Shown one piece after another: positions 1 through 47,641 of a stretch of DNA of 47,641 nt. The translations under genes and the position numbers were made by a program. Numbering within the stretch: position 1 is the first letter of the stretch; every line of letters begins with the position of its first letter. This stretch comes from Eggerthellales bacterium (GTDB lineage Bacteria > Actinomycetota > Coriobacteriia > Coriobacteriales > Eggerthellaceae), in contig JAQXQN010000151.1 in assembly GCA_029101185.1 (NCBI GenBank), positions 1 through 47,641 of the forward strand, in the 5' to 3' direction. A model generated the notes under the pieces. The model worked only from the letters and a program-made list of their open reading frames with translations, had not been told where the DNA came from and did not search any database.

Positions 1-7
1 ATCAGAA

Positions 8-105
8 TGGACGTTTTGCACGATTGGGAGTCAAAAAACGTCTCCCAATCGTCGATTTCGTCCACGAGGCCCCCTTCTGGTCTCCCAATCGTCGATTTCG
101 TCCAC
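8..105. repeat. Three copies of a bipartite element CTCCCAATCGT-N6-CGTCCA: one inverted (8-30), two direct (42-64 and 82-104, within a 25-bp direct repeat at 41-65 and 81-105)
   Basis: Direct reading: tctcccaatcgtcgatttcgtccac occurs twice with a 40-bp period; the reverse complement of 8-30 is ctcccaatcgtgcaaaacgtcca, same ends but different central 6 nt. Confidence 0.85.
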
Positions 106-294
106 ACCCATTTCTGTATCCGCAGACTAACACCATCACCATCCCTGCTAAGCCCACCCTCTGGTCAAAATAGACTTCAAACGGACCTATCCCCTTAGGT
201 GGAACGGACCGCTTCAAGCGGACAAGGGGTCAGGGGCCAGGCGCCTCAAGCGGGCCAGGCCACTTCGGCAGGTGCGGCCCACCACCACGCACGG

Positions 295-1029
295 TCACTT
301 CGACACGCTGAACACCACAATTGGAGACACCTTGGGGTGCTTGGCGTAGAAGTCCTTCACCGTGGCATAGGTTTCCCGGTCGTAGTTGTTGTGGGAGTGC
401 AGCCGGCCGTCGGCCTCGCGAGTGAGGCAGATGGTATGGGCGCTGCCGGTGATGGTGTCCTTGTCGTTCCAAAAAGTGGTGAGCACATGGGTGACGGCAG
501 ATTGGTCGGTTGCGGGAATCTGTTTAGTTTTGAAGCCTCGCTGCTTGAGGTATTGCTCGATCATCCAGGGGTCGGTGCCGAACTCGCCCTTGACCATGAT
601 GCCCTCGGCCTCGAAATGCTCCACCAGATCCACGATGCTGGTTTTGCGCCCGAGGGATTTGACCAGGTTATACGTGGCGATAATCCCGCAGCCGCCCCAG
701 TTGAGATTGGCGACCCCCACCTTGATTGCCTCGCAGGCGGGGTTCTTCTGGTCCTCCACGTAGCCCTTTGCGGCAAGCTTCTCAAAAGCCGACTCCGCCT
801 TCTTGTTGGCGGGCTTGTTGTCGGGGATGGGGTCCGTGGCTTTCGTGTCGCCAAGAACCGCCTTGAGCAGGGGCGCCGCCACAGGAATAACCAGGTCCTC
901 CGACTTGCGCAGGATAGCGAAGGCCTCCTTCTCCCTGCCCTTCACGAAATCGTAAAACAGCTTGAGCGCCGTATCGGTGGGAGCCTTTGCGGAATGAGAG
1001 GCTTGCGAGGCGTGACTTCCAAGTGACAT
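295..1029 (-). CDS. Papain/C39-like cysteine peptidase fold protein, hypothetical
   Basis: ORF with aaaggag RBS before ATG at 1029; NWGGCGIIATYNLV Cys-containing helix start and later SAHTICLTREADGRLHSHNN His region resemble papain-like peptidases; the longer ORF start at 1197 is low complexity and unlikely. Confidence 0.6.
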   Translation of the reverse strand: MSLGSHASQASHSAKAPTDTALKLFYDFVKGREKEAFAILRKSEDLVIPVAAPLLKAVLGDTKATDPIPDNKPANKKAESAFEKLAAKGYVEDQKNPACEAIKVGVANLNWGGCGIIATYNLVKSLGRKTSIVDLVEHFEAEGIMVKGEFGTDPWMIEQYLKQRGFKTKQIPATDQSAVTHVLTTFWNDKDTITGSAHTICLTREADGRLHSHNNYDRETYATVKDFYAKHPKVSPIVVFSVSK

Positions 1030-1257
1030 ATGAGCTCCTTTCATGGCGAAGCGTGCTTTGACGAAGCGCTCGCGGCGACCGGGCGCGTTCGCGGCGGCCG
1101 GGCTCGAGCGCGGCGGCTGGGCTCGGGCGCGGCGGCTGGGCGCAGATGTGGCATCAACGCGGGCATTATACCTGGCTGGCACAGCGAGGGGCACCATTCC
1201 TGCACCATCCCGCGGCTGGCAGCGCTACAATTTGCCTCAATTGCAGAAAGGCCCACT

Positions 1258-2316
1258 ATGCATCCCTTTTTCATCTCCGTCGACGGCGGCGGATCATCCA
1301 CAAAGCTCCTTGTGACAGACGAGGCAGGCACCCAGCTGGCCACCTGTTCCGTTGGGTCCACCAGTTTCAAGTCCGCAGGCTATGACCAGGCAGAACACAA
1401 CATCGCCCAAGCGGTCCAAACCCTCACCAATCTTGGGTATCCACCCTGCCAGGCCCAAGCAGCAACCTGGGGGCTATCCGGCTGCGACGCCCCCGCCGAC
1501 CTTGCGAAATACCGCCAGATTCTCCAAGACTGCGGCCTTGACCTGCGCATTCACCATGTTTGCAACGACTCATTCCTGGCCCTGTACGCACATGCCCAGC
1601 CCCCCGCGATCGTGGTGATATCCGGCACTGGGTCCATCGCCTACGGGGTTGACCGTCACAGAAACGCCAGCAGGGCAGGGGGTCTTGGGTACCGATTCTC
1701 GGACCTGGGGTCCGGCTGCTGGATGGGCGCCCAGCTCCTTGAGGCGTTCGCCCTGCACCTTGAGCACATTAGTACCTCAGGCATCGCCCCAGATGATCCT
1801 GGGTTTTCCCTGATAGAAAAGGTGGTTCAGGACGCTTCGACAGACAAAACGGCGGCCGAGTCGGACAAGGCGGCCGGATCAGACAAGGCATCAGCCGAAT
1901 CGGACAAGGCGGCCGAGGGGCGCAAAGAAGCGTCCCCGAAGGAGATGCTCCAGATCCTCTCCAACGCAGACGAACCGTCCTGGTTTGCTCACCTTGCCTA
2001 CCTCGTGCTCTCAGCCCCCGAGGCGCAAGAGTCTCCCCTATGCACCCGAGTAGCCCAACAAGGCGCGCGCTACTTGGCGGGATACGTGGCTGAACTGGTC
2101 AGACGCATGACTTCGGGTGCCGAAGCGTGCGCTCCGGAAGAGATTACCCTGGTCATGGCGGGAGGCCTGACCCGAATCGGGCTGGTCCGCGGGGCCCTTG
2201 AGCGCCAGCTTGCGCGCATTGATGGAATCGACCCGAAAAAAATACTGGCTGGAGACGTGGACCCGGTCTGGGGCGGCATCTCCATGGCTCGAGAAAGGCT
2301 GTGGTATGAAGAATAG
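1258..2316 (+). CDS. BadF/BadG/BcrA/BcrD-type ATPase family kinase (N-acetylglucosamine kinase-like)
   Basis: MHPFFISVDGGGSSTKLLVTDEAG phosphate-1 motif, GTGSIAYG, AGGLGYRFSDLGSG; ends GGISMARERLWYEE. Confidence 0.88.
   Translation: MHPFFISVDGGGSSTKLLVTDEAGTQLATCSVGSTSFKSAGYDQAEHNIAQAVQTLTNLGYPPCQAQAATWGLSGCDAPADLAKYRQILQDCGLDLRIHHVCNDSFLALYAHAQPPAIVVISGTGSIAYGVDRHRNASRAGGLGYRFSDLGSGCWMGAQLLEAFALHLEHISTSGIAPDDPGFSLIEKVVQDASTDKTAAESDKAAGSDKASAESDKAAEGRKEASPKEMLQILSNADEPSWFAHLAYLVLSAPEAQESPLCTRVAQQGARYLAGYVAELVRRMTSGAEACAPEEITLVMAGGLTRIGLVRGALERQLARIDGIDPKKILAGDVDPVWGGISMARERLWYEE
1843..1920 (+). repeat. Four imperfect 18-21 bp in-frame tandem units (gacaag.cggccgag.cg) encoding DKTAAESDKAAGSDKASAESDKAAEG
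   Basis: Direct reading of nucleotide and protein repeat inside the BadF-type kinase. Confidence 0.85.
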
Positions 2317-3649
2317 ACGCGAAAACGGTGGCGTGACCCTGGTAGAGCGCATCGCCTACCCTTTGGGGCTTGCGGGGCAGAACATGGTGTACAACTTCAT
2401 GTCCATGTACATCCTGTTCTTCTTCACGGACCTGCTAGGCATCCCCGCCGCCATTGCAACCGGCATCATCATGGCGGCTAGCGCTTGGGACGTGATCAAC
2501 GACCCTCTCATGGGCCTCATCACCGACAGAACCCGCACCCGCCTGGGCAAGCTTCGCCCCTACCTGATCTTCGGGCCGGTGGTGCTTGCCATCATGTTCG
2601 CCCTGTGCTTCTGCGACTTTGGCCTGGCCCAGGTCGCGGCCATTGGCGTGGCCGCCCTGTTCTACGTGCTCTGGGGCATGAGCTACACCGTATGCGACAT
2701 CCCCATCTGGGCCATCTCCTCCGTGGTATCAAAGGACCCCTCCCAGAGAAACTCCATGGTTACCCTGGGCAAGATCGGCGGCACCGTGGGCACTGCCATC
2801 TGCACCGTCTGCAGCATCATGGTGATCAACGGGTTTGGCGGCGAGCGCCTGGCCAGCGCCTACACCTATGCCGCAATTGTCATCGGCCTGGTGTCCTGCG
2901 TGCTTATGACCATCACTGGCCTGGTGCTCAAGGAGCGCATCGAGCCCGCCGCCAAGCCGGTCTCCTTCCGCGAGAACCTGCGCACCGTCACCTGTAACCG
3001 ACCCCTGATGGCGCTGCTTGTGGGCATCCTGGTGGTCAACATGGTCAACAACATCCGTCAGGCAGCCCAGACCTACTTTGCCATCTACGTCTGGGGAGAC
3101 TCCTCCTGGCTCACTCCCATTGGCATCAGCCTGATTGTGGGCATGGTGGCCGGCATGGCCCTCACCCCCATGCTTATGGGACGCTTCGACAAGCGAAAGC
3201 TGTTCATCGGCTCCTGCATTGGCGGGGCCGTGGCCTCCTCCATCCCGTTTTTCATCGGCGGGGGCAATATCATGTTCTGCCTGGTGGTGCTTGGGGTCAG
3301 CTTCGCCTTCACCGGCGTGACCACCATCACCACCTCAAGCATGCTCATCGACGCGGTGGACTTTTCCCAGTACAAGCTGGGATTCAGGGGCGAGGGCATC
3401 ATCTTCAGCCTGAACACCTTCCTCTCCAAACTCAGCGGCATGATTTCGCGGGCCGTGGTAGGCGTGGGGCTGGTGCTCATGAGTTACGAGGCCGACGCCG
3501 CCGTCACGCCTCTGCTCAGCAGCGGCCTGAGCGCCATGATTTACCTGATTCCCGCTGCATGCTTCCTGCTGGCCATCATCCCCATGATGTTCTACCACAT
3601 CAGCCCCGAAGAACAGGCCGGTATCGAGGCCATGCGCCAACAGCAGTAA
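2306..3649 (+). CDS. GPH/MFS family sugar (glycoside-pentoside-hexuronide) symporter
   Basis: LVERIAYPLGLAGQNMVYNFMSMYILFFFTDLLGI, WDVINDPLMGLITDRTRTRLGKLRPYLIFG; 12-TM-like; ATG at 2306 overlaps the upstream stop. Confidence 0.9.
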   Translation: MKNRRENGGVTLVERIAYPLGLAGQNMVYNFMSMYILFFFTDLLGIPAAIATGIIMAASAWDVINDPLMGLITDRTRTRLGKLRPYLIFGPVVLAIMFALCFCDFGLAQVAAIGVAALFYVLWGMSYTVCDIPIWAISSVVSKDPSQRNSMVTLGKIGGTVGTAICTVCSIMVINGFGGERLASAYTYAAIVIGLVSCVLMTITGLVLKERIEPAAKPVSFRENLRTVTCNRPLMALLVGILVVNMVNNIRQAAQTYFAIYVWGDSSWLTPIGISLIVGMVAGMALTPMLMGRFDKRKLFIGSCIGGAVASSIPFFIGGGNIMFCLVVLGVSFAFTGVTTITTSSMLIDAVDFSQYKLGFRGEGIIFSLNTFLSKLSGMISRAVVGVGLVLMSYEADAAVTPLLSSGLSAMIYLIPAACFLLAIIPMMFYHISPEEQAGIEAMRQQQ

Positions 3650-3704
3650 CCCATACAGCGGCAGCGCACCACGCGCTGCGAGCCCACCAAGTAAAGGAGC
3701 ATCC

Positions 3705-4454
3705 ATGGAAACTTCCGCCATCGCCCAGCTCATGCAGCCCCCTGCATTGGATACCTGTCGAAGCGTCCTGTGCGTGGCGCCCCATCCAGACGACAACGAG
3801 ATCGGCATGGGAGGGGTGATTGCCCAGATGACAGCGGCGGGGGTCCATGTTGACTACCTGACCGTCACCGATGGCGCCCTCGGGGATCTAGGCCTTCATG
3901 ATCCCGAGCTTGACCTGGCCCATGTCCGCAAGACCGAGGCCATTGCTGCAGGGCAACTGCTTGGCGTGAGGGACTTCTACTGGCTTGACCTGCCAGACGG
4001 CACGCTCAGAGACGTTCCCGCCTTGGCTCGGGCGATAGCCGAACGGCTGCGCCAGGGCGGCTATGACGCCGTGTTCTGTCCGGACCCCTGGAACGCCTAC
4101 GAGGCACATATGGACCATGTAGTGGTTGGCCGGGCCACAGCCCAAGCCGCCATCAGCTGCAACCTGCGCGCTTATCCCGAAGGCACCCACACTGCTCCCT
4201 GCAACCTCCAGGCAGTGGGATTCTACTTCACCGGCAAACCCAACACCGTCGTTGACATCACCGGGTACTTTGCCCAAAAGATGCAGGCCATTGCCGCCCA
4301 CCAGTCCCAGATCAGCCCCGAGATGCTGCAGCTCTACACCGGGTACTTTGCCTTCAGAGGCCAGCGGCTCACCCAATCCGAGGCCATCGGCGAGGGGCTG
4401 AAGGTGCTTGCCCCACTGCTGCTCCACTGCATCCCCGAGGCCGCAGACATTTAA
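3705..4454 (+). CDS. PIG-L / LmbE family N-deacetylase
   Basis: CVAPHPDDNEIGMGGVI zinc-binding HPDD motif and later DPWNAYEAHMDH. Confidence 0.92.
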   Translation: METSAIAQLMQPPALDTCRSVLCVAPHPDDNEIGMGGVIAQMTAAGVHVDYLTVTDGALGDLGLHDPELDLAHVRKTEAIAAGQLLGVRDFYWLDLPDGTLRDVPALARAIAERLRQGGYDAVFCPDPWNAYEAHMDHVVVGRATAQAAISCNLRAYPEGTHTAPCNLQAVGFYFTGKPNTVVDITGYFAQKMQAIAAHQSQISPEMLQLYTGYFAFRGQRLTQSEAIGEGLKVLAPLLLHCIPEAADI

Positions 4455-4461
4455 TCCACGC

Positions 4462-4550
4462 CACGTTTTGTCAACGCGCAAGCCTAGCCAGCGCGCACGT
4501 TTAGTCAACGCGCACGTTTAGTCAACTCCACGCTTAGTCAACGCGCACGC
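4462..4550. repeat. About five 16-17 bp tandem units (acgyttagtcaacgcgc) derived from the 3' end of the YrdC gene
   Basis: Direct reading between convergent genes; the unit equals the reverse complement of the codons for VRVD-stop. Confidence 0.8.
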
Positions 4551-5175
4551 TTCCCTGCCTGAGCACCCGAGGCGCCCCTCCCGTGCAATCCACGATGGTG
4601 GAGGACACGCCGGATCTGGGCGCTTCGTCATAGCAATACGCCGAAACCGCCGCGATCACCTCGGGATCCACCTGGTCAAAAGCCTGAGGGGGCTGCATGC
4701 CCTGGAGGTTTGCGCTGCTTGTTGCCACCGGACCGCCCACGCCCCGCAAGATTTCCAGGGCAACAGGGTCACCCGGCATGCGCAGAGCCACCGTGTGCTC
4801 AGGGCCACAATAGGCCTCGGGCAGGGCCGCAGAGGCAGGAACAATCAGGGTCAGCGCCCCTGGCCAATACTGTTGTGCCAGGTCATATGCGTATTCAGGA
4901 ATATGAGTCCCATAGGTGTCCAGGTCCTGGGGGGATGAAACCAAAAGTGGGATTGCCTTCTCGAGGTCCCGATGCTTGATGGCGTAGAGGGCCTGGGGGG
5001 TCTTCGCGGCAAAGACCGCCACACCCAGGCCGTACACGGTGTCCGTGGGAAACAGGGCTGGCTTGCCTGCAAGAAGGGTTTCTATCACCTGGCGAAGTGA
5101 ACTGCCCGCGGGGTGAGCCGGGGCCGCGGGCTGGGCCGGGGCCCCGGGCTGGGCCAGCAAGGAATCGTCGCTCAT
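4534..5175 (-). CDS. L-threonylcarbamoyladenylate synthase (Sua5/YciO/YrdC family)
   Basis: LFPTDTVYGLGVAVFAAK, AIKHRDLEKAIPLLVSS, WPGALTLIVPAS, VALRMPGDPVALEIL; start could also be 5304. Confidence 0.92.
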   Translation of the reverse strand: MSDDSLLAQPGAPAQPAAPAHPAGSSLRQVIETLLAGKPALFPTDTVYGLGVAVFAAKTPQALYAIKHRDLEKAIPLLVSSPQDLDTYGTHIPEYAYDLAQQYWPGALTLIVPASAALPEAYCGPEHTVALRMPGDPVALEILRGVGGPVATSSANLQGMQPPQAFDQVDPEVIAAVSAYCYDEAPRSGVSSTIVDCTGGAPRVLRQGSVRVD

Positions 5176-5272
5176 GGCCGCGCAGGCCTCCTCTCCAGGT
5201 ACCCCTTCGGGTTCCCCCTCCGAGCGCCCCACAGAGCGCGAACCACAAAACCAAAAACCAGAAACTTTATCC

Positions 5273-5300
5273 TTGACAGAGAATAACTTTATAGTATTCT
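5273..5300 (+). promoter_or_regulatory. Candidate sigma-70-like promoter TTGACA-N16-TATTCT
   Basis: TTGACA at 5273-5278, TATTCT at 5295-5300. Confidence 0.45.
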
Positions 5301-5337
5301 GCAATCAGATAGTAATTATCTCCATCCAAGGATAATT

Positions 5338-5394
5338 ATGTTAGTGGGCGATGTTCTCCCCCTTAGCAATTCGCCCGCTCTCCTCTCTTCCTAG
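5338..5394 (+). CDS. Putative 18-aa small ORF MLVGDVLPLSNSPALLSS (leader peptide or small protein)
   Basis: AAGGA RBS 5 nt before ATG; stop TAG abuts a strong terminator hairpin; promoter upstream. Confidence 0.35.
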   Translation: MLVGDVLPLSNSPALLSS

Positions 5395-5427
5395 CGGGCG
5401 AGCATGTGCTCGCCCGTTCCTTTTTCC
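5393..5427 (+). terminator. Rho-independent terminator-like hairpin
   Basis: Perfect CGGGCGAGCA-TG-TGCTCGCCCG (5395-5416) followed by ttcctttttccc. Confidence 0.7.
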
Positions 5428-5485
5428 CTTTGTTCGCCCGTTCAGAAGCGGGCAGGACGCTTCGCCAGCGAAACAGAGCGTCTCG

Positions 5486-7042
5486 CTATTTACCCAGCTC
5501 GCCTGCGGCACGAACCCGGACGCGATTGGTGTGGCCCGGATAGTACTGCAGCGGCACATCCTCCACGTCGATGATCTCCACCGTCTCGCGCACAGCGCCA
5601 GCCTCCACGGCAAGCTCGATGGCGGCATTGCGGGCCTGATCAAGCGCCTCGTCACGAGGGGTCACGTCATAATCAATGAGAGCCTCGTAGGTGCCGGAGA
5701 CCTTAGAGATGGCAGACCCGATGGCGTTTGCGCAGCCGGAGAACTCGGGCTTGACGCAGATGGCGGTGCCCGCAAGGTCGGTGGGCACCACAATGGAGCC
5801 ACCGCCAACCAGAATGGCGTCAATGTCGTCGTTGGAGACCTTCATCATGTCGATGGAATCCTCCACCAGCTCCCGCATGACGGCCATGGCCGCTTCGGCA
5901 AACTCAAGAGGCATGTCTGCAACCTTTGAGGCATCGCCCACGTTGTCCACCATACCCAGGCGCACCGCAACGTCGGTGGCAGTGGTGACGTCGCCGCCAA
6001 AGACCAGGGCCTTCTCGGTGATGCGGAAGCCCACGGAGTCGGGGCCTACGGTGACGGTGCCGTCCTCATGCTGACGGACAATGGAGCCGCCGCCCAGGCC
6101 AATGGAGATCACGTCGGGCATACGGAAGTTGGTGCGCACGCCACCGATGGTCACGGCAACGCCGGACTCCCGAGGAAATCCGTTTGCCAGCACGCCCAGG
6201 TCAGTGGTGGTGCCTCCCACGTCAATGACAATAGCGTTGTCCATCTTGGACAGGTAGCTAGCACCGCGGATGGAGTTGGTGGGGCCGCAGGCAATGGTCA
6301 GGATGGGGTACTTGCGAGCGTACTCCATAGTCATCAGGGTGCCGTCGTTCTGGGACAGGTACACATCCGCGTTGACCACGCCCTTCTCCGCTAGGGACTT
6401 GGCAAATCCCTCGGTGAAGCGCTCCGCCACCTGATGGAGAGCGGCGTTGAGGATGGTGGCGTTCTCACGCTCGATCAGACCCATGGACCCAATCTCGGAG
6501 GACAGGGACAGACACACGTCCTCGCCAAGCACCTCGCGGGCAATCTTGGCGGCGGCAATCTCGTCGTCGTTGCGCACGGTGGAGAACACGCAGCTAATGG
6601 CCACGGATTGAACCTTGCCCTTCACGCTCTCAAAGAACTCCCGGGCCGCCTGTGCGTCAAACTCGCTGAGGCGCTGGCCGTCAAACTCGAATCCGCCGGG
6701 AATGATGGCATCGGCCACGCACACCGCGGCAATATCGTCCGCCCAGTCCACCATGGGAGGAATGCCCACAGAGGCAGGCGCGCCGATGCGCAGGATGGCA
6801 ATGGGGGCCAGGCCCTGGCGCTGCACGATAGCGTTGGTGCACTGGGTGGTGCCCAGCATGGCCTGCTTGATTTCGGCAGGGTTCACTTCGCCAGCAGAAA
6901 GCACGGCATCAATGGAGCCCATGATTCCAGAATAGATATCGTCAGAAGTGGGGTACTTCACCGCCGCGACAACGCTGAGGTCCTCGTCAATCAGTACGGC
7001 GTCGGTGTTGGTGCCGCCCACGTCAATGCCAAGTTTGTACAT
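5486..7042 (-). CDS. Hydantoinase/oxoprolinase family protein (HyuA-like)
   Basis: MYKLGIDVGGTNTDAVLID, AMLGTTQCTNAIVQR, AIVIDVGGTTTDLGVLANGFPRE, VISIGLGGGSIVR. Confidence 0.93.
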   Translation of the reverse strand: MYKLGIDVGGTNTDAVLIDEDLSVVAAVKYPTSDDIYSGIMGSIDAVLSAGEVNPAEIKQAMLGTTQCTNAIVQRQGLAPIAILRIGAPASVGIPPMVDWADDIAAVCVADAIIPGGFEFDGQRLSEFDAQAAREFFESVKGKVQSVAISCVFSTVRNDDEIAAAKIAREVLGEDVCLSLSSEIGSMGLIERENATILNAALHQVAERFTEGFAKSLAEKGVVNADVYLSQNDGTLMTMEYARKYPILTIACGPTNSIRGASYLSKMDNAIVIDVGGTTTDLGVLANGFPRESGVAVTIGGVRTNFRMPDVISIGLGGGSIVRQHEDGTVTVGPDSVGFRITEKALVFGGDVTTATDVAVRLGMVDNVGDASKVADMPLEFAEAAMAVMRELVEDSIDMMKVSNDDIDAILVGGGSIVVPTDLAGTAICVKPEFSGCANAIGSAISKVSGTYEALIDYDVTPRDEALDQARNAAIELAVEAGAVRETVEIIDVEDVPLQYYPGHTNRVRVRAAGELGK

Positions 7043-7177
7043 GTTGGTTCCTTTTCATCGCGGCCCTGGATGGGTGCGTCCAGGGCGGTTGCTTGAGTGG
7101 TTGAGAAGTCCGATCCCATCTGGAGGCCATGCCCCGAGGGACCGATGTGCACACCGCAGTGCACATGTAGGGCGACG

Positions 7178-8263
7178 CTACTTGCAGCGCTCTTCAACGG
7201 GAATATAGTCCGTCTCCAGGCCGAAGTACCGCGGACCGGCCAGGTCAATGCCGGCCTCGGTGCGCCACAGGTGGAAGCACTCCAGGCCAACCACCATGAC
7301 ACGCTTGCCGTACTTGAGTGCGTCGGTAGGCACGGGGATGAAGGTCTCCGTGTCCACCAGGCAGATCATGTCGGGAACCGTGGCCTTGATCTGGCCGTCA
7401 ACCACGCAGCACAAGTTCTCGTTCTGGAACTCCACGTAAGCCTGGCGGCCCTTTTCGGCCCCGATGCCCTCAAGCTTCACCCGACCGAAGTTAAAGCCGT
7501 TGCGGACCTCCCGCAGCACGTCGGAAATCTTGCCCTTGAACAGGTAATGGCCGCCGGTGTAGTCAAGGAAGTACTCCTCGGGGGTCATACCCTCAGGACA
7601 GTCCTTAATATGGCGAATTGCCCTGCCCAGGTTCTCGGACCGGGTCACAATGCCGTGGACGCCGAACTCCTTCATCATCTTGCCGGTCATGGTGTACAGG
7701 GCGATGCTCACCGAACCGCCGCACTCCATGCAGATGACGCGGCCGATGCGCTCAGCCCACTTGTTGGTGATGGTGGTCATGTAGTTGGTGTTGCCCTTCT
7801 CATCCACCAGAGCCATGGGAGTGGCATGCATGCCTCCGATGGTGAAGGTCACGTGCTGCAGTTCCGGGAATGCCCGACCCATGCCGTCCACGTCAACCAA
7901 GGGAAGCCCCAACCGAGCGGCTGCAACAATAGGCAGCATGCTGTTCACTCCACCGGCCTCAATAGGCATGATGGCGTAGACCTTATTGTCCATGCCATCC
8001 TCGATCATGCGGATGATCTCCTGGTACTCGCTACCGTTGACCGCCTTCTCGTTCAGGACGGTAGGAGCGCCCATCATGGCAATGGGCATGCACAGCTGCT
8101 CATCAGGGACCTCATCGGGATCAATCAGACGCACCGGGCCGCACTCTTTCACGGCGCCGAGCGCCATCAGCTTACCGATGTAGGGATCTCCCCCGCCACC
8201 AGCCCCCAGCAGAGCCGCACCGAGGGCGATATCCTCAATTTCCTTTGGTCCAATAAGCCTCAT
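7178..8263 (-). CDS. DUF917 domain-containing protein (copy 1)
   Basis: IEDIALGAALLGAGGGGDPYIGKLMA and C-terminal PDMICLVDTETFIPVPTDALKYGKRVMVVGLE. Confidence 0.9.
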   Translation of the reverse strand: MRLIGPKEIEDIALGAALLGAGGGGDPYIGKLMALGAVKECGPVRLIDPDEVPDEQLCMPIAMMGAPTVLNEKAVNGSEYQEIIRMIEDGMDNKVYAIMPIEAGGVNSMLPIVAAARLGLPLVDVDGMGRAFPELQHVTFTIGGMHATPMALVDEKGNTNYMTTITNKWAERIGRVICMECGGSVSIALYTMTGKMMKEFGVHGIVTRSENLGRAIRHIKDCPEGMTPEEYFLDYTGGHYLFKGKISDVLREVRNGFNFGRVKLEGIGAEKGRQAYVEFQNENLCCVVDGQIKATVPDMICLVDTETFIPVPTDALKYGKRVMVVGLECFHLWRTEAGIDLAGPRYFGLETDYIPVEERCK

Positions 8264-8283
8264 TCTCTTGCCTTTCTATCTAT

Positions 8284-9387
8284 CTATTGAAACAGACTGG
8301 GAAGCTCTATACCCAGCCGCTCCTCCACAGGCACATAGGGGCACTCAAGGCCAAACCAGCCCGGGCCAACCAGATTCACCCCGGCGGGACTGCGCCACGC
8401 ATCCCAGCACCTCAGGGCCACCACCAGCACGCGTTTACCGTATTTCAGGTTCTCGGTGGTAACGGGACGGAAGGTGTCCGAGTCCACCAGGCAGATCAAA
8501 TCCGGAACCGTTGCCGCAATGGTGCCGTCCACCTCAGCGAAGATGTTCTCGTTCTGAAACTCCACTGCGGCGGTGTGGCCCTTGTCCTCAAGGATGCCCT
8601 CCATCTCCGCGCGGCCAAAGTTGTAGCCGCCTCGGGTCTCCCGCAGCACATCGGAAATCTTGCCCCGGAAAAGCCTTACTGCCCCGGTCTGGGCCAGGAA
8701 GTGCTCCTCGGGGCTGGATGCCTCCACGTCCGAGACCTCACGAATGGTCCTGCCCAGGCGTTGCGCCAGGTCAATGGTGCGGGGCACGGCAAACTGCTTG
8801 ATCTGGGCACCGGTCATAGGCGCCGAGATTGCCAGCACCGCGCCACCGGTGACCGCACAGATATCCCGACCGATCTTTTCGGTCCAGTCCGCGTTGGCGG
8901 TGTAGAGGATGGAGACGTTGCCCTTGTCATCCGTGATCACATAGGGGCAGCCCTCCACGTCGGCCAGGCAGAAGGTGTCCTGTTGCAAACCGGGAAACGC
9001 CCGACCCATGCCATCGGCGTTGATCATGGGCAGGCCCGCCACCGCCGCAGCGGCAATGGGAACCATGCTGTTCAGACCGCCGCATTCCACGGGAATCAGG
9101 GCGTCAAGCTTGCGGCCCACCTTCTGGAACGCCTCGATGGCGCGCAGATACTCGGATCCGTTACGACCCTTCTCCAGATACACGCTTGGAGCGCCGACGC
9201 CGGAGACCTTGGCCACCGTCCAATCGTCGGGAATCTCCTCGGGGTCATACATGGTCACGGGGCCATATTTCCTGATGGCCGCCATGGCCTCAAGACGGCC
9301 CATATATGGGTCACCGCCGCCCCCCGAGCCAAGCAGCGATGCCCCCAGGGCAATGTCGGCCAAATCCTCAACCTGGATGGTCCGCAT
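8284..9387 (-). CDS. DUF917 domain-containing protein (copy 2)
   Basis: MRTIQVEDLADIALGASLLGSGGGGDPYMGRLEAMA after GGGAGATATC RBS; paralogous along its length to the preceding ORF. Confidence 0.9.
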   Translation of the reverse strand: MRTIQVEDLADIALGASLLGSGGGGDPYMGRLEAMAAIRKYGPVTMYDPEEIPDDWTVAKVSGVGAPSVYLEKGRNGSEYLRAIEAFQKVGRKLDALIPVECGGLNSMVPIAAAAVAGLPMINADGMGRAFPGLQQDTFCLADVEGCPYVITDDKGNVSILYTANADWTEKIGRDICAVTGGAVLAISAPMTGAQIKQFAVPRTIDLAQRLGRTIREVSDVEASSPEEHFLAQTGAVRLFRGKISDVLRETRGGYNFGRAEMEGILEDKGHTAAVEFQNENIFAEVDGTIAATVPDLICLVDSDTFRPVTTENLKYGKRVLVVALRCWDAWRSPAGVNLVGPGWFGLECPYVPVEERLGIELPSLFQ

Positions 9388-9769
9388 GATATCTCCCTTG
9401 CAGATTTCGACCGCCAAACCCCCAAAACCTTTGGGAACTGGCACGAGTACACAGCGCCAAATCATACCACATTGTATAAATACCGCTCTTGATGCACTAT
9501 TCCTTAACCATGGCGAAATGACCTGGCAGCAAGGGGAATTTGACTCGGTTGCCGCCGCCCGCCCCTCTGCCTTCCAGCAAAGCGGCGGCCCATTTCCTAG
9601 CCCGCCGCAAGGAGCGGTTTTTCTGCACATAGCCAGGCCTTAGTTGGCGAAGCGTACCCACATTGCTATGATTCACTCCACTCCATCCCAGACGGGGCGG
9701 TTTTGCTCCTAGCGGAGACGACCGCGTAACGCACGCCCCCGTCAGTCAACCCAAACGAAACAGGATTCC

Positions 9770-10132
9770 ATGAGCAAGAAGCCCAACAAGCATCCCGAAG
9801 AAGTCCACGGCATCACCAAACAGGAAGCCCCCTACTTTGCCACCAAAGAGGGTCGCAACGACGCCTACATCACCATGACCATCTTGGTGATCTCCATTGC
9901 CTTTACCGTCATGCTCGCCCGCATCTTCATTGACGGCGGATATCTGGTGCAGACGGGCACCGGAGTGATTTGCGGCATCATCCTTGCGGTTATCACCTGG
10001 GGCATCATCGTGGCACCGGGCCATTACAAGATCTGGTGCGCCCGTCATGAGGACCCCATGACCGACATCCGCAACCCTGAGGAAATGGTCTACGCGGCCA
10101 TCTACACCCTGAAAAACCGCAAGAACCGCTAG
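9770..10132 (+). CDS. Small two-TM membrane protein, hypothetical
   Basis: ORF with hydrophobic segments ITMTILVISIAFTVMLARIFI and VICGIILAVITWGIIVAPG, free of a competing gene on the other strand. Confidence 0.7.
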   Translation: MSKKPNKHPEEVHGITKQEAPYFATKEGRNDAYITMTILVISIAFTVMLARIFIDGGYLVQTGTGVICGIILAVITWGIIVAPGHYKIWCARHEDPMTDIRNPEEMVYAAIYTLKNRKNR

Positions 10133-10242
10133 CCCAAAGTCCATTAGCCCTCGGGCCACTGGCTCCTTATCTGGCCATTACGCGAACAGGCAACGCGAGC
10201 AAGCTTCACAGGCGGTCCAATAGGGCGGACCACTCTAATGGG

Positions 10243-11033
10243 TTACGCAAACAGGCACAACACCATAGGCACAAAACAGGCAGGCAGGAAGTTGGCCACC
10301 TTGATGTTGGTCACCTTCAGCATATTCAGCCCAATGGCAAGAAGCAGTAAGGACCCTACGCAGATCATCTGGGTGGTTACCGCATCGGTAAGCAGAGGGG
10401 CCAAAAGGCTTGCCCCAAGGCTGAGCAGAGCCTCGTAGGTAAACACCACGATGCCTGAAAAGGGCACTCCAATGCCGTATGTCGCGGCAAAGACCATGCA
10501 GACCGCCATGTCAATCAGGCCCTTGGTGATTAGGGTGGAATGGTTAAGTAGCAACCCGCTTTCCAAAGACCCCACAATGGCCATAGCGCCCACGCAGATG
10601 AACAGGGACGCATTAATGAACCCTTCCGAGAAGCCCGCCAGACCCAGATTGCTTGATACGGGCGCCTGGCCATTTCTGCCGAAGACCTGCCCATCTGGAT
10701 CGGACGCTTCGGTTACTACACCGGGCGCTTCGGCGTGGAAACCCTCGCGCCCGAAGGCGGCATCGAGTTTTCCCTGGATCCAATCCCCAAATCGGTGAAT
10801 CCAGCCGTCAATGTCAATCAGGAAGCCAATAACGCCTCCTACCGCCATTGCCCCCACGGCAACCACCGCGTCCCCCTCAAGCATGCCCTGGATGGCAACA
10901 AGAATCACCACCAGGCCCATGCCCGACAAAAGGAAATCCCCCAGCTTCTCAGGGATGCGGCTTTTCAGGATCAGGCCCACCACCGAGCCGAACACGGTCA
11001 GAACCCCGTTTACCAGGGCGCCAAAGATGATCA
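10243..11033 (-). CDS. DUF554 (YqgA-like) membrane protein
   Basis: MIIFGALVNGVLTVFGSVVGLILKSRIPEKL and SLFICVGAMAIVGSLESGLLLNHSTLITKGLIDM; ggag RBS before ATG at 11033. Confidence 0.88.
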
Positions 11034-11120
11034 TCGGTACGTCTCCGTTTTCAAGCGCGGGCTCAAGCCGCGCGATCATTGCCATTTCAGGCGCTGGCGG
11101 ATGCCACACGCCACCCCGTT

Positions 11121-13280
11121 TTACGAGCGCCGACTCGATCCGTAGGCCGAGTTTTTCCTGTTGCCAAAGGCGCTGCCCTTGCGGGCGCTCTTCTTCAGAT
11201 CCGCCAGCACGTCCTTCTCAGAAGCACCCTCCACCTGGGCACGCAGCTTCACAATCTGGTCTCGCAAGCCAGCGGCGGCCTCAAAGTCCATGCTCTCCGA
11301 CGCGGCGGCCATTTCCTCCTCCATGCTAGAGATGATTCTCATGACCTCGGAGCGGCTCAACTCCGCCAGGGTACGGTTCACGTCCTCGGCGGTCCCCACC
11401 GCGTCGCCATCTCCATCAGTCATGAATCCCATGATGTCGTTGATGGCCTTGCGGATGGTCTTGGGCTCGATGCCGTGCTGGCGATTGTATTCCATCTGGA
11501 TGCTGCGGCGCCGGCGGGTCTCGGAAATCGCGGCATCCATAGAATCCGTGGTCTTGTCTGCGTACATGATGACCCGCCCCGATACGTTGCGGGCAGCACG
11601 GCCGATAGTCTGGATCAGGCTGCGATGGTTGCGCAGGAAGCCCTCCTTGTCCGCGTCAAGAATGGCCACCAGGGTGACCTCCGGAAGGTCTAAGCCCTCC
11701 CGCAGCAGATTGATACCCACCAGCACGTCAAACTCCCCGGCCCGCAGCCCCCTAAGAATCTCCACCCGCTCAAGGGTGCCGATGTCCGAATGCATGTATT
11801 TTGCCCGAATTCCCTGGTCAAGCAGGTGATCGGTCAAATCTTCCGCCATTCGTTTGGTCAGGGTGGTAATCAAGACCCGCTCCTGGCGCGCAGCCGCGGC
11901 CCGGGACTCTTCGATAATGTCATCAATCTGGGAGAGAGTGGGGCGCACGTCCACCTCAGGGTCAAGCAGCCCCGTGGGCCGAATGATCTGCTCGACCTGA
12001 TTCTGGGACACCCGAAGCTCATAGTCTCCCGGGGTAGCAGACACGTAAATGAACTGAGGGATCCGCTCTTCAAATTCATCGAAGCGCAGCGGCCGGTTGT
12101 CCAAGCAGCTTGGAAGCCTGAATCCATGCTCTGCCAGGGTGACCTTCCTGGAGCGGTCCCCCTCGTGCATGCCGCGAATCTGAGGCACGGTCACGTGAGA
12201 CTCGTCGATGATGCACAGGAAGTCCTTGGGGAAGTAGTCCAGCAGCGTGTAGGCAGGCTCGCCCGGCTCACGGCCGTCAAGATGCCGGGAGTAGTTTTCC
12301 ACACCGGAACAGAATCCCATGGTCTCAAGCATCTCCAGATCATAGTTGACCCGCATCTCAAGACGCTGGGCCTCAAGCAGCTTTCCCTCCGCCTTGAACT
12401 GCCGAAGCCTGTCCTCAAGCTCCTCCCGGATGGTCTTGAGAGCCCTGTCCAATTTGGGCTTGGCGGTCACATAATGAGACGCGGGCCAGATGGGCAAGGC
12501 CTCGTACTGGTTGACCAGCTCCCCCGTGACGTGGTCTATCTCAGTGATGGCCTCAATCTCATCCCCCCAGAACTCCACATGAATGGGGTTATCCGCGTAG
12601 GGAGGGTACACGTCAAGAGCGTCGCCCCTGACCCGGAAGGTCCCCCGCTTGAGCTCGTAGTCATTGCGGTCGTACTGGATGTCAATAAGGTCGTGAATCA
12701 GGTCGTCCCTGTCCGTAGGCTTGTCCTTGTCCAGAAACACCGCCATACCCGCATAGTCCATAGGCGAGCCGATGCCGTAAATGCAGCTGACCGATGCCAC
12801 CACGATGCAATCCCGTCGGGAAAGCAGGCTTGAGGTGGCGGCATGCCGAAGTTTCTCCACCTCCTCATTGATGGAGGCGTCCTTCTCGATAAACGTATCC
12901 GTCTGGGGAACATAAGCCTCAGGCTGGTAATAGTCGTAGTAGGACACGAAATAGACCACAGAGTTGTCGGGGAAGAACTCCTTCAACTCCGCCGCCAGCT
13001 GGGCCGCAAGGGTCTTGTTAGGCGCCATCACCAGGGTGGGCTTCTGCACCGCCTCAATGGTCTTTGCCATAGTAAAAGTCTTGCCCGAGCCGGTAACGCC
13101 AAGCAGGGTCTGGTAGCGCAGACCCTGGTTTACCCCCTCAGCTAGCTTCTCGATTGCCTGGGGCTGGTCTCCAGAAGGCTCATAGGGGCTGACCACCCGA
13201 AAGGGATTGTTGGCAAGGCGCACCTCAGGAAGCTTCCCCTCCATCTGTACGCCTTCGATATTGCTCAAATGAGTGGACAT
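11121..13280 (-). CDS. uvrB: Excinuclease ABC subunit B
   Basis: [82 protein letters not shown]-terminal UVR motif. Confidence 0.98.
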
Positions 13281-13366
13281 TTCCGCGCTCCTAATTTCCC
13301 ATGCGTTGGCGAAGGGTCCTGCCTTGAGTCCCTGAGCGGGCAGTACCCCTTGGCAGGCAGTGCCCT

Positions 13367-14008
13367 CTACTGGGCTGACGCTACTTGACCCTGGGTGATC
13401 TTCCCTGCGATGGCGGCAACCTGACTGCGCAGGTCAATCCGGTCATCGGAGTTGTCAATGCACCAATCCGCCACCGCTTCACGCTGTTCATCCGTGGGCT
13501 GAGCGGCCATACGACGCTTCACGTCCTCAAGGCTCTGATGCCCCCGAGACGTCGCCCGGGTAAGCCGCAGCTCTTCCGGGGCAGACACGGCCACAACGCA
13601 ATCCGCAAATGCCAGAGATTCCCGGGATATATCCCCTGAGGTCACTTCCACCACTATCAGCTGGGAGGCCTCCCCGCAATGGCAGGCAAACTGATTTGCC
13701 TCCTTGATCAGGGCAACCTTGCGGTGATACTCCTCCCAGATTGCCGGATGGGTGATGCCGTTTAACGTCTCTACCCCCTGCGGGCCCGCAAAGGCTGCCG
13801 CCGCAAGATCAGGCCTGCTGATTCTGCCGTCCGGACCAAGTACCCGCTGGCCGAAGGCCTCCACAAGGGAGTCTTTGACCTGAGGCTGCTCAAGCACCTC
13901 ATGGCCAATGGCATCAAGGTTTATCACCGCGGCCCCAAGGTCTGCAAATACCCCCGACACGTAGGACTTGCCAGACCCGATGCCTCCGATAAGGGCAACC
14001 GTCTTCAT
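13367..14008 (-). CDS. coaE: Dephospho-CoA kinase
   Basis: [39 protein letters not shown]. Confidence 0.93.
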
Positions 14009-14127
14009 TGCCTCACCCCTTCGCTTCAAAACCGCCAAGGCCTAAAACACCACCAAGAGCCCATGGACAGGCGCATGGGACGCTTCGCCACCTCCATAAG
14101 CGCTTGGCCGCACACCCGAACGTTTTC

Positions 14128-15162
14128 TTACGCGCGCTCAGCGATCTCAAGAATCAGACGCTCGGTATCCTTCCATCCCAGACACGGGTCCGTGATGGAT
14201 TTGCCGTAGACCATGCACTCACCGATGGGCTGGTTGCCCTCCTCTAGATAGGACTCGACCATGACGCCCTTGACCAGACGATGCAAGACCTGGTTGCGGC
14301 TGCGGGAATGGAGCACCTCGGAGACGATGCGGATTTGCTCGTGATACTGCTTGCCGGAATTGGAGTGGTTCGCGTCAACGATGCAAGCGGGATTGCGCAA
14401 CTCAGGCTTGGATTCAAAAATCTGATTGAGCCTGGTCAGGTCCTCGTAGTGATAGTTGGGGATGGTGGTGCCGTAGCGGTTTGCCGCGCCGCGCATGATG
14501 GCATGGGCCAAAGGGTTACCCGTGGTGGTCACATCCCGCTGGCGATACAGGAACCGCTTGGGGCCCTGGGCGGCAATAATGGAGTTAATCATCACCGAAA
14601 GGTCACCTGAAATGGGGTTTTTCATACCGATGGGGATATCCGCGCCGCTTGCCACCAAACGATGCTGCTGGTTTTCCACAGACCGAGCACCCACTGCCTC
14701 GTAGGAGAGGATGTCATCCAGATAAGAACGATTCTCCGGATACAGCATCTCATCAGCGCCCGTCAGGCCCGAGACCTCCATGGCCTTCAGGTGCATCCGA
14801 CGGATGGCCTTCAGCCCCTTATACAGGTCAGACTCCGCCGTCGGGTCAGGCTGATGCAGCATGCCCTTGTACCCTTCCCCCGTGGTGCGAGGCTTATTGG
14901 TATAAATCCGCGGAATCAGGATCAGTCGCTCAGAAACCTTCTCGTTGAGCCTTCCCAGCCTATCCACATACTCAAGCACCGCATCCTCCCGGTCTGCGGA
15001 GCAGGGGCCCACAATCACCACGAACTTGTCCAGATCCCCCGTAAACACCTGGGCAATCTCCCGATCACGGCTGTCCTTCAGCTCCCGCATCTCAGGAGTA
15101 AGAGGGTATTCAGACTTCAGTTCCTCAGGACTGGGCAGCTTGCTGTTAACGGTCATTGCCAT
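14128..15162 (-). CDS. 3-deoxy-7-phosphoheptulonate synthase, class I
   Basis: FVVIVGPCSADREDAVLEY, IPRIYTNKPRTTGEGYKGMLHQPD, VDANHSNSGKQYHEQ, VKGVMVESYLEEGNQPI. Confidence 0.96.
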   Translation of the reverse strand: MAMTVNSKLPSPEELKSEYPLTPEMRELKDSRDREIAQVFTGDLDKFVVIVGPCSADREDAVLEYVDRLGRLNEKVSERLILIPRIYTNKPRTTGEGYKGMLHQPDPTAESDLYKGLKAIRRMHLKAMEVSGLTGADEMLYPENRSYLDDILSYEAVGARSVENQQHRLVASGADIPIGMKNPISGDLSVMINSIIAAQGPKRFLYRQRDVTTTGNPLAHAIMRGAANRYGTTIPNYHYEDLTRLNQIFESKPELRNPACIVDANHSNSGKQYHEQIRIVSEVLHSRSRNQVLHRLVKGVMVESYLEEGNQPIGECMVYGKSITDPCLGWKDTERLILEIAERA

Positions 15163-15407
15163 AGCGGCCTCCTGTCGTCATTTTGGGATGTCGAAGCGTG
15201 CCGAGCACCCAAGGGCTGTGGCACGTGGCATGTATCTTGATAAGAGTCTGAACAGTATCCTCCATTCTCAGCAGGTCTTTGGGCAGGTTTTTTCTTCGCG
15301 CCAAAAGAGTCCATGAATCGAAGCGGCCAAGGCCATCAGGGGTATCGAGAGCATCGGGGACACCAAGGCCATCATGACCATCATGACCATCCTGACCATC
15401 GTGGCCA

Positions 15408-16070
15408 TCAAGGCCAGCCGAAGCCCCCTACAACCAGCAAGGCAATGCACACGCCTATGCACAGACACGCAACCAGAGGAACCGTGCTGTCCTTTGTCAC
15501 AGATCCATGGCCCGAAAGAGCCGCCCATGCAGGCGTAATCAGGCAGGACGCACCCAGGGCCAGCAATGAGAACTCCAGGCCAAATCCGAGAGTGATTGCG
15601 CTGACCACCTTCAAATCCCCTCCCCCAAAGGATGCCCTTCCCGTTATCCGTTCAAAACAGATGCCTCCCACAAGCAGTGCGCCATATACCAGTAGCGCTT
15701 CTATGATCCTTTGCACCACAATCCATGCCCCGTTGTCGAAGGGTCCAAAAAGACAGATGCACAATGCCGCACCAGCCATGAGCGCCACGCTTTGGTGGGA
15801 CACCAGCCTAGAACGCATGTCCACCACAGCAGCAACCGCCAACAGGGCAACCAGAATCATTGAGGCCGTAGCGGACCACCCACCTGGGTCAGGGTCCAAA
15901 ACCATCAGGCACACAACGCCTCCAAGCAGTGCAGCGCACCCTGCAGTCACCCTGTCTGACGTCAGGGCACCACGGGCCCTATCCGCCCATTTCATGCACG
16001 GTCCAACCAGCCAGTAGGCAAAGGGGAACAGCGCCCCTACCCTGCACGCTTCGACAAGCATCACGCCCAT
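15408..16070 (-). CDS. Type IV prepilin peptidase (A24 family, CpaA/TadV-like); start uncertain
   Basis: VDMRSRLVSHQSVALMAG and FGGGDLKVVSAITLGFG aspartate motifs; multi-TM. Confidence 0.85.
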   Translation of the reverse strand: MGVMLVEACRVGALFPFAYWLVGPCMKWADRARGALTSDRVTAGCAALLGGVVCLMVLDPDPGGWSATASMILVALLAVAAVVDMRSRLVSHQSVALMAGAALCICLFGPFDNGAWIVVQRIIEALLVYGALLVGGICFERITGRASFGGGDLKVVSAITLGFGLEFSLLALGASCLITPAWAALSGHGSVTKDSTVPLVACLCIGVCIALLVVGGFGWP

Positions 16071-16355
16071 ATGCCGCCCCCTGCACCTTACTTGTGGCCA
16101 AACCCCCAACGTCCGTCTAATGAGAAGGCGCATTATACCCAGGTCACAGCCGAGTTTTGACCTGAACAAGGTCTCGGTTTGTCAACGGAAAATAATCGGA
16201 CAATGGGTTGGATTTCTGTTAGATTCCGTTTGGATTGCGCATACAAGAAGCAAGAAACGCGCCGGAATCCGACGCGTTTCTCTATAAGCGATATGTTCGC
16301 AGGCTATCTCAAACCTGCATTGCACCTAGGGCTGAAGCCCAAGCGAAGAGCGTGA

Positions 16356-17546
16356 CTACTCGGCGCTCTCAGCAGGCTTGTCGGCCTTCTTCTTGGCGCG
16401 GGGCTCGGGAGCCTGGATGGTCTCGTCCACCTCAATCTCGATGCCCAGGTCAGCGGCAGCAGCCTTCATGGACAGGGAGATGCGACGACGCTCGGGGTTG
16501 ATCTCCATGACCTTGACCTTGACCTCCTGGCCAACCTTGACAACCTGAGCAGGGGTGTCGATGTGCTTGGCAGCCATCTCGGAGATGTGCACCAGACCCT
16601 CCACGTTGTTGCCCAGCTCGATGAAGGCGCCGAAGGGAACGACCTTGGTGACCTTGCCATCGGCAATAGAGCCCACGGGATAAGACTCCACCAGCTTCAT
16701 CCAGGGATCCTCGGTGGTCTGCTTCAGGCCCAGAGAGATGCGCTCGCGGTTGAGATCCACGTCGAGCACCTCGACCTCGAACTCGTCGCCAACCTTGACG
16801 ACCTCGGAGGGATGGTTGACATGGTTCCAGGACAGCTCGGAGATGTGCACCAGACCGTCAATGCCGCCCAGGTCAACGAAGGCGCCGAAGTCCACGATGG
16901 AGGAAACGGTGCCCTTGAGACGCATGCCCTTGGTGAGCTTGCTGAGGATCTCGGCGCGCTCGTTCTTGCGGCCCTCCTCGAGCAGCACGCGACGGGAGAG
17001 AACAACGTTGTTGCGGTTGCGATCCATCTCGATGACGCGAGCCTCGATCTCGGTACCCAGGTACATATCCAGATCCTTGACGCGGCGCAGGTCAACCAGG
17101 GAAGCAGGAAGGAAGCCGCGCAGGCCGATGTCCAGGATCAGGCCGCCCTTGACAACCTCGATAACCTCACCAGTGACAACCTCGCCGGCCTTGAACTTCT
17201 CCTCAACGGAGATCCAGGCGCGCTCGTACTCGGCGCGCTTCTTGGAGAGAATCAGACGACCGTCCTTGTCCTCCTTCTGCAGGACCAGAGCCTCAACGCC
17301 CTCGCCCAGAGAAACGATCTCGGAAGGATCAGCGTCCTTGCGGATAGAAAGCTCGCGAGCAGGGATGACGCCCTCGGACTTGAATCCAATGTCGAGCAGA
17401 ACCTCATCATGCTCGATCTTCACAACGGTACCCTGAACCAGGTCACCCTCGTCGAACTCGGTCAGAGTGCCGTCGATGAGGGCGTTCATGGCAGCGTCGT
17501 CAATGTCTTCGAAGTCGATGACGGACGTGTTCTTGATTTCGGTCAA
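16356..17546 (-). CDS. rpsA: 30S ribosomal protein S1 (TTG start)
   Basis: Four S1 repeats, for example MRLKGTVSSIVDFGAFVDLGGIDGLVHISELSW; start codon reads TTG (17546-17544). Confidence 0.95.
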   Translation of the reverse strand: MTEIKNTSVIDFEDIDDAAMNALIDGTLTEFDEGDLVQGTVVKIEHDEVLLDIGFKSEGVIPARELSIRKDADPSEIVSLGEGVEALVLQKEDKDGRLILSKKRAEYERAWISVEEKFKAGEVVTGEVIEVVKGGLILDIGLRGFLPASLVDLRRVKDLDMYLGTEIEARVIEMDRNRNNVVLSRRVLLEEGRKNERAEILSKLTKGMRLKGTVSSIVDFGAFVDLGGIDGLVHISELSWNHVNHPSEVVKVGDEFEVEVLDVDLNRERISLGLKQTTEDPWMKLVESYPVGSIADGKVTKVVPFGAFIELGNNVEGLVHISEMAAKHIDTPAQVVKVGQEVKVKVMEINPERRRISLSMKAAAADLGIEIEVDETIQAPEPRAKKKADKPAESAE

Positions 17547-17549
17547 AAT

Positions 17550-17573
17550 GGACCCCTTTCAAAAGCGGGGACC
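17550..17573 (-). promoter_or_regulatory. Hairpin sequestering the rpsA ribosome-binding site
   Basis: Sequence ggaCCCC-tttcaaaagc-GGGGacc; on the minus strand the AAAGGGG putative SD pairs with CCCC. Confidence 0.4.
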
Positions 17574-17904
17574 CTTCGTCATGGTGGTGAATCAACATGT
17601 CTCGGGGGCCGATAGTTACCACCGCCTCCTTTTTGAAGGCGGACCTGTCTGCGTCTGCAGACAAGCCGTTACATGTTAGCACAATCGCCCCAGACAAGAG
17701 CCGATGTTTTCCCGATCGACCACGGCCTATTCACGGATTTCCCACGTGTTCCCATGAGATTATCCCTACGGCCTCCAACCGGGAAACCATCCATGGGTCT
17801 TCTGGACTATTGCCGTGGAAAAATGCTGATTCCCTGTCGCCTTCTCCCCGATATCTGTACGCTTCACCATAGACACTACCCGCAGGAAACTCCGGAGGCA
17901 CGCC

Positions 17905-18690
17905 ATGGAACAATTCGCCCACGTCTTCTCCCATATCACCCTTGAAGATGCCCTTGGCATGACCCTACGCAGCGCCATCATCATCCTGATCACGGCCACC
18001 GTTGCCCACTTCCTCACCAAGCTGATTACCCGCATCTTCAAAAACGACGGCAACCCCGTCACCGAAACGTCCCTGTTCATCAACACCGGTAGGGTGGTTG
18101 TGTGGGGGGTGGGCATATATGTCCTGCTCAAGGCCGTGTTCAACATTGATGCCTCCGCCATTATTACCGCTTTAGGCGTCGGCGGTATCGCCATCTCCCT
18201 TGGCATGCAAGACACCCTCTCCAACCTGATCGGCGGAGTGCAGGTCACCCTGCTCGGCCTGATCAAACCCGGCGACAACGTGGAAATCAACGGGCAGACC
18301 GGCGTGGTGCAAGACGTGGGGTGGCGCCACACCACCATCTCCAACCCTGCCGGAGAAACCATCACGGTTCCCAACTCCATCCTGTCCAAGAACGCCCTGG
18401 TTCAGTTGCCTCCCGCACAACGGGTGCGCATCCCCTTTGCCATCAGCGACGACGGGGGCATGGGCGTAGATGAGATTGTGTCCGAGATATCGAAGCGTGC
18501 GCAGGCCGCGGCCCTTGCCGTCTGCGAGATCGAAGGAGACCCGGACGTGAAGTTCACCGAAATCACCGAGTACGGATTCAAAGGCAGGGTGTTCATCACC
18601 ATGGCGGAGGCAAATCCGGCCAACTCCCTGGCAATCATTGACGGAGTGATCCGCTCAATTGCCCCGCTGACCCGCGGCCACCACGAGTAA
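17905..18690 (+). CDS. MscS-type mechanosensitive ion channel
   Basis: IITALGVGGIAISLGMQDTLSNLIGGVQVTLLGLIKPGDNVEINGQTGVVQDVGWRHTTISNPAGETITVPNS. Confidence 0.95.
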   Translation: MEQFAHVFSHITLEDALGMTLRSAIIILITATVAHFLTKLITRIFKNDGNPVTETSLFINTGRVVVWGVGIYVLLKAVFNIDASAIITALGVGGIAISLGMQDTLSNLIGGVQVTLLGLIKPGDNVEINGQTGVVQDVGWRHTTISNPAGETITVPNSILSKNALVQLPPAQRVRIPFAISDDGGMGVDEIVSEISKRAQAAALAVCEIEGDPDVKFTEITEYGFKGRVFITMAEANPANSLAIIDGVIRSIAPLTRGHHE

Positions 18691-18764
18691 GGCCCCAAAG
18701 GCCACCCTCATGCGGCAGGCTTGCCTCACGCGGCAGCCCATCATCTTCTCGCGGCAGACCACCC

Positions 18765-19976
18765 TCACGCGGCGGGCTGGCCCTGCTCTTCCCGCTCCTC
18801 CCTATCAAGCACCGCCTGCATGGCGGCAATGGCACACTCAATCTGAGCGTCATCGGGTTCATTAGTGGTGAGGTACTGCATCTGCATACCCGGCCACAAA
18901 ATAACCTTGACCAGGGGGTTTTCCGGATGGCTCCCCGCCCATTTAACGGTGATCTCGTAACTGATCCCAGCAATCAGAGGCATGAACACAATGCGGGTCA
19001 CAATAACCAGCAGCAGCTTGATGGGGCCATCGGGCACACCCATGGAAGCAAACAGGGGCTTAAGGGGGATAACCGTGTACACCAGAATGGCGATGATCAT
19101 CACCATAATCAAAAAGGCGGTCCCGCAGCGCACGTGCAGACAGGGGAACTTCCGGGCATTTTCCACGGTCATGGGCAGCCCGTGCTCAAAGCAATGGATG
19201 GCTTTATGCTCTGCGCCGTGATAGCCAAACATCCGCTTAATATCCTTCATCCTGCCAATAAGCCAGATGTAGAAGATGAAGATAGCCACGCGAAGCACGC
19301 CATCTACCAGATTCCAGACCAGTGGGTTGGAATCATACTCACCGACAATCAGATTTGACACCACCGCAGGGGCAACAATAAACAGGCCCAATCCCAATAA
19401 TAGACCCACAACCATCGAGATTGCCATCTCCCCCTTCCCAAAGAAGGGTTCCTCTTGGGATTCTGATGCAGACGAAGCGTCCTTTTCCTGGGACTTCTCC
19501 TCCAGCAGCGCTAATGCCTCCTGCTCAGAGATACCCTTGCGGGCCGCAAGCTTCGACACCTTCTTGGCCTGCTTCTCCTTCCGCTTTGCGGCATCCTTAG
19601 CGTCCTGTTCGCGCCACTTGTTCTTCTCCTCTTCGGTCATTCCGAAAGTGAAGCCCTCGCTGTCGTAGGCATGAGCGGAGGAGACCTCAAGGGCCTTAAA
19701 ACTCAGCATGAGACTCTCGACAAACGCACGGCAGCCGCGAACAAGGGGCCAGTATAACCAGCCGTTTTTCTTCTTACCGCTGGCAAGGTCCCGCTCTTCG
19801 ACCACAATCTGTCCGTCGGGCTTACGCACGGCCACAGCCCAGTTGTACTTGCCGCGCATCATGATTCCCTCAATGAGGGCCTGACCTCCCACATGAGTCT
19901 TAATATGCCCGTCTTCCGAGAATGCCCGGGAAAGATCGGTTCCTTGAGGCTTTGTCTCCTGCTGAGTATCGGTCAT
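18765..19976 (-). CDS. DUF1385 domain-containing membrane protein
   Basis: HVGGQALIEGIMMRGKYNWAVAVRKPDGQIVVEE; FGYHGAEHKAIHCFEHG. Confidence 0.93.
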   Translation of the reverse strand: MTDTQQETKPQGTDLSRAFSEDGHIKTHVGGQALIEGIMMRGKYNWAVAVRKPDGQIVVEERDLASGKKKNGWLYWPLVRGCRAFVESLMLSFKALEVSSAHAYDSEGFTFGMTEEEKNKWREQDAKDAAKRKEKQAKKVSKLAARKGISEQEALALLEEKSQEKDASSASESQEEPFFGKGEMAISMVVGLLLGLGLFIVAPAVVSNLIVGEYDSNPLVWNLVDGVLRVAIFIFYIWLIGRMKDIKRMFGYHGAEHKAIHCFEHGLPMTVENARKFPCLHVRCGTAFLIMVMIIAILVYTVIPLKPLFASMGVPDGPIKLLLVIVTRIVFMPLIAGISYEITVKWAGSHPENPLVKVILWPGMQMQYLTTNEPDDAQIECAIAAMQAVLDREEREEQGQPAA

Positions 19977-20657
19977 CTAGTCACGCACCACTTTCGGATA
20001 AGGATTTCCGCAGGTCATCTTCCCCTCGGGGCATGCGCCATGCACACAAGGGGCGCCAGCGTCCGCAAAAATGAAGGGGGCCGTTGGGCGCACCAGCTCA
20101 AGCATGGCATGGGCAAGTTCCCTGATCTCCCATTGGGCACGATTGCAGCAGCGATGCTCGAAGAAATGCAAAAGCTCGCGGATATTCATTGTTACCACGA
20201 TCTTGCTCTCCGCCGCGTTGGGAAGCAGGTAGCGGGCGTCTTCAGCCGGGATGCCTGCGACAAGAAGCTTCTGGTAGGCCTCGGTGGCGGCACTGACCGC
20301 TTCGTCAAAGATCGCTTCGGCCTCGGGGCTTTCGCACACCGTATGGGGCTTGACCACTTCGACACCATTCTTGAACTTCACGTAGCGCTGGGACTGCTGG
20401 TTATAACTGGCAAGGCGATGCCTCACCAGCTGATGGGTGAGAGCCCGAGAGACCCCTTCTATAGCGAAGGTGTAGCTGGCGTGCTCAAGGGTGGAATAGT
20501 GCCCCGAATCCATGATGGTCTTCAGCACGCTGCGCATCCTTTCGGCAGGCATGGATTCCATCAACTCGGATGCCCCCACCGACGCATAGCACAGCCGCGC
20601 GGCAGTTGCCACCGCACGTTCGGGATCGGGGGTGTGGTACAAAAGCTCTACTCTCAT
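19977..20657 (-). CDS. thyX: FAD-dependent thymidylate synthase
   Basis: RHRLASYNQQSQRYVKF signature, STLEHASYTFAIEGVSRALTHQLVRHR. Confidence 0.97.
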   Translation of the reverse strand: MRVELLYHTPDPERAVATAARLCYASVGASELMESMPAERMRSVLKTIMDSGHYSTLEHASYTFAIEGVSRALTHQLVRHRLASYNQQSQRYVKFKNGVEVVKPHTVCESPEAEAIFDEAVSAATEAYQKLLVAGIPAEDARYLLPNAAESKIVVTMNIRELLHFFEHRCCNRAQWEIRELAHAMLELVRPTAPFIFADAGAPCVHGACPEGKMTCGNPYPKVVRD

Positions 20658-20680
20658 CCTTGCTCCTTTGTGCCGTATTT

Positions 20681-21205
20681 CTAATCTTTCGTCGGTGTGC
20701 CCAGGTCAGGGGGCTGACTAGGGTCCTGGTCTATTTCGATGCCAACGGAGCGGAGGTACTCCTCCCACTTGGAGAAGGATCGGGGAGAAATACCGTGCTC
20801 AATCTGGCACGCTTCCTGATTGGCAGTGGCCTGATCGATTCCGAGGACCTCGGTCATAAAACGATACAGCAGGTTGTGCCTGCGCCAGATTTCGTTTCCA
20901 TACCGAAATCCCTCGGGAGTAAGCGCAATATCACCGTAGTGCTCCTGGGTCACAAGCCCCTTCTCCCGCAGAGCGGAGACGGACTTTGTCACCGACGCCT
21001 TGCTTACCTGCAGCTTTGAAGCCACATCCACAGGCCGAACAGGCTCATTCCCAGAACCAGCAAGGGTGACAATCGCCTCAAGATAATCCTCAAGGGAATG
21101 GGTCAGCATCCCTAATCCAGCCGAGGGTGCACGCATAGTCGTGGTAGCAAACGCCGTCCCCTGGGAGCCCGTCCTGCTCTCGACCATCATGCCTCCTTTT
21201 GCCAC
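20681..21205 (-). CDS. DtxR/MntR-family metal-dependent transcriptional regulator; start uncertain
   Basis: SLEDYLEAIVTLAG, VDVASKLQVSKASVTKSVSALREKGLVTQEHYGDIALTPEG, CQIEHGIS. Confidence 0.92.
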   Translation of the reverse strand: MAKGGMMVESRTGSQGTAFATTTMRAPSAGLGMLTHSLEDYLEAIVTLAGSGNEPVRPVDVASKLQVSKASVTKSVSALREKGLVTQEHYGDIALTPEGFRYGNEIWRRHNLLYRFMTEVLGIDQATANQEACQIEHGISPRSFSKWEEYLRSVGIEIDQDPSQPPDLGTPTKD

Positions 21206-21277
21206 CTAATCTCTCGCAATTACTAGCCGCTCATTGTAGCCCACAATCCCAGAAGGGCGCCCATCGCCAGACACCCT

Positions 21278-21736
21278 TTACGCGAAACGCACCCAACCGG
21301 CATCCTCCTGCTCCTCGATACTCAGCACGATCCTGCAACCCCGCGGCACCTTCACCAAGCATTCCTCCCCATCAAGGGTTGGCTGACTCTGAGAGCGCGG
21401 CGCAGCCTCCTGATCCCACACCCCCTCAAGCAGCACCTCAAGAGGAACCCTCTCCCCATCGGGGCACCCCTGGCCCTCAACGTGCTTGACCTCCCTAGCG
21501 CTTATGACCCCCATACGACCTGCGACATCTGAATGGCCCACAACAGGCACGGGGCTCGCATTCCCCATATGGCCCGCAACAGCCACGGGCCTCGCGTTTC
21601 CTATAAGGCCCGCAACGGGCACAGGGCTCGCATTCCCCATATGGCCTGCGCCGCCCTGGTCAAACCGATACATGCATCCAAAGCACACCACCATATCCTC
21701 AAAAGACGACGCACCGCACACCGGACACTGCTTCAT
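21278..21736 (-). CDS. Zinc-ribbon protein with 12-aa repeats, hypothetical, last gene of the tad operon
   Basis: MKQCPVCGASSFEDMVVCFGCMYRF (two CxxC), then three GNAxPVxVxGHM-type repeats; start overlaps the DUF192 stop. Confidence 0.7.
   Translation of the reverse strand: MKQCPVCGASSFEDMVVCFGCMYRFDQGGAGHMGNASPVPVAGLIGNARPVAVAGHMGNASPVPVVGHSDVAGRMGVISAREVKHVEGQGCPDGERVPLEVLLEGVWDQEAAPRSQSQPTLDGEECLVKVPRGCRIVLSIEEQEDAGWVRFA
21535..21642. repeat. Three 36-bp in-frame tandem repeats (ggcccRcaacRggcacRgggctcgcattccccatat)
   Basis: Direct reading: units start at 21535, 21571 and 21607; units 1 and 3 nearly identical. Confidence 0.9.
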
Positions 21737-22080
21737 AGCCGCCCCTCTCCCTCCGCGCTTCGCGGAATGCAAAACACCTGAAATCCCACGTCAAACCATG
21801 GGTCTGTCGAAGCGTACCGCTCAATTACCATCACGGATCCTTCCGCTGCACGCACTTTCCCAGACGCTAGGCCACGCTCTACAGCGCAAACCCTTCCTGT
21901 ACTATCAACAAAAGCCACATCAATGGACTGCCGCATCCCGAAGGTATGGATTGACCTGCAGGGCACAAGCACCACTCCCTTATACCCCGCAAGCCATCCG
22001 GCTTCCCGGCCGATCAGCCCCCGCAACCGAGACCCGAATCCCGTCAGCACCCGAAAGGCCATTGGTTCCACGTCTCTCAT
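21733..22080 (-). CDS. DUF192 domain-containing protein
   Basis: RLRGLIGREAGWLAGYKGVVLVPCRSIHTFGMRQSIDVAFVDSTGRV. Confidence 0.9.
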   Translation of the reverse strand: MRDVEPMAFRVLTGFGSRLRGLIGREAGWLAGYKGVVLVPCRSIHTFGMRQSIDVAFVDSTGRVCAVERGLASGKVRAAEGSVMVIERYASTDPWFDVGFQVFCIPRSAEGEGRL

Positions 22081-22487
22081 ATCACCACTCCTTTCCGGTA
22101 CGGGCTCACCGCAAAAGATGCCGAGTGGGTAAGTTCAGGCACATCCTGCCCAAACACCTCCACGCCCTGAAGCATCCCAGGCACATACCTCAGCGTGCCC
22201 GTAAACTGCACATGGCCCACGCCAATCACCTCCAGCTCCACCTCCAGGTCCTGCTCCCCATACCCCTCGTGCTCCACCAGCCACGCCTTCACCTGGGCAC
22301 AAGACGCTTCACCAAGATTAGGGTCATCCGCCTGCAACAAAACCGCGCTTCTTAGTGCAGTGTCGAAGCGCACGCACTCGCTCACGAACAGAAGTCCCCG
22401 TAATGCCACGAATCCGATGGCCAGCAGCACGGGTACAACTACGGCAAACTCCACCGTCATCTGACCCGCCCTATCATGGGTCACCAT
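22077..22487 (-). CDS. TadE/TadF-like pseudopilin
   Basis: RAGQMTVEFAVVVPVLLAIGFVALRGLLFV N-terminal TM with prepilin-like E; overlaps neighbours by a few nt. Confidence 0.75.
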   Translation of the reverse strand: MVTHDRAGQMTVEFAVVVPVLLAIGFVALRGLLFVSECVRFDTALRSAVLLQADDPNLGEASCAQVKAWLVEHEGYGEQDLEVELEVIGVGHVQFTGTLRYVPGMLQGVEVFGQDVPELTHSASFAVSPYRKGVVI

Positions 22488-24369
22488 CCTCCTGGGAGTA
22501 TTCCCCACCACCAAGCACCTCCTCTCCCTTTGCCGTGGCAATGGCGTCACACAACGGCCCATCCCCACGACCAACCACATGGGCGGTATTGATCACCACG
22601 GGCTTTGCGCTATCTGTGCGCGCGGGCTCAAGGCCGCAATCCTCAATCACCCCAGTCAGCCCCTCTCGGGCCCAAGACCCCAGTCCCGAAGCCCCCATCA
22701 GGGGCAATCCATCAAGAACGCCTCCCACGGCTGAAACTAGGCCGTCAACTCCTGAACCATAGGCGTGCAAAATCCCCGACCACAGCCCCAATGCACCATC
22801 CGTCAAGTCCGTGATAGGGGGTCCGACATCTGACGCCACCCCATCAAGCAACCCGGATATCACGTTATCGGAAGGATCCTCAACCAGGGTCGCGGCGGAA
22901 ATGGCGGCAAAGCTTCCCAGGTCAGACCCTGGTTCAAAAGCACCCGAAAAGCCTAAGGCCTGCTCTGGAGAGGATTCAAACCCCAACGCCACCACCGCCC
23001 CGTACCTGCCTGGGGGATACGCCACGATCCTGCAATTCACCACATCCTCAAGAGCACAGGCCAGCGCATCAAAGCACTCCTGAAGCAAGCCTCTGGCCTG
23101 GCGTAATGCAGGGGCAGCGGAGGCTTTTGCGGCGCAGTACGCTTCGGCATTCTCCGAGACCGCTCTGTAGTGATGCTCGAACCCATTGTCGATGGATGTC
23201 GATGCAGCAGCCACATTCCCAAGCACGGACGCGGACAATCCGCAGCTCTCGCATCGTTCGTACACGCCAGCGTCAAGCTGGGATACGGATCCATAACCCT
23301 CCACACCCCCTTCGGCACCCGGGCATTCCGCAAGGGTATGCAGCTTGCCGTCGGATACGGGATACACCCGTTGGGTGTACAGCGCTGTGGCCTTCATCTC
23401 CTGGGTGTTGCGGGGTAAGGTGGGCAGGTATATCTGCGGGACGTCCCCCCGCTCCTGTATGACGTAGCCATCCTGCAGCAGATCGCAGGCGTATTCGTAA
23501 TAGTGATATCGCAGCCGACTATCGCAGCGCTCCTCAAGACTGCCGCCTGAGATTCCCGCCTCCTGACTCATGCGCGCCCGATAGTACGCCCTGGCCCGAT
23601 CAAGGGCCATCTGAAATGACCACGTGGATATGGAGCTTGCCACGGGATTTTGCTCATCTGGAAGTCCCGCAAGGGCTTGGGCCCGCTGCGCGGCGCAAGC
23701 CCCGGGGTACCGTCCGCAGTCTGCCTCAAAGGCGGCTCGGTACGCTTCGTCCGCCTGTTGTGAAGCCTCTTGGGCAATCCTGCCCTGCTCCTGAATGTCG
23801 CTAGCAGAATCTTCCACAGTTTGAGCAGCGGATTCGCCGGTAGAAAGATCTCCGGAAAGAGACACCGATCCCGTGGTGGGGACCAGTTCGCACAACGCGA
23901 TGGCCTCGCCGTTGATAAACCCGGCGTTTTCCGATGCGATCAGCTGGGCCTGAGTCTGAGCAAGAGCAGGCAAGGCGGCACTGGCGGCAGAGAGCACTTC
24001 TATCTGGGTCTGGGCGTAATCATCCCGGGCATCAAGGACCTGCCTGCCCGCCTCGATCATCCGCTCTCCTATTGTAGAGGCCTGGGGCACACAGCAGCAC
24101 ACGGCCCCCACCCCAAGAAGACCCAAACCCGTCAAGGACATGGTTAACAGGGTGGCGTCTGCGACCCGCACTGCGATGACAAACTCCGCCACCTCGTTGG
24201 CTGCAGCAAGCGCAGCACTATCGGCAACGGATTGCACGCCCTGGGCCCTGCTCAGACTCCGGGCCGCCCACACGCCCCCGAAAATCAGCGCGCAGGAAAG
24301 CAGGATCGCGCAGGCCGCCCCAAGAGTGGTATACCCATCCCGGTTGCGAAATGACTCAACCCCTATCAC
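22474..24369 (-). CDS. TadG-like pilus-associated protein; start uncertain (GTG near 24369 proposed)
   Basis: RDGYTTLGAACAILLSCALIFGGVWAARSLSRAQGVQSVADSAALAAANEVAEF, typical TadG-like TM plus ADAAALAAA stretch. Confidence 0.7.
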   Translation of the reverse strand: MIGVESFRNRDGYTTLGAACAILLSCALIFGGVWAARSLSRAQGVQSVADSAALAAANEVAEFVIAVRVADATLLTMSLTGLGLLGVGAVCCCVPQASTIGERMIEAGRQVLDARDDYAQTQIEVLSAASAALPALAQTQAQLIASENAGFINGEAIALCELVPTTGSVSLSGDLSTGESAAQTVEDSASDIQEQGRIAQEASQQADEAYRAAFEADCGRYPGACAAQRAQALAGLPDEQNPVASSISTWSFQMALDRARAYYRARMSQEAGISGGSLEERCDSRLRYHYYEYACDLLQDGYVIQERGDVPQIYLPTLPRNTQEMKATALYTQRVYPVSDGKLHTLAECPGAEGGVEGYGSVSQLDAGVYERCESCGLSASVLGNVAAASTSIDNGFEHHYRAVSENAEAYCAAKASAAPALRQARGLLQECFDALACALEDVVNCRIVAYPPGRYGAVVALGFESSPEQALGFSGAFEPGSDLGSFAAISAATLVEDPSDNVISGLLDGVASDVGPPITDLTDGALGLWSGILHAYGSGVDGLVSAVGGVLDGLPLMGASGLGSWAREGLTGVIEDCGLEPARTDSAKPVVINTAHVVGRGDGPLCDAIATAKGEEVLGGGEYSQEDGDP

Positions 24370-24394
24370 CCACTCCCGACAAGCTGTCGGGCAA

Positions 24395-24880
24395 TCACAG
24401 GGGATCGTCCCATCGCGAGACCCACGCTTCTGGGGAAATCCCCAGCTCACCTTGGGTAACCCACGTCTCATACCCACAGATGCTCACCTCTACTTCCTGC
24501 TCATACACCCCCGCGTGCGCCCATCCCAATGCCGAAGCGAACTGGGCGCACCCTGGCAACAGCTGAAGCCCATGAGACACCGTCACCCGCACTTCCTCAA
24601 AGGTGTCTCCACCCTGTACATCCACTTGCCACATGCCCACATGAAATGCAGCGACATCGGGGATGGCCCGCAGGTGGGAGCGGATGGTCATCTCCACCCG
24701 CTGGCCATCCTCCTGGCTCACGTGGGCAAGCCTGCAACCCTCCCAGGCAGCCTGGGCGATGATCGCCCGATCAAACAGCAGGATTGCAGGCTGTATCGCA
24801 ATCAGGATGCACAGCACGAACAAAGGGATCAGAAACGCCGCCTCTACCGTGGCCTGCCCCTCAGTACGAGAGCACATCAA
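24395..24880 (-). CDS. TadE-like pilus assembly protein
   Basis: TEGQATVEAAFLIPLFVLCILIAIQPAILLFDRAIIAQAAWEGCRLA. Confidence 0.8.
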   Translation of the reverse strand: MMCSRTEGQATVEAAFLIPLFVLCILIAIQPAILLFDRAIIAQAAWEGCRLAHVSQEDGQRVEMTIRSHLRAIPDVAAFHVGMWQVDVQGGDTFEEVRVTVSHGLQLLPGCAQFASALGWAHAGVYEQEVEVSICGYETWVTQGELGISPEAWVSRWDDPL

Positions 24881-25079
24881 GAACCCCCCAACTGAGCCGA
24901 TGGGTCAGGGATTCTAGAAAGCGCTGCTCAAAGCCCCCTTCGTCAAAAAAACCCGTCAGCGATGCAAGAGCAGCTCCCAGCGCAATCAAACCCACCAGCA
25001 CCAATGCGTATTCCACCGACCCCTGCCCCGACCGCGTGCCACAAGCAAGCCGAGGCAGGAGAACCGTCCAGGTGATCAC
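24861..25079 (-). CDS. Small Flp/TadE-like pilin candidate (GTG start overlapping the flp stop)
   Basis: GTRSGQGSVEYALVLVGLIALGAALASLTGFF; GTGA overlap at 25076-25079. Confidence 0.6.
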   Translation of the reverse strand: MITWTVLLPRLACGTRSGQGSVEYALVLVGLIALGAALASLTGFFDEGGFEQRFLESLTHRLSWGVLDVLSY

Positions 25080-25330
25080 AGGCCATTGATTCCCGTGGTG
25101 ATGGCCGTCCACAGCTCTTGAATCTTGTCCTTGAAGGCGGTCACCGCAACGATGGCAATGACCACAAGCACTCCTACGAGAATGGCGTACTCGGTAGTTC
25201 CCTGGCCCTTTCTACACGCAAGCCTGCTTCTTCCACGGGCACACACCCGCCAGATTGACGCGTTAATGCGGTTAATGTATCCCTGAACTCCTCTACCCAC
25301 TCGGGTACATCCCGCTTTAACCTGCTCCAT
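25076..25330 (-). CDS. flp: Flp family type IVb pilin
   Basis: RKGQGTTEYAILVGVLVVIAIVAVTAFKDKIQELWTAI. Confidence 0.88.
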   Translation of the reverse strand: MEQVKAGCTRVGRGVQGYINRINASIWRVCARGRSRLACRKGQGTTEYAILVGVLVVIAIVAVTAFKDKIQELWTAITTGINGL

Positions 25331-25452
25331 GACAACCTCCAATCCCGCGGCATACGCCGCCTGCCCTAGCGGTTGAGGCCACGCCTCTCCAGGCGGCCAC
25401 ATATCCGCATCCGTTCCTGCCGCCTCAGACGGCGTTATGCACACAGCCAGTG

Positions 25453-26088
25453 CTAGACAAATTCCAGCAGCACCGGCCCCATAACCAAAATCAGCATGGC
25501 GGGCAGAATCAACCCCGCCGTAGGCACCAGCATCTTCACCGGAGCCTTCGCCACCGCCTCCTCCATCCTGCTGCGGTACTCCCCCCGCGCCTGGGTCGCA
25601 AGCTCGTCAAGGGTCTGAGTCACAGGACTGCCATACTTGAGGCTACGCAGGACGTTTCCCACAAACTGGTGCAATATGGGCAGGTCAAAGCCGTCCGCCA
25701 ACAGTTTCAGCGCCTCGGCCCTGTCCACCAGGCCAGTCTCCCAGGACATCAGCGCCTCATGGCACCTTCGAGACAGCACATCGTCAAACCTTGTGCAGTA
25801 CAGTCCGAAGGCCCGATCAAAGGACAGCCCCGCACGCATCCCCAGGGCTACCGAGTCAATCATCTCCGCCACATGCACGTCCGCCTGGACCGAAGCCCGC
25901 TTGCGCGCTGCCGCTTCCCTTCGTCTGTCGAATCGTCCTGATCCGAATCCATTACCGCCCGTCCCCAAATACCCCGAGACAGCAGCCCGCGCCCGCCGGG
26001 TCCTGATTAGCCGAACCAAGTCCCCATAGGCAAAGGCGGCGGCAAAACCGCAGCACACCGAGGCCAACACCAGCCACACCATGACCAT
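25453..26088 (-). CDS. tadC: Type II secretion F family protein TadC
   Basis: Position after TadB-like gene; SVALGMRAGLSFDRAFGLYC and MLVPTAGLILPAMLILVMGPVLL. Confidence 0.85.
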   Translation of the reverse strand: MVMVWLVLASVCCGFAAAFAYGDLVRLIRTRRARAAVSGYLGTGGNGFGSGRFDRRREAAARKRASVQADVHVAEMIDSVALGMRAGLSFDRAFGLYCTRFDDVLSRRCHEALMSWETGLVDRAEALKLLADGFDLPILHQFVGNVLRSLKYGSPVTQTLDELATQARGEYRSRMEEAVAKAPVKMLVPTAGLILPAMLILVMGPVLLEFV

Positions 26089-26113
26089 TACCTCTTTTCT
26101 GCATCCTTGCGGC

Positions 26114-27085
26114 CTAATTCAAAGCCAGGGTCTTACGCACCGCTAACACCCCAAGAACCTCCATACCCACCGCTACGCAAAACAGGGCAAATCCTCCGCC
26201 GCTCTGAAAGAAGGGGGACAGAAACCCAGGGCTTATCAGGGATAACGCCGCCATCAGCAAGATGGGCATAAGCGCCACAATCCGGGCCGAGAGCCGCGCC
26301 TGGGCGGTCTGCACCGCAAGGGACCGTTTGAGCTCTATCCCCCGGGATACGGACTCCTGGGCGCTTCTTAGCACAGGAGCCGCACTTCCTCCACACACGT
26401 ACACCACGTCAAGCGCCATGGCCACAAAGGCAAGCTCTGTAAATCCCGCCTGGTCATACAGGTGACGCAGTGACCTCTCCACGGAAAAGCCCATCTCCAA
26501 ATCATGGGTGACCTGTTCAAACACCCCTTTCACAGGCTTGGGGGAGTCCTGCGCCGTCTCCTTAAAAGCCTGGGGGATGGACAGACCCGCATGAAGGCAC
26601 GATTCCATGCACCGCAACGCATCGGGTATCTGCTCTCGAAGCGTCCGCTCCCTACGGTCAAGTTCCCGGGCGATCATCACCCTGCCAAGACCCAAAAGCG
26701 CCAGAGGTACAAACACGCACACCGCAACAGAGCCGGTGATCGCCATCAGCAGCACCACCAACGCCAGGCACAAACCAACTAGGCAGGAGGAGACTCCTAT
26801 CGCAGAGGCCTCAACTCCCGATTGGCGTAGTACCGCCACCGCCTTCTCAATCCCGCGGGAAAACCCCCTATTACGCAGCAGCCTTCGGGCAACTCCCGTG
26901 CACGCGGAAAACCCGTTTCGGGCCCAGTAACGCAGATACCCCTCGGGGCGAACCGATCCGCGATCGTCAAAGGACCTGACCACGCTTCGGGCACGAGACA
27001 CCTCCTCAGCCACCTCAGCGGCCGCAATGCCACCAGACACCCCGCCTGTCACGCAACCGAGCACAAGCCACAGGCCAACCGCCAT
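26114..27085 (-). CDS. tadB: Type II secretion F family protein TadB
   Basis: EQIPDALRCMESCLHAGLSIPQAFKE, VTHDLEMGFSVERSLRHL; GGGGGGAGGTG RBS before ATG at 27085. Confidence 0.88.
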   Translation of the reverse strand: MAVGLWLVLGCVTGGVSGGIAAAEVAEEVSRARSVVRSFDDRGSVRPEGYLRYWARNGFSACTGVARRLLRNRGFSRGIEKAVAVLRQSGVEASAIGVSSCLVGLCLALVVLLMAITGSVAVCVFVPLALLGLGRVMIARELDRRERTLREQIPDALRCMESCLHAGLSIPQAFKETAQDSPKPVKGVFEQVTHDLEMGFSVERSLRHLYDQAGFTELAFVAMALDVVYVCGGSAAPVLRSAQESVSRGIELKRSLAVQTAQARLSARIVALMPILLMAALSLISPGFLSPFFQSGGGFALFCVAVGMEVLGVLAVRKTLALN

Positions 27086-28377
27086 CGCTGCACCTCCCCC
27101 CGATCGATCAGCCCCGATTGCACCGCCTCTTCTATCCAGGGCGGTTCGCCATGCCACACCCCTTGCTCAGCGGGGCTGCGCCGCTCATACAGAGCACGTA
27201 CCTCGCAACCCCCGTCAGATCCCTTCTCCACCTGGGCCAGCCCGCTCACAAACCGCTTGCCGTTCCTATGCCGAGCAACCTGAACCACCACGTCAAGGGC
27301 GCTTGCGATGATGTCCTCTATGACGTCAACCGGCAGATCCGAACCAAACCGCACCATGGCCACAAGCCTGTTCACCATGTCCTGGGGAGAATTTGCATGC
27401 AGGGTGGTCAAGGATCCCTCGTGTCCCGTATTCATGGCTTGAAGCATGTCAAGGGCCTCCGCACCTCGGCACTCCCCTACGATGATTCTATCTGGACGCA
27501 TGCGCAGGGAGTTTCGTACCAAATCGCGTATGGACACTTCACCAACCCCCTCCGCATTCGGCACCCGAGCCTCAAGGCTCACCACATGAGGATGCTCGTC
27601 AAAGCGCAGTTCGGCGGAGTCCTCTATAGTCACAATCCGCTCCCCGTGGTCAATGACCGAGGACAAGGCGTTGAGCAGGGTGGTCTTCCCGCTACCCGTG
27701 CCCCCACAGACCGCGGCGTTTTTCCTGCAAAGCACCATCCACTCAAGCAGAGACTTAATCGCCTGATCCATAGACCCCGCCTGGCGCATCTCTTCAAGGG
27801 TGATCACGTGTCGGGAAAACTTCCGGATGGTGAGCACTGGACCCGCCGCGGAGATTGGGGGCACCACCACGTTGACTCGAAATCCATTGGCAAGTCGGGC
27901 GTCCACCATAGGCGACGACTCGTCTACCCGCCGGCCTAGGGGAGCTATGATTCTATCCACGATTGCCCGCAGCTGCTCGTTTGAGTAGAAAAGGGCATCG
28001 TGCCTGTTGAGTACGCCACCCCGCTCCACATAAATAGAATCCGTAGCGTTGACCATGATTTCGGTAATCTCGTCGTCCTCCACTAAATCCTGCAACGGGC
28101 CAAGGCCAAACACCGAGTCTTCCAACTGATTCAGCAGACGACTACGCACATCGGCAGACCTATACGCCCAGGAAGATGAGGCAAAACACTGCTGAGCCGC
28201 CTGCCTGAGTTCGCTGCGGGCACGCTTTGGATTGGTAAACGCCATAGCCGACAGAGAAGCCGGCGGAATAATCCGACCGACCCCCTCCTTCAGCTCTTCA
28301 AGCAACTGCGCCTCCTGGGTCAAGGAGCTCGCGCTGGTCCGGGATTCCGCAGCGGCAACCCTCTGTGCAAGCGTCAT
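27049..28377 (-). CDS. tadA: Tad/CpaF family secretion ATPase
   Basis: [22 protein letters not shown] Walker [39 protein letters not shown]. Confidence 0.96.
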
Positions 28378-29672
28378 GCCCCCGACCCCCTCAGTTTCCT
28401 GCCAAATCGTTTTCTTGTCGAAGCGTCCTGGCCGCTGCCGCCCCCTTGTATGGCCCGGGCCTTCGGCTCAGGGGCAACAGTGGCCAATAGGTCCCGCACC
28501 CCCTCTACCGCCTCGTTCTTGTCCCCAAAAAGCTCCCTAATTAGCCCCGCAGACGCCAGTTCCTCCACATCCCTGCCGCCATCAGGCACTTCACGGACGT
28601 TGCTGACGCGAATAGCGCAGGAAACATCCAAAGCGGACAGAAGGCTTGACTTAGTCTGCCTGTTCAGCGCGAAGCAGAAGCCATTGGTGGCGGCGCCAAG
28701 CCGCGCGCAGAGGTCCATGGCCCTGATGGTGGCATGCATGGAAGACACCCGGGGCGCCACCACCATCACCACCTGATCGCTTCGCTCGAGAAGCACCGCC
28801 TGCACATCCGACCACATGCATCCCGTATTCACCAGCACCACGTCAAACCTGCCCCGAAGGGCATCAACCACATCTCCGACGCCCTCCGCGATTTCCTCGG
28901 ACTGCTCTATCCGAAGTGGTGCCGCAAGCACCGCAGGTTCAGTTCCGGAGGCTGGCGGCTCAAGCATCCCAAGCCGTCCGGGAGACCCCGCCACTTCATC
29001 AATCCGCAGGGCGGATTCCGTTCCAAGCAAACGCTGCATGTCGCCAAACTGCAGATCCGCGTCAACCACCGCGGTCCGAAGACCCGCTTGTGTGCAAATC
29101 AAAGCCGCAATTGCACACAGGGTTGACTTGCCGCTGCCTCCACTGCCGGACATGAAGCTGACCACGAACCCCGAAGACGCCTCCGCCCCTGTAGCCTGAG
29201 ACACCAGCGCACCTACAGAAGAACGCCCATCGGTTGCCCCAAGGGCTCCCACCTGGGACGCTTCGCCATGATGTCGCGCCACGGCTCTTTCATGAAGCGT
29301 CGCCTGATCACGCAGGGCTGCTGCAAGTTTCGGGGTGCTCCATATGTCATCAATGGAGGCGGCGTGGGCCCGGCTTGCCAAGGACCCGCTTTGCTCATTA
29401 CTGATAAGCACTGTGTATGCAAAGGGGTTGTCCTTTTTCAGAGCGGCAGCAAGATTGATCCCTTCCATGTCGCTGCAGGAAACCACCCAGATTTGCTTGA
29501 TTCCAGGGGCCTGGGCGGCAAGGTTTCGGCATCCGAGTGCGGTGCTTTCGCAGGCAAGCCACTCCCAGGATCCCAGATCAATATGGTCAAGCCCCATCAG
29601 TCCAGGGTTGCGCAGGCTCTCCTCATCCGCACAGAGCATGATGTCCCAGGACTGGGTTGTCTCCTGAATCAC
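28374..29672 (-). CDS. CpaE/TadZ-like AAA ATPase
   Basis: SFMSGSGGSGKSTLCAIAALICTQAGLRTAVVDADLQFGDMQRLLG deviant Walker A. Confidence 0.88.
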   Translation of the reverse strand: MIQETTQSWDIMLCADEESLRNPGLMGLDHIDLGSWEWLACESTALGCRNLAAQAPGIKQIWVVSCSDMEGINLAAALKKDNPFAYTVLISNEQSGSLASRAHAASIDDIWSTPKLAAALRDQATLHERAVARHHGEASQVGALGATDGRSSVGALVSQATGAEASSGFVVSFMSGSGGSGKSTLCAIAALICTQAGLRTAVVDADLQFGDMQRLLGTESALRIDEVAGSPGRLGMLEPPASGTEPAVLAAPLRIEQSEEIAEGVGDVVDALRGRFDVVLVNTGCMWSDVQAVLLERSDQVVMVVAPRVSSMHATIRAMDLCARLGAATNGFCFALNRQTKSSLLSALDVSCAIRVSNVREVPDGGRDVEELASAGLIRELFGDKNEAVEGVRDLLATVAPEPKARAIQGGGSGQDASTRKRFGRKLRGSGA

Positions 29673-30388
29673 GGCCTACCTCCCTCACTCAAAGCATCCG
29701 CCGTTGTGTCTTCTTCGTTTTCAGCGACCCTCAACTGGGCAATTGTGTGTGCGGTCCCCCGGACATCCTCCGAAGGAAGGGAAAAGTACAGAGTGGAGGT
29801 TTGGGATGCCCCGATAACCTCCTCAATTCGGGTGGGGTCAAGAGCAAGAGTTATCCAGTTGATCTCGCTCGACTCCTCATCCGCGCTTGTTGCCAGGACC
29901 AGCACATCGGCAACAAGCAGATCCGTACCCAGACTTGAGGTGGCATACACATCCACGTAGCTACCCTTTACCACGCCGCCCCCAACCGCATTGACCGCCT
30001 TCGCAGAAACGCTGAGGGCGCAGAGCCCTTCGGGGACCTGGATTGCCACAGTCCCGCTGCTGACGAAATGATCGTCTAAGACAATCTGACCTTTAAAGAT
30101 GGGACATGCCACCACGCTTTCAAAGACCTGCGTGTCATCTACCGCATCATCTGGAACCAAGGCACCTGGCCAAATCTGCTTCTCGCACAAGGCAAGACTC
30201 ATGTATTCGCCAACCGCTACATCCCTTGTTGCCACATACACTTCCACCTGGTCGGAGCCAAACCGCTCAAGAATCTGGCTCTGCTGCTGCTCTATCTCAG
30301 ACTTGACCGACCCGCCGTACGCAGCCAGGCACACTGCGCACAGCGCACCGCAAGCCACCCCAAACAGGGCATTTCTTCTCCCGGCCAT
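29669..30388 (-). CDS. SAF-domain pilus assembly protein (CpaB/RcpC-like)
   Basis: VEVYVATRDVAVGEYMSLALCEKQIWPGALVPDDAV; first gene of the tad operon. Confidence 0.82.
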   Translation of the reverse strand: MAGRRNALFGVACGALCAVCLAAYGGSVKSEIEQQQSQILERFGSDQVEVYVATRDVAVGEYMSLALCEKQIWPGALVPDDAVDDTQVFESVVACPIFKGQIVLDDHFVSSGTVAIQVPEGLCALSVSAKAVNAVGGGVVKGSYVDVYATSSLGTDLLVADVLVLATSADEESSEINWITLALDPTRIEEVIGASQTSTLYFSLPSEDVRGTAHTIAQLRVAENEEDTTADALSEGGRP

Positions 30389-30461
30389 ACATCCGCCTTC
30401 CAGGTACCGCGCTTTTGCGTCAAGATCCGCTTCTCCTCATACCCCGATCAACGGTTTTCGG

Positions 30462-30487
30462 GCGCCGGCGGGCTGAATCGCCGGCGC
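30462..30487. promoter_or_regulatory. Perfect inverted repeat in the tad operon leader
   Basis: GCGCCGGCG-GGCTGAAT-CGCCGGCGC, 75-100 nt upstream of the CpaB-like start. Confidence 0.55.
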
Positions 30488-30523
30488 ACCACCTTGAAAG
30501 AGGCAAGAACAAATGCTGCCAGG

Positions 30524-30665
30524 CCAATCCTTCAATTTAATGAGCGGTATCTGGGCGGTTCCTTACGCTGGATGCTTCGCCAATTCCACCGCCGCTCGTC
30601 CAAGCCCAATCAGGCTTTTCATCACATTCCATCAGGAATCAAACATCCTCGCCCAGCTTTCTAAC
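30524..30665 (-). promoter_or_regulatory. Conserved upstream element copy A (upstream of tad operon)
   Basis: ccaatccTTCAATTtaATGAgcggTATCTGggCgGTTCCTTACgCTGG matches copy B at 38345-38467. Confidence 0.6.
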
Positions 30666-30967
30666 GCTCCTTTCCCTTACCTCCACCCGTTTCCAACAAA
30701 AGCTCCTGGGTTTCTTTCGCCAATCCATCACGATCGCACGCCCCCTCTTTCGGCTTGCCTGCTTTGCACCCCAACACACAACGAGCCCCGACGGCAATCG
30801 CCATCGGGGCTCGCATCTCGTTTTTCATCCCGCCTTGCTCCACACCTCGCGCAAGACTCCACACCACAGCATCGGCTCTAGCACCCGTGCCAGGGCGATT
30901 CGCCCCCTTGCCGGGCTGAAACCTCCGTATCAGACGACCACCTCAGCATCAGACGGCCATCTCCGTA

Positions 30968-33900
30968 TCAGACAACCTCCTCGAAAACCTCCTCATGAGG
31001 CCCGCCGTTTACCTCCACGGACTTCCACAGCCTGACAATCTCCTCCTCAATGGCCGGGGCGTCTGACGCGTTGAACACGAATTCCACGGTCTCAGGTTCT
31101 CCAGGATGTGCCGGATCGGATTGCTCGACTCGCACAAACGTGGATCTGACCTGGGAAAATCCCTCTCTAATCAGCGCCAGGGCATAGCATCGGGCTTGAA
31201 GGCCGTGCTTGAGACGCAGCCTCTCCTGACCCTCCCCCGCATTACCGCCGGTCTTGTAATCAATCAGGTACGCCACCTCCGGCCCGTCAAAGGCAAGCCC
31301 GTCAATCTCCCCCTCCAGGAAGAACTCCCCGGTACCGCATGAAACAGGCAGGAAGAAGGGAACCTCCGCCTGCAGACAATCATGGGCGGCAAAGCGTGCG
31401 GCGCATTGGCTGGAAAACCACCTGTCCAAAGCGCTGCGCAGGCTCGCCGTTTGCAGAGAGTCAAACATGCACTCCCTCACCAAAGAGGACACCCTCTCAT
31501 CCGAAGGCCTTATCAAATGCGACGCTTCGGCGGCAGCGGCTCGTTCGATAGCCTCCTGGGCAAGCAGATGGAAGGCGGATCCTAAATCCGTCGCGGGGTT
31601 CCCTTCGGATCTCTCCATGTCATCCAAGGCGTTTGCGGCGTCCCGGTTCTTCTTGGACCTCCTGCGCATGTCCGCATAGGAGCACGGGTCATCCTTCCAG
31701 GCAAATCCAGGCAAGTCCTCATGGGGCAGAGTAGTGTAAGACACCACGCCCTCACGCTGGCGCATTCTCCCTGTCAACCTCACCCGCGGCCAGTGGGTCT
31801 CAGGGGGCTGTGGGGTAGAAGGAATCAAGAAGTCCTCCTGCTTCTCGGGCTCCTGGGGGACCCAATCCTCCTTGCGCACCTCTCGGGTTTTCACCAGCGC
31901 AGGGGCACAGGCCCCGAAGTCCACCATCTGATGGGCCTCACAACTAATATCCCACTTCAAGGCATTATGCATGTCTCCTAGCACGCCCATGCCCTCATAT
32001 CCCTTCTTCGTCAACTTATGGGGCAGGGCAACATACAAAGACCTGCTTGCCCTGGTCAGGGCCACATACAACAGGCGCTGGGCCTCCTGGCGCTCCTGTT
32101 CCTCAGTCCGCGCCTTCAGGGCGGCAAGAAACTCCGCAGGGGATTGCTGGTTAAAGGTGGGCTCATGCTCTTCCAGCTCAGATGCGATCTGAATCAGATC
32201 ATTACGCCGTTCTCGCTGCTCCCGTTTCAAAGGGGCCTCGCAGGCAAACAAGCACGTTTCGCCAACATTTTCCGCATACAGGGACATGCTGCCCACGTCC
32301 CCCAGCCGAAGCTCGCTGATTGCCACATGGGGAAACTCCAGCCCCTTTGAGGCGTGCACCGTCATGATCCTCACGTAATCCGAAGTTGGGGTGGACAGGG
32401 CCCCGGGCCTATCCTTGGAAAGGACCAGCATGCGGGCAAAACGCTTACTGGCCTGAGCGAGCCCGGCGCCGTCAGCCTCAAGCTCCTCCACATACCGCAA
32501 GGCCTTGAGCACATTGCCTGCCTTAAACAGGCCGTCCGTGCCACCCCGCTCGAGCCTGAGCATCCAGCCAGATTCCACGCAGACGTAGTGCAATGCGCTG
32601 GTAAGCCCCTGGCTTCTCGCGCATGAAAGGGAATCCTTGAGCACCCGACAGGTAAAGAGCAGGTCATCCCGTTGGGCCTGGGTCATTTCGCCAATTCCCT
32701 CACCCCAGGTGGCAACAAGGGTGCGAGCAAGGCCCCGCCGCTTGGGGGCCTCGTCGTCCTTGAGACGAGTCTTCCCGCCAAGGGCAAGCAGAGCATCATC
32801 ACTGCAGTTGAAAATCTCGGAGGCAAGCACCTGGTACAGGGCCTCGTCGTCATAGGGGTTGGCAATCCATCTTCCCAGGTAGGCAAGGGTCTGAACCTCA
32901 GGCTGCTTGCCAAACACGGAGCCGCCCACAATCAGGCTCTCGAAACCCTGCTCCTGCAGGGCCCGAGCATACATGTCCGCGTGGGACATGGCGCCAAGCA
33001 GGACCACCATGTCACCAGGCTTGACCCCCTTGTTTCTCAGGGCGGCAAACCGCTCGGCGATACCTTGGGCCGCGCAACCCCGAGCCGCCTCCATAGACCC
33101 GCCCCGAACAGGGGTGCCCACCACGTCAAAGACGATACGGGGCATCTCGTCAAAAACGGGATCCGACTCCTTGTTCACATCCCCCTTTGGCTCAAGGTGC
33201 AAAAACCGCGACCCAAACACCTGGGGCATGGCGAAGATCCTATCCACCAGCTGCAGCACGTGGGCATGACTCCTGAAATTATCCGGGAGTTCAATCAACC
33301 GCGTCTGAGGGTTGGTCTGGCACATCTGATCCCTGAAGTCAAAGAACACGTTCACATCCGCGCCCCGGAACCGATAAATGCTTTGCTGGGCGTCCCCCAC
33401 CGTGCAGATATTTGAGCCATCAGGAGCGGCAAGCCGGCTGATAATGTCGCATTGCAGCTTGTCGGTGTCCTGGAACTCATCCACCATGATCAGCTTGAAC
33501 TTGTCCTGATAGGACCGGGCGATTTCCGGGTGGGCTCGCAGCGCCTGGTAGGTCATGACCAGCAGGTCATTCTGATCCACCCTATCCGGCCCTTTCAGCT
33601 GAACAAGGATGTCCTTAAATGCCCTGGCGAAAGCGACCAAGCCCTCCTGTCTCACATAGGCGCAACAGGCCCCCGCCTCGGCGGCAACCTGGGCATACGT
33701 ACATAGGTACTCCTGGAAGAAACTTCCATAGACACTTGACGCCTTGTAATTGCGGGCCACCTTAGGATAGGAGAACACCGCGTCCAGGTATGTGACCGCG
33801 TCAAAGTCCTCCCCGGCAAAATCATCCTGACCCTCCAGCTCCATATAGAGCCGAGTTTTCTCAAGAGCCTGGTCAAGGGCAAGCTGGTGTTTCTCATCGG

Positions 33901-34588
33901 TGGCAGTAGGCTTAGACCAGTCCGCAGCGATGGATGAAAACTCGCGACCCTTCTGATACAGGTCCATAAGCAGGACCTTGGGGCTTTTGGTCGGATGGGC
34001 GCACACTAAGGCGTCAAACCCACCGGGCATGGTCTCAACCCTGCTCATGAGCACGCTTGCCTGGTCAAGTACCCCCGTATTTGACCTGCCCTTTGAGTAC
34101 AGCGGCGTCTCATCCACGAGCCTCTGGGCGGGATAGCCCAGATCCCCGTTACGGGCAAGCTCGAAGGCGGCCTCCGCGGCAAGGCCCCACAGGTCATCCG
34201 CATCAATGTCGGAGAGCAGCTCAAAGGCTGGGTCCACCCCGATCTCAAGGGCGTGCTCCTTGAGTATCCGCGAACACATCCCGTGAATGGTGGAGATCCA
34301 GGCGTCATCCACCTTCAGGGCCTCTTGGGCCAGACCCTCCTTCAGAAGCAGGGACTTGATGCGGCTTTTCAGCTCCGCTGCGGCCTTTCGGGTAAACGTG
34401 ATGGCCAACACCTGATCAACGCTTTCAAGGGCAGCAGGGCTCCCATCCGGACCAGGAAGCAAGGCGGCGGCAATGCGCTGGGTCAGGGTAAACGTCTTTC
34501 CCGATCCGGCCCCAGCGGCAACCATCAGGGGTTTGTCAAGGGTGGTCACAATCTCCCGTTGAAACGGGGTGCATCGGTCTAGGTTCAT
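30968..34588 (-). CDS. UvrD-like helicase/exonuclease, AddA-type
   Basis: FQREIVTTLDKPLMVAAGAGSGKTFTLTQRIA, LIMVDEFQDTDKLQCDIISRL, C-terminal EGEIDGLAFDGPEVAYLIDYKTG nuclease motif; perfect AGGAGG RBS. Confidence 0.93.
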   Translation of the reverse strand: MNLDRCTPFQREIVTTLDKPLMVAAGAGSGKTFTLTQRIAAALLPGPDGSPAALESVDQVLAITFTRKAAAELKSRIKSLLLKEGLAQEALKVDDAWISTIHGMCSRILKEHALEIGVDPAFELLSDIDADDLWGLAAEAAFELARNGDLGYPAQRLVDETPLYSKGRSNTGVLDQASVLMSRVETMPGGFDALVCAHPTKSPKVLLMDLYQKGREFSSIAADWSKPTATDEKHQLALDQALEKTRLYMELEGQDDFAGEDFDAVTYLDAVFSYPKVARNYKASSVYGSFFQEYLCTYAQVAAEAGACCAYVRQEGLVAFARAFKDILVQLKGPDRVDQNDLLVMTYQALRAHPEIARSYQDKFKLIMVDEFQDTDKLQCDIISRLAAPDGSNICTVGDAQQSIYRFRGADVNVFFDFRDQMCQTNPQTRLIELPDNFRSHAHVLQLVDRIFAMPQVFGSRFLHLEPKGDVNKESDPVFDEMPRIVFDVVGTPVRGGSMEAARGCAAQGIAERFAALRNKGVKPGDMVVLLGAMSHADMYARALQEQGFESLIVGGSVFGKQPEVQTLAYLGRWIANPYDDEALYQVLASEIFNCSDDALLALGGKTRLKDDEAPKRRGLARTLVATWGEGIGEMTQAQRDDLLFTCRVLKDSLSCARSQGLTSALHYVCVESGWMLRLERGGTDGLFKAGNVLKALRYVEELEADGAGLAQASKRFARMLVLSKDRPGALSTPTSDYVRIMTVHASKGLEFPHVAISELRLGDVGSMSLYAENVGETCLFACEAPLKREQRERRNDLIQIASELEEHEPTFNQQSPAEFLAALKARTEEQERQEAQRLLYVALTRASRSLYVALPHKLTKKGYEGMGVLGDMHNALKWDISCEAHQMVDFGACAPALVKTREVRKEDWVPQEPEKQEDFLIPSTPQPPETHWPRVRLTGRMRQREGVVSYTTLPHEDLPGFAWKDDPCSYADMRRRSKKNRDAANALDDMERSEGNPATDLGSAFHLLAQEAIERAAAAEASHLIRPSDERVSSLVRECMFDSLQTASLRSALDRWFSSQCAARFAAHDCLQAEVPFFLPVSCGTGEFFLEGEIDGLAFDGPEVAYLIDYKTGGNAGEGQERLRLKHGLQARCYALALIREGFSQVRSTFVRVEQSDPAHPGEPETVEFVFNASDAPAIEEEIVRLWKSVEVNGGPHEEVFEEVV

Positions 34589-37503
34589 GCGTTCCTCCTG
34601 GGGCAGTTGGGGACAACGCAGTAGGTGCATTGATCCGCGTCCTTTGGCCGGGGCGAGATATCCCCCTCCTGCATCCGTTTCACCACGGGAACAAGGGCCT
34701 GCTCCAAATCGGACAGGAACGCCTCAAAATCCATCCCCACCACGGATTTCTGGTCTATCGCCTGAGGCATGGCCTTCTTGACCTCCATGTCAAAGGACCC
34801 TGCCAAGGCGTCTTTAACATCTTGAGCCTGGTAATTCAAATAGGCCGCCGCGGCAGGAGTTCCGTATCCAAGCCTCTGGGCGCAAACGGCGTACAGCAGC
34901 GCCTGGACCTTTCCGGGCAGCACCATTCGCCATTCCTCAATCGGAGCAGCAGGCTCATCTCCCTCCTGGTCATCAGCGTATTCGGAGAAAACCTCCACCT
35001 GCTGATATGCCCCCTCAGAACCCGCATGCCGGCCCTTCAGGCTTCCCTTATAGTCCACTATGGCGAAGCGTCCTGACACGGGATCCACGTCAATACGGTC
35101 AATCTTTCCCACCAGACAGGCCCCCGCAAAGACCACCCCGTCTTGAGGCTCCACCACTCGCTCGAGACCCTGCACCTCCATGCCCGCAAACAGCTCCGCC
35201 TGGACCGCCAGATTCTGCAGCAGGGTGTCTCGGAGCAGCTCTGCGTCGCGCTGCTCGGAGTTGGTCACCGGAATGTATCCCCCCGCCTGCTGCTCAAGCA
35301 TCAGATCCTCAAACACGTCTTCCAGAATCTCCTGGGCCTGGTCAAGGTTGTCCGGAGTCACTCGCATGCAGCCATCTTCCCTGAGCAGGGAGTACGTGCG
35401 TTCAAAAACGGCATGCACGAACTCTCCCCGTTCAATGGGGCCCATCTGGGCGTCCATGGATCCAGGATTAAGTTTGCGCTCCACAAACCACTTGTACGGA
35501 CAGGAGATGTACCCCTCAATCTGGGATGGACTCAACACCGGATAGGTCACGCCATCAACCTCAACATAGGAAAGCAAATCCGCATCTCTGGCACAGCGCA
35601 GGATTCCCGGCTCCGAAGCGGCCACCTTTTTGGGACGGCAGGACTGACCCGCGTTTGCAGCAAGCTGCTCCTCTCCCACCTGAGGGCCCATCCCGCATCT
35701 GAGCAGGTCGGGAATTCCCAAGGGCGCCTTCTGCCCGTCCTCTTCGTCAACCCGATAGGCGTTAAGAAACTCATCCAGGAAAAACGAGGCGTAGGAGTCC
35801 TCTCCATCCGGGTCCTTTGCAGGAACCACGATGTCAAGAGAGCCCTTGGCCGCAAGCACGGCGGTCTGGAGCATGAGCCGGTAGTCTTTTAGCACGTCGC
35901 GCTCAAAGGCCACGCCAAGCTTCTCCGACAGGGTGTCCATGGCGGTATGCTCCACCGAAGCGGGAAAGCTCTCCGCGGTCAACTCAGTTAGAATCACGTG
36001 GTCTACGCTGCCCTGGTCAATGAAGAGATTCTTATCAAGGCGCACGAACTCCACGTCAATCTCGGCTTCCCGCTCCACGCACTCCCCGTACACGATGAGG
36101 GTTTCCGTGGCGAATATGAACTGCTCGGGAGACAAGGCGTATTCCCGCGTTGAATCGTATAGGTCTCTTAAAGCCTGGATTGCGCTCAGCTCCACCGACA
36201 TCTTCATCGGATCATGACGATACGCCCTACGGGCGAGGTCCGCAAAAAACCCGCATCCGATTCCCGCGTCAGGGTCCTCAAAGAACTGCTCAAAGTACTC
36301 CATGTTGGGGGACTGCTCCCGCAGGATGGGAAGCAGCCTGCCCGGATCTTTCTGGATGGTCCTGTCCGACCTGATCATCCGATCCAGGTATAAGGCTTCT
36401 GATTGGGACATGCCCGAATATGGCGAAGCGGCATAATCCGCCACCGCCTCAAGGGTGCCTGGAAGCGGACCCGTGCAGATTTTCCTTGCTGCAGAAAACA
36501 CCTTTCCGAAATCCGTCAGCTTAAACTCCGTCCGAAAGGAGGTGGCCGCATGAATACCCAGATTCTGCAGGTCAAGGGCCATCCGCCGATACAGCCCCAT
36601 AGGATCTGGGCTTAGCACCATGACGGAAGCCTGGCCTGCTGCGTATCCGGCCACCAAGTCCCGCACCACCCGGGCAAGAGCGGAAGGCCCTGCGGGCAGC
36701 TCAACGGACACCCGAACCCCTGCTTCAGGGGCCCCGATCCTGGGCATGGGATAGGCAATCTCTTTCAAACGCACCCGTTCAGAGGATAGAAATTCCCTCA
36801 TCGCAGGAGAAAGGCTATGGGCTCCCGCGAGCACCACCGTTGTTTCGGGCATCTGGGCAGCAATGCGCATTAGGGCATGACCTGGTTCAATAAGCCCGTA
36901 CTGGTCAAGGGCGGCATAATAGAGCCCCGCTACCTTGAGCACCTCCAACTCTGCGGGGGCAAGGCGGTCCGCGACCAATTCAGGATTATCCACCGCGGCC
37001 TGGAAAACCCGATTTCCGCTTACCCGCTCAAGATACGCCGCAATCATCAGCGCTGTCCCCGGGCTTGCCGCCAACACGTCCTGATCCGCCAGGATCTGGT
37101 TTACCAGCAGGTCCCTTTTGCCCCTATCCACCAGGATGCGCCCGTCACCCCATACGGCCCATAAATCCCGAGTCCATTGGGACGGGGTAAGGAAATGAGC
37201 ATTCATCATGGAAGGAACCTCACGGGCAATCCGAGACCCCAGCCACCGAACCCCCCGAGTATCCATAGGGACAGGAAATTTTCCCTGGAAACCCCCGGCC
37301 ATCCGACAATCAGCGTCCGCGGCGTCCGCCTCCCATGGCGAAGCGCCCCGTACATCTGCACTCCATGGCGAAGCGCCCTGAGCATCAGCCCCCTGTGCAT
37401 CAAAACCGGCACGGGACTTCAACATGGTCACAAGTTTTCGCTGGTAAAACGCCTGCTGCGGTGTGGGAAGCAACACGACGACTCTCTGTGAAAGCATGAG
37501 CAC
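34585..37503 (-). CDS. AddB-type helicase-nuclease subunit (PD-(D/E)XK nuclease)
   Basis: LSPSQIEGYISCPYKWFVERKLNPG, LVGKIDRIDVDPVSGRFAIVDYKGS, C-terminal CTYCVVPNCPRRNA cysteines; overlaps the AddA start by 4 nt. Confidence 0.85.
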   Translation of the reverse strand: MLMLSQRVVVLLPTPQQAFYQRKLVTMLKSRAGFDAQGADAQGASPWSADVRGASPWEADAADADCRMAGGFQGKFPVPMDTRGVRWLGSRIAREVPSMMNAHFLTPSQWTRDLWAVWGDGRILVDRGKRDLLVNQILADQDVLAASPGTALMIAAYLERVSGNRVFQAAVDNPELVADRLAPAELEVLKVAGLYYAALDQYGLIEPGHALMRIAAQMPETTVVLAGAHSLSPAMREFLSSERVRLKEIAYPMPRIGAPEAGVRVSVELPAGPSALARVVRDLVAGYAAGQASVMVLSPDPMGLYRRMALDLQNLGIHAATSFRTEFKLTDFGKVFSAARKICTGPLPGTLEAVADYAASPYSGMSQSEALYLDRMIRSDRTIQKDPGRLLPILREQSPNMEYFEQFFEDPDAGIGCGFFADLARRAYRHDPMKMSVELSAIQALRDLYDSTREYALSPEQFIFATETLIVYGECVEREAEIDVEFVRLDKNLFIDQGSVDHVILTELTAESFPASVEHTAMDTLSEKLGVAFERDVLKDYRLMLQTAVLAAKGSLDIVVPAKDPDGEDSYASFFLDEFLNAYRVDEEDGQKAPLGIPDLLRCGMGPQVGEEQLAANAGQSCRPKKVAASEPGILRCARDADLLSYVEVDGVTYPVLSPSQIEGYISCPYKWFVERKLNPGSMDAQMGPIERGEFVHAVFERTYSLLREDGCMRVTPDNLDQAQEILEDVFEDLMLEQQAGGYIPVTNSEQRDAELLRDTLLQNLAVQAELFAGMEVQGLERVVEPQDGVVFAGACLVGKIDRIDVDPVSGRFAIVDYKGSLKGRHAGSEGAYQQVEVFSEYADDQEGDEPAAPIEEWRMVLPGKVQALLYAVCAQRLGYGTPAAAAYLNYQAQDVKDALAGSFDMEVKKAMPQAIDQKSVVGMDFEAFLSDLEQALVPVVKRMQEGDISPRPKDADQCTYCVVPNCPRRNA
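37331..37390. repeat. 30-bp tandem repeat with catggcgaagcgccc, encoding GASPWSADVR/GASPWEADAA in the AddB N-terminus
   Basis: Direct reading: CGAAGCGC at 37339 and 37369, 30 bp apart. Confidence 0.8.
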
Positions 37504-37686
37504 CTCTCATCTCTGATTATTTCGCACCATTATAGATGTAGGTTCATCGGGCACGAGGGGCACAAATGGGACAGTCGGTACTCAGGCATTCCAGATCCGC
37601 CATTCGTGGTTTTTCCATCACAAGACGGCCTTTGTCGCCTCCGCCCCGAGGTTCCAACCGCCCATTTGTGGCACAATTCCACCCAC

Positions 37687-37762
37687 GGGCGATTGGCGCA
37701 GTTGGTAGCGCAGGTGCCTTACAAGCACAAGGTCGGGGGTTCGAGTCCCTCATCGCCCACCA
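37687..37762 (+). tRNA. tRNA-Val (anticodon UAC), CCA encoded
   Basis: GGGCGAT acceptor pairs ATCGCCC; anticodon loop CTTACAA; GGTTCGAGTCC T-arm; ACCA end. Confidence 0.93.
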
Positions 37763-37848
37763 TCTTTTTTCCTCACGGCGCGTTTAATCGCCGGCCATTC
37801 ACCCTCAATACTATTCAACCTGCCAGCATGCGGTCTGCGGTTCCCGCA

Positions 37849-38295
37849 TCATCCGACCTGCTTCTTCGGCCGTCCGGGACCTGGATGCGTGGCCTTGCGT
37901 TTACGCACACTTGCAAGGGTGACCCAGCTTTTCCTTCCCTCCCGATACCCCTCAAGCTGATGGCTCTTGATCATCTGGGACACCCGACAGGACGTCACCC
38001 CAAGCATCCTGGCTGCCTCCGCGGCGCGGACCACAGACCCCGCCTCATCATAATTAGAGGAATCCACGTATCCTACGCAGACTCTTCCCTTTCTATGGGG
38101 CATGTTGGCAATGCTTCCACGGGGCATAGGCCTGCCCTCCATCGCATACCGTCGCACCAGATCTGTTAGCCATTCCTCAAAGGCGCCCACACAATCCACC
38201 TGAAGGGGTATCACCAGCGCCTCATCAAAGTCGCAAGGGAACAGTACCTGGTGAAATCCCAGTTCACACACTTCAAATTCGTAGCGCCACAACAC
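37849..38295 (-). CDS. HTH (excisionase/MerR-like) domain protein, GTG start
   Basis: SVVRAAEAARMLGVTSCRVSQMIKSHQLEGYREGRKSWVTLASVRKRKA. Confidence 0.75.
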   Translation of the reverse strand: MLWRYEFEVCELGFHQVLFPCDFDEALVIPLQVDCVGAFEEWLTDLVRRYAMEGRPMPRGSIANMPHRKGRVCVGYVDSSNYDEAGSVVRAAEAARMLGVTSCRVSQMIKSHQLEGYREGRKSWVTLASVRKRKATHPGPGRPKKQVG

Positions 38296-38344
38296 CTTTG
38301 GCCCCTTTCTCCCGAAACACCATCTGGGAGCAACGATAGGGGTT

Positions 38345-38467
38345 CAACCTTTCAATTCCATGACGCGTATCTGCACCGTTCCTTACACTGGCTTCGGGCA
38401 GGATTCATCAGGAGTCAGACTCAATTCTAATTAACTTTTGTCCCGATCCTTTCAGGAAGCTTTCTAA
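38345..38467 (-). promoter_or_regulatory. Conserved upstream element copy B (upstream of HTH gene)
   Basis: TTCAATTccATGAcgcgTATCTGcaCcGTTCCTTACaCTGG. Confidence 0.6.
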
Positions 38468-38628
38468 AAATCCTCCAAACCTGTCAGAAATCTCTTCAAA
38501 TCATTGGGTTTTTCCCTGATTAGTCCTGAAAAGCTTTACGGAATCCATCAAGAATTCCCGTCCCGTGCTAGGATTTTTCCCAGGACCTTTCGCCAGCCCC
38601 CACCTTTTCCATCACAAAGTGAGCATCC

Positions 38629-39453
38629 ATGACGTCACCTGATTCCACCCAAGAACCCACATCTGCAGAAAGCCACTCCGTCAAGTATTTCTTTTTCGAC
38701 TATGACGGAACCCTGGCAATACCCCGGACGCGCACCATTCCCCAAGACACTCTTGATGTCCTTGACCAGCTGCGCAAAAAAGGCCACGTGGTGGCCCTGG
38801 CCACAGGTAGGATGCAGTGCAACGCCCTGGACTACATATCCTCCGCGGGCATCTCTAATCTGGTGGCAGACGGCGGATATTCGGTGACCATAGACGGCAC
38901 CCTGACGTGGATGTCCCCTCTTGACCTGGAGATGTGCAAGGATTTCCTGCACAGGCTCGACGCGGCAGACATTCCTTGGGCGGTGCAGACCGAAAACATC
39001 CTGACCCGCTACACCCCAAACCCCCGGTTTGAGTCCCTCTCGGAGGATTACTACGTAGCCACCCAGCTTGTCCCGGATCTGCGCATCGAGGATCTGACCC
39101 AGGTGTTGAAAATCTACCTTCCCTGCACCCTTGAGCAGGAGGAACAATGGACCCGGGAAGGGTTATTTGATGGGGTGCCGGCAATCAGGTACAACTCCAC
39201 CAGCGTGTTTATCGAGCCCATGGACAAGCAGCTTGGCATCAAACGTATGCTCGACCACTTCAAGGCGCCCTACCAGGACGCCGTGGTCTTTGGCGACGGC
39301 CTCAACGATATAAGCATGTTCATCCCCGAATGGACCAGTATCGCCATGGGCAACGCCCACCCTCGGCTCAAGGAGCTAGCAGATTACGTCACCGACGACT
39401 GCGACAAGGGGGGCATTGCCAACGCCTGCAGGCATTTCGGCTGGATTGATTAG
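38629..39453 (+). CDS. HAD-IIB (Cof-type) hydrolase
   Basis: FFFDYDGTLAIPRTRTIPQDTLDVLDQLRKKGHVVALATGR, VFGDGLNDISMF. Confidence 0.95.
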   Translation: MTSPDSTQEPTSAESHSVKYFFFDYDGTLAIPRTRTIPQDTLDVLDQLRKKGHVVALATGRMQCNALDYISSAGISNLVADGGYSVTIDGTLTWMSPLDLEMCKDFLHRLDAADIPWAVQTENILTRYTPNPRFESLSEDYYVATQLVPDLRIEDLTQVLKIYLPCTLEQEEQWTREGLFDGVPAIRYNSTSVFIEPMDKQLGIKRMLDHFKAPYQDAVVFGDGLNDISMFIPEWTSIAMGNAHPRLKELADYVTDDCDKGGIANACRHFGWID

Positions 39454-39458
39454 CGAGA

Positions 39459-40475
39459 TTAAATCACCTGGTTGGTTTCGGACAAGGTGCAGTACATGAT
39501 GGCTTTAATGGAGTGCATGCGGTTTTCCGCCTGGTCAAACACCTTAGAGTACGGAGCGGAGAACACCTGGTCGGACACTTCCATCTCGGTGATGCCAAAC
39601 TTCTTGGCAATATCCGCGCCAATGGTGGTCTTGGTGTCGTGGAAGGCGGGCAGGCAGTGCAGGAAGATGGCGCCGGGGGCACACATGTCCATGACCTGGG
39701 GGGTTACCCGATAAGGCTGCAGGGTGGCAATGCGCTCGGCCCAGACCTCCTCGGGCTCGCCCATAGAGACCCACACGTCGGTATAAATCACATCGGCGCC
39801 GGTGCAGGCCGCAGCCACATCCTCGGTAAGGGTGATGGTGCAGCCGTTGGCCTGGGCGATGGGCAGGGACGCTTCGACAACATCATCAGAGGGCATGCAG
39901 GAGGCAGGGCCGCATGCCACAAAGTTCATGCCCATCTTGGCGCACACCACCATCAGAGACCGGGCCACGTTGTTCTTGGCGTCACCCATAAACACCAGGG
40001 TCTTGCCCTTGATGTTGTCATGGCCGAAGTGCTCCTGGACGGTCATGATGTCGGCGATCATCTGGGTGGGGTGCCACTCGGTGGTCAGGCCGTTCCACAC
40101 CGGCACGCTGGAATTCTCTGCCAGGCACTCCACGTCCTCCTGGGCAAAGCCCCGAAACTCGATGCCGTCGTAGAAGCGGGAGAGCACCTGGGCAGTATCG
40201 GCGATGGACTCCTTCTTGCCCATTTGGGAACCGCTCGGATCAAGATAGGTCACCCCCATGCCCAGATCCATGCCGCCCACCTCAAAGGCGCAGCGGGTAC
40301 GGGTGGAGGTCTTCTGGAAGAGCAGCACGATGTTCTTGCCCTCAAGGTAGCGATGAGGCGTCCCGGCCTTCTTCATGGCCTTCAGGGCATGGGCGGTATC
40401 CAACAGATACTCCAGCTCTTGGGTGGAAAAGTCCAAATCCTTCAGGAAATGACGGTTGTACAGATTGACGCCCAT
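39459..40475 (-). CDS. argF: Ornithine carbamoyltransferase
   Basis: LLFQKTSTRTRCAFEVGGMDLGMGVTYLDPSGSQMGKKESIADTAQVLSRFYDGIEFRG; FLHCLPAFHD. Confidence 0.95.
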   Translation of the reverse strand: MGVNLYNRHFLKDLDFSTQELEYLLDTAHALKAMKKAGTPHRYLEGKNIVLLFQKTSTRTRCAFEVGGMDLGMGVTYLDPSGSQMGKKESIADTAQVLSRFYDGIEFRGFAQEDVECLAENSSVPVWNGLTTEWHPTQMIADIMTVQEHFGHDNIKGKTLVFMGDAKNNVARSLMVVCAKMGMNFVACGPASCMPSDDVVEASLPIAQANGCTITLTEDVAAACTGADVIYTDVWVSMGEPEEVWAERIATLQPYRVTPQVMDMCAPGAIFLHCLPAFHDTKTTIGADIAKKFGITEMEVSDQVFSAPYSKVFDQAENRMHSIKAIMYCTLSETNQVI

Positions 40476-40548
40476 GACGGCCTCCTTACGTATATGCGGG
40501 ACATGCATCGCCCAATGATGCGTGGTTGCTGGATGAGTATGCATCCTA

Positions 40549-40575
40549 CTGCATTTTCAAGCATTTTTATGCAAT
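40549..40575 (-). promoter_or_regulatory. Candidate ArgR (ARG) box(es) upstream of argF
   Basis: Inverted GCAT-TTTT-ATGC at 40561-40572 with adjacent tgcattttcaagcat in an AT-rich island. Confidence 0.4.
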
Positions 40576-40737
40576 TTGGCACATTTTTAACCAGGAATAC
40601 CACAAGCACGAAAAAGAGGGCCTGTCTCCCCTCCAATTGACAAGCCCCCAGGTTCTTGCCGAAGCGCATTTCCAACCACGGCAATACCGTTTCGATTGTA
40701 CACCCGTCTGCAGTTTCCTGCATCATTTTGCTAGGGA

Positions 40738-41343
40738 TTAGAGCACGCGACGGGATTCTATGGCCCGACCCAAGGTCACTTCGTCAGCATACTCAAGGTC
40801 TCCACCCACGGGAAGGCCGCTAGCCAGCCGCGTGACCTTCAGCCCTAGAGGCTTGATCAGTCGGGCCAGATAGGCCGCGGTGGTCTCACCCTCCACATTG
40901 GGGTTGGTGGCAATCACCACCTCGCCGATGTCCTCCGATGCCAGCCGAGCCATCAACTCCGCCACCCGCAGGTCTTCCACCCCCACCCCGTCCATGGGAG
41001 AGAGGGCCCCGCCAAGCACGTGGTAAACGCCGGAATAGGCTCCCGTGCGCTCGATGGCGGCAATGTCTCTGGGCTCACTGACCACGCAGATAATGGTGTT
41101 GTCCCGGCGCACCGACGAGCAAATCTCGCACAGGTCATCCTGGGCATAGTTGTAGCACTGAGAGCAGAAATGCACGGTGTCCTTGACCCGGACGATGGCC
41201 TCGGAAAGCCTCACCACGGTGTCACGGTCCGTGTTCAGCATCCAATAGGCAATGCGCTGGGCGCTTTTCGGACCGATGCCGGGCAGGCGCTCAAGTTCGT
41301 CAAGGAGTGTCTGGATTGCAGGGGAGGATTCCACGGGGCGCAC
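40738..41343 (-). CDS. recR: Recombination protein RecR
   Basis: [36 protein letters not shown] zinc motif, TOPRIM. Confidence 0.97.
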
Positions 41344-41388
41344 GCTTTCGCAGTTCAGAGCCGTATAGCGGATGTCGAAGCGTCCTGG

Positions 41389-41700
41389 CTACATCAGGCC
41401 GGGGATGTTCATGCCCCCGGTTGCGGCGGAAAGACGGGCGTTGGCCTTTGCGGAGACCGCAGCCAGAGCGGCGTTTGCGGCGGCAAGGACCACGTCCTGG
41501 AGCATCTCCACGTCCTCGGGATCCACTGCCTCAGGATCAATGGTGACAGAAACCAGGGTCATGTCACCCTTGGCAACCACCTTGACCATGCCGCCGCCTG
41601 CGGTGGCCTCGGCGGTCATATCCTTGATCTCGTCCTGGGCCTTGGCCAGCTGCGCCTGCATCTTCTGGGCCTGACGCATCATCTGCTGCATCTGATTCAT
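41389..41700 (-). CDS. YbaB/EbfC family nucleoid-associated protein
   Basis: MNQMQQMMRQAQKMQAQLAKAQDEIKDMTAEATAGGGMVKVVAKGDMTLVSVTIDPE. Confidence 0.95.
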   Translation of the reverse strand: MNQMQQMMRQAQKMQAQLAKAQDEIKDMTAEATAGGGMVKVVAKGDMTLVSVTIDPEAVDPEDVEMLQDVVLAAANAALAAVSAKANARLSAATGGMNIPGLM

Positions 41701-41820
41701 GGGGGCTCCTATCACGTGTTTTAGTTGCATTTTTAGTTGGTACGGCGGGTTAGCCTACCATATACGCATCGGTTTAGTCCTTGCAAACGACCATCTGCGC
41801 GGCATCTACGCCACGGGGAC

Positions 41821-41870
41821 GCCGCACCGGGTGCCGAACCCGCGCGCCGCACCGAGTGCCAGACCGCGCG
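41821..41870. repeat. 25-bp GC-rich direct repeat, two copies, between dnaX and ybaB
   Basis: gccgcaccgggtgccgaacccgcgc / gccgcaccgagtgccagaccgcgc. Confidence 0.75.
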
Positions 41871-41891
41871 CCAGGCCGGGCGCAGCGCGGC

Positions 41892-44510
41892 CTAATACTC
41901 CGACACCTCCGACATATTCACCCCGAATGCGCCGAAGATATCCTCCATTGCCATCTCCGGGCCTGCAGGCTCCGAGGATTGAGGAGTTTGATCCTGGGCA
42001 GCGGCATCTGCCTTGGACGATTCGGCAGCCTCCATGGCCTGGGCCTTGAACTTCATGAAGTCCTGGGCAACCTGGGCCTGGGCCGCAGTGGGCTCGGGCT
42101 CCTGCCCAACCCCGGGCCATCCTTCGGGCTCGACGGTGCCCTTGGCGTTTTTCGGGTCAGGCATGGAGTCAAACCCTAGTTCAAGCCCTACGGGATATGG
42201 GTCTACCGGCTCGGGCCCGTCAGGCATCACCGAGGTGTGGGTGGCAGGCTTTCGGGCAACCGAGCGCGCAGCGGGCGCGGAGACGGAGAAGGGATTCACC
42301 TCAGGCACCACGAACTTAGACTCGGAGGGCACCGGGGATGGGGCCGCTACTGGGGTCGGGACCGGAGCTGGGGCTGGCGCTGGGGCCGGGGCTTGGACCG
42401 CTACTGGGGCCGGGGCCGGGGCCGGGGCTGGGGCCGCTACTGGGGCCGAGGCCGGGACCGGCGCCGCCGTTGGCGCCGCAGCCGGCAGGTCCTCCCAGGG
42501 AGGTATGGACCCGAAGTCCTCATACCCATACCCAGCAGCATCAGCATCGGAATAAGGAACCACGTCTTCCTGGGGAGGCTGCGTGTCAGGAGTCACCGGA
42601 ACCTGCTTGCCACGCTGCACGAATTTGGGCTTAGCCACAGGCGCATTGGTGACCACGTCCTTCGTGGCAGCAACAACCGCCGCCGCATCAAAGCCTTGAC
42701 CAGGCTTTTTACGAGATACCTGGGCGGCAGAACCAGCAGAGCCCCCAAAGGATGGCGTTCTCGCAGAGGATCTCGCAGCGCTGGCAGCAGCAATCGCCGC
42801 AGCCGCAGCTCCGGAACCCGAAGCAGGCTGGGCCTTCACCACCTGGAACGGCACGTCTTCGCCAAAGGCGTCCCGAAGGCATTCGGCAAGAGCCGCCTGC
42901 ACCTCTGCCCCTTGGGCGATGTTATAGGCAAAATCGTTCTCCTCGGGATACTGCAGCAGCACGCCAGAGGCGCTCTGGTCAGGAGCAATCTGAGCAGACA
43001 TCAGCAAAGACCCCCACGCCGCCTTCTTGCCTTTCAAAAGCTTGAGGGCCGCCTGCCAATGTCTCTGCAGCGAGATTGGATTGGCAATCTTTGCCGCAAC
43101 CCCCGAGGCTGCCCCGGCGGAAGGAATGGCCGAAGCCTGTGCAGCAGGTGTCGAAGCGACCTGGACCGCCGGCGCAGCGGGCGCCTGCGCAACAGGTCGA
43201 ACCACGGCTGGCACAGCGGGCGCGGCAGCTGCGGGACGAGGCGCGGGCACCGCAGCTGGTGCGGATACCGCAGGTCGGGGCGCTGGTGCAGGCGCAGGCG
43301 CCGCAGCTGGTGCAACCGCCGCAGCTGGTGCAACCGCCGCAGCTGGCGCACCTGCAAAAGGCCCGGAGGCAAGGGCCTGCTCAAGCACCTCCACCCGAGC
43401 AGCCAAGGATTCAAGGGTCAAATCCGTTTCCGGCCTGGTTGCCCTCACCAAAAACAGCTCAAAGGTCATTCGCGGGTTAGAGGAGGTCTTCAGCTCCGTG
43501 CCCATCTTGCCCAGCTCATCCAAAAGGAAGGCAAGCCTATCCGGGCCGAACCCTTTCGCCTGGTTGCGCAACCCCTCAAGCTCATCCGCCGATGCAGAAA
43601 TGGCAGCCTGGCCACCGGTGACCTGCAGCACATACAGGTCCCTCACCCGCATGGTGAGCCCCTTTGCAAACTGAGCCAGATCCGTGCCGTTTTGCACCAG
43701 CTGCTCAAGCCAGCCAAAGGCCCCACCTGCATCCCGCCTGGCCAGGCACTCAACCAACGTATCCAGCTCCTCAGAGGAGGAAACCCCCAACGCCAGTTTT
43801 GCTGCATCAAGGGACGCTTCGCCATTCCCAAAGGCAATCACCTGCTCAAGGGAGGTCAACGCGTCGCGCATGCCTCCTTGGGCGCGGGCCGCCACCATCT
43901 GCAGGGCGCCCGGATCATATCCCACCTGCTCGGCCTGGCAGACCTGCTCAAGGCGGGAGACAATCTCAGGCTCGGTGAGCCGATGAAAGTCAAAGCGCTG
44001 GCACCGGGACAGGATGGTCTCGGGAATTTTCTGGGGGTCGGTGGTACACATGATAAACACCACGTGGGCCGGAGGCTCCTCAAGGGTCTTGAGCAGGGCG
44101 TTAAAGGCCGGCACCGTGAGCATGTGGACCTCGTCGATGATGTAAATCTTCCGACGGCCAAAGGTGGGGGCGAACTGAACGCGCCCGATAATCTCCTCGC
44201 GCACATTTTCCACGCCGGTGCGGCTAGCGGCGTCCATTTCGTTCACGTCGGGGTGGATGCCCAAGGTGATCTGGCGACATTGCTCGCAGGTGTCATCCGG
44301 CTGAGGGGTGGGGCCGCTTTCGCACAGCAGGGCCTTGGCAAGAATGCGGGCAGTGGTGGTCTTTCCCGTGCCCCGGGGGCCGCAGAACAGGTAGGCGTGG
44401 GAGACTTTGTCCGACTCGATGGCGTTTTTCAGGGTCCGCTCTATATGGGTCTGGCCCACAACATCGTTAAACGTCTGGGGACGATACTTCCTGTACAAGG
44501 CCTCAGCCAT
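41892..44510 (-). CDS. dnaX: DNA polymerase III subunits gamma/tau with Ala/Pro-rich C-terminal region
   Basis: MAEALYRKYRPQTFNDVVGQTHIERTLKNAI, LFCGPRGTGKTTTARILAKALLC, IYIIDEVHMLT. Confidence 0.96.
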   Translation of the reverse strand: MAEALYRKYRPQTFNDVVGQTHIERTLKNAIESDKVSHAYLFCGPRGTGKTTTARILAKALLCESGPTPQPDDTCEQCRQITLGIHPDVNEMDAASRTGVENVREEIIGRVQFAPTFGRRKIYIIDEVHMLTVPAFNALLKTLEEPPAHVVFIMCTTDPQKIPETILSRCQRFDFHRLTEPEIVSRLEQVCQAEQVGYDPGALQMVAARAQGGMRDALTSLEQVIAFGNGEASLDAAKLALGVSSSEELDTLVECLARRDAGGAFGWLEQLVQNGTDLAQFAKGLTMRVRDLYVLQVTGGQAAISASADELEGLRNQAKGFGPDRLAFLLDELGKMGTELKTSSNPRMTFELFLVRATRPETDLTLESLAARVEVLEQALASGPFAGAPAAAVAPAAAVAPAAAPAPAPAPRPAVSAPAAVPAPRPAAAAPAVPAVVRPVAQAPAAPAVQVASTPAAQASAIPSAGAASGVAAKIANPISLQRHWQAALKLLKGKKAAWGSLLMSAQIAPDQSASGVLLQYPEENDFAYNIAQGAEVQAALAECLRDAFGEDVPFQVVKAQPASGSGAAAAAIAAASAARSSARTPSFGGSAGSAAQVSRKKPGQGFDAAAVVAATKDVVTNAPVAKPKFVQRGKQVPVTPDTQPPQEDVVPYSDADAAGYGYEDFGSIPPWEDLPAAAPTAAPVPASAPVAAPAPAPAPAPVAVQAPAPAPAPAPVPTPVAAPSPVPSESKFVVPEVNPFSVSAPAARSVARKPATHTSVMPDGPEPVDPYPVGLELGFDSMPDPKNAKGTVEPEGWPGVGQEPEPTAAQAQVAQDFMKFKAQAMEAAESSKADAAAQDQTPQSSEPAGPEMAMEDIFGAFGVNMSEVSEY

Positions 44511-44583
44511 GAAAACCCCCTTGCCGACACGCCGCCTGCATATAACAAAACAGGCCGGGAACGCGTCCCGACCTGCGAATTTC

Positions 44584-44657
44584 TGGCTGGACCACAGGGA
44601 TTCGAACCCCGACTAAAGGCACCAAAAACCCTTGTGCTGCCATTACACCATGGTCCA
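44584..44657 (-). tRNA. tRNA-Gln (anticodon UUG), CCA encoded
   Basis: Minus strand TGGACCATGGTGTAATGGCAGC...TTTTGGT...GGTTCGAATCC...TGGTCCAGCCA. Confidence 0.92.
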
Positions 44658-44757
44658 ACGTACGCGCATTCCGCGCAGCGAGGCGTTATTATACAGCAAA
44701 TCGCCCGCCGCTCCCAAGACGCGGCGCCGAATAGAGAACCTCCAGAAAGGCCACCCC

Positions 44758-45573
44758 ATGATTAACGTCCTTGGAACCGTGCAGGCCCTCATTGCGATTG
44801 TTCCCGCCATCATCCTCTGCGTCATGATTTACCGGATGGACAAGGTGGAGAAGGAACCTGTGGGGCTCATTATCCTTACATTTATATTAGGAGGAGTTGC
44901 CGCCGCGCCGATCCTCGTCTGCGAGATTGCCGTGGACGCGGCCCTGGGATGGCTCAAGTACCAAGGCCCCCTGGGCATGCTGCTGTTCATGCTTTTGGGC
45001 GTAGCCCTGATCGAGGAATTCTTCAAGCTGATGGCAACCATGCCCGCCTACAAGTCCCGACACTTCAACTACACCTTTGACGGGGTGGTGTACTGCGCCT
45101 CTGCAGCATTGGGGTACGCGTGCCTGGAAAATATCCTCTACATTGTGGGGGATCCCAGTTGGATGAACACCGCCGTCGTCCGCGGCGTCCTTGCTGTGCC
45201 CGGCCACATGTGCGACGGCATCTTCATGGGCGTGTTCCTGGGAATGGCCAAGTACTATTCCGTCCGAGGCATGAAGGCAAAGTCCTGGGGGTTTGTGGGC
45301 CTGTGCCTGGCCGCCCCTATCACGGAGCACATGATTTACGACACCCTATGCCAATTTGGCACCCTGTATGTCCTGCTCTGGTCCGTATTCGTGTACGTGA
45401 TGGCCTTTATTGCGGTAGGCATGACCAAGGGCAAGCACGACAAACCCATTTTCTTTGACCCCCGCGTCAGCCCCTACAGCAACCAGTACTGGCAGCGGGC
45501 CCCGTACTTCGACAACCCCCGGCACCCCTATCAGCAAGACATCGCCGCCCAGTACCAGCAGCCCCGCAGATAG
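44758..45573 (+). CDS. PrsW-like intramembrane metalloprotease
   Basis: Multi-TM with GVALIEEFFKLMA, ALGYACLENILYI, VPGHMCDGIFMG motifs. Confidence 0.85.
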   Translation: MINVLGTVQALIAIVPAIILCVMIYRMDKVEKEPVGLIILTFILGGVAAAPILVCEIAVDAALGWLKYQGPLGMLLFMLLGVALIEEFFKLMATMPAYKSRHFNYTFDGVVYCASAALGYACLENILYIVGDPSWMNTAVVRGVLAVPGHMCDGIFMGVFLGMAKYYSVRGMKAKSWGFVGLCLAAPITEHMIYDTLCQFGTLYVLLWSVFVYVMAFIAVGMTKGKHDKPIFFDPRVSPYSNQYWQRAPYFDNPRHPYQQDIAAQYQQPRR

Positions 45574-45600
45574 GCTCAGCACCAATAATCATTTCAGAAT

Positions 45601-45631
45601 AACGAAGGGTCCCAACTTGGGACCCTTTGTT
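45601..45631. terminator. Bidirectional terminator-like hairpin between convergent genes
   Basis: aacgaagggtccc-aactt-gggaccctttgtt, 13-bp stem with one G-T. Confidence 0.7.
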
Positions 45632-45715
45632 ATGGTGCGTCATATTCTCGGGACGAAATCCGCCCAGATGCCGGCTTGTTTGCTGGAATCAGCCGCCCTA
45701 CTGGAGCCAGCCGGT

Positions 45716-46123
45716 TTACTGACCGCTGTTGTACGGCTCAGTGGTGTAGGTGGTAGAACCCACCTTCAGCTGGCCGTCGGAAGTGAGAACCAAGGTGTCA
45801 CCAGGGGCAATAGAAACTCCGTAGAAGTCATAGTTCCACGCGGTGTTGGTGATAATCCCCACGTCGTAGAGCTCTGCGCCGGTGGCCTCAAGGGTCACGT
45901 CCACATAGGAGCCGTCATCGATGCCCTGGGCAATGGGGTCTCCCCAGGAAGGATTCTCGGGGGAGTTCACATACAAAGAGCCGATCCTCTCGCCCACCTG
46001 GTTCTCAAAGCGGAAGCCATCTGAAGGCGCTGCGGAAGATCCGCTCCCTCCACAGGCAACCAGCGCCAGGCAGCTGGCAAGCGCGACGGTAATAAGACCG
46101 ATGAGAAGTGTCCTCTTCTTCAT
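45716..46123 (-). CDS. Small putative lipoprotein
   Basis: MKKRTLLIGLITVALASCLALVACGGSGSS signal peptide with lipobox LVAC. Confidence 0.8.
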   Translation of the reverse strand: MKKRTLLIGLITVALASCLALVACGGSGSSAAPSDGFRFENQVGERIGSLYVNSPENPSWGDPIAQGIDDGSYVDVTLEATGAELYDVGIITNTAWNYDFYGVSIAPGDTLVLTSDGQLKVGSTTYTTEPYNSGQ

Positions 46124-46454
46124 CCTTTCCTCCTCTTGGTGTTGGGCACCTGCATATTAGAGCCCGCGGGTTGCATCCCTTTCCTTTGATGCTAGCCGCA
46201 TTGTACCAGTAATGGCGCAACCCACGAAGTCATTAACCGTCCGACCGCGCACCTATCACCCCGCAATTTGCCAAAATCCTCGGCCTGTGGCCAGAAAATG
46301 CCCCCGGCATAGGTCTCTTCGCCATGGCTGCGGTATATTTTCCAGGTCATCAAGAATTGGCATCCGCCCGCAACACCCTCGGGAGAAACCGCCGGGGGAT
46401 TGCGAGTGAAACCGCCAGCAAATCATCAGTTAACCACCAGAGAATCGAGCCACC

Positions 46455-47641
46455 ATGATCAACCAATCCTATTACGCCCTAGGCGTGGAGCCTTCCTCCA
46501 TCCGCGAGCTGTTTGCCTACGGCCTGGCCCGCAAGGCCGAAATCGGGGAGGACAATGTCTTTGACTTCAGCATCGGCAGTCCCTCGGTGCCCGCCCCTGA
46601 GTCGGTGAAGCAGGCCATCATTGACCAACTTGAGACTATCCCAGCCCAAAAGCTCCACGGGTACACCCCCGCCCAAGGAACCCCCGCCTGCCGAGGTTCG
46701 GTGGCCGCATCCCTGAACAGGCGGTTTGGCACCTCCTACACCGCGGACAACCTGTATATGACCTGCGGCGCGGCGGCGTCCCTCAACATCACCATCAGCG
46801 CCATCACCACCCCAGGCCAGGAGGTCATTGTCCTGACTCCCTACTTCCCGGAGTACCGGGTCTGGATCGAGAACGCCGGCTGCACCTGCGTCGAGGTCCC
46901 CACCCGCACCGGGGATTTCCAGTTCGACCTTGAAGCCATTGCCCAGGCCATCACCCCGCACACCGCCGCCATCATCATCAACTCCCCCAACAATCCTGCG
47001 GGAACCATTTACCCCAAATCTGACCTGGAAAAGCTTTCCGCACTACTGCAGGAGAAGGAGGAGGCTCTCTCCTGCGAGATTACCCTCATCGCCGACGAGC
47101 CCTACCGCGAGATCGTCTACGGCGACACTCAGGTGCCCTGGATTCCCACCATCCACCCCCGCACCGTAGTGTGTTATTCCTGGTCAAAGAGCCTGAGCCT
47201 GCCCGGCGAGCGCATCGGATACATCCTGGTGCCCGACACCTGCCCCAACCATGAAGCGGTGTACGCCACCATCTGCGGCGCGGGTCGAGCCCTAGGGTTC
47301 GTATGCGCCCCTGCAATCTTCCAAGGTGTCATCGAGCGCTGCGTAGATGAACCTTCGGATGTCGAAGCGTACCGGCGCAACCGGGATGCCCTTTATGGCG
47401 GCCTAACCGCCATGGGGTATGAGTGTGTGGCTCCCCAAGGGGCGTTTTATCTATGGGTGAAGGCCCTTGAGCCCGATGCCGCTGCCTTCTGCAGCAGGGC
47501 GAAATCGAAAGAGCTGCTCATCGTGCCTTCTGACAGCTTTGGCGTGGAAGGCTGGTGCCGCATCAGCTACTGCGTCAGCCACAAGACCATCATGGGATCC
47601 ATGCCCGCGTTCCAGGAGCTGTTCGATTCCTATCAGGGATA
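46455..47641 (+). CDS. Pyridoxal-phosphate-dependent aminotransferase class I/II, 3' end at the window edge
   Basis: MINQSYYALGVEPSSIRELFAYG, FDFSIGSPSVPAPESV, INSPNNPAGTIY, SWSKSLSLPGERIGY; open to the last base (ends ..SYQG-ta), hence missing from the ORF track. Confidence 0.93.
   Translation, partial: MINQSYYALGVEPSSIRELFAYGLARKAEIGEDNVFDFSIGSPSVPAPESVKQAIIDQLETIPAQKLHGYTPAQGTPACRGSVAASLNRRFGTSYTADNLYMTCGAAASLNITISAITTPGQEVIVLTPYFPEYRVWIENAGCTCVEVPTRTGDFQFDLEAIAQAITPHTAAIIINSPNNPAGTIYPKSDLEKLSALLQEKEEALSCEITLIADEPYREIVYGDTQVPWIPTIHPRTVVCYSWSKSLSLPGERIGYILVPDTCPNHEAVYATICGAGRALGFVCAPAIFQGVIERCVDEPSDVEAYRRNRDALYGGLTAMGYECVAPQGAFYLWVKALEPDAAAFCSRAKSKELLIVPSDSFGVEGWCRISYCVSHKTIMGSMPAFQELFDSYQG

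Follow-up and report, generated by a model that had tools for sequence, protein, structure and literature searches.

A repeated promoter element built on 11-bp direct repeats probably marks a DNA-uptake regulon in an Eggerthellales bacterium

How DNA uptake is switched on in high-GC Gram-positive bacteria is an open question. Even for the model species Micrococcus luteus, a member of the Actinomycetota, a publication of 2026 still called the upstream control of competence unidentified (PMC12849477), and in the literature on competence control in Coriobacteria and Actinobacteria no motif such as the one described here was found. The closest described site architectures come from other regulators. 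The Streptomyces regulator PhoP of the OmpR family binds 11-nt direct repeat units arranged as a core with weaker ancillary units (PMC7866108), and BldC, Xis, and Apl bind cooperatively to a variable number of direct repeats spaced about one turn apart (PMC5859096; PMC7498355). In Haemophilus, one competence-induced toxin-antitoxin operon, toxTA, is known (PMC6957337).

The DNA analyzed here, referred to as the window, is a contig of 47,641 nucleotides from an Eggerthellales bacterium (JAQXQN010000151.1), in which the initial annotation had noticed two similar noncoding blocks, one before the first gene of a tad pilus operon and one before a gene for a helix-turn-helix (HTH) protein. Both blocks lie where it had placed them, and a repeat search of the window returned them as a pair of 47 nt with 77% identity (30525-30571 and 38345-38391). 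Since such a pair alone could arise by chance in a window of about 47 kb, the genome-wide search was decisive. The 19-mer GTAAGGAACNGNNCAGATA had three exact matches in the 1.96-Mb genome compared to about 0.001 expected by our own arithmetic, two of the three being the window copies from which it was derived. Six more genomic matches were found with up to two mismatches, with none for the reversed control, and four of these six extended into the full element. Sites L006 and L009, located inside coding sequence and without extension into the element, were rejected as decoys. Seven copies of the element aligned without gaps over 54 bp. The sequence-only profile built from them recovered all seven together with three held-out copies (E = 1.9e-7, 5.9e-6, and 4.7e-5), and no 11th match up to an E value of 10 was obtained among the 150 of 342 first-look candidates that were scored. 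The genome search for the element, which the initial annotation had proposed as a check, thus gave ten copies.

On the minus strand, the tad core element GTAAGGAACCGCCCAGATACCGCTCATTAAATTGAAGGATTGGCCTGGCAGCAT occupies positions 30513..30566 (profile, 58 bits, E = 1.1e-15; alignment) and includes the -10-like hexamer CAGCAT (30513-30518); degenerate 11-bp repeats, in phase with the core as judged from phase-locking and lag excess, extend upstream of it over 30567..30709. The genes behind it on the same strand are cpaB/rcpC, the first of the tad genes (29669..30388; PF16976, and TIGR03177 above cut-off), a cpaE-like ATPase gene (28374..29672; TIGR03815, E = 1.2e-18, below its cut-off), the cpaF/tadA ATPase gene (27049..28377; PF00437), the T2SSF genes tadB (26114..27157; PF00482) and tadC (25453..26088; PF00482), a probable pilin gene with a class III signal peptide (25076..25444; PF04021, E = 1.1e-4, just below cut-off), and a TadE-like pseudopilin gene (22077..22580; PF07811, E = 1.6e-4, just below cut-off). 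The second core element, also on the minus strand (38333..38386; profile match 38334-38386, 49.5 bits, E = 5.1e-13), has the -10-like hexamer TATCGT (38333-38338) and degenerate 11-bp repeats at 38387..38529 (periodicity, phase-locking). It lies upstream of the HTH gene, a minus-strand hicB-like gene of 148 aa (37849..38295; domain searches, family profile), and of this gene only. A tRNA-Val(TAC) gene called by ARAGORN on the plus strand (37687..37762) separates the hicB-like gene from addB, and a joint operon of the HTH gene with addBA was therefore ruled out. The AddA/AddB-like helicase-nuclease pair (30968-37503) is located between the two elements and carries no element; addB appears to have a TATAAT promoter of its own.

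Read toward the gene, the consensus of the element is GTAAGGAACcGncCAGATAcCGCTCAT-nn-AaTTGAAAGgTTG-nCC-N3-YAnnnT, in which the terminal hexamer YAnnnT is -10-like, with A50 and T54 invariant in all seven aligned copies. No -35-like hexamer was seen by eye at 17 bp, and sigma-54 and ECF promoter readings were dropped by eye because their spacings do not fit. Degenerate direct repeats of 11 bp form an array that has the 54-bp element at its 3' end and stays phase-locked to the core for at least 140 bp upstream. Over the 143 bp above the core at the 10 sites, the information in the 11-bp register was 0.84, compared to a mean of 0.25 and a maximum of 0.65 in the permutation control, where 0 of 2000 permutations reached the observed value. 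In ten 200-bp promoter ends, the excess of matches at lags 11, 22, and 33 gave z values of 2.4, 4.9, and 3.1 relative to a Markov null. Outside the 54-bp core the repeats are weak in the source genome, and low periodicity scores at single promoters carry little weight; within the window, no 160-bp stretch has a higher 11-bp periodicity than the one above the HTH gene. Two further short matches between the window copies had been pointed out in the initial annotation. Between the copies, the position of ATCAGGAnTCAnAC shifts by 44 bp, or 4 x 11, and so fits a phased array; AGCTTTCTAA, with a shift of 17 bp, probably reflects coincidence or loose array sequence.

The second-highest 11-bp periodicity in the window was observed at 16100-16290, before the gene for a type IV prepilin peptidase (15408-16169, PF01478), where units like ATCCAAACGGA occur and the promoter has a TATAAT; this stretch may be a diverged array or a coincidence. 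The imperfect 16-17-bp tandem repeats at 4440-4550 (CACGTTTAGTCAACGCG) are unrelated to the 11-bp arrays.

Six of the ten copies precede operons for DNA uptake, pili, or recombination, namely, the tad operon of the window with cpaB as its first gene, yraN-comM-dprA, comEA-comEC-holA, rpsF-ssb-rpsR-rplI-dnaB, comF, and recA-recX. The copies before comEA and recA were held-out matches, and the third held-out copy precedes a paralogue of a known target. A common cis element is therefore present before comEA/comEC, comF, the dprA operon, ssb, and recA, as expected of a competence regulon. Against a purely competence-related set stand the non-classical targets: the hicB-like gene of the window, the L023 operon encoding an isopeptide-domain surface protein, a SipW-type signal peptidase, and a SipW-dependent matrix protein, and the paralogues L024 and L027 without assigned function (28% identical, E = 2e-40). 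As the targets are mostly uptake operons, the element appears to mark a regulon for DNA uptake rather than to link only two genes. The shared promoter or operator and the co-regulation proposed in the initial annotation are well supported by the sequence, whereas a duplication private to the pilus and HTH genes gives way to a regulon of at least ten promoters; the element does not stand before many unrelated genes, most of its ten targets being functionally linked.

The L024 and L027 proteins (L024:2232-3389 and L027:334-1272), both encoded behind the element, had no family match. By eye, their C-terminal part contains an EYxSxxH...DxxRR-like motif that recalls small endonucleases, and N-termini like theirs (SALxxW) occur divergently beside the arrays L156, L164, and L171 of the relative G014. 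In the recA promoter (L026, about 6892-7100), two palindromic GAACAnnTGTTC-like boxes located downstream of the element overlap a TATAAT, which by eye suggests a separate SOS-type promoter.

The profile had no convincing match in 60 relatives, which lack the exact element, and a search for the exact element in 84,980 GTDB genomes gave four matches in unrelated phyla, at about chance level. An element specific to the species, as first suggested by the profile result, was overturned by direct reading of the upstream regions of relatives. At yraN and comEA, many of them have a final unit such as GGCAAGGTTT, followed by six bases and TAnnnT, and arrays of 11-bp units precede these final units. Orthologous operons in relatives carry 11-bp arrays with species-specific units, and such conservation of the architecture at orthologous genes with diverged units is expected of a competence regulon. 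In 29 promoters of relatives, the mean z value was 4.2 at period 11, compared to at most 1.2 at periods 8-10 and 12-14. The core spacing CAT-N15-N6-TAnnnT appears alike by eye in the promoters of the source genome and G014.

A pattern of three units GCTKGAWNCNN had 90 matches in G014, corresponding to about 20 arrays, and 17 matches in G018, some of them single and possibly due to chance (e.g., L179); there were none in G000, G008, and the reversed controls. Every multi-hit array holds a single register, and in G014, where up to about 10 consecutive units match, the 135 distinct units give GCT(G/T)GATTC(G/C)C. Identity at lag 11 at G/C positions in G014 was 0.77, compared to 0.42-0.59 at control lags, and this conservation of bases beyond their A/T or G/C class points to recognition by a protein. 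Other families of the order carry arrays with different units (G052, G038, and perhaps G056). In G052, the very regular array L255, about 800 bp upstream of comM, consists of at least 10 units such as GTCGGGCAATC / GTCAGGCAGCG and shows a 22-bp alternation. Little array was present at comEA in some relatives of the same genus (G001, G004, G006, and G009), G019 had no array at comEA or yraN, and in G013 neither comEA nor comM was found.

Genes in relatives were called by ORF reading and Pfam. The targets of the arrays in G014 are comEA-comEC, yraN-comM, tad, recA-recX, rpsF-ssb, and a gene resembling comF. Arrays there also precede the gene for a DUF559 protein, the gene for an NAD(P)H-hydrate dehydratase with a ligA-like gene after it, and a topoisomerase gene located behind a toxin-antitoxin pair. 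Seven arrays (L153, L154, L161, L162, L163, L165, and L170) have a toxin-antitoxin module or an antitoxin gene directly behind them, namely, a Gp49/HigB-type toxin with its antidote (three cases), AbiEi/AbiEii, BrnT with a CopG-type antitoxin, a RelB-type gene, and an RHH antitoxin. The toxin and antitoxin genes behind arrays in relatives are apparent members of the regulon. The genes behind the G014 arrays L155 and L156 are doubtful, and the long, well-formed array L164 (G014:C1:1735270-1735377) is followed by no obvious gene in its orientation. L181 and L182 (G018:C52:132262 and 146150) share near-identical downstream sequence on one contig with no clear gene, and the L182 array is cut by the contig end.

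The HTH protein of the window joins a HicB-like N terminus to a C-terminal DNA-binding domain, as is typical of the HicB family. The latter is a winged HTH of the Rv2175c/excisionase type (Pfam, E = 5.6e-5, below the curated cut-off), and a profile of 20 homologues matched the solved HicB chains 6u0i, 6hpb, and 5yrz. Reading of the ORFs and the gap beside the gene revealed no hicA, so that the gene is an orphan, a member of the family and not a toxin-antitoxin system. Homologues have a patchy distribution (26 of 61 genomes), most of those in relatives follow an apparent HicA toxin by eye, and no common element was found in their upstream regions.

The genome carries ten copies of this promoter, two of them in the window, and they probably switch on its DNA-uptake genes. 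It is likely that they belong to a competence regulon whose activator would occupy the one-turn direct repeats cooperatively and so substitute for a -35 hexamer. What was read from the DNA itself is the set of ten sites with their targets, the 11-bp phase, the conservation of the spacing, and the like architecture in relatives; activation by the sites, cooperative head-to-tail binding, and competence as the output are what we infer. The putative activator would bind an array whose direct repeats follow one another every 11 bp, equal to one helical turn, so that adjacent monomers would line up head to tail on a single face of the helix and bind cooperatively. The final repeat would take the place of the -35 hexamer at a fixed distance from the YAnnnT hexamer, and the activator would thereby recruit RNA polymerase in its stead; unidirectional one-turn repeats at a fixed distance from the -10 hexamer fit such a protein. 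Once active, the regulator would turn on together the Tad pilus, which would catch DNA, and the uptake proteins ComEA, ComEC, and ComF, would raise the single-stranded DNA handlers DprA, SSB, RecA, and ComM, and in relatives would co-activate toxin-antitoxin modules. A bolder version, in which an activator of a new kind serves competence across the order, polymerizes head to tail on 11-bp arrays whose unit drifts by species, and has drawn in many toxin-antitoxin modules, is rather doubtful.

The nature of the activator was considered against the regulators encoded in the genome. An OmpR/PhoB-family response regulator acting on 11-nt direct repeat units would be a specific form of the competence regulon and is a serious candidate, at somewhat less than an even chance. 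The site logic is that of PhoP, with a core and ancillary units and direct repeats spaced 11 nt as in OmpR/PhoP-type sites, and only five OmpR-type regulators are present in the genome. One of the five, C105 (L184), the best candidate by first inspection, was tested by distribution and rejected as a universal regulator, being absent from the array-bearing G038 and G056 and having an identical recognition helix region in four genomes whose repeat units differ (G000, G005, G008, and G014). A search with PF12728 revealed no small BldC-like winged HTH protein in the genome, the only match being a HicB paralogue, and a protein of this type as the activator therefore has no support. The same result lends some weight to the HTH protein of the window, which the initial annotation had proposed as controller of the pilus and of its own gene: it has one of the ten elements, and its Rv2175c/excisionase winged HTH belongs to the fold class of Xis, Apl, and BldC, which bind one-turn direct repeats head to tail. 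Control by this protein is nevertheless improbable. Its homologues are patchily distributed HicB antitoxins, mostly behind HicA-like toxins, no homologue was detected at E = 1e-5 in the close relatives G010 and G018, which have strong arrays, and antitoxins and toxins of relatives, including those of G014, lie behind arrays as apparent cargo. The strong arrays without a homologue point to a member of the regulon rather than its controller, and the protein is most likely an orphan HicB antitoxin within the regulon; a regulatory role in the source species, including autoregulation, is possible but not needed.

Arrays that are intrinsically curved or UP-like and aid RNA polymerase with no dedicated activator would account for the helically phased A/T-rich steps in some units (GATTTC, GGAAAC), but this is very improbable, as the lag-11 conservation in G014 exceeds an A/T class pattern, the units of G016 and G052 are G/C-rich, and the units are unidirectional. 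That the two window copies arose by chance or by duplication with a mobile element can practically be dismissed. Although the window has other two-copy repeats of like length and identity, the ten copies, seven of them aligned without a gap, all lie upstream of genes and mostly before one functional group, no repeat boundaries or signs of a transposon were seen, and the profile matches and 11-bp phase-locking refute such an origin.

With a competence regulon as the preferred reading, the sequence signature predicts a whole regulon in a lineage for which no report of a competence signal was found, indicates which operons should rise together, and provides a defined DNA bait for the activator. 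With toxin-antitoxin modules behind the arrays, it can also be tested whether toxins linked to competence occur generally or are an oddity of Haemophilus.

In comparison to known systems, the HTH protein family matches solved HicB structures and hicAB-like pairs occur in relatives, whereas here, in contrast to a typical HicB, no HicA toxin gene is adjacent and a competence-type promoter would drive the gene. The BldC unit is 9 bp, AATTxxxxC, compared to 11 bp in the arrays described here, and the role described for Apl is that of a repressor at phage promoters, whereas an activator is proposed here. The sites also differ from those of PhoP in sequence, in targets, and in the greater length of the arrays, with up to about 10 consecutive matching units in G014. 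In the ComK system of Bacillus, the ComX cin-box system of streptococci, and the CRP-S/Sxy system of Haemophilus, one signal likewise stands over comEA/comEC, comF, dprA, ssb, recA, and pilus genes. To our knowledge, the sequences of the ComK boxes, the ComX cin-box, and the CRP-S/Sxy sites bear no resemblance to the element. Toxin-antitoxin cargo is also present in Haemophilus (toxTA, PMC6957337). Different from these competence systems, a single regulon here appears to combine a Tad pilus and several toxin-antitoxin modules with an array of 11-bp direct repeats.
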